59,083 nt of DNA from assembly GCA_016866785.1 (NCBI GenBank), contig VGLH01000007.1:1-59083 (forward strand), written 5' to 3'. Shown piece after piece: positions 1-59,083 of this stretch. The translations under genes and the position numbers were made by a program. Source of the DNA: Candidatus Poribacteria bacterium. GTDB lineage: Bacteria; Poribacteria; WGA-4E; GCA-2687025. The notes below the pieces were generated by a model, which was not told where the DNA came from, searched no databases, and worked only from the letters and a program-made list of their open reading frames with translations. Position 1 is the stretch's first letter. Every line of letters starts with the position of its first letter.

Positions 1-127
1 TCGCCATCCCCCGCTTGGAGAGAACGTTCGTGATCGCCGCCGTCAACGTCGTCTTCCCGTGGTCCACGTGACCAATCGTCCCAACATTGACGTGAGGCTT
101 CGTCCTCTCGAACTTCTGCTTCGCCAT
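1..127 (-). CDS. tuf: Elongation factor Tu, N-terminal fragment (window edge)
   Basis: EF-Tu is the GTPase that delivers aminoacyl-tRNA to the ribosome. Only the first 42 codons lie in the window. The reading starts [20 protein letters not shown] and continues into the P-loop [14 protein letters not shown], which is diagnostic for EF-Tu. The ATG at 127-125 is preceded by an AAGGGG purine stretch. The gene lies last in a tRNA-tuf operon, so it is the tufB-type copy, and the rest lies beyond base 1. Identity is certain; the total length cannot be judged here. Confidence 0.97.
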
Positions 128-243
128 CCTCGAATACCCCTTACCAGTGTTTCTTCGGCAGCGCCCATACGGGTCGCGCGCTCACGAATCTCCCCATCGG
201 GCCAGTACTTCGGGATTCCGCTGGCGGGACGGCAGTTCTGAGT

Positions 244-319
244 TGGAGCCGACGACCGGAATCGAACCGGTGACTCCGTCCTTACCAAGGACGTGCTCTA
301 CCGTCTGAGCTACGTCGGC
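244..319 (-). tRNA. tRNA-Thr (anticodon GGT)
   Basis: A cloverleaf of 76 nt includes an encoded CCA at 246-244. The acceptor arms are GCCGACG (319-313) and CGTCGGC (254-248). The anticodon loop TTGGTAA gives GGT, reading ACC. It sits directly upstream of tuf, the position of thrT in E. coli. Confidence 0.97.
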
Positions 320-371
320 GTGTCTCACGACGCCACGACCCGGCAAGTCCCGATCACAGAGCGAAACGAAG

Positions 372-446
372 TGGAGCGGGAAACGGGACTCGAACCCGCG
401 ACCGTCAGCTTGGAAGGCTGTCGCTCTACCACTGAGCTATTCCCGC
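372..446 (-). tRNA. tRNA-Gly (anticodon TCC)
   Basis: A 75-nt cloverleaf with encoded CCA. The acceptor arms GCGGGAA and TTCCCGC pair fully. The anticodon loop CTTCCAA gives TCC, reading GGA. It is the third tRNA of the operon, the place of glyT in E. coli. The outermost anticodon-stem pair is an A-A mismatch. Confidence 0.96.
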
Positions 447-523
447 CTATCGCGCGACTCGACATCGCCCATGGGACGCAACACGACCTTCCTGATGGCG
501 TCCCGTTCGACTGGACCGGTGAG

Positions 524-609
524 TGGTGGGGAGAGGAGGATTCGAACCTCCGAAGGCATGCGCCGACAGATTTACAGTCTGTTCCCGTTGGCCACTTGGG
601 TATCTCCCC
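524..609 (-). tRNA. tRNA-Tyr (anticodon GTA)
   Basis: A class II tRNA of 86 nt with a long variable arm and encoded CCA. The acceptor arms are GGGGAGA and TCTCCCC. The anticodon loop CTGTAAA gives GTA. The position matches tyrU in the E. coli tRNA-tufB operon. Confidence 0.97.
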
Positions 610-656
610 GTCCGACGCCCACTGCGAACCAGTCGTCTGCCGCCAGACCGCGCTAA

Positions 657-731
657 TGGAGCTGGCGAGAGGATTTGAACCCCCGACCAACTGATTACAA
701 ATCAGCCGCTCTACCACTGAGCTACGCCAGC
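657..731 (-). tRNA. tRNA-Thr (anticodon TGT)
   Basis: A 75-nt cloverleaf with encoded CCA. The acceptor arms GCTGGCG and CGCCAGC pair fully. The anticodon loop TTTGTAA gives TGT, reading ACA. It is the first gene of the tRNA-tuf operon, equivalent to thrU. Confidence 0.97.
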
Positions 732-780
732 GTCGTGACCGTAAGCGCAATCCGGCATGGCGCTGGGAAGCGCAGGGGTA

Positions 781-809
781 ATTGTAGGTAGCCCACCACG
801 GCTTGTCAA
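781..809 (-). promoter_or_regulatory. Sigma-70-type promoter of the tRNA-tuf operon
   Basis: On the minus strand a perfect -35 TTGACA (809-804) is followed by a 17-bp spacer and -10 TACAAT (786-781). It ends about 50 nt before the first tRNA, so it very probably drives the tRNA-Thr/Tyr/Gly/Thr-tuf transcript. Confidence 0.9.
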
Positions 810-842
810 GCCGATTTGACCCAAGACCGCGCCAGCACCGGC

Positions 843-1340
843 TTAGGAAGACTTTGCCTGCAGTCTCGCCGACCGTTGCCTCTCGAGCAGCGCGGGATCG
901 AACACCGCCGCCGAGAGAGCTCGAGCGATTGCTTTCCGCAAGGTCGACGGAGCCGAGGGTCGAAATCGGTAGTCGGAGTCGATGTCGTCCACCGACTCCG
1001 ACACGATCGACAAGTCCGAAATGCTGCGCAGGTCGTCATGTCCTGGATGGATCACTCCCAGTACTGGCGTGTCTGCGCCGACCAGCGCCGTCACGACGGC
1101 GTTCGGAAGACCGACCGAGCCAGACGGGTTCCCAGCAACGACGATTGGCACGCGCATGTGCCGTGCCAGCGCGACGCCGCGTTCGGTCTTGCGAACCGCG
1201 ATGTCGCTTGGTCCGCCTGAAAGCTCGATCGCGACGCATCGCTTGCCTCCGATCCACGCCAGGAAGAGCCCGACCTCGTCCGTGTCCCCGGACGTCCGGT
1301 CGCCGCGCAGTTCGAACCGACGGTCGTAGGGAAGAGACAT
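843..1340 (-). CDS. Hypothetical protein, 165 aa
   Basis: I do not recognise this protein. It begins MSLPYDRRFELRG at an ATG preceded by AGAGGAG at good spacing; an upstream extension in the same frame lacks such a site. It has no signal peptide or membrane segment. The middle alternates hydrophobic strands and helices (VAIELSGG near residue 35, MRVPIVVAGNPSG near 60, TPVLGVIHPGHDD near 90), suggesting a small soluble alpha/beta fold. The C-terminus is basic and helical. It is the last gene of the minus-strand surface block, but a strong hairpin separates it from the LysM gene, so a shared function is uncertain. Confidence 0.7.
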   Translation of the reverse strand: MSLPYDRRFELRGDRTSGDTDEVGLFLAWIGGKRCVAIELSGGPSDIAVRKTERGVALARHMRVPIVVAGNPSGSVGLPNAVVTALVGADTPVLGVIHPGHDDLRSISDLSIVSESVDDIDSDYRFRPSAPSTLRKAIARALSAAVFDPALLERQRSARLQAKSS

Positions 1341-1363
1341 CGACGCTCCTCTGAACAGCAAGA

Positions 1364-1396
1364 CGGCAGGGACGCTCAAACAATGCGTCCCTGCCG
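1364..1396 (-). terminator. Terminator-like hairpin after the LysM gene
   Basis: A perfect 12-bp inverted repeat (CGGCAGGGACGC and its complement) with a 9-nt loop lies 36 nt past the LysM-gene stop. No U-tract follows, so it may work with Rho or act as an RNA 3'-end stabiliser instead of a classical intrinsic terminator. Confidence 0.6.
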
Positions 1397-1431
1397 CCAA
1401 CACTACGTCAACACTACGTTTACTGCGCCGT

Positions 1432-2259
1432 CTACTGAGAAGCGGAGACCGCCAGGAACGCGATACCCACCGCCAGCGTCGACACGAGACCGACGATCCC
1501 TCGGTTCTTCTTCTCTGTTGCCTGATCGCCGTGCATCGGCATCGCCGACATCTTGGCGTTCAGTTCCTCGACAGCCTTGTGCTGCATGTGCACCTGGGCT
1601 TCAACCGACTTGCTCAACACGCCAAGCTCGGCTCGAAGCGCCTTGACCTCCGCAGCAGTCTCCTTGACCGCGCCGCTCTGCATCCCGCCGTGTTCCTCGA
1701 CGAGTTGCTTGAGGTCCTTCTTGGACAACAGCCCACCCAGGGCTTTTTCCAGCTTCGCGAGACGCTTCTCGATTGCCGCCGTGTCAGCGACAACCGGAAC
1801 AGAAGCCTTCGCCGCGTGTTCACTCAGCATGCCAAGCGAGGCTTCCAGCTTCTCGAGGCGCGCGCGCATGGCAGCGAGATCGGCAGTCAGCGGCTCCAAC
1901 CGGGCGTTCATGTCCCGCAGCATCTTCTCAACCGAGGACACAGGCATCTCGATGGCGTCGGGCGTCTCCTTGATAACGACCGGCTCCTCCGCCGCCTGAG
2001 TTCCCGGAATGTTCAGCACCTGTCCGGGGCTGATGCGGTTCGGATTGCTGACGGTGTCTCTGTTGACTTCATGGACAGCACGCCATTTCTCGCCATTGCC
2101 CAAGTACTGCTTGGCAATCGCCCACAACGTGTCGCCTTTCTTGACGACGACGGTCTGCATTTTCTGGGCAATCACCGGAACGGCGCCAGCGACCGTGATC
2201 GACACGAGCGCGATCGCCAGCGGACGCAGCCGCCGCCAGCGCGGCAAAGAGAACGTCAT
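1432..2259 (-). CDS. LysM-domain coiled-coil membrane protein, 275 aa
   Basis: A probable periplasmic or cell-wall-binding structural protein. The start is an ATG with AAAGGAG eight bases upstream. Residues 1-31 form a signal or anchor segment after basic residues (PRWRRLR). Residues 34-84 form one LysM domain with the hallmark KKGDTLWAIAKQYLG and NPNRISPGQVLNIP, which binds peptidoglycan-type glycans. Residues about 105-240 are charged heptad-rich helix, probably a coiled coil. Residues about 252-272 are a second hydrophobic segment (IVGLVSTLAVGIAFLAV). It lies 31 nt downstream of the PorV-like gene and is probably co-transcribed. This suggests a role in tethering or bridging the outer-membrane machinery to the cell wall, which is inference. 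Confidence 0.85.
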   Translation of the reverse strand: MTFSLPRWRRLRPLAIALVSITVAGAVPVIAQKMQTVVVKKGDTLWAIAKQYLGNGEKWRAVHEVNRDTVSNPNRISPGQVLNIPGTQAAEEPVVIKETPDAIEMPVSSVEKMLRDMNARLEPLTADLAAMRARLEKLEASLGMLSEHAAKASVPVVADTAAIEKRLAKLEKALGGLLSKKDLKQLVEEHGGMQSGAVKETAAEVKALRAELGVLSKSVEAQVHMQHKAVEELNAKMSAMPMHGDQATEKKNRGIVGLVSTLAVGIAFLAVSASQ

Positions 2260-2290
2260 TGGGTTCGCTCCTTTCGGGGTCGTCATGAAC

Positions 2291-3262
2291 TCAGTACGCG
2301 TACGACAGCGACACGAAGTGCCTCGGGACATCTTCGAGGCCTCGTGCGGTACGATTGATGAACTGGAACGCATAGTCGGCTCGGATGTCGGCGATGCTGA
2401 CCCCGAATCCCGCGAACCATCGGCTGCGATCGGCGCTCTGGCTCGTACCCAGTCGCAGCGCCACCGGGGCGATTCGATACTCTGCCCCCATGCGAACGAA
2501 CAACGTGCGCTCTTCGAGCTCGACGAACTGCTTCTCGACGTCCATCGAGAGCAGGACCGAGCGCCTCCCCGGAGTCACCGTGGCGACGCCTGCGCTCATC
2601 GTCACAGGAATGGATGAATCCTCGCCCAGCGAACCGGCGAGATTGCGCACGCTCACGCCGTATTGGAGCAGATCAGGGATACTCCCAGCGAGTCCCAGGC
2701 TGAGCCCGCCGAACCCCGAACCGTCGGCATCGTCCGCATAGGCTGTGCCGTCCAGGCCGCTGAACGAGTCGAGTGCGTAGTCGATTCCGATCCCCAACTG
2801 CATGTCATCGTTCGCCTTGATTCCATAGGCGAACGTGAGGGCGTTGGCGCTGTACTGACCGCGACCGATGTCGGCACCCGTCGGATCCGTATAGATGAAC
2901 GGCGCATCGTCGCTGTCACCGGCTCCGGCGTTCCGCCAAGCGACGCCGATGGCTCCAGGCCCGACCTTGGGCCACACGGCCGCGAGGTAGTTCTCGTGGA
3001 TGTCGTAGGAATTCTCGCGCGTGTAGAACAGCGCTTCGACGCGGCCCATCTTGCCGAGGCCCGCCGGGTTCAGCGACACGCTCGCGACATCGTCGGACAG
3101 GGGGGTGTAGGCCTGAAGAGCGATGGCGCGCGCGCCGACCGGCTCCAACAACCAAGCCCCGGCGTTCTCTTTAGCCGCGTGTGCCGTTCCCCAAATGCCC
3201 GCGAGGGCGTAGGTCAGGATCGCCACGGCGCCCACCTTGCGCCACTGCTTGCGAACTGGCAT
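2291..3262 (-). CDS. PorV/PorQ-like outer-membrane beta-barrel protein, 323 aa
   Basis: An outer-membrane barrel of the PorV/PorQ (UPF0164, FadL-like) family. In type IX secretion PorV is the shuttle that receives cargo from the translocon and binds its C-terminal domain. A signal peptide ends near residue 29 (GTAHA-AK). The family hallmark follows at once: GARAIALQAYTPLSDDVASV then SLNPAGLGKM. The remainder alternates amphipathic strands rich in Gly and aromatic residues and ends in an aromatic-rich strand (HFVSLSYAY). The ATG follows AAGGAG. It sits between a giant secreted protein with a type-IX-like C-terminal domain and the LysM gene, which fits a cargo-specific display role. It could instead be a general porin-like protein of the family. 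Confidence 0.82.
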   Translation of the reverse strand: MPVRKQWRKVGAVAILTYALAGIWGTAHAAKENAGAWLLEPVGARAIALQAYTPLSDDVASVSLNPAGLGKMGRVEALFYTRENSYDIHENYLAAVWPKVGPGAIGVAWRNAGAGDSDDAPFIYTDPTGADIGRGQYSANALTFAYGIKANDDMQLGIGIDYALDSFSGLDGTAYADDADGSGFGGLSLGLAGSIPDLLQYGVSVRNLAGSLGEDSSIPVTMSAGVATVTPGRRSVLLSMDVEKQFVELEERTLFVRMGAEYRIAPVALRLGTSQSADRSRWFAGFGVSIADIRADYAFQFINRTARGLEDVPRHFVSLSYAY

Positions 3263-3311
3263 TGCACGCTCCTTGTGCTAACTCGTCCCTTCGGCGTACC
3301 AGCCGACCGCT

Positions 3312-3339
3312 GGGCGTCCCGACACGCGTCGGGACGCCC
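3312..3339 (-). terminator. Strong hairpin between the 2547-aa gene and the PorV-like gene
   Basis: A perfect 12-bp inverted repeat (GGGCGTCCCGAC and complement, 4-nt loop) lies 8 nt after the giant-gene stop. There is no U-tract. I see no promoter between it and the PorV-like gene, so it may be an attenuator or 3'-end stabiliser that sets different transcript levels. Confidence 0.6.
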
Positions 3340-3347
3340 GCGTGTGG

Positions 3348-6300
3348 CTAGCGAACCTTCGCCATCTTCAGGACTTTGACGACACGTTCTCCGCCGAAGC
3401 GGGACTCGATGGTCACTTGAGCGAAGTAGACGCCGCGACCGAAGTCGGCGATCCGAGCTCCGAGCGCCAGCTTGTGAACGCCCGGCAGCAGGCCTGGGTC
3501 ATGGCGTTCTGCGACGAAGCGCTGACTGAAGTCGTAGATGCGCACGGTCACGTCCGACTCCTGTCCGAGCGAGAACCAGAGAGCGGTCTCCGCATCGAAC
3601 GGGTTCGGCACGATCCGCATAGACGAGCCGGCGATCACCTGCTCGTCTTCGATCATGAACAGCCAGCTATGCTCCGCCTCGTTGCCCACCGTGTCAGCGA
3701 CGGCTACGGCCGCGCGGTAGACGCCCGGCGCGAGGGTCGCGCTGGGCCGCCAAGTGACCGCGCTCGCCTCCTGAGCGACGGTTCCCGCGACTTCCTTGCC
3801 CTCAGACGTCACGACCAGCGACGCCGACGACTTGTCGATGCCAGCCTGGTTGTCCGAGTAGAAGGCGCTGACGATCACGTCAGAGCGTTCCTTCTCGTTG
3901 CCTCGGATCTTCCCGCCTGGCGCCGGAACCACTGATGTGATGCTCGGCGGCGTCGTCTCGATCGAGAACTCCCACTTGACGGACGTGGCGTTGCCGAGCA
4001 TGTCGGCGACGGAGACCGTCACGACGTGGGAGCCTGTGGCGAGGTCTGACGTCGGTGTGTAGACCAACCGGCTCGTGTCCTTCGCCGTCGGGGTCACCGA
4101 CTTGCCGTCGACATCGAGCGTCACCGCGTCAGCCTTCACGCCACTGCCGCTGTCGGAGTAGGACACAAGGATCGTCGGTTTGCGCGTTCCGACGAATCCG
4201 GTCGGCGAGTGCGCGGTGATGGCTGGCGCGTCGCGGTCGAGCTCGACCGTGAAGGTCCACTCGACCGAGGCGACGTTGCCGTTCGCGTCCGTAAGGTACG
4301 CGATCACGGTGTACTGTCGCTGCGTCAGACCGCTGACGGCGCGGGTCCAGCGCGAGTCATCGACGCGGGAACCGGCCTGCTGCGCCGCCTCGGTGTCGAG
4401 GCGGAACGTCACCGTGACCGGCGAGGCATCGGTGAAGGAGACCGCCAGCGTGGCGTCCGTCCGCGGGACGATGCCCGTGGGCGAAACAGCCGTGACCACC
4501 GGCTTCTCCTTGTCCTCGACGACCGTGAACTGCCAAACCGCTGGGACGCTGTTGCCGTCCACGTCGGTGACCACGGCGCTCACGACGTACTCGCCCGCCT
4601 TCAAGTCCGCGTTCGGCGTGAACACGGCGGAGCCGCTCAGCAGCGCCGAGCCGGCTGCCGCGTCCGTGCCGTCAGCCTTCTTGAGGACGGTGGAGCCGGC
4701 AACGCCGTCGATCTTGATCGAGACGCCCGCGGCGGCAACACCTGAGATGTCGTCGGAGAACGCCACGGTCACCTTCGGGCGCTTGGTCGTCGTCGTGCCC
4801 GTCGGGGCGAACGACGAAATGCGCGGAGCCGTGGTGTCCGTCTCGACGACAAAGCTGATGGCAGCCGTCGCCGGATTCCCGGCGCGATCGACGACGCGCA
4901 CGTTCGCCGTGTGCGGTCCCGGCTTGAGTCGGGACTCAGGCGAGTAGACCATTCGGGTAGCTGTCGCGTTCGCGCCCTTGCTGTCGCCAGCAAGAGCCTT
5001 CTCGGTGTCTCCGAAAGCGACATCGACCACGCTGCCCTTCAGGTCCGCGAGTCCGAACGTCAACTGCACCACCGTCGACGCGTCGGAGTAAGCAGCCCAG
5101 ACGTAGGGCCGCGTTCCGACCGTCGTTCCGGCTGCCGGAGCGACGAATGCGAGCGCCGGCGCGGTGTTGTCGACGAGAATCGGCGCCGCAGGCACGAAGA
5201 CGTTCGGGCTCCCGCCCAACACGATCCGCGCTACGGATGCCCCCTCGGGTAGCTTCTTGGTATCCACCGTGAAGCGGAAGGTGTCGGAGCCGGCAGCCTT
5301 CACGCCCGGCACATGCATGGCGGCGATCGGCGCATCGGGCTTCGACGGGTTGACCGCGCGCAGCACTTCCTCCGAAACGTCCTCCGCCTTTGCGGCGATG
5401 AACAGCCCGGCAATGTCGGCGAACGGCGCATCGATCTCAATGACGGCAGAACCCGCCAGCGGTCGATCCTCCGGCGTCATACCAAGGTGGCGCTTGACGT
5501 CGAAAACGCCGGTCTTGACGATCCGGGTCTTTGCCAGCACTTCGGGGTCCTTGGCGACGAGGATGTTCCGCACCTCGACGGACTTCACGGCGTCGGCTGC
5601 GACCGCCTCTCGGTTCCCTGCGGCGTCAACCGCCAAGACCGCAAGACGATACGTGCCGTTGGCGAACGCCGTGCTGTCCACCTCGAACCGGTACTCCGGT
5701 CCTTCGGCAGCCGGCAGTTCGCCGACGACGCTATCGACCGTGTTGTCCGCCTTGACGCTGGCGAGCAGAACCTTGCCGCCCGCGTACGTCGCTGCCTTGG
5801 CAGCAACGACCGCCGTGAACCGCGCCTTCGCGCGAACGACGATGCTCTTGCCGTCCGCGCTGACGGCGGGCTCCCAAGCGGTCAACACGCGCGCCTGGCG
5901 CTCGACGGTGGCGATCACCGTGCCTGCTGCCGGGGACACGTCGTCCACGTTGTCGACCGCGACCGTGACCGTCTTGCTCGCCGGATAGGTCTTTCCAGCG
6001 GCGTCTGCCGGCACGATCCGCAGGATGTACGGGTTGTCGTCCTTCGTGGCGTCGCGCGCCTCGGGGGACTTGTTCTCGACGGTGTCCTTCGCCTTCGTGG
6101 TATCCCACTTCGCCGACCACGCGACCGTGTTCTGCGCGCCGGTCACTGGGGTCGACTTGATGATCAAGCCGCCCTCGGGCCCGCCGAGGCTGGCGCCGAG
6201 AGGCGCGAAGGTCTTCCCGCCGTCGGTGCTGAGCTCGATGCCCATGGCGAGGATGGCAGGAGCCGTGAACGCCGCCGTGTTGGCGGTCACGATCAGCGTG

Positions 6301-9300
6301 CCGCGCTCGCCGCCGCTGTCGGGGCTAGGCGTCGAACCTGCGTCCCGCGTGACCGTGAAGCTGAGAACCTCTGGCTCGATCGCCAGTGGGTTCTTGTCGA
6401 CCGACAGCGCCGTGACGACGCTCGTACCGACGACCGTCAGCGCATTCGTGGTCACGACACGCAGAGACGCCGTCGTTACGCTCGCGGCGAACGCCGGCGT
6501 GTAGTTCAGCGTGAACGTGTCGCCCGCCTTGGCGCTCGCCAACTGAGCCGACGTGAGCGAACCGATGTTCGTCCAGGTCGTGCCGTCGACCGAGAGCTGC
6601 AGCGTTGCCGCGCTCAGCGGGTGTGCCGTCCGTGTCTGAACCGTGATCGTCGTCGCCAGAGACTTGGTGTTGGACCAGATGCGGAACGCAGCCGGGTCCA
6701 CCTTGCCATCTGCGGCGACGCTGATCGACTCGAACGGACCTTGATCGTTCCCGTCACCGTTCTGATCCCCGATGGACAGCTTCGACACGCGGATCACGTC
6801 CGCGTCCGGAGGCACGATGTCGATTCGAACCGACGAGCCGTAGGGCCCGAAGTTGCCGAACTGGTCCACCGGCAACGCTCTCAGCGCGTACTGCCCGGAC
6901 GGCGGGAACAGCATGTTCACCGACCCGCTCAGTCCTGGGAACGTCGGTGTGAGGGTACGGAGCGCGGCGACGAGCCCCGCGTACTCCTGTAGCGTGGCGA
7001 AGTTCAGGCTGAGTGCCGCGCCCGCTGCAACCAGGTCCTGACCGATCACCGCGCGCCGTACGATATCCGCCGCCGCCTGAACGTCAGCCTTCTTCGATGC
7101 CGAGAGCGCGTTGTACCCGGCGAGGAAGGTCGCGACGCCATCCGGCTCGAGGACGGAGAGCTTGGCGATGAGTTTCGGATCCGTCAGCACGACGGCGAGC
7201 AGCGCGATGTCGTACGCATCGTCCTTGTCGGCTGCGACGCCAGCGGACTTGAGCGCCGAGGCGATCAGGATCGCCGTCTGGTTGACCGGCAGCCAGATGC
7301 GCTGCGCTTGCTTCGCGGCGTCCTTCTCGATACCGAGCATCTGGAACACGCCGCCCTCGGCGTCACCGGTGATCTTGGCAGCGAGCCCAAGCGTGCCGCT
7401 CTTGTCGAGAGCCGTCGCGACCTGGACTCCGTCAGCGGACCGAATGTAGGACGCGGCGCCCCGGTTCGGAGCGACCGTCAGGCTCGTGACCTCTCCGGCG
7501 GAACGGTCGATTCGCAGCGGCTTCGCCACGAGTCGATTGTCGGTTCCAGCGATGACTTCGACGGTGTAGTTACCGTCTCCCACGGTCTCGAGGTCGAAGG
7601 TCGCGACCCACAGACCAGCCGCGGCAGGAACGGTGAACTTCGACACGAGCGGAACTTCCATCGTGCGCTGGATTTCCGCCGTCACCTTGTTGCCGAACGG
7701 AATCAGCTCTGCCTGAGCGCGAGCGATCAGCGCGGATGGATCGCCCACCACGTTCGCGAGCGCCTGGTTCAGGAACCGTGCCCCGTACTTGGCGATCAGG
7801 ATCGGCTGAATGTCCGCCTGCACCAGCGGCAGGATGTCGTTGCCGACCACCGGCACGAGGTCCGGAGCCACCACCGGCAGGATCTTCGGCGCGGCGAGCG
7901 GCAGGATCGCGGCAGCGACCGTCGGATCGCCCAGCAATCCCGGTAGCGCCGCGTTCAGGCGTGCCGTCACGATGGGAGGAGCCAACTCGCGGATCTTGGC
8001 TTCCGCGGCTGCCTTCGCTGCTGCCTCCGCCTGCGCCGGTGTTCCGCCGGACAGCAGCGTCGCCTGCGCAGCGTCGTTCGCCGCCTTCACGACAGCCGGA
8101 TCGCTCGCCAGTTCGGTTGCGACCTGGGTGGCAATCTGGTTGCCCCTAGCCCGAACGACTGCGTTGCTCTCCAACGCCGACTTGATCGCGGGATCCGACA
8201 GCAGTTGCTGCTGGATCGTCGCATCCGTCTGCAGCCGGCTCTGGATGACCGACCGTGCCGCCGGATTGTTGATGATCGCCGCCTGCAGCGACGGATCGCT
8301 CTGGATGCGCGCCAGCAGAATCGCCCGCACCTCAGGATCGTTGGCGATCTCAGCCTGAATGGCAGGATCGTTCAGGACGGCGTTCTCAGCGATGCGAATC
8401 GCCTCGCGTTCGACGTCCTTGACCAGCGCCCCGACGATGGGCTGAATCCGCAGCGCGACGGAGTCGAGCAACGGACGCCGGAGTTCGGGGTCGGTGGAGG
8501 TCGGAAACCCGCGATCCTCGAACTGGATGTTGCGGACGTCCGGCACCGCCCACTCGCTGGTGAACGACGCGGGGAGCGTGCTGATCGGGATCGGGTTCGT
8601 GAGCTTGATGCGGTAGTAGTAGTGGTAGACGCGTCCCGCGTTGAGCGTCTCGGTGACAGCCCAGCCGGTGCGGCGATGCGAGCCAGCCCGGAACGTCGTC
8701 TTCGTCAGCGGAACCGTACGATAGGGACCGCCTCTGCCGCTGTCCGACAGGTAGAGCGTCACGCCTGCGACTGGGTTGCTCGTCGATCCGGGCCACGACG
8801 GAAGAACGGCAAGGAGCTGTTCCTCGTCAGTCGTGAACTGGTAGTCGAACGTCCCGCTCGCCGTGACATCGCGCATGGACGCAGGAATCGAAGCGCCTGC
8901 GGTCGGCTTCAGGGCGACCGAAATCCCGGAGTCCGTTCCGCCGCGAACGTAGAGGTTCAGCTTGTTGCCAACGAGGGACACCGGAACTCGGAACGAGTTG
9001 TCCGCCAACCCGATGGGGTTCTCGTTCGCCGCATCCAGCAGCGGAACGAACAACGGGTTGCCGAAACTCTCGAGGTCGAGGTCCGTCGGATCAGGAACAA
9101 GCACCGGAGCCGTCGGCTTCTCATCGAGCGTCGCCGGGAACACCGGGACGGCGATTCCAAGGAGCGAGCCGTCGCGGACCAGTTGAGGCAGCAGGCTCTT
9201 GATCAGCGCCCTCGTCGACTCGTCGAGTTCAGGAGCCTCGACCACAGTCGCGAGAGTCTTCTGGAGCATGCGGATGTAGTTGGGGACGTCGATCGCCAAC

Positions 9301-10991
9301 CCGCCGACGGACACAGGGCCCGTGAGCTTGAACTCGACATTGACCGACGCGCCGAGGACGTGCGCGGCAGTCAGGGTCACCTTGCTGCGTCCGACCGAAG
9401 TCCCTGCGGCGTTGATCGCCTCGAACACGAGCACGTCGCCGGTCTGGGCGACTGGCTCGCCGAGGGCGTCGAAGAACACGACGCCGAACTTGCCGGCTCC
9501 CGCCACGCCGATAGTGCTGGTCGCGACACCCGCCGACGGTCGTGACGAGTTGGTCACCCGGATCTGCGTGCCGGATGCTGCCAATGTCCCGTCTGCGTTC
9601 TTGACGGTTCCAGTCACTGCGAGGGTGATCGTCGACGGATTCAGCGAGGTGACGATCTTGCCGGCGTCGATGGCTCCGGCAGTCACCTGGGCGGCGGTCG
9701 CCTTGGACGTCACGGTGGCAACTGCCTTGCCGCCCTTGAGAACCACGACGGTGATTGTGTCGCCCGTCGCAACCACTGGCTGTGTCGCGTTGAAGAATGC
9801 GATTGAGAACTTGCCGACGCCGGCGTTTCCAAGAGTCTGCGTCTCTTGCAGTCCGCGCACCTCGACGCGCACCGACGCGCCTTCAGTGGCCGATAGAATC
9901 GTCGAGCCGTCGGCGTAGTAGACCTGACCGGACACGGCGAGCACCGTGCTCGTGGCTTCGGGCTGCGTCAGCCTCGAGGCGAGGGTTCCTAGGTCGAGGG
10001 CTCCCGCAGTCACCGCACTTGACGAGACGATGACGCTCTTCTCTGCGACGACGGTGCTCCCCTGCAAGACCCTGACGGTGACGACATCACCGGATGTCAC
10101 CACGCCGCCCGTCGCGCTCACGAACGCCACGGAGAACTTCCCGCCTCCCGCCGAGCCTATCGTCTGCGTCTCCTTCAGAGCCCGCAGCGAAACCTCAGCC
10201 GTGAGGTTCTCGAACGCGGCGACGGGCGACTTGCCATCGACGTACGTGACGAGCCCGGACACGGCGAGCACGGGCCCAGACACGCCGGGCTCACCAACCT
10301 CGCCGCTCGCAACGACGAGCGACACGTCCGAAACGGACGACGTCGACAGTGCAGCCGACGTGACCGTCAGACGCGCTGAAGTCGTTGTCGCCACGGACGC
10401 GGCGGTGTAGGTCGCGGTGTAGACGCCACCAGCCGTGTGCGTGAAGGCTGTCAGCGTCCCGGCGGTCGCTGTTGCGGTCAGCGTGTCGTTGGTGACAGCC
10501 GCGCCACTTCGGTTGACCACCGTCGCCGTGACGGTCGCAGTGGCTTTGCCATCGCCCGGCAGAATCGACCGGCTCAAAGTCACCAGAAGTCCAGACAGCT
10601 TGACATTGACGGTGACCTTGGCGTTCGTCTCATCGGCGGCAGACAAGGCGACGCTCGCCTCTCCGAGCGTCGATCCGCCCTGGCGAATCGCCACGGAGAT
10701 GTTGTCGCCGGCGGCGGCAACGTCCTCGACGAAGTTCGTGACCAGGAGAGCGGAGTAGGTTCCGCCGGCAGCCGTCTTTTCGGTCACCGAGACGTCATGT
10801 CCCAGCCGGGTCGCAGCCGTCGGGTTAGAGATCGCGACGTCGAGACCGGAGGCGGCAGGAGTTCCGTCAGCCTTCGTGACGGTTCCGCTGACTACGAGAA
10901 CCTGTGCCGCCTGGGCCGGAAGCGACAAGAGGAGTGCAAGGAGCAAGCTCCCATAGACGAGATGCGGGAACCGCCTCTGGAAAGACCTCAT
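3348..10991 (-). CDS. Giant secreted multidomain surface protein, 2547 aa, with type-IX-like C-terminal domain
   Basis: A huge exported mosaic protein, probably an adhesin or surface-layer component. The ATG at 10991 follows AGGAGG and opens a signal peptide ending near residue 28 (LPAQA-AQ). Residues about 30-560 hold four carboxypeptidase-regulatory-like modules (motifs such as VLAVSGQVYYADG) and an invasin-like Ig module. Residues about 840-1085 are a quite different helical stretch with short degenerate repeats (NDPAIQAEI, NDPEVRAIL, SDPSLQAAI). Residues about 1250-1940 contain mixed beta domains with a Ca-loop-like DQNGDGNDQG. Residues about 1935-2450 are five Ig-like repeats of about 95 aa, each opening like TTAPRISSFAPTG and closing like VWQFTV. 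The last 95 residues (MRIVPNPFD to KVLKMAKVR) match a FlgD-like/type A sorting domain. Cargo for a type-IX-like exporter is inferred. Confidence 0.88.
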   Translation of the reverse strand: MRSFQRRFPHLVYGSLLLALLLSLPAQAAQVLVVSGTVTKADGTPAASGLDVAISNPTAATRLGHDVSVTEKTAAGGTYSALLVTNFVEDVAAAGDNISVAIRQGGSTLGEASVALSAADETNAKVTVNVKLSGLLVTLSRSILPGDGKATATVTATVVNRSGAAVTNDTLTATATAGTLTAFTHTAGGVYTATYTAASVATTTSARLTVTSAALSTSSVSDVSLVVASGEVGEPGVSGPVLAVSGLVTYVDGKSPVAAFENLTAEVSLRALKETQTIGSAGGGKFSVAFVSATGGVVTSGDVVTVRVLQGSTVVAEKSVIVSSSAVTAGALDLGTLASRLTQPEATSTVLAVSGQVYYADGSTILSATEGASVRVEVRGLQETQTLGNAGVGKFSIAFFNATQPVVATGDTITVVVLKGGKAVATVTSKATAAQVTAGAIDAGKIVTSLNPSTITLAVTGTVKNADGTLAASGTQIRVTNSSRPSAGVATSTIGVAGAGKFGVVFFDALGEPVAQTGDVLVFEAINAAGTSVGRSKVTLTAAHVLGASVNVEFKLTGPVSVGGLAIDVPNYIRMLQKTLATVVEAPELDESTRALIKSLLPQLVRDGSLLGIAVPVFPATLDEKPTAPVLVPDPTDLDLESFGNPLFVPLLDAANENPIGLADNSFRVPVSLVGNKLNLYVRGGTDSGISVALKPTAGASIPASMRDVTASGTFDYQFTTDEEQLLAVLPSWPGSTSNPVAGVTLYLSDSGRGGPYRTVPLTKTTFRAGSHRRTGWAVTETLNAGRVYHYYYRIKLTNPIPISTLPASFTSEWAVPDVRNIQFEDRGFPTSTDPELRRPLLDSVALRIQPIVGALVKDVEREAIRIAENAVLNDPAIQAEIANDPEVRAILLARIQSDPSLQAAIINNPAARSVIQSRLQTDATIQQQLLSDPAIKSALESNAVVRARGNQIATQVATELASDPAVVKAANDAAQATLLSGGTPAQAEAAAKAAAEAKIRELAPPIVTARLNAALPGLLGDPTVAAAILPLAAPKILPVVAPDLVPVVGNDILPLVQADIQPILIAKYGARFLNQALANVVGDPSALIARAQAELIPFGNKVTAEIQRTMEVPLVSKFTVPAAAGLWVATFDLETVGDGNYTVEVIAGTDNRLVAKPLRIDRSAGEVTSLTVAPNRGAASYIRSADGVQVATALDKSGTLGLAAKITGDAEGGVFQMLGIEKDAAKQAQRIWLPVNQTAILIASALKSAGVAADKDDAYDIALLAVVLTDPKLIAKLSVLEPDGVATFLAGYNALSASKKADVQAAADIVRRAVIGQDLVAAGAALSLNFATLQEYAGLVAALRTLTPTFPGLSGSVNMLFPPSGQYALRALPVDQFGNFGPYGSSVRIDIVPPDADVIRVSKLSIGDQNGDGNDQGPFESISVAADGKVDPAAFRIWSNTKSLATTITVQTRTAHPLSAATLQLSVDGTTWTNIGSLTSAQLASAKAGDTFTLNYTPAFAASVTTASLRVVTTNALTVVGTSVVTALSVDKNPLAIEPEVLSFTVTRDAGSTPSPDSGGERGTLIVTANTAAFTAPAILAMGIELSTDGGKTFAPLGASLGGPEGGLIIKSTPVTGAQNTVAWSAKWDTTKAKDTVENKSPEARDATKDDNPYILRIVPADAAGKTYPASKTVTVAVDNVDDVSPAAGTVIATVERQARVLTAWEPAVSADGKSIVVRAKARFTAVVAAKAATYAGGKVLLASVKADNTVDSVVGELPAAEGPEYRFEVDSTAFANGTYRLAVLAVDAAGNREAVAADAVKSVEVRNILVAKDPEVLAKTRIVKTGVFDVKRHLGMTPEDRPLAGSAVIEIDAPFADIAGLFIAAKAEDVSEEVLRAVNPSKPDAPIAAMHVPGVKAAGSDTFRFTVDTKKLPEGASVARIVLGGSPNVFVPAAPILVDNTAPALAFVAPAAGTTVGTRPYVWAAYSDASTVVQLTFGLADLKGSVVDVAFGDTEKALAGDSKGANATATRMVYSPESRLKPGPHTANVRVVDRAGNPATAAISFVVETDTTAPRISSFAPTGTTTTKRPKVTVAFSDDISGVAAAGVSIKIDGVAGSTVLKKADGTDAAAGSALLSGSAVFTPNADLKAGEYVVSAVVTDVDGNSVPAVWQFTVVEDKEKPVVTAVSPTGIVPRTDATLAVSFTDASPVTVTFRLDTEAAQQAGSRVDDSRWTRAVSGLTQRQYTVIAYLTDANGNVASVEWTFTVELDRDAPAITAHSPTGFVGTRKPTILVSYSDSGSGVKADAVTLDVDGKSVTPTAKDTSRLVYTPTSDLATGSHVVTVSVADMLGNATSVKWEFSIETTPPSITSVVPAPGGKIRGNEKERSDVIVSAFYSDNQAGIDKSSASLVVTSEGKEVAGTVAQEASAVTWRPSATLAPGVYRAAVAVADTVGNEAEHSWLFMIEDEQVIAGSSMRIVPNPFDAETALWFSLGQESDVTVRIYDFSQRFVAERHDPGLLPGVHKLALGARIADFGRGVYFAQVTIESRFGGERVVKVLKMAKVR

Positions 10992-11329
10992 GCGTTGCCT
11001 CCTGCTAGACCGAGTCACCCGGGCTGGCACCAAGACGGCACACCGGCGTGACGTTCCTTCGATGGGGTACGAAGCTCTTCGCGCGGACGCGGAGTTGCAT
11101 AGATGGAAAGAAGTCCTCGTGCGAGCCGGACGCAACCACGTACGCGATGTCGAACCGAACTGAGCGAGCTCTTAGCCGTCTATTCGCGCCGAATCCGGGC
11201 TCGTCTCCGAAACCAAGACGAGCCCGGACTTTGCAGGGCGAAGCGGATGCTCTGCGTATGGCGTGAGCGCGGGGGCTCGCCGATTGCTCGGCGCTGCCCC
11301 GCGCGGTTGGGGTTAGGGTCGGAAGGCGA
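10992..11329 (-). other. Intergenic region between the two giant genes (338 bp)
   Basis: It holds one strong hairpin (11194-11228, listed separately) and the AGGAGG ribosome site just before 10991. I found no convincing -35/-10 pair on the minus strand, so the downstream giant may depend on read-through from the upstream gene. No open frame with coding character is visible. Confidence 0.5.
11194..11228 (-). terminator. Terminator-like hairpin after the 3851-aa gene
   Basis: A perfect 13-bp GC-rich inverted repeat (TCCGGGCTCGTCT and complement) with a 9-nt loop lies about 100 nt past the stop codon. No U-run follows on the minus strand. It may be a partial terminator or an mRNA-processing or stability element. 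Confidence 0.6.
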
Positions 11330-14300
11330 CTACTTCAGAATGACCATCCGGCGCATCGCGCTGTAGGAACCAGCCTCGATGCGGTAGAGGTAGAGACCGC
11401 TGGCAACGCGCTCGCCAGTCTCGTTGGTGCCATCCCAGTAGGCAGCCTTGGACCGTGTCGTGTATGTGCCAGCCGGCAGCGCGCCGAGATCGAGCGTTCG
11501 AACCACCTCGCCAGCCGGGCTGTAGATGGTGATCCGAACCGCAGCGCTCTCAGCGATCTGGAACGGGATCCAGGTCTCCGGGTTGAACGGATTCGGGTAG
11601 TTCGGCATCAGAGCCGACTGAACCGGAACCACGCTCAGGAGAATCGAACCCATGTCCAGATGTCCGCGACGCACGTCCTCGGAAGTGATCGTGTGCCGCA
11701 CCGGCTTGACGCCACCAAAGGTTCCGCTACCGTCGGTGACGCGCAGTTCGAGCGTGTCACCTACGCGGAAGTCCGCATCGCCGGAGCCGAGGTTCACGAA
11801 CGTGGCAGCGTATCGACCGTTGCCAGCCGTGTTCCCGGAAGCCTCGGACAACGTCAGACCAGACCGCAGGTTCGTGACCGTCACGTCGATGCCGTTGACT
11901 GCGCGAGCGTTATCCTCGCGCGCCAGCGTACCGTCGATCACGAAGACCGGTGTCGCATCGGCGTTGTAGACGGAGCTAACGGGCGCGGCAGACGCCGAGT
12001 TCATCCAAGCGCCGCCCTTGAACGTCAGCGTCGCCGCCGTCGTCGCGTTGACGAGGTACGCCGCACCACCGGAGACGCTGACGTCAGCTGCGGCACTCAC
12101 AGGCTTGAACTGCCCACCGGACTCGGCAATCACGACGCTGACCGCGTCGGGAGCCAGGCCCTTGATGGCGCTCGCCGTCGCGACCGCGCCAGAGCGCGTC
12201 ACGCCGACGACGTTCAGTCCCTTGTTGAGTGCGACGGTCTCACTCAGCATTCCGCCGGTGACCTTGACGCTATTCGCCTTCTTCATGACGACGATCGCAC
12301 CCGTTCCGTCGCTGATCGCACGGTCAGACGGAGATCCGACCTCGACCGCCGACGTGAACGGCTGGAACTTGCCAGCGGCATCCGCGAGGATCACCACGCT
12401 CACGAACTCGTCGCCACCAAGGAGCTTGAACAGGTCGCTTGCGCGGGCAAGGGTCTTGATCTTGACCGGCACGCTGACCAGATTCACGCCTGCATGGAGA
12501 CTGACCGTGTAGGTCGTCTCGTTCTGGAGACGAACCTTGAGCTCGGCGCTCGCGGTGTTACCTGCCGCGTCGGTGACCGTCACCTTCACGACCTTGTCGC
12601 CGCTCGCGGACGTCGAGTCGGAGCTGATCGCAACATCCGCCGAGAACGACCCGGCAGTCGTGGCGCTCTCCGTCAGGTTGACGGCAGCCGTCTTGGTGCT
12701 GTCAACCGTCGAGACATCCGCCGTGATCTTGGCGCCGGCCTCAGTGGTCACCTTGACGGTGAACGTCAAGCCGTTGCGGACCTCGGCGGGCTCCAGACTC
12801 GATGCGGTGATCGCAAGCTTCGTGTCGATTGTGACCGTACCAGTCGCGGTGGCGCTGGACGTCTTCCCAGAAGCGTCCGTCGACGTGACCGTGACGGCTG
12901 CCTTGGAAACGTCATCGCCATCCTTGACCGTGTATGAGCCCTTGACCGCCTTGTAGCCTGCAGGCGCCGGGGTTGCCGGGCTGGCGTCCGTCGCCATGGC
13001 GACGTCCTTAGCTCCAGCAACACCAGTGATCGTGAACGTCGCGTTCGACGCGCTGCCGATCTGAGCCGTCACGGTGATCGCAACACCAGCCTTCGCAGGC
13101 GTGGTGGGCGACACCGAAACCGCCTCGATCGCATTCAGGTAGACGAACGTGTCGTTGGTCGCGAGTGCCGCGGTGTCGGTCTTCGCCGTCACGACGACGC
13201 GCGCGCCTGCGGTCTGAGCCGCGCTGATGGTGCCCTTGACTTCGATCGTTCCGCTCGCCGTCGCCTTAGGCGCGGCGAAGTTTGCGATCGTGCCGAAGTC
13301 GATCGTCATGTTCTGGTCGGCTGCGAAGCCATACCCCTTGACGGTGACCTCGGTGCCAAGCGTACCGGTAGCCGGCGTGACGCTCAGGCTGGCGTTCATG
13401 TGGAGCGCTTGGGCGACGGTGATCGTCAGACCCGCCGCGTCGCTGACCGTGATCGCCTGCACGCCGTTGACGACGGCAGGAACCTTGATGACGGCGCTGA
13501 AGTCACCCTTGGCGTCCGTGGTCGCACCGGAGACTGCCTCAGCAGTCGTCGACCCGACCTTGAACGTCAGAGCGCTGTTCGCCGTGAAGAGCGTGCCCTT
13601 CACCGTCACCTCGCTGCCCATCGTGACAGGCAGCTTGGCGTCGGCTGCAGGCTGCGACACCGCCGACGGGAGCGTCAGCTTCGCCGTGCCAGACGACAGC
13701 AGCCCTTGCGCGATGACGTTGATCGCGCCACCGGGCAGATCGCCCAGTTTCAACGTGACTGCGGCAAACGAGCCATTGGCGTCGGTTGTGACGACCAGCG
13801 GCGACGTCTCCACCGTAGCCTCGGCACCAGCGGACCCGACCTTCACCCGGATCGTCTCACCGGGATTGAAGCCCTTGCCCGCGATGGCGACGATATCGCC
13901 ACGCGCAGCCGAGGTCGTCTTGGTGGCATCACCGTTGATGCTCGTCACCGTGACGCCGCCGACCACCGTGAACACGGTGCTTCGGTCACCGACCGTCACG
14001 AGGTACGTCCCGCCAATCTTGTCAGCCAGCGTGAACTGAACGGCGTAGTTCCCGGTCACGTTCGTGATGATCTGGTCGGCGCCCACGATCTGACCCGTCG
14101 TCGCCGTCAGGCCTGTGACGACCTGAGTGGCGAAGAACAGGTTCCCGAGGTTCGTTGACGGGTTGGCAACGCCGCTCACGACGATCGTGTCACCAGGCGT
14201 GCCGGTCGCAGCACCCGTCCGCGTGGACACGATGCTGACGAGCGCGCCGGAGAGCGTCACCGTCGCAGACTTCGCGAACCCGGTCGTGGCACCCATGACC

Positions 14301-17300
14301 TCAACCGTCTTGGACGCTGAGAACGGGCGGTTCGGGACCGAGAACGTCAGCGTGAACTGACCATCGGCTCCCGTCGTCCCGCCGGACACCGCCGGCACGA
14401 CCTGACCGTCGTACTTGACCGTCAGCGACTCACTGGCGCCGAACCCGGAGCCAGTCACCGACACGATGTTGCCCGGAGCAACCGTCGTCGGCGAAACAGC
14501 CACGGACTGACCGATCGTGATCGTGTCGCCGAGCGACAGCGGGCTGGAGCCCGTGCCCTCACGGGCGATCAACTGGACCGGTCCGCCGGGGACTGCCGGC
14601 ACGGAGAACTGGACACCGGAGAAGGCGCCGGTGCTATCCGTGAACGTCGTCGCAACGCGGATGCCCTTGACCTCCACGTAGACGATCGTGTTCGCCGCGT
14701 AACCCGTCGCCCGCAGGCTGATGAGTCCGCCCACGTTCGCGCTCGTCGGGGTGATGGTCAGCGAGCCGCCGACGTTGAACGTCGCATCGACGTTACCCGT
14801 GCCAGTGCCGGCAGCGCGAATCGTCCGCGCGCCAAACGGCACCGTGACCGGCATCGTCTTGACGACCGTGAACGCGCCGCCGCCGTCTGTCAGGGCGGAC
14901 CCAAGGCTGGTGGCCGGGTCAACGATCGTGAACGTGACGGCATCACCACCGGGGAACCCGGTACCTGTGATCGTGAACGACGTGACGGACGCGCCGCTGT
15001 TGGGTGACAGCGTGATCTTTGGCTTGACCGTGAACGACGGGTTCGTCGCCGGCTTCGTCGAATCGACGGAGATGACTAGCGCCTTCGCGCCCATCGTCGT
15101 CGCCGGAGCCGTCGCGCTCAGCGCAACCGCACCGTTCGCTTGGACGACCGCCGTCGCCACGACCGCGCCACCGTCGCCGTCGAACCGCAGGCTCGCCGTA
15201 GCGCCCGCCGGGAACCCAGAGCCGGAGACCGTGAATGCGGTTCCGACGGTTCCATTGGCGGGGCTGGGAGCAGCAGCCGACGGTATCATCTTGTAGGCGA
15301 GCTGACGTTCCGTCGCCGAATTCAGCGCCTGACCCGAGGTCGTGCCACGGAGCTGAATGTCGGTCACGCCGAACGCATGCTCCGGCGCCGAGAACGACAG
15401 GACGATGCTTCCGTCGCTCTTGGCGATGGTGCTGAACGACGTGCCGTTCACCGTCGCCGTGACCGTCTCGCCGCCCGCGAAGCCGACGGCGTTGATCACG
15501 ATCGCCTCGCCCTTGCGCGCCTCAGGAGGCGTAAAGGAACCCGACGGGGTCGATACGGTTCCAGGGACGCCGTTGGCGAGGACTGAGCGGACACCCGCGA
15601 CGACACTCACAGACCCCGACGCAACCTGATCCGTGCCGACATCCACGACAATCGCCTGGCTCCCGTAGGGAACCGGGGGTATGTCAAGCGCTAGCTTGAA
15701 CGTCCCATTTGCCGTTGCCGTCAGGGTACCGGCAGCAGGATTGTTGAGGTCACTGATGCTCGTCGGGTTCAACCCGCCGACCTTGACCTGCGTGGTCAGG
15801 ATCGCTTGGCTCGCCGCAAAGCCATCGCCCTCGACGACGATGCGCCCGCCCGGTTCAACCGACGCCGGATCGACCTTCGTGATCCGCGCGCCCTTGATCT
15901 CGAACGTTCCAGCCGTGTTGAACACCGTCAGCACCGTCGTGGCGACTGGGTAGCCGGCGAGCTTCGACCGCGTCGGAACGCTGATCGTCGCGACGATGAC
16001 GCCGTTGCTGTTGCTCTTGACGGTGAACGGGTCGCTGCCCTCGCGGACGCCCGTCGAGACGGAGGTCGTCTGGACGCTCGTGCCGCCGAAGGTGATCGAA
16101 CCGTAGTTCGTGTCCGCCTTCAAGCCCGTCAGGGTCACAACCAGAGCCGTGCCCGGAGCGCCCGCGGCAACGTTCAGCGCCTGCTTGGTCAAGAGCGTCA
16201 TGGCAACCGCCGTCGCAGCGCCGACGCGCACGTTCTTGGTTCGGCTAACCGTCTCCGTGGCGTGAATGCCGCTCGTGGGCCAAGCGAACTTGGCTTCGAA
16301 CACGCCATTCGCGTTCGTGATGATTTGGTTGCCGATCTGCGTCCCGAGCGTGACCGAGCTCAACAGCACGTCGGTGTACTGCTCACCCGCCGACGTCAGC
16401 GAGCTGATCTGGATCGCGCCGACCGTCGTGTTCGACGCGAAGCCAACGCCCTTCACGGTGATCGTGTCCCCCGGCAGAACCGTCGTGGCAGACAGCGTGA
16501 TCGCTGTACCCGACCCTGGGGTCGAGAGCAAGAACGTGCCGTAGGTCGCAGTTCCTGTGCCTGCAGTCGCGACGATCGACTTGACGCCGGCGGTTGCGGC
16601 GGCTGGGATAGAGTCCTTGTCCAGCCGGATCGATGCGCTGAACGATCCGATCGCGTCGGTCGTCACCGTGGACGGGCTGACGAGTCCGCCAACGCCTCCT
16701 GGCACGGCAGAGCCGCCGAACGTGAACGTGACGGCCTGGCTAGCCGGGAAGCCCTGACCGGTGACGAAGATCGTCGAGCCGGGTTGAGCATCCGACGGCG
16801 AGACAGAACTGATCACGGGTGTTGTGGTGACCGTCGCCGCGGTGGCTTCGGCGATGACCGCCGAGGCGGAACCGACGGCGCGGAACCACTTCGTTGCGCT
16901 GCCGCCGGAGCCGGCGTCAGACGCCTGGACGATGTAGTCGATGCTGAAAGTACCGTCGGCGGCGGCAGTCGTCGACTGCGGGTTCTTGAACCCGAGGGTC
17001 GTGTTGCCGAGCGACACCGTCACGGTCTCGCCAGCGCCGAAGCCGTTGCCCTTGACGGTGACCTTGTCGCCGATCGCCTTTGCTCCGACGACCGCCGACG
17101 GATCGGTGATCTTGCCGGTGATGACGACCGTGACGATGGGGGCGGTGATCTTGGCAGACCCATGCACGCCCGTCGTCACGCCGCGCAACCGAATGTCGCG
17201 CGCGCCCGCAGCCTTCGTCGGAACCTTGACGCTCAGCGTCAGGGCGCCGCCGGAACTCGTCTTGTGGCTACCGTCGCCCGACTTCTTGCCGGCGGAGTCG

Positions 17301-20300
17301 GCGATGTCTTGATCGAAGACTGGATTGTTCCCGAAGTCGATCGCGACCTGCTCGCCGCTGCCCATGTTGACCAGCGAGATCGTGCGGACGTCAGCGACGT
17401 TGACCGTCGCGCTGCCAGTCAGCGTCGCGCTGGGCAGGATCTCGAGCGACAGGCCGCTCGACTTCTTGTCACCAGGACCCACGATCTCGATGGCTTTCAC
17501 GCCACCGGCGATCGTGCTGGGAACGAGGAAGTAGGCGACCGTGGTGCCGTAGCTGTTGGCGACGGCTGCGGCGACCGGCGTTCTGTCCGTACCGCTCGTC
17601 ACGAACGACGTCGCCGCGTCAGCGCCGAGCTTCACGGTGAGAGCGCCGCTTGCCGGGAATCCGGTCACGCCGACGCCGATCACGTCCGCGAGGACGCCGC
17701 CGCGCAGGCTGATCGCCTCGAGGACGCCGTTGAAGTCGGCATCCGGCTGCGTCACGCCAGGCACGGAGAAGTTCTCGATGCCCGTCAGGTTCGGAACGAC
17801 TGTGAACTTGTCGGAGGTGAAGCCGCCGACCTTCACGAAGTAGTCGTTCGTCGGGAGATCGAGGACCTTGATGCTGGCGTCGAACGAGCCGTTGGCGTTC
17901 GCCACGATGTAGCCGGACTGCAGGATGCCCTCAGCCACGGTGATGTTCGTGGTCGAGATGGTTCCGCGTCCTGCGGCGATCGCGTCCTGGCTGTCGGCAG
18001 CCTTCGAGGCGTCCGAGCGGGTGACTTGGAGGTTGTCCGACCGGAGCCATGCCGTCGAGGTCCCGTCGACGATCGACCACTTGTTGAAGCGGGTTGTCGA
18101 GAACACCTCGTAGGTGGCGCCGTTCGCCTTGAACCCGGTACCGCTGAAGGTCACGATGCCGCCGACCTTCACGCTCGCCGTCGCCGCCGAGATCGTGACC
18201 TTGGGCACGATCTGGACGTTCGTCCGCGCCGTCGGGACGCTCGAGGACGCCAGTGCGTAGATTGCGGCTGGCGCCTCAGGCATCGTGAACGTCACTTCGA
18301 ACGCCCCTGCGCCGTCGGCGATGATCGTCGCCCCGGACACGATCCCGACTCCAGCGCTCGCTGGAGTCAGCGTGATTGTCCCGAGCTGCAGCACGCCGGT
18401 ACTGGCGTTGGCGCTGAACCCGGCGCCGACCACGCGCACCGTCGTGCCAACCTGAACGTCCGGCGCACCGTCGCTGCCGGCGTCCGTGAAGGACGACTTG
18501 TCCGACTTCGTGACCGTCAGCGTTGCCGCTGTGCCGGTCGGGCTGAAGACGAACGCTGACGAGCTTGCCGTCACCGTCGCGTCCCCGCTGTCGGTCGCCG
18601 AGATCGTCACGGATCCGGCGGTCGTCGTCCCAGCGGTGATCTGGGCGCTGAACTCGCCATTCGCCGCGACTTCAGCCGTCCGCTGAACGATTCCCGCATA
18701 GGAGATTGACACAAGCTGGCTGGGTCGGAATGCCTTGCCGCTCACCGTGATCGTCGTTCCGCTCGCGCCACTCGAAGGCGACACGGCAATCGACGGGGTG
18801 ATCTTGACGAGGCTCGCCAGTTGCCCAGCGAAGTCGAGGATCGAGTCCCCCTTGAATGCCAGGCTCAGCAGGCCCGCGTTCAGCTCGGATGGGACCACGA
18901 AGCTGGCGCTCATGTCGCCGTTGGACCCAGCCACACCGGACAACGTCAGCGCCTTCCCGCCATCGAATGCGGCGCCAGCGTCGGCGATACCCGGGTTGGT
19001 GAGTCGCGCCAAGGACGCGCCCGCAGGCATGCCCTTGATGATGACCGTCACCGTGCTTCCGATACTGACCGAGACCGGCGTAGCACCCTCGGTCAAGCCA
19101 CGGTTGCTGTTGAACTTCGCCTTCGCCGACCCTCCGACCTGGATCTCGGTCAGAAGCGGCAGGATCTTCAGCGCATCCGTCGCCGAGCTGGCGCTCTCAT
19201 TGAGCGTCTTGCCCAACACGCTCAGCGTCTTGCCGCCTGCGACAAGGCTGCCCACCGTGATCGACGTGGAGAACGCGCCGTTGGTGTCCGCCGCGGACGC
19301 GCCGCCGGACGCGAACGACTGGACGACTCCGCCGAGTTTCGGCTCCAGGGCTTCGCTCGCGCCGAAACCGTTGCCGGTGAAGGTAACCGTATCGCCGACT
19401 TCGATGTTGCCCAGTGTCGTGAGCGTGACCGAGGGCTGGATTAGGATCGACGCCGAGTCCTCTTCAGACGTGAGCGTGCCGGTCAGCAGGCTCTGGACGC
19501 GGATGCCCGTCGTGCCGCCGCGAATGCCGGCGGGAACGACGAACCTCGCGACCAGCCGTCCCAAGCCGTCCGTGCTTGCACTCGACGCAACGTCCTGTCC
19601 GAGGACCTTGACGGTCGTGCCAGCCAGCAGGCTCGCGCCGCTGATCTGCGTCGTCGCCGACTGCCCCTCGAAGATGACCGTCACGGCGGAGCTGCCGGTG
19701 AAGCCGGCGCCCGTGATCGTCACCGTGTCGCCGATCTTCGCCTTGCCCGGGCTGACGTTCAGCACGCCCGCGACGATGTTGAACGCGACCGTGTTGCGAC
19801 GACCGGAGATGTCGCCCCAGACGGACAGACCGCTGTTGGTAGCGGTACCGGTCGTCGTCTCGGAGTAGGCGCCAGCAGCAAGGGCGGGCAGGCTCATGAG
19901 GAGGCTGTTGAAGCTCCCCGTCCCATCGGACGCGCCGATCAGCCCCACTTCGCCGCCTGCGACACTCGCGCGCAGGTTCTCATTGGCGCCGAAGTGAACG
20001 CCCGACACCTTCACCTGGTCGCCCGGGGCGCCGGTGGAGAAGGAGAGCGTGATCTTGGCGTTGAGGAGAACCGTGTTCGCCGAAGTCGCCGTCAGCGTCG
20101 AGGTCAGACCCGTCGCCTTCACCGCGATGCCCGAGCTGGAACCAGCCTGCGCGGGAATCGTGAACGTGACGGCGGTCAGAACGCCCGATGCGTTCGAGGA
20201 CGTCGTGGCGATCCCACTGGTCGACCCGAAGTCGATGCGGACGGACTCGTTCGCGCCGAAGCCATCACCATCGACCTTGATCGTGTCGCCCTTGACCTTG

Positions 20301-22885
20301 TCCGTGATGTTGCCGGTGGAGTCGTTCAGCTTGGTGATTCGCGGCGACACCGTGAAGGGCACCGTGAACCCGCCGACGCTGACGTCCGCAGCGCCGCCAG
20401 CGCGCGACGGAACGACGAACGTCACGACGAAGGTTCCATCAGCCGCCGTGATGATGCGGCTCTGGTCGTCGATGGACCCCGTCGTCGCGGCGAGGGAGTT
20501 CCGCGTATTGCTGGAATCCACCGCCTTGAGCATCGCCGTGCCGCCGAAGAACAGGTTGCCGAGGTTGACGATCGCGGGGGTACCGACGGTTCCCGTCACC
20601 TGGATCGTCGTCCCGCCCGGCGCCGAGTTGGAGCCTGTCGCGGGATTCACTGCTGACAGGATCGGACTCGCGGACGACGCTTCGACGGTGAACTCCATCG
20701 TCGAGCCGCCGATCGTCGTCGTGGCGCCGTGGATCAGGGCAACAGCGCCCTGGATCTCGATCAGGCGGCGCGTCTTGGCGTTGTTGGCGACCGTCAGCGA
20801 ACCCGCCAACCCGCCAGCCGCGTCGGTCGTCCCGATCGTCACGTTCTCCTGAAGGTTGGCACCGGCGATCCCGCCCGTGTAGTCCTTGACGTGGACCTTG
20901 ATGGCAGTACTCGCCGGGAACCCGTCGCCCGTGAAGGTGATGATCGACCCGACGACCACCGGCACCGGCTTCAGGAACGCGGTGATGGCGCTCTTCATCG
21001 ATACCGGGTTCGCTAGGCTCGCGCTTCCGCCAGAGGACAATCCCGTGATCTTCACGGTCTTGTCGCCCGCCGACAGGTTCCACACCTGAACGCTTCCGAG
21101 CAGCTCACCGTTGGCGTCTACGCCCGTCACGTTCTGCGCGTACGTGCCGATCTCGACCTTGACGGTCTCACCGGCGGCGAGCCCACGCGCGCGGAAGTTG
21201 ATGACGTTCGAGTTCCGAATCGCCGACTTGGCGTCCGCCGCGAGTCCCGCGCCGGGCTCAGGGCTGTTCACCCAGACCTTCGTCAGGCTCGCGGAGACAG
21301 AGAAGGAGACGATGTTCGTGACCGCTCCGGTCAACTCGACTCGCTTCGAACCAGCGGTTGACTGCGGCACGGAAGCCGGCACCGGGAACGTCACCTTAAA
21401 GATACCGTTGGCGTCGCTCGTCACATCAGTACCCGTGACGGTGCCGACGGTGGCGGTCGGGGTGACGACGTAATCGATGTTGCCGAACGTGACCTTGCCA
21501 AGGTTCGTCAGCGGGACGAATCCGAAGCCCGTCAGCGTCAAAGTGTCGCCGACAGCGCCGCTGGACTTGTCGAGCGCGATGGACGCGCCCAGACCCGGAT
21601 TCGAGTAGACGAACCCGCTAACGGTCGCCGGCTTGCTAGAGACCTTGCCTGTCACGGTGATCGACTTGACACCGCTCGTGGCAACGCTCGGAACCGCGAA
21701 CTGGACGACGCGCGTCCCGTTGGCATCCGCAGCGTTGTCGGATGCATGGGCAGTGGCAGTCACGGCGATGCCGTCGAACGTGATGTTGACGTCTTCATCC
21801 CACGTCGCGTTCGTGTCGCCGCCCCGCTTGTTCAAGCCCTTGACGTCGATGATGACCGTCGTGCCCGCTGTGCCGGACTGCACCGACGCGGCATTGAATC
21901 CGGCGCTCACGTTGACCGTCACGCCGCCGGCGTCCGAGAACGTGTCCGCCTCACCGACGACCTGCATCGTTACCGTGTTCGCCGTCGCGGCGTACTGCGC
22001 TTCGGCAACCGTCGTGCTCAGGTCGACAACGCCGAGCGCCGAAGCGGCGACCGTCGATGTGCGGCCGGGAGTGACGACGGTAACGTTGGCGCCACCCGGG
22101 AAGCCCTCGCCCTTGACGACGAGCGCTTCGCCCACGAGACGCGACGTCTTGTCGATCGACGCGACCTTCGAGATGACGCGGAAGTTCGACGTCGCCGCCA
22201 GGTCGCCGCCGACGTTCTTGTCGACCACGGTCACGCCGACGACACCGCTCGTCGTCGTCGCGCGGGCAACCGACTTGAGCGCGATAACGACGGAGAACGT
22301 CCCGTCGGCGTTGACGGTCGCGTCCTTGTTCAGGTTGTCGGCGTGGCTGGAGGTGGAAGAGGCGACTCCCGCCGCGAGGGCCACGTCGCCGAGGCTGACC
22401 TTCGCCTTGTTGTCACCCGACTTGAGCCCGTTCCCGGTGACCGTGACCGACTCGCCGACGCGCGCCGCGAAGGGCGAGACGCTGGTGATCTGCGGCAGGA
22501 TCGTGAACGCCGTGGTCGCCTGGGTTCCACCCACCCGCAGGAACTGCTGACCGCCGCTCACCGCCGGTAGACGGAACTGAAAGCGGTAGGAGCCGGAGCT
22601 GTTGGTCACCACGCTGTCGTCGCCGCTCAGACTGCCCGTGATGGCGAGCAGGTTGTTGGACGCCGACGTCAGCGTGATGCCTCCGATCGTCACACGACCG
22701 AGGGTCGTGTTGGGCGTCAGGCCGGAGCCCTGGACGAGGATCGTGCTGCCGACCTTGCCCGAAGTCGATCCATCCGCTGCCAGTACGCTGTCGATCAGCG
22801 CAGCCTGGGTCGACCCCGCAACGCCGAAAAGCACCAGAACCAGCAAGCAGGCGAAGGACATGCCCTGCTTAAGGTACTTTCGCAT
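11330..22885 (-). CDS. Giant secreted IPT/TIG-repeat protein, 3851 aa, with type-IX-like C-terminal domain
   Basis: A very large exported filament-like protein. The ATG at 22885 follows AAAGGAAG. The signal peptide MRKYLKQGMSFACLLVLVLF ends near residue 28 (STQA-AL). By eye residues 29 to about 3260 hold about 32 diverged tandem modules of about 95-115 aa. Their strands repeat patterns such as AVSPTTVAPGNIVSVTGSGF, followed by (A/G)NE(S/T)(L/V) and (T/A)(D/N)A(N/D)G(S/T)F; this is the IPT/TIG Ig-like fold. Residues about 3260-3455 are further Ig-like domains. About 3458-3635 hold a duplicated module beginning HAGVNLVSVPV. About 3640-3745 form a carboxypeptidase-regulatory-like domain. The last 95 residues contain MPNYPNPFNPETWIPF, YWDGTNETGERVASGLYLY and a final RRMVILK, a FlgD-like/type A sorting signal known from Poribacteria-like proteomes. 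Surface display is inferred. Confidence 0.9.
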   Translation of the reverse strand: MRKYLKQGMSFACLLVLVLFGVAGSTQAALIDSVLAADGSTSGKVGSTILVQGSGLTPNTTLGRVTIGGITLTSASNNLLAITGSLSGDDSVVTNSSGSYRFQFRLPAVSGGQQFLRVGGTQATTAFTILPQITSVSPFAARVGESVTVTGNGLKSGDNKAKVSLGDVALAAGVASSTSSHADNLNKDATVNADGTFSVVIALKSVARATTTSGVVGVTVVDKNVGGDLAATSNFRVISKVASIDKTSRLVGEALVVKGEGFPGGANVTVVTPGRTSTVAASALGVVDLSTTVAEAQYAATANTVTMQVVGEADTFSDAGGVTVNVSAGFNAASVQSGTAGTTVIIDVKGLNKRGGDTNATWDEDVNITFDGIAVTATAHASDNAADANGTRVVQFAVPSVATSGVKSITVTGKVSSKPATVSGFVYSNPGLGASIALDKSSGAVGDTLTLTGFGFVPLTNLGKVTFGNIDYVVTPTATVGTVTGTDVTSDANGIFKVTFPVPASVPQSTAGSKRVELTGAVTNIVSFSVSASLTKVWVNSPEPGAGLAADAKSAIRNSNVINFRARGLAAGETVKVEIGTYAQNVTGVDANGELLGSVQVWNLSAGDKTVKITGLSSGGSASLANPVSMKSAITAFLKPVPVVVGSIITFTGDGFPASTAIKVHVKDYTGGIAGANLQENVTIGTTDAAGGLAGSLTVANNAKTRRLIEIQGAVALIHGATTTIGGSTMEFTVEASSASPILSAVNPATGSNSAPGGTTIQVTGTVGTPAIVNLGNLFFGGTAMLKAVDSSNTRNSLAATTGSIDDQSRIITAADGTFVVTFVVPSRAGGAADVSVGGFTVPFTVSPRITKLNDSTGNITDKVKGDTIKVDGDGFGANESVRIDFGSTSGIATTSSNASGVLTAVTFTIPAQAGSSSGIAVKATGLTSTLTATSANTVLLNAKITLSFSTGAPGDQVKVSGVHFGANENLRASVAGGEVGLIGASDGTGSFNSLLMSLPALAAGAYSETTTGTATNSGLSVWGDISGRRNTVAFNIVAGVLNVSPGKAKIGDTVTITGAGFTGSSAVTVIFEGQSATTQISGASLLAGTTVKVLGQDVASSASTDGLGRLVARFVVPAGIRGGTTGIRVQSLLTGTLTSEEDSASILIQPSVTLTTLGNIEVGDTVTFTGNGFGASEALEPKLGGVVQSFASGGASAADTNGAFSTSITVGSLVAGGKTLSVLGKTLNESASSATDALKILPLLTEIQVGGSAKAKFNSNRGLTEGATPVSVSIGSTVTVIIKGMPAGASLARLTNPGIADAGAAFDGGKALTLSGVAGSNGDMSASFVVPSELNAGLLSLAFKGDSILDFAGQLASLVKITPSIAVSPSSGASGTTITVSGKAFRPSQLVSISYAGIVQRTAEVAANGEFSAQITAGTTTAGSVTISATDSGDATVTASSSAFVFSPTGTAATLTVTKSDKSSFTDAGSDGAPDVQVGTTVRVVGAGFSANASTGVLQLGTITLTPASAGVGIVSGATIIADGAGAFEVTFTMPEAPAAIYALASSSVPTARTNVQIVPKVTISAATASVKVGGIVTFSGTGFKANGATYEVFSTTRFNKWSIVDGTSTAWLRSDNLQVTRSDASKAADSQDAIAAGRGTISTTNITVAEGILQSGYIVANANGSFDASIKVLDLPTNDYFVKVGGFTSDKFTVVPNLTGIENFSVPGVTQPDADFNGVLEAISLRGGVLADVIGVGVTGFPASGALTVKLGADAATSFVTSGTDRTPVAAAVANSYGTTVAYFLVPSTIAGGVKAIEIVGPGDKKSSGLSLEILPSATLTGSATVNVADVRTISLVNMGSGEQVAIDFGNNPVFDQDIADSAGKKSGDGSHKTSSGGALTLSVKVPTKAAGARDIRLRGVTTGVHGSAKITAPIVTVVITGKITDPSAVVGAKAIGDKVTVKGNGFGAGETVTVSLGNTTLGFKNPQSTTAAADGTFSIDYIVQASDAGSGGSATKWFRAVGSASAVIAEATAATVTTTPVISSVSPSDAQPGSTIFVTGQGFPASQAVTFTFGGSAVPGGVGGLVSPSTVTTDAIGSFSASIRLDKDSIPAAATAGVKSIVATAGTGTATYGTFLLSTPGSGTAITLSATTVLPGDTITVKGVGFASNTTVGAIQISSLTSAGEQYTDVLLSSVTLGTQIGNQIITNANGVFEAKFAWPTSGIHATETVSRTKNVRVGAATAVAMTLLTKQALNVAAGAPGTALVVTLTGLKADTNYGSITFGGTSVQTTSVSTGVREGSDPFTVKSNSNGVIVATISVPTRSKLAGYPVATTVLTVFNTAGTFEIKGARITKVDPASVEPGGRIVVEGDGFAASQAILTTQVKVGGLNPTSISDLNNPAAGTLTATANGTFKLALDIPPVPYGSQAIVVDVGTDQVASGSVSVVAGVRSVLANGVPGTVSTPSGSFTPPEARKGEAIVINAVGFAGGETVTATVNGTSFSTIAKSDGSIVLSFSAPEHAFGVTDIQLRGTTSGQALNSATERQLAYKMIPSAAAPSPANGTVGTAFTVSGSGFPAGATASLRFDGDGGAVVATAVVQANGAVALSATAPATTMGAKALVISVDSTKPATNPSFTVKPKITLSPNSGASVTSFTITGTGFPGGDAVTFTIVDPATSLGSALTDGGGAFTVVKTMPVTVPFGARTIRAAGTGTGNVDATFNVGGSLTITPTSANVGGLISLRATGYAANTIVYVEVKGIRVATTFTDSTGAFSGVQFSVPAVPGGPVQLIAREGTGSSPLSLGDTITIGQSVAVSPTTVAPGNIVSVTGSGFGASESLTVKYDGQVVPAVSGGTTGADGQFTLTFSVPNRPFSASKTVEVMGATTGFAKSATVTLSGALVSIVSTRTGAATGTPGDTIVVSGVANPSTNLGNLFFATQVVTGLTATTGQIVGADQIITNVTGNYAVQFTLADKIGGTYLVTVGDRSTVFTVVGGVTVTSINGDATKTTSAARGDIVAIAGKGFNPGETIRVKVGSAGAEATVETSPLVVTTDANGSFAAVTLKLGDLPGGAINVIAQGLLSSGTAKLTLPSAVSQPAADAKLPVTMGSEVTVKGTLFTANSALTFKVGSTTAEAVSGATTDAKGDFSAVIKVPAVVNGVQAITVSDAAGLTITVAQALHMNASLSVTPATGTLGTEVTVKGYGFAADQNMTIDFGTIANFAAPKATASGTIEVKGTISAAQTAGARVVVTAKTDTAALATNDTFVYLNAIEAVSVSPTTPAKAGVAITVTAQIGSASNATFTITGVAGAKDVAMATDASPATPAPAGYKAVKGSYTVKDGDDVSKAAVTVTSTDASGKTSSATATGTVTIDTKLAITASSLEPAEVRNGLTFTVKVTTEAGAKITADVSTVDSTKTAAVNLTESATTAGSFSADVAISSDSTSASGDKVVKVTVTDAAGNTASAELKVRLQNETTYTVSLHAGVNLVSVPVKIKTLARASDLFKLLGGDEFVSVVILADAAGKFQPFTSAVEVGSPSDRAISDGTGAIVVMKKANSVKVTGGMLSETVALNKGLNVVGVTRSGAVATASAIKGLAPDAVSVVIAESGGQFKPVSAAADVSVSGGAAYLVNATTAATLTFKGGAWMNSASAAPVSSVYNADATPVFVIDGTLAREDNARAVNGIDVTVTNLRSGLTLSEASGNTAGNGRYAATFVNLGSGDADFRVGDTLELRVTDGSGTFGGVKPVRHTITSEDVRRGHLDMGSILLSVVPVQSALMPNYPNPFNPETWIPFQIAESAAVRITIYSPAGEVVRTLDLGALPAGTYTTRSKAAYWDGTNETGERVASGLYLYRIEAGSYSAMRRMVILK

Positions 22886-23130
22886 CGCAGATTCTTCCTT
22901 TCGTTCCCGCGAGTCTTCCGACATCGGAAGGGGGGTTTCCGCGAACCGACGTGACTTCGTAAACGCTGACATACGCACCTTGCGATTGAGGGATGTTATG
23001 GACGATTGCATTGGTGACCGACGGGAGCTCAGGTGCTTCTTCTCAGCGCTCCTTCTGCTGGCAAGACCTCCCACCGAGTGACGCCGCGGGCGGCGGCGTA
23101 GAACCGATGGCAAGCCGCAAAACGCACTCG
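22886..23130 (-). other. Long 5' leader of the giant-protein transcript (about 240 nt)
   Basis: The stretch between the -10 element at 23131 and the start codon has no convincing gene. On the transcript it can form ACGCCGC/GCGGCGT (23081-23099) and CTTCCGA/TCGGAAG (22915-22930) hairpins. The latter is just upstream of the ribosome-binding site. I do not recognise a known riboswitch class. The leader could regulate translation or stabilise a roughly 20-kb mRNA. Confidence 0.45.
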
Positions 23131-23159
23131 ATAATACACCGACCGCCCAGATGTGTCAA
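23131..23159 (-). promoter_or_regulatory. Near-consensus sigma-70 promoter of the giant-protein block
   Basis: On the minus strand a perfect -35 TTGACA (23159-23154) is followed by a 17-bp spacer and -10 TATTAT (23136-23131). It is one of the two best promoters in the window and predicts strong, largely constitutive transcription. Confidence 0.88.
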
Positions 23160-23305
23160 GGCGTTTCCGCCTGCGTCCAGGGCATCGCACACGTCGGCTA
23201 TTGCACCTATCCAGTCCGCATCGTTACGATCAACGCCAGCCGGTTCAATTCCGTTTCAACGCAGCGCCCGTGCTGCGCCCATCACCATTGGATCATTGAC
23301 GAGAT

Positions 23306-24898
23306 ATGCCGTCTCCGGGATTACCAGACCTGCGACTCCGAGCTGCTGAACGCGCCCGACTCGCTCTGCACCGACCGACACTACAGGCGACGTTGCTGGT
23401 CATCGCCGTCCTCGCGTGGAGATTGCCCGGCGTCCTCGACGGAGACGTGACTCCGGATCCGCGCGAGCGCCTCATCGCAAGGGAAGCCCAGCGCCTACGT
23501 GCGGGTGAACCGCTCACGCTCTTTCACTGGCCCGGAACGCCGTGGGTCGCCTTGATCGCCGCTACCACACCGGATGTGTCCAATGAGCGCGACGTTGCCA
23601 AAACCGGACGGCGGTGGACGTTGGCGTTCCAGGTGTTCGCCATCCTGGCGCTCCTCCGACTGGCGCGACGCAATGGCGCAACGGATGGAGCCGCCGCCAT
23701 CGCGTTGGTCGCCTCGCCCGCGTTCGTCACGGGAGAAGCGGCTCTGGCGCTGGTCGATGTGCCTGCTCTGGCTCTGACACTCGCCTCGTCGCTCGCCGCC
23801 TCGGAGCCACGATGGAACGCCCCTGTCCGCGCCCTGGTTGCCGGCGTGCTCGCCGGTCTCGGAGCGGCGTTCAAGCTGCCGGCGGTCATCGCCGTTGCGC
23901 CAGCGCTGGTGCTTCTGAATGCCAGCAATCGGAGAGCGGCGCTTTTCCTCAGCGCAATCGCTCTAGGCGGTGTCGCGGTCGGATTCATCGTCGGCTGTCC
24001 GTATATCCTCACGAGCATCGTCGATCCCGCCGCCGGTGTGTTCGCCGACCTTCGATACGAACTCGGGCATTACCGCCTCGGGCACTTCGGTATCGTCGCA
24101 ACGGCGCGCGACATGCCATGGACGCCCGTCGTTCGTCACGCCTCCGCCCTCGCATGGGCTGCGGGACCCCTCCTCGTCGCTTTCGCCGTATCGATGGTGG
24201 GTCTCGCCTTGACTCAGATCCGGCACTGGCGGCGGTTCGATGCTGCTCTCTTCGTGTGGTTGGTCTGCGCGGCGGCGCCGATTCTGCTCCAGCGGCTGAG
24301 TTTCGGTCGCCACTGGCTCGCCGTCCTGCCGCCGCTGTACCTCACGGCGTCGCGCGCCGTGGTGCGGCTCCCACGAGGCTGGAGAGGGTTCGCCATCGCT
24401 TGCGCGGCGCCCGCCGTCCTCCAGGCTGCCCTGGCGTCCGCCGCCATCGAGTCGGCGATACGTCAGCCTTCGACCATCGAGAGCGTCGCGTCGTGGATAC
24501 GAGCAAACCCGTCACAACCGCTCTCTGCGGGACCCTCACTCCCAGTCCTGAATTGGGTCTACCCGCAGAGCATCGTTACGGGCCCCTTGCTTGCGGATGT
24601 CGGTCAGGCGGACGCGTTCCTCGTGGCATCTATAGAGGAGAGCATTCACTCAGCCGTGTCCAACGATCCAGATGCCTATCGTGAATCGGACTTCTTCCCG
24701 CTCGAACGCGCCGACTTCGCGTCGGAACCGTTCTACCGGACGTTGCTCGCCGGTTCCAGGTACGTCGAAGCTCGGCGATTCGCCGCAAAGCCGCCGGGCT
24801 GGCTCGAACGCTGGGGATTGTTGGAGCGACCACTGCCATTCCCGCTGAACGCGCTGGCGCATCCTGAGTTGCGCATCTACGTCCGATCCGCGAAGTGA
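23306..24898 (+). CDS. GT-C-type membrane glycosyltransferase, 530 aa
   Basis: A probable integral-membrane glycosyltransferase of the ArnT/PMT-like GT-C superfamily, using a polyprenyl-phosphate sugar. After a hydrophobic segment at about 28-42 (LLVIAVLAWRLPGVL) comes a periplasmic loop with DVTPDPRERLIAREAQRL, resembling the acidic first loop of these enzymes. About nine to ten further hydrophobic segments follow to residue 395, including AGLGAAFKLPAVIAVAPALV. A soluble C-terminal part of about 130 residues ends IYVRSAK. The upstream ribosome site is weak. It is divergent from the giant-protein block and convergent with the Wzi-like gene. Roles in glycan polymerisation or protein glycosylation are both possible, and the substrate is unknown. 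Confidence 0.75.
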   Translation: MPSPGLPDLRLRAAERARLALHRPTLQATLLVIAVLAWRLPGVLDGDVTPDPRERLIAREAQRLRAGEPLTLFHWPGTPWVALIAATTPDVSNERDVAKTGRRWTLAFQVFAILALLRLARRNGATDGAAAIALVASPAFVTGEAALALVDVPALALTLASSLAASEPRWNAPVRALVAGVLAGLGAAFKLPAVIAVAPALVLLNASNRRAALFLSAIALGGVAVGFIVGCPYILTSIVDPAAGVFADLRYELGHYRLGHFGIVATARDMPWTPVVRHASALAWAAGPLLVAFAVSMVGLALTQIRHWRRFDAALFVWLVCAAAPILLQRLSFGRHWLAVLPPLYLTASRAVVRLPRGWRGFAIACAAPAVLQAALASAAIESAIRQPSTIESVASWIRANPSQPLSAGPSLPVLNWVYPQSIVTGPLLADVGQADAFLVASIEESIHSAVSNDPDAYRESDFFPLERADFASEPFYRTLLAGSRYVEARRFAAKPPGWLERWGLLERPLPFPLNALAHPELRIYVRSAK

Positions 24899-24960
24899 CA
24901 GCCTGTCGGCGGATGTTCGCCCGCCTTGTCGCGTCCGCACAGGCGCGGCTGTGGAACCGG

Positions 24961-26511
24961 CTAGTAGGTCACGCGAACCGCGACCTCGGCAGTCAAGTGG
25001 GTCTCGTCTACCCCGGCTCGATGGTCCAGGTTCCGCACGCGCCGGATGCCGGCGCTCACGACTCCCTCGAAGCCACCCGCGCGCGTGTGCGAGTAAAATG
25101 CCGACGATTCCGATATGGACTCCACGGTCCCCGAGAGATAGTTCCACGAGAGCGGATCAGCCGCCGTATGCCGATCCGCAAGGCGTGTCTCGCCCTGCCG
25201 CGCGGTTTGGTGCAGCAGACCCGTTCTGCCGCGCGCGCCGACCGCTCGCGAGACTTCGACGGCAATCAGATCGGAGTCCGGGCCCGTGCTCAGTCCCAGC
25301 GGCCGCCCGCCCAGCGAGTAGTTCAGCCCGTCCGCTTCGTGTGTATACAGCCACTGGTTCGCGAACGCGTACTCCGCGCGGACGTCGGCTCCGCCGAGCG
25401 GAAGCACATCGAATGCGTGGATTCCCGCGTGGACACCGTACTTCGAGTCCCAGTTCCGAAGGAGCCCAACCCCCTCTTGTGGCTGGAGGTCGTCGAAGAA
25501 GATGTCGACAAAGGCGACCGTTCGCGGGGCGATCCGCGCCACGATGTCCCCGCCGAAGAACATGTTGTCACCGGCGTAGCCGTCGCCGCCCGGGGCAGCG
25601 ATGCCACTCTCAACCATCGGCACTAGGAAGACGTAGACGCCGACCGGGTTCACGTACGCGAGCTCGAGGCGATCCCGGTACACCACGCCCTCGTACGCGC
25701 TCAATGCCACGCGGTCCGAGACCCGCGCACTCAGACGGTGCCCAGACCAGTAGGTGGAAGTGCCGGCATGGGGGAGCGCGAACGTCAAGCTCTCGAATCG
25801 CAGCGGTCCAAAGGACGCGGCAAATCGCACGCCGTCCTTACCGTCCGACGCCGCCGAAAGCGCGAGATGCTCGAAGGTTCCCGGTCCCCACACCGCGTTG
25901 AGACGACCCACCTGAACGTTCAAACGCGGCGTGCCAACCGAGACGTGCCCTCGTGCGCCGTTGATCTGGTTCGGGAGGAACGAGAACGATTCGCCCGCCA
26001 GCGGATGCTCATCGGGACGATACGGATAGCCCTCCGACGAGACGCCCCAAGTGAGCTCGCTCAGAAAGCCGAAGTTGCCGGTCTCCCCCATGATCCCGGA
26101 ACGGATCGAGGCAATCGAGCTCACACCCGAATCGTCGCGTTCGGCGCGCGTTTCGATCCCGATCGACACCGCAGCAATACCGAGGGGATCGTTTGAGCGG
26201 ACCGTCATCGAGCTCGTCTGGAACCGGAGATATGAAAGGAGGTCATGAGCGCGCGCCTCGTCCGACTCCGACAACGGAACCGCAAGAGCTCGTTCGAGCC
26301 AATCCACCAACTCGCGCCGGGCGTGCTGCCGGAACCCGATGGCTTCGATGGGCACGACGCCGCGCACGGCGAGCGACGTCAGCAGACGCGATGCTTCGTC
26401 GTCCCTACCGAGAAGGATCGTCGGGTTCGCCGACGCTTGCCCAACCACCAGGAACATGCCCGCAGCGCAGAGCACGAGCACCAGACGAAACGCGATCTGA
26501 CGACGCGTCAT
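24961..26511 (-). CDS. Wzi-like capsule-assembly outer-membrane barrel, 516 aa
   Basis: A probable outer-membrane beta-barrel of the capsule-assembly Wzi family, which holds group 1 type capsule at the cell surface. The ATG at 26511 overlaps the phosphatase stop as ATGA, implying translational coupling. A signal peptide occupies about residues 1-31 (ends GQASA-NP). A small helical region (RRELVDWLERAL) precedes the barrel, as in Wzi. The strands alternate hydrophobic and polar residues, with family-like stretches such as NVQVGRLNAVWGPGTFEHLALS and a final aromatic TAEVAVRVTY strand. It is the last gene of the glycan cluster. This suggests that the product is displayed as a capsule or surface polysaccharide. 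Confidence 0.72.
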   Translation of the reverse strand: MTRRQIAFRLVLVLCAAGMFLVVGQASANPTILLGRDDEASRLLTSLAVRGVVPIEAIGFRQHARRELVDWLERALAVPLSESDEARAHDLLSYLRFQTSSMTVRSNDPLGIAAVSIGIETRAERDDSGVSSIASIRSGIMGETGNFGFLSELTWGVSSEGYPYRPDEHPLAGESFSFLPNQINGARGHVSVGTPRLNVQVGRLNAVWGPGTFEHLALSAASDGKDGVRFAASFGPLRFESLTFALPHAGTSTYWSGHRLSARVSDRVALSAYEGVVYRDRLELAYVNPVGVYVFLVPMVESGIAAPGGDGYAGDNMFFGGDIVARIAPRTVAFVDIFFDDLQPQEGVGLLRNWDSKYGVHAGIHAFDVLPLGGADVRAEYAFANQWLYTHEADGLNYSLGGRPLGLSTGPDSDLIAVEVSRAVGARGRTGLLHQTARQGETRLADRHTAADPLSWNYLSGTVESISESSAFYSHTRAGGFEGVVSAGIRRVRNLDHRAGVDETHLTAEVAVRVTY

Positions 26512-27128
26512 CCGACGTGACCTTTGAACGGCGATAGGTGAACCACGAGGAGAGGCACGGCATCGACCAGCATCGCCCGACGCTCGGTCGGCGTCACGCC
26601 CAGACTCGACGGCTCTGCTGGATCGGATGTGGCATCGTCGCCGACCAGAACCGTGCGACAGCCGGAAGCCGCCCCGGCGGCGATGTCCGACCACGAATCG
26701 CCGACCAACCAGCTCTGCGGCAGGTCGATCCCCAGGTCCAGGCTCGCGCGGCGAAGCATGCCGGGCTTCGGCTTCCGACATTCGCAGTCTGACTCTCGCA
26801 GATGAGGACAGTGGTAGATGGCGTCGATACGTCCTCCGTGGGCAGAAACCGCGTCCACCATCCGCTCGTGAATCTCAGCTAAGTCGGACTCGGACATCAG
26901 CCCCTTGCCGATGCCCTGCTGGTTTGTGATGACAACCACGGGAAGGTTCAAGAAGGACAGATCGCGGAGCGCATCCAGCGACGATGGCAGGAAGCGGAAC
27001 TCACGCCAGGACGTGACGTAGCCGCCGATGACGCGCTCGTTGATGACGCCGTCGCGATCCAGAAAGATGGCGGGACTAGGCTTGCCGGATGTTGAACACC
27101 ATCTTGCTGCCGTCTTGGACGAAGTCAA
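26508..27128 (-). CDS. gmhB: D-glycero-manno-heptose-1,7-bisphosphate 7-phosphatase, about 206 aa
   Basis: A HAD-family phosphatase that removes the 7-phosphate of heptose 1,7-bisphosphate in nucleotide-heptose synthesis. The HAD motif I reads AIFLDRDGVINE, motif II VVVITNQQGIGKG, and the GmhB zinc loop HCPHLRESDCECRKPKPGM is present. Motif IV WLVGDSWSDIAAG follows. The start is uncertain. The conserved domain begins just after the kinase stop at 27076, and no ATG or GTG lies close by. The TTG at 27128 gives a family-like length, while the next ATG (27332) adds a non-conserved Ser/Arg-rich extension inside hddA. It overlaps hddA upstream and the wzi-like gene downstream. Confidence 0.85.
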   Translation of the reverse strand: MTSSKTAARWCSTSGKPSPAIFLDRDGVINERVIGGYVTSWREFRFLPSSLDALRDLSFLNLPVVVITNQQGIGKGLMSESDLAEIHERMVDAVSAHGGRIDAIYHCPHLRESDCECRKPKPGMLRRASLDLGIDLPQSWLVGDSWSDIAAGAASGCRTVLVGDDATSDPAEPSSLGVTPTERRAMLVDAVPLLVVHLSPFKGHVG

Positions 27129-28080
27129 ACGGGAACTCTCGCAGGTGACCGAGCGCCTCACGCACTCTCTCCTGGCGATCGATCGGGACACACAGAAGCA
27201 GGAACCCGCCGCCTCCGGCTCCCAGCAGCTTCCCACCAATCGCTCCAGCCTCCAGCGCGGTCTCGTACATGGCGTCGATCTGGCTATTGGAGACCTTGCT
27301 GGCGAACTGCCGCTTGAGGAGCCATCCGTCATGCAGGATGGTTCCGAACTCCTCGATCAGTGGACCTCTAGTCGGAGTCCGATTCAGTTCATCCAGGAGT
27401 TCCAGGGTTCTTGGGACCAACTTCTTGAGGAGAAGGAAATACTCGGACCGCTCGGGGATGTTCTGTTTCTGCTCGGCAAGTACCGCGTTCGCCTTTCGCT
27501 CGATGCCCGTGTAGAAGAGGAGCAACGAGCGCGAGAGCGAACGTCGGGCTTCCGGGCTCACGCGCACGGCCGTCACATCGACTCGATCGTCTTGGCGGAA
27601 CTCAATGTGGCGGAAGTTGCCGTAGGCGGCGATGTACTGGTCCTGCTTACCGATCGGATGGCGGAGGATGTCGATCTCGACTTCGCACGCTTCACGCGCC
27701 AAGTGCTCGGCATCGACCAGTTCGCCTTTGTACGCGTGGAGGGCGTTGAGCAAGCCCACGGTCACACTGCTCGACGAGCCGAGCCCGGTTCCGCGCGAGG
27801 GGATGTCCGCCAGGAAGGTGATCTCGACGCCACCATCTACCTCAAGCTTGCGCATGCACTCCCGGACGATGTCATGCTCGATGGCATCGACGTCGGAGAC
27901 GATCTCTTTCTTCGAGTAGTTGATGTAGATGTCAGAGTCGAACCGTTCTTTCACGATCACATAGATGTACTTGTCGATGGCAGTGCTGACGACGGCGCCT
28001 GCGTGATCCAGGTAGAAGTCCGGCATGTCGGTTCCGCCGCCGACAAAGCTGATGCGCAACGGCGTCTGGGTGATGAGCAT
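27076..28080 (-). CDS. hddA: D-glycero-D-manno-heptose 7-phosphate 1-kinase (GHMP family), 334 aa
   Basis: A GHMP-superfamily sugar kinase that adds the anomeric phosphate to heptose 7-phosphate, the step before GmhB. Motif 1 (PLRISFVGGGTDMPDFY) is at residues 7-23. The ATP-binding motif 2 (PSRGTGLGSSSSVTVG) is at 94-109, and motif 3 (GAIGGKLLGAGGGGFLL) is near 280-296. Length is normal for HddA. The gene follows the nucleotidyltransferase after 45 nt and overlaps gmhB. The three neighbours encode kinase, phosphatase and nucleotidyltransferase, as in GDP-heptose pathways of S-layer or capsule glycans. No sedoheptulose-7-phosphate isomerase (gmhA) is visible in the window. Confidence 0.85.
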   Translation of the reverse strand: MLITQTPLRISFVGGGTDMPDFYLDHAGAVVSTAIDKYIYVIVKERFDSDIYINYSKKEIVSDVDAIEHDIVRECMRKLEVDGGVEITFLADIPSRGTGLGSSSSVTVGLLNALHAYKGELVDAEHLAREACEVEIDILRHPIGKQDQYIAAYGNFRHIEFRQDDRVDVTAVRVSPEARRSLSRSLLLFYTGIERKANAVLAEQKQNIPERSEYFLLLKKLVPRTLELLDELNRTPTRGPLIEEFGTILHDGWLLKRQFASKVSNSQIDAMYETALEAGAIGGKLLGAGGGGFLLLCVPIDRQERVREALGHLREFPFDFVQDGSKMVFNIRQA

Positions 28081-28125
28081 TGCTGAGTCGGCGCCTCCGG
28101 CCCCCTGCAGTCCGCCGCAGGAGCC

Positions 28126-28839
28126 CTACCGTGTCTCTGATGTGCGTCTCCGGTACCAGTCCAACTGAGCCCGGGCGTAGCTTTCCATTGTGCCGATGTC
28201 GCGCAAGTAGCCTTTAACCGGCGTACCGCGCATCTTCCCGACTAGCCGTGGCAGTACGTCCTTGCCGATGTCGGCGTCCGCCTCGCCAATGTAGTCTAGA
28301 AAGGACCTTGAGGCAACGTAAATCCCGGCGTTCGCCCATCGGCTCACTGGCTTTTCGGGCTTCTCGACGAAATCGACAATGGTCGAGTCCTCGTCGAGAG
28401 TCGCGATCCCACAACCGCGCGGATTGTCGGACTCGAACAGCGCCATCGTCAGCACGTCACGGTCCTGGCGATGGCTCGCTGCCAGATGAGACAGATCGGC
28501 GTCCGTCAGATTGTCGGCATAGCAGACCAGGAAGTTGTGATCGCCCTCGACCCATCCGCGGTGTCGCCGGATCGTCCCAGCGCTCCCTAGGAGTTCTTCC
28601 TCATGCGACGTGAAGACATGGATGCCGTAGCTCGGACGCGCCGACGCGAGATAGCGTTCCACCGACTCGGGCAAGTAATGCGTATTGATCAGAACCTGAC
28701 TGATCCGATGCTGCTGAAGCAGATCCAACCAGATCGCTAGCAGAGGTGCTCCATTAATCGGCAGCATGCACTTCGGCAGTTCGTAGGTCAGGGGCCGTAG
28801 GCGCGTGCCCAGTCCGGCAGCAAGCAAGAAAGCCTTCAC
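28126..28839 (-). CDS. Sugar-1-phosphate nucleotidyltransferase (HddC-like), 237 aa
   Basis: A left-handed-helix-free NTP_transferase enzyme that activates a sugar 1-phosphate. The nucleotide-binding signature KAFLLAAGLGTRLRPLTYEL is at residues 2-21 and the PKCMLPINGAPLL motif follows. YADNLTDAD near residue 107 carries the metal-binding Asp. VDFVEKPEKP and WANAGIYVA are the sugar-binding segments. The start is GTG after AGGGA. From context it most likely makes GDP-D-glycero-manno-heptose (HddC role), but a mannose-1-phosphate guanylyltransferase or similar activity cannot be excluded from sequence. Confidence 0.8.
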   Translation of the reverse strand: MKAFLLAAGLGTRLRPLTYELPKCMLPINGAPLLAIWLDLLQQHRISQVLINTHYLPESVERYLASARPSYGIHVFTSHEEELLGSAGTIRRHRGWVEGDHNFLVCYADNLTDADLSHLAASHRQDRDVLTMALFESDNPRGCGIATLDEDSTIVDFVEKPEKPVSRWANAGIYVASRSFLDYIGEADADIGKDVLPRLVGKMRGTPVKGYLRDIGTMESYARAQLDWYRRRTSETR

Positions 28840-28849
28840 GCGGCGTCCC

Positions 28850-29965
28850 TCACGCCAGCGCTTGACGGACCGCCCCGACAGCCTTCATCGCCTGCGCGGC
28901 ATCCTCGAAGTAGTCCGCGAGGTCCGTACGCTCTCCGAGCCACGCCACATAGTCGGCGATGATCTCGTCCAAGGACTTCGTCACACGCCACCCGAGCGCG
29001 CAGAGACCGGACACGTCAGACACGATGTGACGTACGTCACCGTAACGGAACTCGCCGGGAACCGAGTAGACGGGATCGACTTTCAGGTGCGCCGCGAGCT
29101 TCTCAGCGTATTCGATCTGCGTCGTGGCGACGCCGGAACCCACATTGAACGCCCGGAAGTCGGCTTCGGAACTATCCAGCACGACCATGTTCGCCTCGAC
29201 GACATCGTCGATATGCACGTAGTCCCGCTGCATGCGCCCGTCTTCGTAGATCACCGGGGTTAACCCCTGGAGATATCGCAGGGAGAAGATGCGGAGGATC
29301 CCGCTGTAGGCATTCTTGAACGACTGTCGGGGTCCTTGCGTGATCGAGTAGCGAAGAGCGACCGAGGGAATGCCGTACCGCCGCCCGAAGTTCAGGGCGA
29401 CCATTTCCTGCGTGTACTTAGACAGCGCGTACTGCGTGAAAGGCTTGACCGTCGCCTCGTCCGTGTGGCGCCACCGCAGATCGGTTCCGCACGTCGGGCA
29501 GGGTACCTCCCACTCCGAACGCAGTAGGCGCGCCTCATCGCGCGGTCCTGGGAACTCGATCCGATCGCATGACGGGCAGTAGTACTTCCCCTCGCCGTAG
29601 ACCGCCTGAGAGGACGCGACGACCACCTTCCGCACGGGCAGGCGTTGTGCCACGATCGTCTCGAAGATCAGCGCCGTGCCGACCGTGTTGACGTCGAAGA
29701 ATCGGCTGAACTCCGGCAAGAACCCTTGGCGCGCGGCTTCGTGGAACACGACGTCGACGTCGGCGAGGGCTCTCGACATCAGTTCGGGATTGCGCACGTC
29801 TCCCGAGAGAACCTCGACGTTGTCCGGAACGTACGAAGGCATTCCTCCGGCGTGAACGACCGGATCCAACGCGTCCACGATGCGGACACGATAGTGGCGC
29901 TTAAGGAGGGCATCGACGATATGTGATCCGATGAAGCCGGCGCCGCCTGTGACTAGCGCTCTCAT
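28850..29965 (-). CDS. NAD-dependent nucleotide-sugar epimerase/dehydratase with four-cysteine insert, 371 aa
   Basis: An extended short-chain dehydrogenase acting on a nucleotide sugar. The Rossmann motif GGAGFIG is at residues 7-13, catalytic Tyr179 and Lys183 lie in QYALSK, and the Ser of VVVASSQAVYGEG is upstream. Between strand and active site, residues 130-160 carry CPSC and CPTC (Cys130, 133, 156, 159), a likely zinc-ribbon insert known in some dTDP-rhamnose-4-epimerase-like enzymes. The ATG overlaps the sugar-transferase stop as ATGA. Substrate is unknown. It could act on the heptose, on a hexose or on the uronate produced by the dehydrogenase of this cluster. Confidence 0.82.
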   Translation of the reverse strand: MRALVTGGAGFIGSHIVDALLKRHYRVRIVDALDPVVHAGGMPSYVPDNVEVLSGDVRNPELMSRALADVDVVFHEAARQGFLPEFSRFFDVNTVGTALIFETIVAQRLPVRKVVVASSQAVYGEGKYYCPSCDRIEFPGPRDEARLLRSEWEVPCPTCGTDLRWRHTDEATVKPFTQYALSKYTQEMVALNFGRRYGIPSVALRYSITQGPRQSFKNAYSGILRIFSLRYLQGLTPVIYEDGRMQRDYVHIDDVVEANMVVLDSSEADFRAFNVGSGVATTQIEYAEKLAAHLKVDPVYSVPGEFRYGDVRHIVSDVSGLCALGWRVTKSLDEIIADYVAWLGERTDLADYFEDAAQAMKAVGAVRQALA

Positions 29966-30609
29966 GAAGCCCCTCTGCCGGACAGGACGGCTGGGATGGT
30001 CTTCACGAGTATCTTGAGGTCTAGCCAGAAGGACCAGTGCTCGATGTACTCGAGGTCCATCTTCACCCACATATCGAAGTCCTTGATCTCGTTGCGCCCG
30101 CTGATCTGCCAGAGACATGTAATGCCAGGCGTCACAGCGAACTTCTGACGATGCCACTCCGAGAAGTGCGGCAACTCCGACTGGAGGCAGGGACGGGGTC
30201 CGACGAGGCTCATGTCTCCCTTGAAGACGCTCCATACCTGGGGCAGCTCGTCGAGGCTGTACTTCCGCAGGACTCTGCCGATCTGAGTGATGCGCGGATC
30301 CTCGCGCATCTTGAAAACCGGGCCCATCATCTCGTTGTGCGTCATCAGTTCACGCTTGATCTGGTCGGCATTGGCGACCATCGTGCGGAACTTGTAGCTG
30401 CGGAACGGTCTGCACCCTTTCCCGATGACCTCCCATCGGTAGAATGCCGGTCCGCGAGATGTCAACTTGACGGCGAGTATGAGCAGAAGGAATACGGGGA
30501 GCAACACGACCATTCCGACCGCCGAGACAACGACGTCAAGCAAGCGCTTGAGCGCGCGTTGGATTGGCTTGCTGCCCTCGGCAGGCGTCGTACCGACCGA
30601 CACTTCCAT
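29962..30609 (-). CDS. Initiating sugar-phosphate transferase (WcaJ/PglC type), 215 aa
   Basis: A monotopic phosphoglycosyl transferase that loads the first sugar phosphate onto undecaprenyl phosphate. One hydrophobic hairpin covers residues about 22-48 (LLDVVVSAVGMVVLLPVFLL). The family core is complete: FRSYKFRTM, YSLDELPQVWSVFKGDMSLV, GPRP and TPGITCLWQISGRNE. The length is that of the catalytic core with no large N-terminal domain. It is encoded in the middle of the glycan cluster and coupled to the epimerase by an ATGA overlap. This makes a lipid-linked, flippase-dependent glycan very likely. Confidence 0.93.
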   Translation of the reverse strand: MEVSVGTTPAEGSKPIQRALKRLLDVVVSAVGMVVLLPVFLLLILAVKLTSRGPAFYRWEVIGKGCRPFRSYKFRTMVANADQIKRELMTHNEMMGPVFKMREDPRITQIGRVLRKYSLDELPQVWSVFKGDMSLVGPRPCLQSELPHFSEWHRQKFAVTPGITCLWQISGRNEIKDFDMWVKMDLEYIEHWSFWLDLKILVKTIPAVLSGRGAS

Positions 30610-30716
30610 TCAATCACCCATGGGCGTCAACGACGGCGGAGCCGGTACTGGTGGCTGTCTGAGCGCAATGGTGGAACGCTCTGGTCCGCCGGTAGGTTCA
30701 CTACGGCACAGCTAGG

Positions 30717-31847
30717 CTAGCCCTGATGCGGATTCACTCGATCATCCAGTTCCGCGGCAAACTCCATGTAACGCATGTGCGGCTCGACGGGAATCGACCC
30801 TGGTGTCGACGACACGAACGACTCCCGACGGTCTGGATCGTCGAAGAGATACAGCGCGTACCCGCCCCATCCGGCGCCACAATACTTTCGCGATGCCCCG
30901 CCTGCTTCCGGGAGAGGCGGCATGCGCTCGTCCAACTGCACTTCGTATGATCGGTCGATCGCTTCGCGCAACAGATCGATGTCGCTGTTGAGAGCTCCGC
31001 GCATCGCCGTCTCGCCTGCCTCGACGATCGCGTCATAGTCCCGGTGGATCAACGCTGGGTCGAAGGATTCATCCCGCGCGTACGTCCACACGGCGACCAT
31101 GTGTCCCTTGAGGAACGCCGGGTTCCGCTTCATGACCAGCCCGGCTGCGTCGCCAGCTCTCCATACGCACAAGCCGGTCTCCAAGACGACGGCGGGGTCT
31201 TGCCAGCCGCGACCTCCAGCCCACTCGGACAAGAACGAGTTGTTGCCGTGCAACGCGCTCCATGCGGCGGACCCGCCCAAGCCGGCGCCCTTCTCGTAGG
31301 ACCACTCCCCGATGCCCACCAGAGGCGACACGGAGCAGTTGACCACATATCCCTCGATCCCGCCGCTCGCCTTCACGTAGTCGAGCCACCCGCCTGCGAT
31401 ATCGACGCGAAGCGGAACCATCCACGGCGCTGCGGCGCGCGCGCGCATCTCGGTCGAACTGATCTGCTCATACGTGAGGGTCTTCGGAAGGACGACATAC
31501 TCGCAACCGACTTTGGCGCATAGCTCGCGCTTCATCGACTCGAACCGGTCATCTTGCGTGACGGCGAGGATGCTGGGGTTGATCCGCTCGAAGACCTCTT
31601 GGAAGTCGAGGCCGACCCGATCTCCCGAGCTCAGGTAGGCTTCGTCGACGTACTGAATGGCACGAACGACCTCCAAGCGGTGTTGTTCCGGCATCGCCGG
31701 GAGTCGGTACTTGTGCCGCATCAGCACGCGATCTGACGCGACGGACACGACGAGTCGGTCGCCTAACGCCCGAGCCGCTCGAAAGAACTCGATGTGTCCA
31801 CCGTGGATCGTGTCATAGCAACCGGAGACGAAGACCGTTCTCCCCAT
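30717..31847 (-). CDS. Nucleotidylyltransferase-GHMP kinase fusion protein, 376 aa
   Basis: Two enzyme domains are fused. Residues 1-137 are a cytidylyltransferase-fold domain like HldE domain II, with GCYDTIHGGH at 9-18 and ISSTEMRAR at 129-137. Residues 145-376 resemble a GHMP sugar kinase: motif 1 PLRVDIAGGWLDY (145-157), motif 2 KGAGLGGSAAWSA (186-198), motif 3 KYCGAGWGGYALYLF (321-335). Only 28 residues separate motif 1 and motif 2, against about 70-75 in the neighbouring HddA, so part of the kinase N-lobe is missing. The likely role is phosphorylation and nucleotide activation of a sugar, perhaps a heptose or polyol. The ATG at 31847 follows GGGAAG; an in-frame ATG 12 nt upstream is possible. 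I do not know a characterised protein with this order. Confidence 0.75.
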   Translation of the reverse strand: MGRTVFVSGCYDTIHGGHIEFFRAARALGDRLVVSVASDRVLMRHKYRLPAMPEQHRLEVVRAIQYVDEAYLSSGDRVGLDFQEVFERINPSILAVTQDDRFESMKRELCAKVGCEYVVLPKTLTYEQISSTEMRARAAAPWMVPLRVDIAGGWLDYVKASGGIEGYVVNCSVSPLVGIGEWSYEKGAGLGGSAAWSALHGNNSFLSEWAGGRGWQDPAVVLETGLCVWRAGDAAGLVMKRNPAFLKGHMVAVWTYARDESFDPALIHRDYDAIVEAGETAMRGALNSDIDLLREAIDRSYEVQLDERMPPLPEAGGASRKYCGAGWGGYALYLFDDPDRRESFVSSTPGSIPVEPHMRYMEFAAELDDRVNPHQG

Positions 31848-31992
31848 GTGTCTTCCCATCAACGTTTGAGGCTCCGGTGACGGACTCCCTAGCTCGGGTC
31901 GGTCGCGAGTCGAGCGCTCCGAATGTCCGTGGACGCGTGAACGTTAGCACGCCAGACCAGAGACGCACAATGCCAGGCTGCAGAAACAACAC

Positions 31993-33183
31993 CTATCGCG
32001 AGTAGAACGCACTCGCCGTGGTGTCGTACCATTCGATCAACTGCCCCGCAATCGAGTCCCAGTCGAGCACGGCTTCGGCGAACCGGCGAGCGTTGTCGCC
32101 GCGCGCGCGCGTAGCGCAGATGTCCGACAGAGCCGACTCCATGGCATCCGCGAAGGCAGCCGGAGAGTCGTCGTGTGCAAGCACGCCGATGTCGTGCTCG
32201 GCGAAGACGTCCGGTAAATCGGTCGCAGGCGTAGCGACGATCGCTCTACCGCAACAGAAGTAGTCTCCCATCTTCGACGGCCATCGCGCCATGTTGGCAG
32301 TCGTCAGCTGGAGCGGCAGCAGAGCCTGGTCGGCAGCGCCGACATGCCTGAGCATATCGCTGAACGATTCCAGCCGACCGGTTGTTCGAACGCGAAGCCG
32401 TTTGGCGTCCAATGGGCTCACGTCGTGTTCCCCGACGAGCACGGTCAGCGGCAGTGCACGTCTCTGTCTCAGCAGTTCCAACGAGTCCAGCAGGAGCTTC
32501 AGATCGAAACGATTCAGCGCACCGACGTAGACCTGGATCGGATCATCTTCCGGGAGCCCGAGACCTCGCCTCAACTCGCGCTGTGGGTTCCCCCAACCGA
32601 ATGGGACATAGCGCGAGACAAAGCATCCGGGGCGCTGGATGAGGATCCGCGTCGGATCGTAGCCCATTGAGCTCAGCCGTCTGAACAGCGCCTGCGACAC
32701 CACGGTTGCCGAATGGGCGTGATGGCGAAACGCCTCTTCAAACCACGTCTCGAGATGCCCGAAGGTGTCCTGGTAGAGTCGGGAGGAGCGGCCCACCATG
32801 GTCCCGCCTTTCCCGAACCAGTCCCACCAGCTCAGCACCAGCGGACGCTGCTGGACATGACGGAAATACAGCGCTGGCAGCAACACGGCTGGCCGGCAGT
32901 CGATAGCATGGACGATATCGAACGCCTCAGCCCGCAGGCGGAGGATCCGCCGGATGCCGTTGATCGGGTCCGCTCCTTGCCTGAGCGGGCCCCACAACAG
33001 ATCCGGTGCTTCGAGGTACTCGACGTTCGCCTGCACACGCCGCTGGAACCGCAGCAACCGAGTCGGCGACGTCGAAACCAACGTCACGCGATGGCCCCTT
33101 GCCGCGACGGCTTCCGCCATCTCGGCGACCTTGACATAGGCAGAGCCGTTGCAGACGTTGTGGATCAGCATCGCGACGCGCAT
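31993..33183 (-). CDS. Glycosyltransferase, GT4-like, 396 aa
   Basis: A probable GT-B cytosolic glycosyltransferase that extends the lipid-linked glycan. The N-terminus MRVAMLIHNVCNGSAYVKVA is a typical first strand and glycine loop. The C-terminal half holds PIQVYVGALNRFDLKLLLDS, then ARWPSKMGDYFCCGRAIVAT, which takes the place of the usual EAMACG stretch. The classical E-x7-E is weak: WPSKMGDY replaces the normal first Glu region. The start ATG follows AGGGA. It is separated by 81 nt from the next upstream GT. Donor and acceptor cannot be told from sequence. Confidence 0.82.
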   Translation of the reverse strand: MRVAMLIHNVCNGSAYVKVAEMAEAVAARGHRVTLVSTSPTRLLRFQRRVQANVEYLEAPDLLWGPLRQGADPINGIRRILRLRAEAFDIVHAIDCRPAVLLPALYFRHVQQRPLVLSWWDWFGKGGTMVGRSSRLYQDTFGHLETWFEEAFRHHAHSATVVSQALFRRLSSMGYDPTRILIQRPGCFVSRYVPFGWGNPQRELRRGLGLPEDDPIQVYVGALNRFDLKLLLDSLELLRQRRALPLTVLVGEHDVSPLDAKRLRVRTTGRLESFSDMLRHVGAADQALLPLQLTTANMARWPSKMGDYFCCGRAIVATPATDLPDVFAEHDIGVLAHDDSPAAFADAMESALSDICATRARGDNARRFAEAVLDWDSIAGQLIEWYDTTASAFYSR

Positions 33184-33264
33184 CGAATAGTCCCTAAGGA
33201 TCGACGGATCGGGTCGTGCTGCACAGGCAGCGGCGTCCCATGGCGACGCTTGCCGACTGTACGA

Positions 33265-34410
33265 CTACATGTGGGCGGCTTCGGCGTAAATGCCGATCAT
33301 TTGCCCCGCCGTCCGCTCATAGGAGAAGTCCTGCGCTCGCGCGAGACCGCTTTCGCGTAACCTTGTGTGCAGATCATCCTCGCTGACGACTCGCTCGATG
33401 GCGTCCGCAATCTCATCGACAGATTTCGGATCGATCAACACCGCGGCGCCTCCGGCGATTTCGGGGATGGACATCACGTTGGACGCTATGACGGGAGCCC
33501 CGCAGGCCATGGCTTCCGGGATTGTCAGACCGAACGTCTCGTAGTGTGACGGATACACGAATACGCTCGCGCCATTGTAGAAGAGAGCTACGTCCGGATG
33601 CGGAAGGTAGCCCGTGAAAACAACACGGTCAGCAAGCCCGATGGCTTCTGCCTGCCGTTTGATCTTGCCGAGATACCCGTCCGTGTCATTCCCGCCGACG
33701 CATACCAAAAGCATGTCTTTGCACGCCGGCTTGTCGCAAACCCGTCGAAACGCTTCGAGCAAACCCTCTGCGTTCTTGTACGGATAGAAACTGGAGACAA
33801 ACAGCACGTACGGACGTTCGATCCTGAATCTCCGCGAAAGCTCAGCCTTGACGAACGCTAGGTCCATGACGTGGAAGATGGTCGGGTCGTATGCCTCGTG
33901 GACCTTTCGTATCTTCGCTCGGGGGACACGCAGAAACCTGTCGACGTCTTCGACGCAACTATCGGAGTTTGCGACGACAAGCGTCGCACGCCGCGCCGAA
34001 CGCTCCAGCATCAGGCTCCGGTAGGTTCGCACGCGCCACGGAACTGCTCCCGCATGATGAAACTGCGTAAGCGCCTTCACCGTCAGGACGAGCTTGCCCG
34101 GTGACGTGATCGGAGCAATCGTCGCTGGCGCGTTGAACACATCGACGCGGTAGCGCCAGAGCAATGCAGGAATCGATGTGTGTTCCGCCAAGACGCGCCA
34201 CTTGCGGGCTTCGTTGGACGGGCCGCCATGGACTAGGCGAAAGTTCTGGTACCCGAACTCGTAGAGATGCCGGTTCGTCCGACTGACAAACACGACGTAC
34301 TCGTTCTCGGTGTCGAGCTTGCCGATCTCCCGCAGCAGATTGATGAAGTACCCTTGCGCGCCGCTGGGGCTGAAGGGGTTCTCAGATAGCGTGTTGAAGC
34401 CGATCCGCAT
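33265..34410 (-). CDS. Glycosyltransferase family 4, 381 aa
   Basis: A retaining GT-B glycosyltransferase. MRIGFNTLSENPFSPSGAQG starts the first Rossmann domain. Residues about 215-230 read PYVLFVSSFYPYKNAEGLLE, the sugar-nucleotide-binding start of the second. The signature HYETFGLTIPEAMACGAPVI contains both Glu residues of the E-x7-E motif, and PEIAGGAAVLIDP follows, as in mannosyl- and rhamnosyltransferases. A GTG 15 nt upstream is an alternative start; the ATG was chosen because the conserved fold begins there. The gene lies 18 nt after the DUF362 gene and is probably in the same transcript. Confidence 0.9.
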   Translation of the reverse strand: MRIGFNTLSENPFSPSGAQGYFINLLREIGKLDTENEYVVFVSRTNRHLYEFGYQNFRLVHGGPSNEARKWRVLAEHTSIPALLWRYRVDVFNAPATIAPITSPGKLVLTVKALTQFHHAGAVPWRVRTYRSLMLERSARRATLVVANSDSCVEDVDRFLRVPRAKIRKVHEAYDPTIFHVMDLAFVKAELSRRFRIERPYVLFVSSFYPYKNAEGLLEAFRRVCDKPACKDMLLVCVGGNDTDGYLGKIKRQAEAIGLADRVVFTGYLPHPDVALFYNGASVFVYPSHYETFGLTIPEAMACGAPVIASNVMSIPEIAGGAAVLIDPKSVDEIADAIERVVSEDDLHTRLRESGLARAQDFSYERTAGQMIGIYAEAAHM

Positions 34411-34428
34411 CGGTGCCCGTCTCACGCG

Positions 34429-35970
34429 TTACGCGTTCGGTTCCTGTTCGTCTGCCAGCAGCTCGATGTGACCTCGCCAGCCGGGGTGCGGGTCGAACTC
34501 CACGCCCACACGCCGACGATGGCGCATCATCGACGAAACATCGCCATCTCTTGCGTGGACACGCAGCGCGTCCGGGTCCGCGAGCCGGAAGCGCTCGGCA
34601 AGCGAGCCCGTCGACGCCTCCGCCTGGGCGAACCCGAGCTGCGGTACCTTTCGCCAGTCAAACCCCATGAGCCGCGTCACCGCCATGTCCACCGCGTACG
34701 GATGGTCCCCGACGACCACCCAGCCGCTGGCGATTGGCTTGGGGGACAGGGGTCCGTGCAACTGCCCGCCGACGATGCCATCGACGACCGATAGGAACCG
34801 CCTCTGCGGCTCATCCCGGATCGTGCCGTCGGCATCGGCGTAGATCAGGATGTTCATCAGATCGACGGCCATGCGCCAGCAGGTGTCGTTGCGGTGCCAG
34901 TTCCCGGCCACGACCGGCTTGTCGACGCGAACGTGCAATCCATCGCGCAGCAGACGGTATGCGCCAAATACGACCGAGTAGATGAACTCCCCAACGCGCG
35001 ACCCCGATGTCAGCAGGCGCTCCTGGAGCCATGTCCTCGCTGCCAGGGCTTTTCGGCCCTTGACGTCCATCGTGTCCGGGTATTCGTCGCCGCCTTCTCT
35101 GGGCGAGCCGACGCGGTAGTGGGGCAGGTAGTTCTTGTCGCCGTTGATCCCGACGAGGTTCTTGATATTCAGCGTGACGCCGACCTTCTTATGCACCTTC
35201 ATCTTGGGCGCATTGATGACGATGTCAGCCTCTAGGACGGTGCGGGAGACTAGGTACTCGTGGCGACCCTCGTGATGGTGGCTCACGGTCTCGGTTCGGT
35301 CGTAGTCACTGCCGTAGAGACGCTCAGGATTCGGCAGATCCGCGAGCGCACTTCGTGCTCCCAGGTCGACGACGGTGTACCCATTAGGATCACCATCCAA
35401 GTAGACGCGGTCATCCTGCCGAACGTACCCGCGATCCGTCACGCGACGGCGCAGCTTGCGCAGGTCGAGGAAAGCGAAATCGAGCCTGTGGCGCTCGTAG
35501 AACGCCGTGATGGCTTCGAACCCGCCCCATGCCGACAGTTCCTCAAAGTCGCAGTCCCACTGCGGCGCGTCAGCGATCCGCACAGAACCGGACCCCTGGA
35601 GGGCGATGAACGCGTAGTCGGCGATTGCCCGGAGCACCGACGGGTGTGTGACGACCGGATCGAGCCCATGGCCCTCTTCGTTGAACGAGAGCACGAAGTT
35701 CGGCTTGATGACGACGCGATCCCCAGGCTCAATGACCGTCCCTAGCGGGTTCCAGCGATCCGTTCCGTAGTTCGCCGAATCCATGCCGTTCAGATGGAAC
35801 GCTTCACGCACAGCGGCATACGCGTGATTCGGTTGAGGTGAGTGTTCCCCAAGCCGGTACTCGGGATAGACGTCGCCGGGGTGGTAGGGAGGTTCCTGAG
35901 GATACATTGGGAACTCGACGTGGGCGACCGCGACGTCTGCCGTCATCGATGCATTCTCTGCGGTGGACAT
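34429..35970 (-). CDS. DUF362 family protein, 513 aa
   Basis: A member of the DUF362 family of unknown biochemical function that is often seen near polysaccharide genes. Hallmarks are VVIKPNFVLSF near residue 86, VTHPSVLRAIADY, and the strongly conserved INAPKMKVHKKVGVTLNIKN near 255-275 with LVGINGDKNYLPHYRVG after it. Some DUF362 proteins carry ferredoxin-type cysteine clusters; none is present here. There is no signal peptide. It sits between the adenylate-forming enzyme (19 nt) and a GT (18 nt), so it is part of the glycan operon. A role in modification or precursor supply is inference only. Confidence 0.85.
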   Translation of the reverse strand: MSTAENASMTADVAVAHVEFPMYPQEPPYHPGDVYPEYRLGEHSPQPNHAYAAVREAFHLNGMDSANYGTDRWNPLGTVIEPGDRVVIKPNFVLSFNEEGHGLDPVVTHPSVLRAIADYAFIALQGSGSVRIADAPQWDCDFEELSAWGGFEAITAFYERHRLDFAFLDLRKLRRRVTDRGYVRQDDRVYLDGDPNGYTVVDLGARSALADLPNPERLYGSDYDRTETVSHHHEGRHEYLVSRTVLEADIVINAPKMKVHKKVGVTLNIKNLVGINGDKNYLPHYRVGSPREGGDEYPDTMDVKGRKALAARTWLQERLLTSGSRVGEFIYSVVFGAYRLLRDGLHVRVDKPVVAGNWHRNDTCWRMAVDLMNILIYADADGTIRDEPQRRFLSVVDGIVGGQLHGPLSPKPIASGWVVVGDHPYAVDMAVTRLMGFDWRKVPQLGFAQAEASTGSLAERFRLADPDALRVHARDGDVSSMMRHRRRVGVEFDPHPGWRGHIELLADEQEPNA

Positions 35971-35989
35971 GCTGTTCGTAGGCGTCGGC

Positions 35990-37405
35990 TCAATCGGAGT
36001 ACCGCACCGGGAGTCGCTGGATCAGGAACCGGTGCTTCCCGGATGCGCTGCGCGGGATCGATTCGACATACTCGATGTGGATGTCGATACCTGCCAGTTT
36101 CTCCCCAATCTCGTCGCAAATCCGCCGCTCGTCCGCCTCGCCGTAGTCCGGACGCCTCGCGATGCGCATCGACAGTTTGCCGGGCTCTACCTGCTCAAAC
36201 TGGAACTGCTCGACGCGGTCGAACAGGTCGTTGTGCATGTTCACCGCGGTCATCGAGACGTGCCGGCCGTCGCTTGTGACAACAAGCTCCTGCAACCGTC
36301 CTTCGATGCGCGAGACCCGCAGAAAACCGGGGCACTGGGAGGTCTCGGATGTGTCGAGAGCCGCCAGGTCACCAGTTCGGTAGCGTATGAAGGGCATCGC
36401 CCGATTGTGGAACCCGGTCACGACGATCTCTCCGACGTCACCATGGCGCGTCACCGGTTCGCCTGCCGGAGAGAGCAGCTCGGCGATGCCATACGCCGCG
36501 TGGAAACAATACCCCGGCGGATCGTCCACCTGCAAGGCGAACGCGGCACGCTCAGCCATCCCGTACCACGACACGACGGGGCATCCGAACGCCGTCTCGA
36601 CGAGCCGGCGTTGCCAGTCGTAGAGGTTCTCCGACGCAAGGAGTGCGGCGCGAAGCGGCGGAGGCCTCTGACCCGTTTCGATGACATGCTGCGCCAGGAT
36701 CGTCGCTGCGGACGGATAGGCGTGCAGGTACTCCGGCCGATACCGCTGCATGGCGGGCAGAAAGTGCTCGGCAATGACCTGTGGCGAGAGGTGGTACGAG
36801 GACAACAGCAGTTCTCGCGCCAGTGGGTCGTGGGCGTGATAGCGGCCACGTTCAGCGGAACCGACGAACTTGCCCCGAAGCACGACGTTGCGGCTTCGCG
36901 GCGTCCACCCGACCTGAGCCCATGTCTCGTGCAGGTGTGCCAGGGTCGCCACGTTCGTCCTGCCGCGTTCCAGGTAGAATCCGAACGGGATGCCGGTCGA
37001 TCCGCTGGTGGTCATGTACGTGAGCCGCTGTGGTGGGCAGTCGTCAGCGACGAACCGCATCCGATCGTCGCTCAGAGCCACCTTGTCGAGGGCAGGGAGC
37101 CTTCGGAGGTCGTCCAGCGACCCGAACGAATCGGCGTGCCAGCCGTGTCGTCTGAATAGGTCGCGATAGAACGGCACGCGCTGTCGAGCGTGTTCGAGCA
37201 GGCTCCGCAGGACGTCCAGTTGGTACGCTTCAGTCTGGTCGCGGTTCCACGTGCACGCGGCGCGGAACTGCCTTCGCGCCTCGACGTAGAGACACGCCAG
37301 CCTCGGCGAGAACACGACGTCGCGGAACCCGGCCCGAAGCGGATACGGCACGACACCGTACGCTGCCTTGAAGGCATGCACCAGCAGATCTCGTTGCGGT
37401 CCCAT
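35990..37405 (-). CDS. PaaK/CapK-like adenylate-forming enzyme, 471 aa
   Basis: Related to phenylacetate-CoA ligase and to CapK of capsule clusters, which activate a carboxylic acid as acyl-AMP. The P-loop TTSGSTGIPFGFYLE lies near residues 131-145. YGMAERAAFALQ is the adenylate-binding motif and RYRTGDLAAL the conserved hinge-region Asp motif. The end reads SGKHRFLIQ, with the Lys typical of these enzymes. A GTG directly precedes the ATG chosen. In this cluster it could supply an acyl or amino-acyl decoration for the glycan. No carrier protein or transferase partner is obvious. Confidence 0.83.
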   Translation of the reverse strand: MGPQRDLLVHAFKAAYGVVPYPLRAGFRDVVFSPRLACLYVEARRQFRAACTWNRDQTEAYQLDVLRSLLEHARQRVPFYRDLFRRHGWHADSFGSLDDLRRLPALDKVALSDDRMRFVADDCPPQRLTYMTTSGSTGIPFGFYLERGRTNVATLAHLHETWAQVGWTPRSRNVVLRGKFVGSAERGRYHAHDPLARELLLSSYHLSPQVIAEHFLPAMQRYRPEYLHAYPSAATILAQHVIETGQRPPPLRAALLASENLYDWQRRLVETAFGCPVVSWYGMAERAAFALQVDDPPGYCFHAAYGIAELLSPAGEPVTRHGDVGEIVVTGFHNRAMPFIRYRTGDLAALDTSETSQCPGFLRVSRIEGRLQELVVTSDGRHVSMTAVNMHNDLFDRVEQFQFEQVEPGKLSMRIARRPDYGEADERRICDEIGEKLAGIDIHIEYVESIPRSASGKHRFLIQRLPVRYSD

Positions 37406-37439
37406 CACGCACGTGGCCCATCTACGGACACCAGAACCG

Positions 37440-39614
37440 TCATTCGACCTCCGCTTGAAGCCCGTCGGCCTGGGGCTGAAGACGATCCTCGACCCAGAGC
37501 GTCATCTCCGTCGCGTGTAGCTGTTCCCAGACAGGGATGGGTGGTTCTGTTCCGTGTCGTATGGACTGGAAGAACGCGCGCACGGCGGATCGGTGTCCCT
37601 TATCCGCCACGCGTCTGCTGTCGCCTTTCGCGCGCACGCCCTTGGCAGCCCAGCCGCGATAGTCGTTGAGGGTGAGCACCGCCCCGTCGACAAAGACCTC
37701 CATCGTCTCTTTCGGGTGGTCCGATGATCCCAGCGCGGTGTAAGTCAGCGTCGCGATGCTTCCCTCTGCGAATGCGAACGTCGCGGAGAAGTTGTCATCG
37801 TGCCGGCAATGATGGGTGCGCGGCACGATGTGGGTTACAGCAACGCTCTCAACCGATGCGCCCGTCAGGTAGCAGAACAGATCGTAGATATGGCAAGCTT
37901 CGCCGCGATTTCGTCCGCCGCCAGATGAAGAAAAGAACCAATGGTCGGGCGGCAGACGGCCTGCGTTCATCCGGTAGTCGATGATCATGGGGTTGGTGCG
38001 CCGTCCGACGATGCTCGCCATTGCCGCAATGTCCGGCGCAAACCGTCGGTTGAACCCCGTCTGCAGCACAGGCGCATCCGAGCCGAGCTCCGAAAGCAGA
38101 TCCTGGATGTCGTGGTACTCCTTCCAGGTCATGCAGAGAGGCTTCTCGACGAGGACATGCTTCCGGGCTCTGAGCGCGAGCATCGCCATCGAGGCATGGA
38201 CATCGTGAGGCGTCGTCAGGATGACGGCGTCGATGGTTTCGTCGGCAAGCAGCGCCGCGTAGTCCGTCAGCGCGTGGTCGGCTCCTAGCTGACGGGCGAC
38301 AGCGACAGCGTTCGCCCCTGTGCGGCTCACCACGGCCCGCACCTGGCATAGATCCGACAGCTCCGACAAGATGGGCACATAGGTGCCCTTGGCGAAGCTC
38401 CCTGCACCCACCAAGGCGACACGAACCGGCGATTCAGACTGAATCCCCCGTCTCGGCGTGTGTTCCAGGCGGACATGCGTCGATGGGGCATCGCCAGGGT
38501 CCGGGTAGTCCAGCACGACCAGCAGGGGCTTCTGCTGCCCGTGCTGGAGCTCACGGTACGCGTCGGCCGCCCGATCGATTGGGTAGGCAGCTTCGACCAG
38601 CGGCCCGACATCCATCGCCGAGTCACGAAGGAGTTCCAGGTACGCCCTCATGTTGCGCTGCTCGGTCCAGCGAACGTACGCGAACGGATAGTCGACGCCG
38701 CGCTCTTCGTATTCGGGATCGTACCGACCGGCACCGTACGAAGTCGAGATGAGGAAGTCCAGTTCCTTCTCGTAGATGTCCTGGCGGCGCACATTCAGGC
38801 CGACGTGGCCGACCAGGACCACTCTGCCCTTTCGCCGGCACATGCGGAATGCCGTCGAGATCACCTCGTCGTTGGCTGCATGCGCGGCAACGATCACACC
38901 GTCGGCGCCGAGGCCGTCCGTGTTCAGTAGCACTTGCTCCACGGGGTCGTTTGCAGCCGGGTCGATGTGTGTCGCCATCCCAAGACGTTCCGCCAGGGCG
39001 ACTCGATTGGCGGAGAGGTCCGATCCGATCACGCGGCAACCATTGGCTCTGAGCGCCTGAGCGGTCAGTTGGCCCACTGCCCCAAGGCCAATCACGACAA
39101 ACGTCTCACCGATCGTCGGGGATGCGCGACGTATCCCCTGAAGGGCGATCGCACCGAGCGCCACCGTGCTCGCATGGCGGAACGGCAACGCCGGAGGAAC
39201 AGGCACGACGAGGTTCTTTGGAACGCAGATCACTTCTGCGTGATGGGCGAACTGCGCACCGGCACATGCTACTGCCATTCCAGGCAGTAGACCCTCGACT
39301 CCCCGCCCTAGTTCGAGGACGACGCCTGCCGCAGAGTATCCGATCTGGTGTGCAGCGGACACCTTCCGCCGGACCTCGCGGATCGTTGCCCGGACGCCCG
39401 ATGACAAAGCCCGGTCGATGACCTGTCGAACTCTCTGTGGTTGCTCCAGCGAGCGCTGGATCAATGACTTCCCGCTCGCCTCAAGCGAGGCAAGCTCCGT
39501 GCCGGGAGAAACGCACGAGGCGCGCACGCGCACAAGGACGCATTGGTCCTGCACGACGGGAGCCGGCACGTCATCGACGATCACCTCGCCGTCCTTGAGG
39601 AACACCTGCCTCAC
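37440..39614 (-). CDS. Fused zinc-type dehydrogenase and Gfo/Idh/MocA oxidoreductase, 724 aa
   Basis: A two-domain oxidoreductase seen in several polysaccharide clusters. Residues 1 to about 360 form a medium-chain dehydrogenase with a GroES-like N-domain (RVRASCVSPGTELASLE) and a Rossmann motif VVIGLGAVGQLTAQAL near 170. Residues about 395-724 form a Gfo/Idh/MocA domain: RVALVGAGSFAKGTYVPIL, the EKPLCMTW motif, and GGGRNRGEACHIYDLFCYL for the substrate side. The GTG start overlaps the FkbM stop as GTGA. The two domains may oxidise and reduce the same sugar in sequence, or act as a scyllo-inositol or uronate epimerising pair. The substrate is unknown. Confidence 0.88.
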   Translation of the reverse strand: MRQVFLKDGEVIVDDVPAPVVQDQCVLVRVRASCVSPGTELASLEASGKSLIQRSLEQPQRVRQVIDRALSSGVRATIREVRRKVSAAHQIGYSAAGVVLELGRGVEGLLPGMAVACAGAQFAHHAEVICVPKNLVVPVPPALPFRHASTVALGAIALQGIRRASPTIGETFVVIGLGAVGQLTAQALRANGCRVIGSDLSANRVALAERLGMATHIDPAANDPVEQVLLNTDGLGADGVIVAAHAANDEVISTAFRMCRRKGRVVLVGHVGLNVRRQDIYEKELDFLISTSYGAGRYDPEYEERGVDYPFAYVRWTEQRNMRAYLELLRDSAMDVGPLVEAAYPIDRAADAYRELQHGQQKPLLVVLDYPDPGDAPSTHVRLEHTPRRGIQSESPVRVALVGAGSFAKGTYVPILSELSDLCQVRAVVSRTGANAVAVARQLGADHALTDYAALLADETIDAVILTTPHDVHASMAMLALRARKHVLVEKPLCMTWKEYHDIQDLLSELGSDAPVLQTGFNRRFAPDIAAMASIVGRRTNPMIIDYRMNAGRLPPDHWFFSSSGGGRNRGEACHIYDLFCYLTGASVESVAVTHIVPRTHHCRHDDNFSATFAFAEGSIATLTYTALGSSDHPKETMEVFVDGAVLTLNDYRGWAAKGVRAKGDSRRVADKGHRSAVRAFFQSIRHGTEPPIPVWEQLHATEMTLWVEDRLQPQADGLQAEVE

Positions 39615-40372
39615 GTCACGCGCCCCCCCGGAGAGGGATTCGTCGTGGGTTTCACGAACAAGGCGTCCACATAGGAGACGTGCCCGTCCCGCGGGTCATA
39701 GACCTGGGCGACGTTGCCCCCGTACTGGAACCCAAGCCCACACAGCGCCACCACCAAGGCGTCGAACCGTGCCTGCCCCTCGTAGATGCTGTCGAGATTC
39801 GCCTCAATGGTGCATGCGCGCGCTCTGCCCAGCGTGCGCGTCGCTCCCCGGATCACTCGGTCCTCGAAACCCTGGACGTCCATCTTCACCAGGATGCCAT
39901 CCTCGAGCGACTCGCCCGCCAGCGCCGAATCAAGCGTATCGATCGGCACGCTGATCCGTTCCTGATCCAACAGTTCCGGGTGGAGACGACCGAAATCGCT
40001 TGTGGTCTGAAGCATCGACGATGATGGAGAGAACTCACGGTGTCGCAGCATCGTCGCCTCGCCTGGGGCTTCTCCGAGCGCGATAGGAAACACCTTGACG
40101 CGCCCTGCGCTGCCTTCCGCCCACGTCGAAAGCCGCGCCGCGACATCTGGGAGTGGTTCGAAACAACAGACCTTGGCATTCTTGAAGGTCTCGAGGGCGA
40201 ACTGCGCAAACTGCCCCTCGTTGGCACCAATATCGATCACGCTGCGGATGGACAACCGGCTCAGGCTTCCCCATACCTGTTCGGAAAGAGAGGACGCGCG
40301 AACTACGTCAAGCCCTACGGAACGGAGTGCGCGATGCGCGAGGCGTTTCGCTATGGAGAGCAGGGATCGCAT
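39611..40372 (-). CDS. FkbM family methyltransferase, 253 aa
   Basis: A SAM-dependent O-methyltransferase of the FkbM type, common in glycan clusters for methylating sugars. Motif I reads VIDIGANEGQFAQFA near residue 50, followed by VCCFEPLPDVA and the conserved VKMDVQGFEDRVIRG near 165. The ATG at 40372 (MRSLLSIAKRLAHRAL) begins a basic helix found at the start of relatives. It follows the other methyltransferase gene after 59 nt and overlaps the bi-domain oxidoreductase by 4 nt. Confidence 0.9.
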   Translation of the reverse strand: MRSLLSIAKRLAHRALRSVGLDVVRASSLSEQVWGSLSRLSIRSVIDIGANEGQFAQFALETFKNAKVCCFEPLPDVAARLSTWAEGSAGRVKVFPIALGEAPGEATMLRHREFSPSSSMLQTTSDFGRLHPELLDQERISVPIDTLDSALAGESLEDGILVKMDVQGFEDRVIRGATRTLGRARACTIEANLDSIYEGQARFDALVVALCGLGFQYGGNVAQVYDPRDGHVSYVDALFVKPTTNPSPGGRVT

Positions 40373-40431
40373 GGCGCTGAATGAGTCCTCCGACCTGTGT
40401 CCTTGGGCAGCAGCTCGCAAGTGCCGAGCGC

Positions 40432-41274
40432 TCAGATGGGAGAGCAGAAGGCAAGGACGCACTGCTTGGCGTCGCTTGTGGCACACGCCTGCACCAGACG
40501 AGGCAAGATGCCCGGCAGATGGTAGTTGAACGTGTCCATGCACTCAACCCGGAAGCCACTCCATTCGAGCACCTTCCTCACGTCGGACGGAGTGTACTCC
40601 CGATTGTGCCCGGCGTACGGGTACTCACTGTCGTAGTAGTGTTCGATGGCCGGGAAAGGGGGGCGGCCGCGAAGCAGCATGCGCAGGCGTTTCCAAAGCG
40701 ATGCCGCGTTCGGAACGTCGAGTACGAAACGTGAGGTGCCGTCTCTGAGAAGTCCGTGGCATTTCTGGAGCAACGCTCTTGGGCTGCCGTTCAGGTGCTC
40801 GATGACAGCCATCAGGAGTACCGCGTCGAATGTGCCGGGCAGAGGGTCTGAGATGATATCGAGGTCGAGGAACTCGATCGACGTCTCCCGAAGGGCGCTT
40901 GTGATCTTGGCGTATTCGCCAGCGTAGAGCTCGTGCTTCTCGACGGTCACCACATGGAACCCGAGTTCCGCCAACATGAGGGGCAACGTCGGAACGAAAC
41001 TGCCGACATCGACCACGGTGCCCCCATCTGGGAACTGACGGCGAAGGTACGTCGCAACCCGCATGTACGGGACGGACTCGTTGTCGATCCGATCCACGAC
41101 CGGATTGTGGGCAGCACGCGCGATGTCGCGGTCGTACTTGCTCAGCCGATCCCAGTCCAGTTCTCTCAGAACCGGCGCGAGGCGGGTTCTGGCGCTCCGA
41201 AACGCCTCGACCACCTCCTTCGGGGTTCTCATTCGCATTCCCTTCGACTGCATCAGCCCTTGACTGTCAGCCAT
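40432..41274 (-). CDS. Class I SAM-dependent methyltransferase, about 280 aa
   Basis: A Rossmann-fold methyltransferase. Motif I is GTVVDVGSFVPTLPLMLAEL, with the acidic strand VVTVEKHEL after it, and FDAVLLMAVIEHLNGSPRAL is the motif typical of the UbiE/Methyltransf_11 group. The start is not settled. The ATG at 41274 overlaps the flippase stop by 8 nt but lacks a ribosome site, and ATGs at 41238 and 41232 lie behind AAGGGA and may be used. A GTG at 41304 is another option. The target is probably a sugar of this cluster's glycan. Confidence 0.82.
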   Translation of the reverse strand: MADSQGLMQSKGMRMRTPKEVVEAFRSARTRLAPVLRELDWDRLSKYDRDIARAAHNPVVDRIDNESVPYMRVATYLRRQFPDGGTVVDVGSFVPTLPLMLAELGFHVVTVEKHELYAGEYAKITSALRETSIEFLDLDIISDPLPGTFDAVLLMAVIEHLNGSPRALLQKCHGLLRDGTSRFVLDVPNAASLWKRLRMLLRGRPPFPAIEHYYDSEYPYAGHNREYTPSDVRKVLEWSGFRVECMDTFNYHLPGILPRLVQACATSDAKQCVLAFCSPI

Positions 41275-42673
41275 TGGAGCTGTTGGGCGAGCTCGGGTCG
41301 GCACGGCGTCCCAAGGTCAGGGCTCTACGCATGATACTCGTGTCACACCAGCCCCGCCAACCAAAGCCCTCCCACGTGTGGTACACGGCAAGGCACAGAG
41401 CCAACCAGACGATCTGAGACACAGAGAACGAGATAGCGAACCATGTCGTCCCTGCTGAGTGCGTTGCGACAGCACATGGGACGAATATCGCAGTGCCGAC
41501 GGCAGGGAGCACCGACGTCACCAGTGGGAACCCGCGCGCGGCGATCACCTGGATGACCGCCGAGGCGACCACGGTCGCGGCGATCCCCGGGAACGAGGCG
41601 ACCAACACGTAATCGGGGTCCGCGAACTCCGCGCCGAACACTATCTGCGTAAACGAGGTGGGGAACGCCAGGACCACGAGGAACCCGGCTGCCAAGGCAA
41701 GCGTCATTGCCTGGACCACAGCAACGGTGGTCGAACGGATCGAGCGCTGCGCCGCGTATGGCAGCAGCACACGCCCAAGAACGCCGGACACCTGACGTCC
41801 CGTGTCAGCCAGCGTGTTGACGCAATTCCACAGCCCGATGAACACCGGCGTCATCAGCCGCTCGGCGACCAGGTATGGGCTTCGAAAGAAAAGGGCGGTC
41901 GAGAAGTTCGCCAGGACTGCCCGGAAGCCGAGACCCCCGAGCTGCACGACGAGCGCGGTTCCACCAGCAGAGCCGGTCCCGAGCCGTCGCCGGACGAGAA
42001 GCCATGAGGCAAACGCGCAGACGACAAACGAAGCAGTCCACATCACGGACGCCCTGAATGCGTCGACCCGGATCTGCGCGACAACCGCGCCAACGGCAAG
42101 CGAAGCGAACATGAGGGGGTAGATGAGCGCGACGATGGCTCGCCGGAGGAAGTCCTGCTGGCCGATGAACAGCGACTCCACGCCTGTCCGGTATGCCAGT
42201 GCGACTGCCGCAACGATCCACATGACGCGCTCGGCGATGCCCGCTGACGTTGCGACGTGTAACCCCTCCGGGAGCATGTTGAGCAACGGAGCCACAACTG
42301 TCGCCGCTCCGACAAACAGAGCCAAAGAGAGCACCATCAGTCTGTGCGAGGTCTGCTCGCGGCGAGCGTCCGACGCGACAAACACCGGGATGCCGTAAAT
42401 GACTCCGAGCGAGGTAAACGGAAGAAGAAGGAAGACAACGCTCTGGAAGATGCCGAACTGCCCGTACGCAGCCGACCCCATCGCGCGACTAAGGAGCATC
42501 TGGGCGAGAACCGAGCACGGGAACTGAACCGCCATCGCGATGTAGGAAATCACGACGCCCCGCCGGAGCGTATCGCGGCGTCGGTTGTCTGAGAGCTCGC
42601 CCATCTCGTCGCCGTGGTTCATGTGATCCTGCAAGCGCGGGCCCGCTTCTGCGCCGAAGTCTCCTGCCTTCAC
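41267..42673 (-). CDS. Oligosaccharide flippase (Wzx/MATE-like), 468 aa
   Basis: A polytopic inner-membrane transporter of the polysaccharide-export MOP superfamily that flips the lipid-linked oligosaccharide. About twelve to fourteen hydrophobic segments are visible, starting RGVVISYIAMAVQFPCSVLA and LGVIYGIPVFVASD. The segment MLLSRAMGSAAYGQFGIFQS is typical for the second helix of Wzx proteins. The GTG start overlaps the GT stop as GTGA; an ATG at 42622 is an alternative. Together with the sugar-phosphate transferase it indicates a Wzx-dependent pathway. Confidence 0.87.
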   Translation of the reverse strand: MKAGDFGAEAGPRLQDHMNHGDEMGELSDNRRRDTLRRGVVISYIAMAVQFPCSVLAQMLLSRAMGSAAYGQFGIFQSVVFLLLPFTSLGVIYGIPVFVASDARREQTSHRLMVLSLALFVGAATVVAPLLNMLPEGLHVATSAGIAERVMWIVAAVALAYRTGVESLFIGQQDFLRRAIVALIYPLMFASLAVGAVVAQIRVDAFRASVMWTASFVVCAFASWLLVRRRLGTGSAGGTALVVQLGGLGFRAVLANFSTALFFRSPYLVAERLMTPVFIGLWNCVNTLADTGRQVSGVLGRVLLPYAAQRSIRSTTVAVVQAMTLALAAGFLVVLAFPTSFTQIVFGAEFADPDYVLVASFPGIAATVVASAVIQVIAARGFPLVTSVLPAVGTAIFVPCAVATHSAGTTWFAISFSVSQIVWLALCLAVYHTWEGFGWRGWCDTSIMRRALTLGRRADPSSPNSSNG

Positions 42674-44076
42674 GTCTCCAAGCCCTCAGCCTGTATCCCA
42701 ACGATGGCGTCGAGCTCCGTGGCAAGCTGGGAGGTCAGATGCTGGCGGTCGTACCGCGCGAGCCCGTCGACGGAAAGGTCGCCAAGCCCCCCCGACCGCC
42801 AGCGGACAACCAGTTCCGCCAGCGCCTCGGCGATCCGCTCGGGATCGTTCCGAACACAGACGCCCAGTTGGTTATCCTCGACCAGCGACCAGGCGGACCC
42901 AGGGTCCCCGATATAGAGTTGTGGTCGGCGCGCCGCCCAATAATCGTAGATCTTGCCAGGCACCATGGACGGGAAGCCAACGTCTCCGACGGTCAACAGA
43001 AGGTCCGCGTTGCGCGTCACTTTCCAGAACTCGTCGCGTGGCAGAAATCCGACCTCACTGACGCACTCAGTCAAGCCGGCCCTCCACGCGTGCTCCGCAG
43101 ATACGCGCGGCAGAGGGCCCACGAACAGGAGATCGATTGCCTCGTAGCAGTCCGGCATGTCGCGTCGTAGGTGCGACAGCGCGTCGAATAGCGCGCGCGG
43201 GTCGCGGGTCGGCGGCATCACCGTCCCGGCATGTACAATGCGCAAGCGCCCATCATCTCGGTCGTCACGAGGCGTCGAAGCGCCAACCTGCAACTCATCC
43301 AGGTCGCATCCGTTCGGGATCATGCGAATCTTGCGACGCTGTGCGCCGTATCGTGCGACGAAGTCCTCGTAACTCCGGGTGGAGACCACGACGACGCGGT
43401 CAACCGCTTGCACCGTCCGGCGCTCGACCCATCGCCCGATGGCTCGCTGGATTCGGCTCTTTGTGTAGAACGGAGGCGTGTCCACCCAGTCGTCGCGTAC
43501 ATCCCAGATGACTGGCTTGTGGTAGATGCGTCGCGCCAGCCATGCCAGGACGACCATCGACCGGGGCGGCGCTGTCACGAACACAGCATCGACCCCGCGG
43601 CCGGACATCCAACGGCGCATCCGCCAGAGAGCGAACGGGACCCACGCGATCATGGGATCGTAGGTGAGAAGGTGTCTGTCGAGGAGCCCCTGCACGGTAC
43701 GGCAGAACGCGCGCAATAAGCGCTTTGGGCCCAGGGATTGCTTCCCTGTGGCGGCTCTTGGGTCCGTTGGGGCGGACCCTCCTCGCAGAAGACGGACGAG
43801 GAACGCCGGCGGCTGGATCGCCCGAATGCGATCGACCGTCACTCGCGGATCGACTTCTGTCAGGAGCGACGCGCTGTCCCGCCGGACGTACGGGTTCCCG
43901 GAGTCGCGGATCGTGAGGACGATGGGCTGCCAGTCGTGGTCGAGCAGATACCGGCTGAACTTTGTCGCCCTGATGCTGCCACCGACCGTCCCAAATGGCG
44001 GGTACTGGTAGACGGCCATGAGGAGACGACGTGCGCCGGACTGCGGCTCATGGCTTGACGTTGTCACCTCTACCAT
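42670..44076 (-). CDS. Glycosyltransferase family 4-like, 468 aa
   Basis: A GT-B glycosyltransferase. The N-terminal domain begins LLMAVYQYPPFGTVGGSIRA with the glycine-rich loop, and has PVIWDVRDDWVDTPPFY, typical of GT4-like family proteins. RKIRMIPNGCDLDELQVG marks the domain border, LRIVHAGTVMP starts the second domain, and GFPSMVPGKIYDYWAARRPQ is the donor-binding signature. The ATG overlaps the dehydrogenase stop by 7 nt. Linkage and donor are unknown. Confidence 0.87.
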   Translation of the reverse strand: MVEVTTSSHEPQSGARRLLMAVYQYPPFGTVGGSIRATKFSRYLLDHDWQPIVLTIRDSGNPYVRRDSASLLTEVDPRVTVDRIRAIQPPAFLVRLLRGGSAPTDPRAATGKQSLGPKRLLRAFCRTVQGLLDRHLLTYDPMIAWVPFALWRMRRWMSGRGVDAVFVTAPPRSMVVLAWLARRIYHKPVIWDVRDDWVDTPPFYTKSRIQRAIGRWVERRTVQAVDRVVVVSTRSYEDFVARYGAQRRKIRMIPNGCDLDELQVGASTPRDDRDDGRLRIVHAGTVMPPTRDPRALFDALSHLRRDMPDCYEAIDLLFVGPLPRVSAEHAWRAGLTECVSEVGFLPRDEFWKVTRNADLLLTVGDVGFPSMVPGKIYDYWAARRPQLYIGDPGSAWSLVEDNQLGVCVRNDPERIAEALAELVVRWRSGGLGDLSVDGLARYDRQHLTSQLATELDAIVGIQAEGLET

Positions 44077-45386
44077 AGGAGGCCGACGTACCGGTCGGCC
44101 GAGATGGCGTCCCTGTAGCTGCCATTCAGGTCGAGAACCGGAGCCTTCGCCGCCCGTAGGACCTCCGCGAAGCTCTGGTCGAACTTCGACACGACGTGAA
44201 GGTCAGCAACGACGGCAAGCTCCGCCGCGTTGGGGACATGCAGGTCCAGGGCGTGCGGAATGCGCTCCTCCAGGTAGGCGACGCTATCGCTGCCCCCGCG
44301 CCGGGTGAGGGCTCCGGCCACGTCGGGATCATGCCATTGAGCCGGTACGCCGGCAGCCAGGATGCCATGTAGAAGATCGACCACCGGGCTCTCGCGCACA
44401 TCTGCCGTGTCGGACTTGAACGAGATCCCCCAAACGGCGACGCGTTTCGGGCTGAGAGAGAGCACTCGATCCAGCGTCCGCGCCAGATGTCGCTGGTTGC
44501 TCGGGATTGCCGACTCGAGGAGAGGCAGCCTAAGGTCGCTTCTGCCCGCCAGGAACGCCAGGGCCCGAAGGTCTTTCGGTAGGCACGAGCCTCCAAACGC
44601 GAATCCAGGACGGAGATACGCTCTCGACGTGTTGAGCTTGGTGTCCTTAACGAATGCGCCCATCACGGCGTGGCTGTCCAGACCCAACGTTGCGGCGAGC
44701 GCGCCGATCTCGTTGGCGAACGCCACTTTGACAGCGTGGTAAGCGTTGCAGGCGTACTTCAACATCTCAGCCGCAGCCGGAGCCATCACGTGGAAAAGGT
44801 CAGGGGACGAAGCAACGAAAGGTGCGTACAGCTCGCGCACGACGGCGGCCGTGTGCTCGTCGTCGGTGCCCACGACAATGAACGCGGGAGACTCGAAGTC
44901 GCTGATCGCCGAGCCCTCCCGCAGGAACTCCGGGTGGCTGCACACGTCGACGTCGTCGCGCCCAACGCGCTCTCGTAAGAGAGCCCGGTACCGCTCGGAC
45001 GTACCAGGCAGCGACGTGCTGCGAAGCGCGACGACGTAGGGGCGGCCGTTTGCCGACAGCGCGGAACCTATATCGCCAACCACAATGTCCATGGCAGCCA
45101 TGTCCGGCGAACCGTCCGCGCCCGTCGGCGTGCCGACGCACACGACCGCCAGTTCCGTCGCGCCGACGGCCGCATCGAGTCGCTGCGTCGCCTCCAGACG
45201 GCCAGTTGCCCGCATCTCGGCGATGAGGTCGTCCAACCCCGGTTCTGTGATCGGTGCCTCGCCGGCATTGATCCGCTCGACCTTGCCAGCCATCCGGTCG
45301 ACGCCGACGACATGGTGACCCAGCTTCGCCAGGCACGCACTCGTCACTGCGCCAACGTAGCCCAGCCCGATCACTGCGACCTTCAT
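44070..45386 (-). CDS. UDP/GDP-sugar 6-dehydrogenase, 438 aa
   Basis: An NAD-dependent four-electron dehydrogenase that makes a nucleotide uronic acid (UDP-glucose, UDP-ManNAc or GDP-mannose type). KVAVIGLGYVGAVTSACLAK at residues 2-21 is the NAD site. The catalytic Cys lies in FGGSCLPKDLRAL near residue 265, and VAVWGISFKSDTADVRESP marks the third domain. The ATG at 45386 follows AGGAG. The sequence feel is closest to the GDP-mannose dehydrogenase branch, but I cannot assign the substrate. It is the first gene of the long glycan operon and has a candidate promoter upstream. Confidence 0.88.
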   Translation of the reverse strand: MKVAVIGLGYVGAVTSACLAKLGHHVVGVDRMAGKVERINAGEAPITEPGLDDLIAEMRATGRLEATQRLDAAVGATELAVVCVGTPTGADGSPDMAAMDIVVGDIGSALSANGRPYVVALRSTSLPGTSERYRALLRERVGRDDVDVCSHPEFLREGSAISDFESPAFIVVGTDDEHTAAVVRELYAPFVASSPDLFHVMAPAAAEMLKYACNAYHAVKVAFANEIGALAATLGLDSHAVMGAFVKDTKLNTSRAYLRPGFAFGGSCLPKDLRALAFLAGRSDLRLPLLESAIPSNQRHLARTLDRVLSLSPKRVAVWGISFKSDTADVRESPVVDLLHGILAAGVPAQWHDPDVAGALTRRGGSDSVAYLEERIPHALDLHVPNAAELAVVADLHVVSKFDQSFAEVLRAAKAPVLDLNGSYRDAISADRYVGLLW

Positions 45387-45583
45387 CGAACGCTCCTGCG
45401 ATCCGGTTCGCTGAGCCCGACACACGACATGATGGAACCGGACGGCCCCTCAAGCGCTACGTGCGCTGAGCTCTGATGCCGGCACGAATGGCGTGATTGA
45501 GGACTCTGGCTCGGCCGCGGAACCGCAACCATCCAGCGACGGAGAGACATGCCGATTCGCGCGGCCCGGGCGTCACGCGGACA

Positions 45584-45613
45584 ATCATGCCATACGCGTC
45601 CCGAGCCCATCAA
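45584..45613 (-). promoter_or_regulatory. Candidate promoter of the glycan operon
   Basis: On the minus strand TTGATG (45613-45608), an 18-bp spacer and CATGAT (45589-45584) match the sigma-70 pattern moderately (4 of 6 each or better). It would give a 5' leader of about 190 nt for the dehydrogenase. Weak evidence. Confidence 0.35.
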
Positions 45614-45639
45614 GTCGATCCGCCCCATCCTCGCCGACG

Positions 45640-45668
45640 TTGACGAATTCTCGCGGCAGCGACATAGT
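45640..45668 (+). promoter_or_regulatory. Candidate promoter of the isomerase-like gene
   Basis: TTGACG (45640-45645), a 17-bp spacer and CATAGT (45663-45668) lie 46 nt before the GTG start. The -35 is good and the -10 moderate. Confidence 0.5.
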
Positions 45669-45714
45669 GGAGCTCGCCATACCACCCGACGACCCCTCAC
45701 CAGGGAGCATCCAC

Positions 45715-46491
45715 GTGAGAATCGGCTTTATCACCGACCTGTCGGAAGAAGATTTCCGCTTCGCGGCGGAGAACGGGTTCTCGTGCGTCGAGCACATCAG
45801 CTTCGGCAACGTCGATGTCGTCGCCCGACGCGACCACATGCGCGCGATGTCGAAGCGGTACGGCGTCGATTTCTCCATGCTGGCGCTCTTCTCGCAGCAG
45901 TACAACGCCGACGATCGCGCCGTCGCTGAGGAGTCGATGCGCCAGGCGCGAGCGATGATCGACCTGTGCGCCGACATATCGTGTCCGCTCATGGTCACGT
46001 GCGGCGGGGATGCGGGGAACCGATCCCTCGAAGAGAACGCTCGTCGCGCAGTCGATTCGTTCGGCGCGATGATCGACTACGGCAAACCTCGCGGCGTCAG
46101 GATCGCCGTCTACAACTGCCACATCACCAACTTCTCTTACGGGCCCGATGCCTGGCAGTTGATCCTGCCGCACCTGCCGGAGCTGGGAATCAAGTTCGAC
46201 CCGTCGCACCCCTTCTACGACGGTCGGGACTACCTCGCGGAACTGCGGGATTGGGGCAACCGCGTCTACCACGTCCACGCCAAGGGCAGCGTCGTCATCG
46301 GCGGCAAGCCGTTCGAGGATCCGCCCGCCGGGCTCGACCAAACGGACTGGGGAACGCTGTTCGCGATCCTCTACCACCACGACTACGACGCCGACATCAA
46401 CATCGAGCCCCATGCTCGAACGTGGTTGGGCCCTCGAAGGTTCGCCGGAATCCTTCTGGCTCAGCGACACCTCCGGCAGTACCTGATCTAG
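45715..46491 (+). CDS. Sugar phosphate isomerase/epimerase (xylose isomerase-like TIM barrel), 258 aa
   Basis: A TIM-barrel protein of the AP-endonuclease-2/xylose-isomerase-like family that acts on sugars or sugar acids. RIGFITDLSEEDFRFAAENG is the first strand-helix unit. Likely metal ligands lie in GIKFDPSHPFYDGRDY and RVYHVHAKGS. The end NIEPHARTW supplies another Glu/His pair. The start is a GTG at 45715 with AGGGAG upstream; the frame extends further 5' but there it lacks conserved sequence. Its stop and the stop of the converging enolase-superfamily gene share the tetranucleotide CTAG. Substrate unknown. Confidence 0.82.
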   Translation: MRIGFITDLSEEDFRFAAENGFSCVEHISFGNVDVVARRDHMRAMSKRYGVDFSMLALFSQQYNADDRAVAEESMRQARAMIDLCADISCPLMVTCGGDAGNRSLEENARRAVDSFGAMIDYGKPRGVRIAVYNCHITNFSYGPDAWQLILPHLPELGIKFDPSHPFYDGRDYLAELRDWGNRVYHVHAKGSVVIGGKPFEDPPAGLDQTDWGTLFAILYHHDYDADINIEPHARTWLGPRRFAGILLAQRHLRQYLI

Positions 46492-47744
46492 GCGGAGCGC
46501 TCGACGACGGGACCGTCGCAAACGCGTCGGAATAACGCCGCAAACTCCGACGAACCGTCGTCGAACCAGACGTCGAGCCGAACATCCCGGTGACCGATTG
46601 GGAGCTTGCGTTCGCGGAAATACGGCACATAGTCGTCGTAGTTCCGGAAGTGAGCACGTGTCCCGTCACCGAAGCGAATCGTCTGGACCCAGCGCGGAGA
46701 CGGTCGGATGTCCGGCGCATCGACTCGAAGTCTTGCGACGGCGTCTCGGTCGAGTTCGATGCCCAACCCCGGTGCGTCGCCGACTGCGACATGACCGTCG
46801 GAGACTCGGATCGGTTCGACGACCAACGGCTCTGAGTAGGTGTTGAGACAGGTGATGGCGGGCCACTTCGCGTGCGTCAGCACCGCACCGAGGTGGTTCG
46901 CCCAGGTCGTCGTGATGCCCGTCCCAACGAGCTGGATCCAGAACGGCATATCGACCTGGGCTGCGGCGCGAGCCTGGCTCAGCATCGCGTTCGCGCCACA
47001 GCAAAGCACAAAACCGTCGCACGCGCCTTCTGTGACAGCGACGCGGAATGGCGGGCTCCCATAGTGCATCGCGATCTGGCTCTTGAGCTCTGAGCGGAGG
47101 CGGACGTTTCCGGGCACATCCCCCTGCGGGATCGGCGACTCGAAGATCTCGACATTGTCGATCTCTTCGAGTGCTTTGAGAACCGACAGCGCGTTGTCTG
47201 CGTCCAAGAGGAAGTCGTTGAAATCGACGTCGATGGGCGAGCCTGCCGGGACGACGTCCGCGACGGCGCGCACCTGCTCGACGATGTCGAACCACGGCCG
47301 ACCCTTGAGCTTGAAGCTCGTGTAGCCCTGGCGGATGGCGTCACGCGCTTCGGACGCCCAATCCTCCGGCGGCATGTCGATGCACCACCAAGCCAGCGGG
47401 ACCCGATCTCGGACCTTCTGACCCAGCAGCGCATGGACGGGAACGCTGGCGTGCTTTGCCGCGACATCCCACAGTGCGATCTGGAGTCCGGCTCCCAGGT
47501 CATCGCGGTAGAGCAGATCGTACGGGTTCTTGCCAATGGCTTCCTGAACCGACGCATCGGTCACGCGCGACCACGTGTAGTGGACGATGGTCTCGCCGAT
47601 CCCGACCAACCCGACGTTGGTCCGCAGCACGAGAACCTCGCTGATCGTCCATCCGGGGATGTGCCGGAGCATGCTCCTGCCCGCCGCGGGCGTGTGTAGG
47701 ACTTCGACGAGGGTACGTTCGATGTCTGTGACCCGGATATCCAT
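46488..47744 (-). CDS. Mandelate racemase/muconate lactonizing enzyme family protein, 418 aa
   Basis: An enolase-superfamily enzyme that abstracts the proton next to a carboxylate, often as a sugar-acid dehydratase or racemase. The capping domain starts [15 protein letters not shown] and includes [16 protein letters not shown]. In the barrel, [12 protein letters not shown] carries the KxK pair, [10 protein letters not shown] the first metal Asp, and [12 protein letters not shown] the second metal Glu. The later ligands are less clear. The ATG at 47744 follows AAGGAG. A good promoter precedes it. It converges with the isomerase-like gene, and a shared sugar-acid pathway is plausible but unproven. 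Confidence 0.82.
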
Positions 47745-47778
47745 CGCGGGCTCCTTCCTGACGTGGTCCACGACGCAC

Positions 47779-47807
47779 ATTCAAGGGCATCCACATGGTT
47801 CCGTCAA
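47779..47807 (-). promoter_or_regulatory. Candidate promoter of the enolase-superfamily gene
   Basis: On the minus strand TTGACG (47807-47802), a 17-bp spacer and TTGAAT (47784-47779) lie 34 nt before the ATG. The -35 matches 5 of 6. Confidence 0.55.
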
Positions 47808-47832
47808 CGCCCGCCATACGGCGACGCCATGG

Positions 47833-47861
47833 TTGCGATCGCGTCCGGCACGACCTAGAAT
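47833..47861 (+). promoter_or_regulatory. Candidate promoter of the slipin gene
   Basis: TTGCGA (47833-47838), a 17-bp spacer and TAGAAT (47856-47861, 5 of 6) lie 34 nt before the TTG start. It is divergent from the promoter at 47779. Confidence 0.55.
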
Positions 47862-47895
47862 ATCCCGACTCCGATCAACGTGGGGAGACAAGCCC

Positions 47896-48672
47896 TTGCC
47901 GAGTCCGTACCTGGTGGCGACCGTCGCCGTCATCTTCGCAGCCATTCTCGGGTTGTTGGTGATCCGAATCGTCCGCGATTACGAGCGTGCGGTCGTGTTC
48001 CGGCTCGGGCGCGTGCTCCGCGCCAAAGGTCCCGGCTTGATTCTGCTGATCCCCCTCGTCGACCGCATGGTGAAGATCACGCTGCGCGTCCAGACGCTCG
48101 ACGTCGCGCCACAGGACATCATCACCAGCGACACGGTCTCGGTGAAGGTGAACGCGGTACTGATCTTCCGCGTCATCGACCCGGTGAAGGCGGTCATCGG
48201 CGTCGACGACTTCGTGGCTGCGACGGGTTTGCTCGCCCAGACGACGTTGCGGTCGATCCTCGGCGGAGCGGAACTCGATTCCCTCCTAACCGAGCGCGAT
48301 CAGCTCAACGAAAACCTCCAGGCGGTCCTCGCAGCCAAGGCGGCGCTTTGGGGAGTCGAGGTGCAGTCGATGGAGATCAAGCACGTCGATCTGCCGGAGG
48401 GCATGCGACGGGCAATGGCGCGGCAAGCGGAGGCTGAACGCGAACGGCAGGCGAAGATCGTCGCGGCGGAGGGGGAGCACCAAGCGGCAGAAGCCCTCAC
48501 CAGCGCGGCAAGGGTGTTGGGAACCAACCCCGTATCACTCCAGTTGCGCTACCTCCAGACTCTGGTCGAAGTCGCCTCGGAACAGCACTCCACGACGCTC
48601 TTCCCGATCCCGATCCATCTGGCGCAGGCGTTCCGTCCCATCCCAGAGGCAGCGCCGAGCGATGGAGCCTAG
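47896..48672 (+). CDS. Slipin / SPFH (band 7) family membrane protein, 258 aa
   Basis: A stomatin-like membrane-scaffold protein. An N-terminal membrane segment ([20 protein letters not shown], about residues 7-26) precedes the SPFH domain with [40 protein letters not shown] and [21 protein letters not shown] charged coiled coil ([20 protein letters not shown]) follows. This is the slipin subgroup, of usual length. The TTG start is chosen because GGGGAG lies eight bases upstream and the family begins here. The frame is open further upstream but non-conserved. No NfeD partner is adjacent; the 3' end overlaps the next gene by 11 nt. Confidence 0.87.
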
Positions 48673-50398
48673 TCGGGGCTCGGCGGCATGGCTTCGCCAC
48701 TATGGCTCGCCGGCTCTGGTAGTCCTCGCCGGCATCGTCGTCTTCATCTGGAAGCTGCGGATCGTCGCGCCGATCCAGTACGTCGGACACGCAGACGCAT
48801 CCGGCTACGCCGAGATGGCGGATTCGCTCCTGCGGGGTCGCGGGCTCCACGTCGATTACATCTCATGGTACTTCCGCCATTACGCGCCTGGTATCGTCCG
48901 TCCTGAGGACCACTGGCCTCCCTTCTACTCGTTCCTGATCGCCCCGTTCTTCGCCGTGATGGGGAAGACCGCGCTCGCAGCCAAGCTGCCATCACTGCTC
49001 ATCTCATGCTTCGGGTTCCCGCTGATCGTCCACGCGCTGGCGCTGCGCGTTGCCAGATCGCGCGTCGTCGCCATCGCCAGCGCGTTTACGATCCTGCTCT
49101 ACCTGCCGGTCTTCGAGTGGTCGCTGCATTGCCTGTCAGACGTGACGTTCGCCTTCCTGGTCACTTGCGGGGTCTACTGTCTGATACGGGGCTGGGACGA
49201 CTCGCGCTGGTTCTATGGCATGGGCCCCTGCTTCGCCGCGTCGTACTTGGCAAAGGGCTCCGCGATCATCCTCCTTCCCGCCGTCGTCGCGTCGTACGTC
49301 GTGTGGCGCATCGCGCGCCGTCCAGCCAGGCGATGGATGCGCCGGGATGCTCGGTTCGCAGCCGGCGTCGTGCTGGTCGGCGTGTTGCTGCTGCCTTGGT
49401 TCGTGCGCAACACGATGGCATTTGGGAACCCGCTTTACAGCACGCAGAACCACGCTTCCGGGTATATCGGATGGGTGGGATGGGAGGAGGGCACGTACCG
49501 GCTCTACTGGGGCGAGGACATCCCATCCTTCCGCCAGAAGCTCTATGAGCCCCAGCGTCTGGCGACGATGAGCTGGCGCTACCTACAACAGCACGCATGG
49601 TGGCTGTTCGTTCGGATGGATGCCAAGACCGGGGAGTGGGACAAGGCAGACGCCAGCACGTACGCTCTCGGTCTGCCTGCGGCGCTCACGTTCCTTGCCG
49701 GAGGGCTTGCGGCGGGCATGGGCGCCGCGCGTCGCCGATCGCGTGCCCGACGCGGCTTCGCCGTCACGGTTTGGCGAGCCCTGCGATGGGCAGCTCGTCC
49801 CGAGTTCGCCGCGTTCGTGCTCATCAGTGCCGCGCATCTGGCTTTTTTGTCGATCTGCTGGGAGCCGATCAGCCGGCTCGTCATCCCCGCCATGCCACTG
49901 GTCATCATCCCTGGATGGACGGCGATCCGCCGCGTCCTCTCCGCGCTGACGACGGGCCGACGCTGGCTGCGATTCGCCCCGACCGTGGTGCTCCTGCTGT
50001 TGGCTGGAGTCTGGTCCTGGCACGAAACCGGTCGGCTTCAGGAAGCTCAGGCACAGCGCGGATACCCGTGGCGGGAAGCTGATCAAGGGTGGCAGAACGT
50101 CGGGAAGTGGATCCGTGAGAACGCCCCAGGCTCGATCACCATGACCCGGAACCCGTGGGAGCTTCACTTCTACTCGGAAGAGCTCGCTGTTCAGATTCCG
50201 CTGGCGCCTCTCAAGCGCGTCATCGAGGTGGCGCGCTACTACGGCGTCACGCATCTGATCCCAGAGGCGCGCAGACCCGAACTGAAGCCGTGGGTCGAGG
50301 GGCAGATTCCGGGTCTGACGAAATTGCACGAATCGGAAGGAGTGGCGCTCTACTCGATAGACTACGGGGCGCTGCCCGCGGACCTCCTCGATCCGTAG
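48662..50398 (+). CDS. GT-C-type membrane glycosyltransferase-like protein, 578 aa
   Basis: A polytopic protein of the ArnT/PMT-like class. The first membrane segment ([18 protein letters not shown]) is followed by a loop containing [19 protein letters not shown] and [17 protein letters not shown], resembling the acidic and aromatic first periplasmic loop of GT-C enzymes. About ten more hydrophobic segments follow, for example [19 protein letters not shown], and a soluble C-terminal part of about 120 residues. It overlaps the slipin gene by 11 nt, so the two are probably translated together. It could glycosylate lipid or protein targets; the substrate is unknown. Confidence 0.77.
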
Positions 50399-50424
50399 CG
50401 CAACGCCCTGTTTCAGCTTTCCGT

Positions 50425-51402
50425 CTAGCGGTCGAGCAGGAACCGCAGCGGGTTCACACGGACGCCCTTGTGGTGAACCTCATAGTGCAGGTGAGGGCTC
50501 GTGGCGCGTCCGGTACCGCCGACGTAGCCGATGATCTGGTTCCGGCGTACGCGGGATCCCACGCGAAGGCCAGCGGCAAACGGAGTGTCCCTGCGCAGGT
50601 GCCCGTAGACGGTCTCGAACTGAGAGCCGTGGCGAATCTTGATCGCGTTCCCAAGCCCGCCGCCCTCGGAGACGGGCCACATGGCAACGATCTCGCCGTC
50701 AGCCGCCGCAACGACGGGGGCCCCCTCAGCCGCCGAGATGTCCAGACCGCTGTGGAACTCGTAACGCCCCGTGAAGGGTCCGACCCGAACGCCGAAGTTC
50801 GACGAAATCCAGTGGGGCTCGCCCTCTTTGAGAGGCGTGATCGTCGGCGTCATCGCCATGTCGCGCTGCTCGCCCGACGCCGCGCTATCGATCTGAGACA
50901 AGCCGCTGAGCAGCCGCTCAGCTCGATCTGCGGCCTCTGCGCCCGATAGCGGCATGGCTTCGGACCGCTCATTGGCTCCGGTGACGCGCGCCGTCTCCTC
51001 GTATTCGGTGGGGTTGTCCAGCACTAAGCCGTGCCAGTCAAGCGCCTGCCCGCCGCCGCCGAGGCCGGAGGTCGCACTCCCAGCGATAGTCGCCTCCTCG
51101 GACGGCAACCCGATGACTTTGCGGATGCTCGCTTCGAGCGCTTCGATCTGGAGAACCTTCTTCTCGAGCTGAGCGTAGTCCTCCGTCAGCCTCGCGTTGC
51201 CCTCCTGCAGGGCAACGTAGTCGGAGCGGATCTCTCGCGCCTTGGCGTAGGTCTGATAGACGTGGATGGCGCCGAAGATGCCGGCTCCCAGAGCGATGAT
51301 CATCGCCCCAGCGCCCAGCCAGAGAGTGACCGGACTGAGGACGATCTGGCGGAATCCGCGATTGCCGGACGTGGATACCATCAGGGTGACGGCGCGGTTC
51401 AT
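50425..51402 (-). CDS. M23 family metallopeptidase with membrane anchor and coiled coil, 325 aa
   Basis: A probable peptidoglycan endopeptidase or an activator of such enzymes. One membrane segment (LWLGAGAMIIALGAGIFGAI, about residues 28-47) is followed by a coiled coil (YVALQEGNARLTEDYAQLEK) and a linker. The LytM/M23 domain occupies about residues 205-325. Zinc and catalytic residues are present in FHSGLDISA (His and Asp) and HLHYEVHH. The domain opens with ISSNFGVRVGPFTGRYEFH as in active members, so it is likely catalytic. The ATG at 51402 has only a weak ribosome site. Confidence 0.9.
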   Translation of the reverse strand: MNRAVTLMVSTSGNRGFRQIVLSPVTLWLGAGAMIIALGAGIFGAIHVYQTYAKAREIRSDYVALQEGNARLTEDYAQLEKKVLQIEALEASIRKVIGLPSEEATIAGSATSGLGGGGQALDWHGLVLDNPTEYEETARVTGANERSEAMPLSGAEAADRAERLLSGLSQIDSAASGEQRDMAMTPTITPLKEGEPHWISSNFGVRVGPFTGRYEFHSGLDISAAEGAPVVAAADGEIVAMWPVSEGGGLGNAIKIRHGSQFETVYGHLRRDTPFAAGLRVGSRVRRNQIIGYVGGTGRATSPHLHYEVHHKGVRVNPLRFLLDR

Positions 51403-51632
51403 TGATTCACCTGAGCCAAGTTGGGAACGCGTCGGAGTCTAGGGGATGAATGTCTTCTGCGAATAGGTACGTCCTTGCGTACGTGCTTCGCTCGCTGAAA
51501 CGGACTCTTGGACAACCGTGAACATTGGACGGACGGCACCCGTTTCATGACGCGATGACGGTCGGCACAGCGTTAGACGTCGCTCAGAACCCGGTTGGCT
51601 TAGTAGTCCTCGCCGCGCCCACACCGGCGAGA

Positions 51633-51661
51633 ACCATACCACTCCGCGCCGCCAAGTGCAA
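51633..51661 (-). promoter_or_regulatory. Weak candidate promoter upstream of the M23 gene
   Basis: On the minus strand TTGCAC (51661-51656), a 17-bp spacer and TATGGT (51638-51633). It would give a 230-nt leader. The 51403-51690 interval otherwise shows nothing I can support. Confidence 0.3.
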
Positions 51662-51690
51662 GGTCAAAGACGACCGTGCCAGCGCATCGG

Positions 51691-53737
51691 TTACGACGCG
51701 CTCCCCGACATGAACCGCCAGAGGAACGCTCGATAGCTGGTCTCTCTGCCTGCGAACCGTATGGCGCTGGAACCGGTGAGCCCACTGGCTCCGCGTGATG
51801 CCGCGAGCTCGATCCAGGCATGCTCCCCGCGTTCATACGCGAACGACAGCCCGTCATCGTCGTAGAGCGCGTACGAGGAGGCAGACCGACCGTAGTGCCG
51901 CACTTCGAGTTCCATCGGCTCGTCCGGCATCGGTACGTGCGTCGATGCCTCCATCATCGGCACGATGCCGCCATCGCGGACGAAGAGCGGAATCTGATCG
52001 AGCGGCGCGGAGATGGTCGCGACGCCCCCATCGGACACGAGCTTCCCCGTGTAGAAGTCGTACCATCGGTCGGACGGGAACCGCACTTCGCGGGACGACT
52101 GCCCGGCGAAGAGCGGGGCGACCAAGATCGACGGACCCATCATGTACTGATCGCGGGCATCGATGATCGCGTCGGAACTGACATCCGAGGTCCCGCGTTC
52201 CAGCGGCATCGCCCGGAACGGCGGTGTTCCGTGGAAGCAGTACTCCGCGAAGGCGGTGTAGAGGTACGGCAGCAGCCGCATCCGCAGCAGAATCGCCTCA
52301 CGCACCGCGTCGGCGACCGTCTCGAACGTCCACGGCTTGGTTCCGCTCGCCCAGGCGTTCAGCATCGCCATCGGTGAGAAGCAGACCGACTGAACTCGTC
52401 GAATCCACTCCTCGTCGCTGCCAGCGCCCCGGACTTCCGGCGTCCATAGCACGCCGCCGAACCCCGAGTTGCACAGCGCCGTAATGTAGTCGCGGTGATC
52501 GTAGCAATCGCTGTAGAGCACGAACGGCAGCGGCGACGCTCCCACATACGATCCGCGGACCAGTCCGTACGTGCGCCGATCCCGTCGCCGGAACCGCTCC
52601 GCCAACATCGCCTGCCACTGGAGGCCGTAGAGCTGCCGCATCTCCTCGCCCGTGAGCCCGGAAGGGAACTCGGCATGCAGGGGCCAGAGCCACGCGTCGT
52701 GCCCGTCGCATTCGTCGAGCTTATAGCCGGACACGCCGATGTCCAGGTGCTCCCGCACATGCTGACTGCCGATCAGTTCCTGCGCCTCCGGCAGCGTCAG
52801 GTCCGGCACGATGCCGCACCAGACCGTGTGCGAGCCGGACAGCGGCAACAGCGCGTCGTGGAGCGCCGATTCCGGCGATACGTACGGGTTCTCCCACAGG
52901 TTCACGTGGACGCGACGCTCGGACATCTTGTCGATGAACGCCGCCGGGTCCGGGAACCGAGTGGCATCCCACTCGTACGTGCAGGGGTAGCTTCGCGAGT
53001 GCCATCCCGGCTCGAGCCCGACGACATCGATGGGGACGCCGCGCGCCGCGAACTCGTCCACCTCGGCGACCGTCGCTTCGTCCGTGTACAGCGTCGGCAC
53101 GCGATGCCAGAACCCCAGCCCCCCACTTCGGCGGAAGGCAACCGCCTCCGCAGAGCAGGTTGTATCGGCGCACGGCATCCAGCGTCGTGGGACCTGCGAA
53201 CACGATGACATCGATGGATGGCTCTGGAACCAGAAGCTCGACGGCGTCGGAGAGCGGCTGAGCCGACCACTCCGGGTCTGTGTTTCGGTCCCGGACCGTC
53301 GGCGGATTCGCCGCATCGACCCGCACTGCCGTCCCAATGTACGCCGTCACGACACGGCTCGTGTTCACCAGCACGCCGTACCCGTCGCTCGAAAAGTAGA
53401 GGGGCAGCGACGCGTGTGTCGGACCTGCGTCTTCGCGACCGTAGTGATCCACCTGTAGCCGCTTGACCGTGCCCCGCTGGTCGATGCGCCGGAACTGCAA
53501 ACCGAAGCCGTAGACGTGCTCGTCGGATCGCAGCGGAAACCTCAACACGGTGCAGCCGCCACGAGGGTCCGCTGTGGCGGCTCCACGAGCGAACGGGAAC
53601 GGCGCGGTCGGGAGCTCTGCGAGCGCCCCCTCTCTCGCCGCCGCGCGTGTGACATCCAGCGGCCTCAAGCTCGAACCCTCCCCGACGCGACGACGCCACA
53701 CTCCCGAGTAGAGCTCGATCCATTGCTCCGACGACAT
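51691..53737 (-). pseudogene. GH31 family glycosidase, disrupted by a +1 frameshift
   Basis: A glycoside hydrolase family 31 protein (alpha-glucosidase/alpha-xylosidase type), apparently cytoplasmic. The ATG at 53737 follows AGGAGG (MSSEQWIELYSG). The N-terminal half runs through VYGFGLQFRRIDQRG to RRYNLLCGGGCLPPKWG, where the frame fails at a run of six C (53119-53124 on the plus strand). Continuing one frame over gives GLGFWHRVPTLYTDEA, the catalytic barrel with the nucleophile region GYKLDECDGHDAW and the acid/base region FVLYSDCYDHRDY, and a C-terminal beta domain to the stop at 51691. Removing one base restores 681 codons. The rest shows no decay, so either a recent mutation, phase variation or an assembly error is possible. 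Confidence 0.85.
53119..53124 (-). other. Homopolymer frameshift site in the GH31 gene
   Basis: Six consecutive C on the plus strand (G on the coding strand). Five would join KWG directly to LGFWH, which is the family-like reading. With six, the frame leaves the conserved sequence at once. Confidence 0.8.
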
Positions 53738-53860
53738 GGGTTCCTCCTGTTGTCCGGGACGTCGCTCCCAACGGCTGAGATATAGCCCGTCCGGCGCAGT
53801 TGCGCACGTCCCGCAGCGCACGAGCCTTCGGTTCGCCGGCATCGGCGCATCGCTCCGCTG

Positions 53861-53890
53861 TTGAGAGGAACCTGAGACGCGTGGTAGAAT
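53861..53890 (+). promoter_or_regulatory. Candidate promoter of the Gfo/Idh/MocA gene
   Basis: TTGAGA (53861-53866), an 18-bp spacer and TAGAAT (53885-53890), each matching 5 of 6, lie about 96 nt before the ATG in the divergent region shared with the GH31 gene. Confidence 0.55.
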
Positions 53891-53986
53891 CGGCGGCGAT
53901 ACTGGGCCCAAGAACCGCGATCGGTCCGCGCAGAGCGGCAGCGCCCATGCCGCGAACGAATCAACGACTCGAAGGAGGCACGAACG

Positions 53987-55162
53987 ATGCCACTGGATCG
54001 CAAGGTGCGCTACGGCATGGTCGGCGGCGGTCCCGGCGCCTTCATCGGCAGCGTGCACCGCAAGGCTGCCGCGCTGGACGGCGAGATCGAGCTGGTCGCC
54101 GGCGCATTCTCATCCGACGCCGCCAAGTCGCGCCAGCAAGGAGCTGAACTGAAGCTCAACCCAGCGCGCGTCTACGGCTCCTATCAGGAGATGGCGGAGA
54201 AGGAAGCGCGTCTGCCCGCCGGCGAGCGCATCGACTTCGTCTCCATCGTGACTCCGAATCACGTGCATCACCCGGTCGCCAAGACGTTCATCGAAGCCGG
54301 ATTCGATGTCGTCTGCGATAAGCCGATGACGCTGACGATCGACGAGGCGGAAGGCCTCTGCCGCCTCGTGTCGAAGCACAAGGCGGTATTCGCCTTGACG
54401 CACAACTACACCGGCTACCCGATGGTCAAAGAAGCGCGCGAGCTGGTGCGCGCGGGTGAGCTGGGAACGATCCGCAAGATCGTTGTCGAGTATCCGCAGG
54501 GATGGCTGGCGACGCTGCTGGAGGCTGAAGGGGCTAAGCAGGCGGTGTGGCGCACCGATCCGAAGCAGGCGGGGGTGTCGTCCTGCATCGGCGACATCGG
54601 TTCCCACGCCGAGAACCTCGCTCACTACATCACCGGGCTGGAGATCGAAGAGCTCTGCGCCGACATGACGACGTTCGTGCCGGGCAGGAAGCTCGAAGAC
54701 GACGGGAACATCCTGGTTCACTACAAGGGCGGCGCGCGTGGCATCCTGTACGCCTCGCAGATATCCGTCGGCGAGGAGAACGACCTCACCATCCGAGTCT
54801 ACGGGACGAACGCATCGCTCGAGTGGCATCAGGAGAACCCAAACTACCTGCGCGTCAAGTACCCGGCGGGTCCTGAGAAAGTCTACAAGCGCGGAAACGA
54901 CTACCTCTCGGACATCGCGAAGCACAACTCGCGCATCCCCTTCGGTCATCCGGAAGCGTTCATCGAAGCGTTCGCGAATATCTACGTGAACGCCGGGAGA
55001 ACGATCGCTGCGAAGGCAGCCGGCGAAGCGCCGGGCGAGTTCGACACGGATTTCCCGACGGTGCAGGACGGCGCGAGGGGCGTCCACTTCATCCACAAGG
55101 CGGTCGAGAGCGGCGCGTCGAAGCAGAAGTGGGTCGGCGCTTCTTACAGCCCGCCAGCGTAG
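53987..55162 (+). CDS. Gfo/Idh/MocA family oxidoreductase, 391 aa
   Basis: An NAD(P)-dependent sugar or inositol dehydrogenase. The Rossmann region reads [20 protein letters not shown] at residues 8-27, the EKP-type motif is [13 protein letters not shown], and the substrate-side motif is [20 protein letters not shown] with Asp and His as expected for this family. The start is well supported by AAGGAGG. A hairpin terminator follows the stop. It is divergent from the GH31 gene, so the two may belong to one catabolic pathway for a plant or algal sugar, which is inference. Confidence 0.9.
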
Positions 55163-55178
55163 GACCCGAAAACGTTGT

Positions 55179-55205
55179 GGGGCGCTCCCATCCGAGGAGC
55201 GCCCC
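55179..55205 (+). terminator. Hairpin after the Gfo/Idh/MocA gene
   Basis: A perfect 10-bp inverted repeat (GGGGCGCTCC and complement, 7-nt loop) lies 16 nt past the stop. No U-tract follows. It also lies 22 nt before the tmk start, so tmk translation could be affected on a read-through transcript. Confidence 0.65.
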
Positions 55206-55227
55206 GCCGACTCTCAGGCAGGTTGCG

Positions 55228-55881
55228 ATGCGCGTCAACGCGCCGGGATGGTTCATCACGTTCGAGGGATTGGACGGCTCCGGCAAATCAACTCAGTTGG
55301 CGCATGCGCGGCACTATCTGGAAGGCATCGGTGTTTCTGTCGTGGTGACACGTGAACCGGGAGGAACGCTCGTCGGCGAGGCGATTCGATCCCTCCTCCT
55401 GCAGCCTTCGCGTGAGTCCCTGCACGCGCGGGCAGAACTGCTGCTCTACGCAGCCGACCGTGCCCAGCATATCGAGCAAGTCGTGAAGCCCGCTCTGGCA
55501 CTCGGATCGGTCGTCTTGTGCGACCGGTTCGCGGACGCCACGGTCGCCTACCAGGGAGGCGGGCGAGGCATCGACCTCGGGATCATCGCGGACGCGACGC
55601 GGCTCGCTACAGGCGGCGTCGCCCCCGACTTGACCTTCCTGCTCGATATCGACCTCGAAACGCGCGCCCAAAGACTCTCTGAACGTGGCGCGGGAGCAGA
55701 TCGGCTCGAAAGCGAGGATGGCGGGTTCCACACCCGCGTTCGGTCAACGTACCTTCGGCTGGCGCAAGAGGAGCCGCGCCGTATCGTCGCGCTGGATGGT
55801 GCGCAAGGTGCAGACGCGATTCAGCGGCAGATCCGGACCGAACTGCACTCGAGGGGAATCATCAACAGTTCGACACGATAG
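55228..55881 (+). CDS. tmk: Thymidylate kinase, 217 aa
   Basis: Phosphorylates dTMP to dTDP. The P-loop ITFEGLDGSGKSTQL is at residues 9-23, the DR(F/Y) motif TREPGGTLVGEAIR follows, and VVLCDRFADATVAYQGGGRG carries the dTMP-binding segment. The LID-like region is LSERGAGADRLESED. Length is normal. The ATG at 55228 is chosen because the conserved N-terminus begins there; a longer frame overlapping the upstream gene has no conserved sequence. A weak AGGCAGG lies upstream. Confidence 0.95.
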   Translation: MRVNAPGWFITFEGLDGSGKSTQLAHARHYLEGIGVSVVVTREPGGTLVGEAIRSLLLQPSRESLHARAELLLYAADRAQHIEQVVKPALALGSVVLCDRFADATVAYQGGGRGIDLGIIADATRLATGGVAPDLTFLLDIDLETRAQRLSERGAGADRLESEDGGFHTRVRSTYLRLAQEEPRRIVALDGAQGADAIQRQIRTELHSRGIINSSTR

Positions 55882-55925
55882 GTTCGTCTGTCCATCTGGG
55901 CTCGGACGCCGGTGAGGATCCACTC

Positions 55926-56792
55926 ATGCAGCTCTCACGCGACCAACTCGCGGCGCTGAACGATCAGGGCTTCCTCGTGTTGGAGGACCTGCTCCCGGCT
56001 GCGATTCTCGACGCCATCTGCGGCGAGATCGAGCAGACGATCGACCGGCACGCCCGCGAAGCGCTTGCGCGCGGCGAGATCGACGACCTCTGCGCGGACT
56101 TGGGGTTCTACCAACGCCTGATCTCACTGAACGCTCAGAGCGGGCGGCTCTACGACCGCATCTCGGTCGGAAGACTGAACGGACCGGCGCTGTTCGCGTT
56201 GTTTGTAGAAGACCGTCTGCTCAACGTCGCCGAGCAGTTGGTCGGTCCCGAAGTGCTCTGCAGTCCGACGTACCGAGTTCGGCCGAAGATGCCCTACTTC
56301 CCGAGGACCGACGTTCTCTGGCATCAGGATGTCGCCTACATGCCGGCTGAGTTCGATACCGTGTACTTCGCGACCTTCTGGATTCCTTTGCTCGACGTGT
56401 CGGAACAGAACGGATGCCTGCATGTCGTCCCGCAAGGCCATCGGAACGGCGTGTTCCGGCATGTGCAGGAGACTTACTACCTCGACATCGACGATCCCAA
56501 GTGCCCGCTCGAGCGGGCGCAGCCGGTCCCGATGCGGCGTGGAAGCGCGCTGTTGCTCCATCCGTGGATGCCGCATTGCTCGCTGCCGCACACGGAGGCG
56601 ATCATTCGGTGGTCCATCGACGTCCGTTACCAAGACGCCAGGCTCCCGTGCGGCAACACGGGAGAGGCGGGCTTTCTGGCGCGCAGCATCGCTCGACCCG
56701 ATGACGTCGTCACAGAAGCCGACGCATTCCGGCGGATCCGCGAAGACCACTCGCCGCTGCCCATCGCGCCACGATGGGAACGGAGAGCCTGA
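55926..56792 (+). CDS. Phytanoyl-CoA dioxygenase (PhyH) family protein, 288 aa
   Basis: A non-haem Fe(II)/2-oxoglutarate oxygenase. The N-terminal helix and strand (LNDQGFLVLEDLLPAAIL) are typical. LWHQDVAYMPAEF supplies the HxD iron ligands near residues 136-138. GCLHVVPQGHRNG is the family signature loop, and the distal His and 2-oxoglutarate Arg are probably in LLHPWMPHCSLPHTEAIIRW. The substrate is unknown. These proteins are numerous in Poribacteria-like genomes. The ATG follows GTGAGGATCC, with 44 nt after tmk, so it may share that transcript. Confidence 0.9.
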   Translation: MQLSRDQLAALNDQGFLVLEDLLPAAILDAICGEIEQTIDRHAREALARGEIDDLCADLGFYQRLISLNAQSGRLYDRISVGRLNGPALFALFVEDRLLNVAEQLVGPEVLCSPTYRVRPKMPYFPRTDVLWHQDVAYMPAEFDTVYFATFWIPLLDVSEQNGCLHVVPQGHRNGVFRHVQETYYLDIDDPKCPLERAQPVPMRRGSALLLHPWMPHCSLPHTEAIIRWSIDVRYQDARLPCGNTGEAGFLARSIARPDDVVTEADAFRRIREDHSPLPIAPRWERRA

Positions 56793-56833
56793 CCCCCTGT
56801 CCCCTTCAAGGAACCACTTGAGGCTTCGCGATC

Positions 56834-59083
56834 ATGGCAACGACAGCTCCACAGCGAACCCCTCACGTCAGCGATGCCATGCTAGAAGGCAGCGCCGCCG
56901 ATGAACTGTGGGCACTCGTATCACGTGCCATGGCGGACCCATCCGTCGCGCTGCTGGTAACCGACGGCAACCGGTTCACCTATGCGAGTCCGGCCGCCGC
57001 CGCCCTTCTCGGCGTGTCGCTGGACCTGTTGATGAACTCGCCAGCGATTTCGCCCATCCCTCCGCGACAACTCGCCGCTCGCCGCGACGAAAGCCCTTGG
57101 TTCCTGGGCGTTCGGGGTGAAGGCGACACGTTCCGCCACGTTTGCGTGCAGCCAGTGTCCTGTCACCTGCACGGAGCAGGAGTCATCGCAGCGACGCTGT
57201 CGGCAGACTCGGATCCCGACCCATCACACCGCCCATCGCCGGCAGGACGGGCAGTCCTAACGCTCGACGACGCGTTCACGGTTGTCGAAGTCGCCGACGA
57301 GCTCGCGTCGATGCTGGGATACGACCCAAGCGAGACTCTCGGGACGGTCCTGGACGAGCTCCCGATCCATCGAGCCTATGCGGACTCGTTCCGTCAGATG
57401 CTGGAGCAGGCAGCCGCGTCCGAGGACCGTGAAGTCCACTGGGCAGGGCCTGTCCTGCACCAGCAGGGGTCTTGGCGTTGGGTTCAGGGGATGGCTGTTC
57501 GGCGGGCAGACCTACCACGCGGGCGGAACCTCGAGGTCTCGATCCGGCGCGTGTCCGCGCTCGCGCCGGCATCGACCGATATCGAGCGGATTCTCGTCAA
57601 CGCGCACTGCCTCCTCTGGAACGCAGACGTACACCGCGACGGAGAGGGTCTCATCTGGGACCTCCGTCTGGCGAACGAGCCCTCCAGCAACAGCTTGGTC
57701 CCGCTCGACACCGCGCCCGACCGAACCAGCGCCGAGACCTGGCACGACAGCAAACATCCAGACGATGTGCCGGTCATGCACGCGCGCGCCGCTGACGCCA
57801 TTCTGTCCGGGCAGCCGCGCTATTCGCAGGAGTTCCGCTGCATCGACAAGTTCGGCGTGGTCCACTGGCTCTACGAGGACGTCCTGGTCGAATCCGTCGC
57901 CGACGGTGAGTGGCGGCTCACCGGAGTCTGCACCGACATCACCGAGCTGAAGCTGGTTCAGCTCGAGGGCGAGCGCCGCAGACGACAACAGGCGTCTCTC
58001 GCGGACTTGGCGGACCTGGCTCTCCGCACGACCGATATGGCATCCCTCTATCCGGCGACGGCGCAGCTGGTCGCTAACGCCTTGGAGGTGGACCACGTAT
58101 CCATCCTGGACCATCTACCCCGTCGTCGCGAGCTCGTGGTGAGAGCCATCACCGACGGTACTCCTGGCGACAATGCAGACGTGCGGTTCCCCCGTGCTGG
58201 GACGTTCGCCGACGCCGTCATGACAGAGGGCCCTCTGCTGGTGGTCGAGGACCTGTCGGATCAGCCGATGCTCGTGATCCTGCCAGGAGGTTTGGGCTGG
58301 ACTCCCGTTAGCGCGATCGGAACCAGTGTCGGGAACCTCCGCGAGGGCGGCGCGGTCCTTCAAATCCTGAGCAGCGAGCCGCGCGAGTTCACGCCCGATG
58401 ACTTGGAGTACGTCCGAGGCGCAGCGGGGATTCTCGCGACGGCGCAGCGGCAGCACGACACGCGGCGGCGCGAGACGCTGATGGTCGCAGCGATGGGCGT
58501 TCTGCTCTCGGCGACGTCTGTCGACGAAGTGATCGAGCGTCTGCCGGAGGCAATCGGTCGGTCGCTCGCGGCTGAGCTCGTGTTGGTCTGGCAGGTGGAA
58601 GACCGCGACTCGCCCGGTGTGCTACGCGGAGAGTGGCGCGGGCAGCCTGATGTGGGCGAGGAGACATTGCGACATGCTGCATCCGGGCTCGCGCACGGAG
58701 AAGGGATTGCGGGCATCGCGTGGCGACGCGGCAGTGCGGCGTGGGCGGCTGCCCTGAGCGCTCGCGAGGTCGGACCCGCGTGGGAAGCGCGTTCTGTGGA
58801 TGGCTTCCGCTCGGCAACGGCATTCTCAGTGTACGTCCGAGGCGAAGTCGTCTACGTGTTCGAGACGCTGTTCCGCCAGACGTGGGTCCGCGAACGCGAG
58901 CTCATGGACGCGATGGATTCCATCGGATGGATGGTCGGGGCGTTCGTCGACCGCCGGCGCCAGGAGAACGAGCTACGCGAGAGCGAGATGCGGTTGTCAC
59001 GAGCCCAGCGCGTCGCCGCCATCGGCGACTGGGACGTCGACGTCGGGGAACAAGTCTACTGGTGGTCCGACGAAGTGTACCGG
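56834..59083 (+). CDS. Multi-PAS/GAF sensor protein, N-terminal 750 codons (runs off the window)
   Basis: An uninterrupted frame from the ATG at 56834 to the window end, probably a cytoplasmic sensor histidine kinase or related signalling protein whose output domain lies beyond. No membrane segments are seen. Residues about 35-120 look like a degenerate PAS (VALLVTDGNRFTYASPAAAA). About 135-245 are a second PAS (FTVVEVADELASMLGYDPSE). About 255-375 are a third, ending RLTGVCTDITELK with the usual PAC-like end. About 390-540 and 555-710 are two GAF-like domains (LADLALRTTDMASLYPATAQ; VEEVIERL-type start near TSVDEVIERLPEAIG). A further PAS begins at about 725 (SRAQRVAAIGDWDVDV) and is cut off. 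It follows the PhyH gene after 41 nt. The signal sensed is unknown. Confidence 0.85.
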   Translation, partial: MATTAPQRTPHVSDAMLEGSAADELWALVSRAMADPSVALLVTDGNRFTYASPAAAALLGVSLDLLMNSPAISPIPPRQLAARRDESPWFLGVRGEGDTFRHVCVQPVSCHLHGAGVIAATLSADSDPDPSHRPSPAGRAVLTLDDAFTVVEVADELASMLGYDPSETLGTVLDELPIHRAYADSFRQMLEQAAASEDREVHWAGPVLHQQGSWRWVQGMAVRRADLPRGRNLEVSIRRVSALAPASTDIERILVNAHCLLWNADVHRDGEGLIWDLRLANEPSSNSLVPLDTAPDRTSAETWHDSKHPDDVPVMHARAADAILSGQPRYSQEFRCIDKFGVVHWLYEDVLVESVADGEWRLTGVCTDITELKLVQLEGERRRRQQASLADLADLALRTTDMASLYPATAQLVANALEVDHVSILDHLPRRRELVVRAITDGTPGDNADVRFPRAGTFADAVMTEGPLLVVEDLSDQPMLVILPGGLGWTPVSAIGTSVGNLREGGAVLQILSSEPREFTPDDLEYVRGAAGILATAQRQHDTRRRETLMVAAMGVLLSATSVDEVIERLPEAIGRSLAAELVLVWQVEDRDSPGVLRGEWRGQPDVGEETLRHAASGLAHGEGIAGIAWRRGSAAWAAALSAREVGPAWEARSVDGFRSATAFSVYVRGEVVYVFETLFRQTWVRERELMDAMDSIGWMVGAFVDRRRQENELRESEMRLSRAQRVAAIGDWDVDVGEQVYWWSDEVYR

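Follow-up and report, generated by a model that had tools for sequence, protein, structure and literature searches.

The window analyzed here, the whole 59,083-nucleotide stretch of Candidatus Poribacteria contig VGLH01000007.1, encodes a 376-residue protein in which an N-terminal HxGH (HldE/TagD-type) nucleotidyltransferase (NT) is joined to a C-terminal GHMP kinase with a very short N-lobe. On balance we favor the reading that this protein is a bifunctional 1-kinase of L-fucose or a fucose-like sugar and a sugar-1-phosphate nucleotidylyltransferase, an FKP analogue whose NT domain has been exchanged. FKP is the known bifunctional L-fucokinase/GDP-L-fucose pyrophosphorylase that salvages free L-fucose, and it is used for laboratory fucosylated products. 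We infer the activity of both halves, L-fucose as the substrate and the order of the two reactions. The gene, its parts and the neighboring gene used for comparison are as follows.

30717..31847, minus strand: fused gene, 376 aa (ATG at 31847, stop at 30717-30719)
31434..31847, minus strand: HxGH-type NT domain, residues 1-138 (PF01467; HldE domain II / TagD / PCYT2 superfamily)
31794..31805, minus strand: HGGH (H15-H18), the HxGH signature of the NT half, with H15, G17 and H18 invariant (n=72)
30720..31433, minus strand: miniature GHMP kinase domain, residues 139-376, 238 aa, as predicted using AlphaFold2, Foldseek and hhalign
31380..31409, minus strand: motif 1, RVDIAGGWLD, residues 147-156, with R147, W154 and D156 in register with FKP R592, W599 and D601
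31290..31379, minus strand: 30-residue link joining motif 1 to motif 2, from residue counts and the AlphaFold2 model
31263..31289, minus strand: motif 2, GAGLGGSAA, residues 187-195, the phosphate loop, with S193 aligned with the Mg-binding Ser719 of FKP
31191..31208, minus strand: GWQDPA, residues 214-219, with FKP Q761 and D762 (the general base) as counterparts of Q216 and D217
30861..30887, minus strand: motif 3, KYCGAGWGG, residues 321-329, with G324, G326, G328 and G329 invariant
27076-28080, minus strand: HddA-like gene, 334 aa, the neighbor used for the spacing comparison

The fusion of an NT to a GHMP kinase with a shortened N-lobe, as proposed in a preliminary description of this DNA, was confirmed using Pfam, the motifs, AlphaFold2, Foldseek and hhalign. 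Residues 7-137 matched CTP_transf_like PF01467 in Pfam with an E value of 1.8e-16, and the same domain was matched in all 72 family members with the HxGH motif invariant. The best NCBIfam match of the NT half was HldE domain II (TIGR02199) at 57.7 bits, far under its cut-off of 181.5, and every NCBIfam equivalog cut-off was missed. Profile matches in the PDB were 3elb, 3glv and 1coz and Foldseek returned 3glv, 5x3d and 5xf2, with HldC, Fom1 and TagD named among the Foldseek matches. TagD, PCYT2 and HldC have the NT fold and HxGH motif in common with the N-terminal half but, unlike the window protein, do not carry a GHMP domain. The substrates of these enzymes are small polyol- or amino-alcohol-phosphates or heptose-1-phosphate.

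The C-terminal half of the window protein did not match the Pfam GHMP models, and a search against Pfam and NCBIfam gave no GHMP match except for a sub-threshold FKP hit at 8.9 bits. Across the family, PF00288 (GHMP_kinases_N) was found in none of the 72 members among the matches listed and PF08544 (GHMP_kinases_C) was matched by only 2 of the 72, with a best E value of 0.01. As no GHMP match rose above threshold, profile and fold comparison were used for this half. AlphaFold2 modeling of the whole protein with the family alignment as input resulted in a pLDDT of 94.1 and a pTM of 0.86, and the high pTM for two domains suggests that the NT and kinase domains hold a fixed mutual arrangement in the model. 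The C-terminal half modeled alone gave a pLDDT of 93.2 and a pTM of 0.89. Foldseek on this half found WcbL (1.8e-8), Campylobacter HddA, the fucokinase part of FKP (2.5e-7), mevalonate kinase and galactokinase. Because the predicted structure retrieves GHMP kinases and profile comparison agrees, the C-terminal half is assigned to the GHMP fold on the strength of the model, with motifs 1, 2 and 3 present; the possibility raised earlier that it has no GHMP fold was refuted by the structure prediction.

The N-lobe of this kinase is unusually small. Motif 1 and motif 2 are separated by 30 residues in the window protein as compared to 78 in the neighboring HddA and 100-114 in FKP of Verrucomicrobiota. 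The preliminary description had counted 28 residues against more than 70 in HddA; the contrast was right and the exact count was not. By this measure (30 as compared to 78-114 residues) the window protein lacks the full ATP-pocket N-lobe of the GHMP superfamily. The distance from motif 2 to the catalytic Asp is reduced as well, and the kinase domain measures 238 aa as compared to 334 aa for the whole of the neighboring HddA. In the AlphaFold2 model a single strand (166-177) runs directly into the motif 2 loop, without the strand-helix-strand segment that separates motifs 1 and 2 in other GHMP kinases. The same spacing between motifs 1 and 2 was measured in 102 of 106 homologues, which rules out a frame-shift or local deletion as the source of the short lobe. 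The missing lobe belongs to the domain that holds ATP in GHMP kinases and therefore kinase activity is not to be assumed. However, nucleotide contacts in WcbL are mostly to the phosphates and ribose (PMC4691232), so the loss of base contacts need not end activity. Conservation in the family was high: the HxGH residues, R147, D149, G153, W154, L155, D156, N170, G189, G191, G214, W215, Q216, D217, P218 and the motif 3 glycines were invariant (n=72), and G192 and S193 were at least 90% conserved (n=72). That catalytic residues and spacing are conserved across the family argues against a decayed kinase.

To place the kinase half, profiles were compared using hhalign with target alignments of comparable depth (7 rows for FKP and 5 rows for HddA). 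The alignment to the kinase half of FKP ran through all three motifs with a probability of 97, an E value of 5e-11 and a score of 81, as compared to a probability of 58, an E value of 1e-4 and a score of 39 for HddA. With alignments of comparable depth an HddA-like substrate was ranked lower. By profile similarity the nearest counterpart of the kinase half is the L-fucokinase half of FKP, not HddA. A 2025 crystal study of FKP places Trp599, Asp601, Thr602, Gln761 and Asp762 in contact with fucose; Arg592 lies close to the anomeric oxygen, the metal is bound by Ser719 and the base is Asp762 (PMC11982464). In the same study kcat/Km with fucose fell more than 3000-fold on the W599A and D601A substitutions, and E751A and D762A abolished activity (PMC11982464). 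R147, W154 (+7), D156 (+9), S193, Q216 and D217 of the family fall in register with the FKP residues, and the fucose-contact set R592/W599/D601/Q761/D762 is matched and conserved in full (R147, W154, D156, Q216 and D217). FKP relatives carry GGGWQDQ. The counterpart of Thr602 differs, being Val or Tyr in the fusion family. E208, at least 90% conserved, is a candidate counterpart of FKP Glu751 and precedes the base by 9 residues, as compared to 11 in FKP.

On the favored reading, the GHMP half would phosphorylate the anomeric (C1) hydroxyl of L-fucose or of the like-shaped sugars L-galactose and D-arabinose. R147 and an Mg2+ held by S193 would steady the transferred phosphate, D217 would act as the base, and W154, D156 and Q216 would hold the sugar. 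The HxGH NT half would then couple the sugar-1-phosphate to an NTP, producing an NDP-sugar for polysaccharide or glycan synthesis. As compared to FKP, a compact HxGH domain stands in place of the GT-A/beta-helix pyrophosphorylase, and the kinase lacks most of the lobe that surrounds the ATP base. Conservation of both putative active-site motif sets in more than 100 homologues supports the earlier suggestion of a bifunctional route to a nucleotide sugar.

The window protein works like FKP in this proposal yet, lacking the PF07959 domain, falls outside the definition of FKP. The N-terminal half of FKP (Bacteroides fragilis type) is the fucose pyrophosphorylase PF07959 with a GT-A/beta-helix fold, whereas that of the window protein is the HxGH domain PF01467, and FKP is about 950 aa long as compared to 376 aa. 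The order is the same in both, an NT followed by a GHMP fucokinase, and so the order itself is not new. HldE (RfaE), the heptose 7-phosphate kinase/heptose 1-phosphate adenylyltransferase, likewise combines an HxGH NT with a kinase in a bifunctional plan, but its kinase is PfkB-type and N-terminal whereas the kinase of the window protein is GHMP-type and C-terminal. The full HldE model scored 47 bits against the window protein with a cut-off of 521. What is new is the combination of an HxGH-type NT with a miniature GHMP half. A literature search, with most subscription journals outside its reach, returned no description of the fusion nor of CDP- or ADP-fucose.

The search for the same architecture in other genomes produced more than 100 full-length fused relatives, some of which adjoin gmd/fcl or fucU; they come from Verrucomicrobiota, from phages and from a small number of other phyla. 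In full-length homologues the alignment ran from residue 1-5 to about residue 360 of the window protein. A protein search of IMG/VR found two full-length relatives and an alignment-based search found 26 viral loci, mostly full-length matches. Plasmid and phage records searched with the C-terminal half gave no match. At least 561 relatives turned up in genome contigs, many of them perhaps single NT paralogues, and the 80 best were taken. The relatives belonged mainly to Verrucomicrobiota (Akkermansiaceae and Opitutae); Planctomycetota, Patescibacteria, Kiritimatiellota, Myxococcota, Thermodesulfobacteriota and others contributed single cases, and some of the short MAG contigs holding relatives may be misbinned. 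The C-terminal half was detected in 36 of 195 sampled Verrucomicrobiota genomes, one of these being a weak partial match (G147). All of the listed matches in the 195 genomes sat in an open frame of at least about 360 aa, save G147 and G183:C58, the latter beginning at base 3 of its contig, and thus the two halves stay fused. Several Verrucomicrobiota genomes carried two copies of the fused gene at different sites, namely G110, G116, G083 (Akkermansia muciniphila), G121, G151, G170 and G198.

The family was rare elsewhere, occurring in 1 of 246 planctomycete genomes, and among 85 genomes of the window's phylum it was present only in the window's own genome. The 39 relatives of that genome held no full-length copy, only single NT paralogues. 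In a maximum-likelihood tree the window protein grouped with divergent phage copies, and because its branch is long its exact place is unsure. The presence of the family in 1 of 85 phylum genomes, together with phage copies as the nearest tree neighbors (on long branches), suggests that the window's genome gained the gene horizontally.

FKP was absent where the fusion was present. PF07959 was detected in 0 of 51 member genomes, the window's genome included. Among the 195 Verrucomicrobiota genomes the family occurred in 35, PF07959 above cut-off in 31 and both together in none, as compared to an expected co-occurrence of 5.6 (Fisher p 0.0017, a statistic that ignores shared ancestry). Planctomycetes were left out of this exclusion test, the family being found in only 1 of their 246 genomes. 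The pattern is compatible with one enzyme having taken the place of the other, with the same limit on the statistic.

Gene neighborhoods provided further evidence. At 13-14 Akkermansiaceae-type loci gmd and fcl lie directly upstream of the fused gene; the gmd product (GDP-mannose 4,6-dehydratase) scored 585 bits with a cut-off of 415 and the fcl product (GDP-L-fucose synthase) 464 bits in L083 with a cut-off of 500. Downstream are a WecG-type glycosyltransferase, UDP-glucose dehydrogenase, APS kinase and CysD, and from its gene content this operon probably makes a fucosylated and sulfated polysaccharide. In the planctomycete member gmd is convergent and about 70 bases away. In L075 the fused gene is followed after 6 nt by an L-fucose mutarotase gene (fucU; NF011949, 211 bits as compared to a cut-off of 141), and an 89% identical copy lies at the same distance in L079. 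Labeled on the tree, gmd appeared in three places and fucU in one. Most Opitutae copies were without an adjoining fucose gene, a point against the fucose reading, and many had unrelated neighbors. No separate fucokinase gene was seen traveling with the family in the neighborhoods examined.

Other neighbors were also recorded. At Akkermansia loci (rumen/gut; L121-L128) and phage loci L025, L027 and L033 a second, single-domain HxGH NT and a phosphomannose-isomerase-type cupin of about 108-125 aa come after the fused gene, a module shared by both groups. Phage copies sit amid apparent structural genes (L024, L037 and L041) and near a DnaB-like helicase gene (L027-L033), so phage genome regions of several kinds have taken up the gene. 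Adjoining a phage copy, L034 9086-10462 and the matching L035 gene encode a beta-phosphoglucomutase-like HAD/NTP_transferase fusion, another unusual sugar-activating fusion.

The window itself presents a different neighborhood. At 26508-28839 on the minus strand, HddA-like, HddC-like and GmhB-like genes lie in a row as a putative heptose-type set, all three under the NCBIfam equivalog cut-offs, and no gmd, fcl or fucU was seen near the fused gene in the window. This counts against the fucose reading. A gmd and a FucU-like gene were found elsewhere in the window's genome (C22 and C11). The long branch of the window protein, amid phage copies in the tree, makes the transfer of function from the Akkermansiaceae operons less secure. 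Elsewhere in the window, all on the minus strand, one ORF at 37440-39614 combines a zinc-type alcohol dehydrogenase with a Gfo/Idh/MocA oxidoreductase, 3348-11135 holds a 2595-aa ORF with Ig-like Big_13 repeats near the C-terminus, and 11330-23113 holds a 3927-aa ORF.

The product may also differ from that of FKP. We hold it possible, as a tentative proposal, that the enzyme makes CDP- or ADP-L-fucose rather than GDP-fucose, with the kinase binding ATP by way of the NT domain or using another phosphate donor. HxGH nucleotidyltransferases are known to use CTP or ATP whereas FKP uses GTP, and for this reason a nucleotide-fucose other than GDP-fucose was considered.

The same two-step chemistry could act on another sugar, a heptose or a hexose/pentose of a phage or EPS repeat unit, and we consider this rather unlikely. 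The NT half is nearest to HldE/TagD-type enzymes, the heptokinase WcbL came first among the GHMP kinases in Foldseek, the window gene adjoins the HddA-, HddC- and GmhB-like genes, and a second small NT and a mannose-6-phosphate-isomerase cupin lie beside the Akkermansia and some phage copies, all of which speak for another sugar. HddA/WcbL also have the GHMP fold and the active-site R, D, Q and D in common with the window protein (R13, D22, Q162 and D163 in WcbL; PMC4691232). However, they have no NT domain and a full-size N-lobe, and they carry GGGTD and GKQD (or similar) where the window protein carries GGWLD and GWQD, the Trp being absent from HddA/WcbL. The window protein, with GGWLD and GWQDP, was not among the matches listed for the heptose kinase signature NF049969 (GGGTD and GKQDQ). 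In addition, FKP outscored HddA in hhalign by 42 units, just one of the related loci held an HddA-like gene, and gmd, fcl and fucU recur beside family members. The second heptose, polyol or C7 derivative suggested in the preliminary description is likewise not favored, given the FKP-like kinase half and sugar contacts and the gmd/fcl/fucU neighbors.

It was also suggested earlier that the kinase half is a non-catalytic module, which would bind a sugar or sugar-phosphate and give the NT its specificity while a separate kinase makes the sugar-1-phosphate. All members lack the segment that builds much of the ATP lobe, in keeping with such a role, but R147, S193, D217 and the glycine loops are at least 90-100% conserved across phyla and phages. 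A catalytic Asp and an Mg-binding Ser would be needless for mere binding, and a fucokinase gene to supply the separate kinase was not seen in the neighborhoods examined. Given a catalytic Arg, an Mg-binding Ser and a base Asp that hardly vary, we judge this module improbable. Finally, we give very little credence to two enzymes of different pathways fused for expression or channeling, or to a domain moved to other phosphate donor or acceptor chemistry, for although the ATP lobe is unusual and the neighborhoods are very varied, phage replication and structural regions included, the halves stay joined in nearly every member found and the NT-kinase order is that of FKP, whose two activities are consecutive (PMC11982464).

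If the fucose reading is true, the fusion would explain fucose activation without FKP in many Verrucomicrobiota, the mucin-associated Akkermansia included, and would represent a second, much smaller fucose-activating enzyme with an NT unrelated to that of FKP. It would also demonstrate a GHMP kinase fold that is still functional with much of the ATP lobe gone, and a nucleotide-fucose not yet described might emerge. Should the product be CDP- or ADP-fucose, a separate fucose-activation pathway would operate in Akkermansia-type bacteria and phages. As phages, large ones, carry the gene, fucose-like sugars in phage-encoded glycan modification are pointed to.
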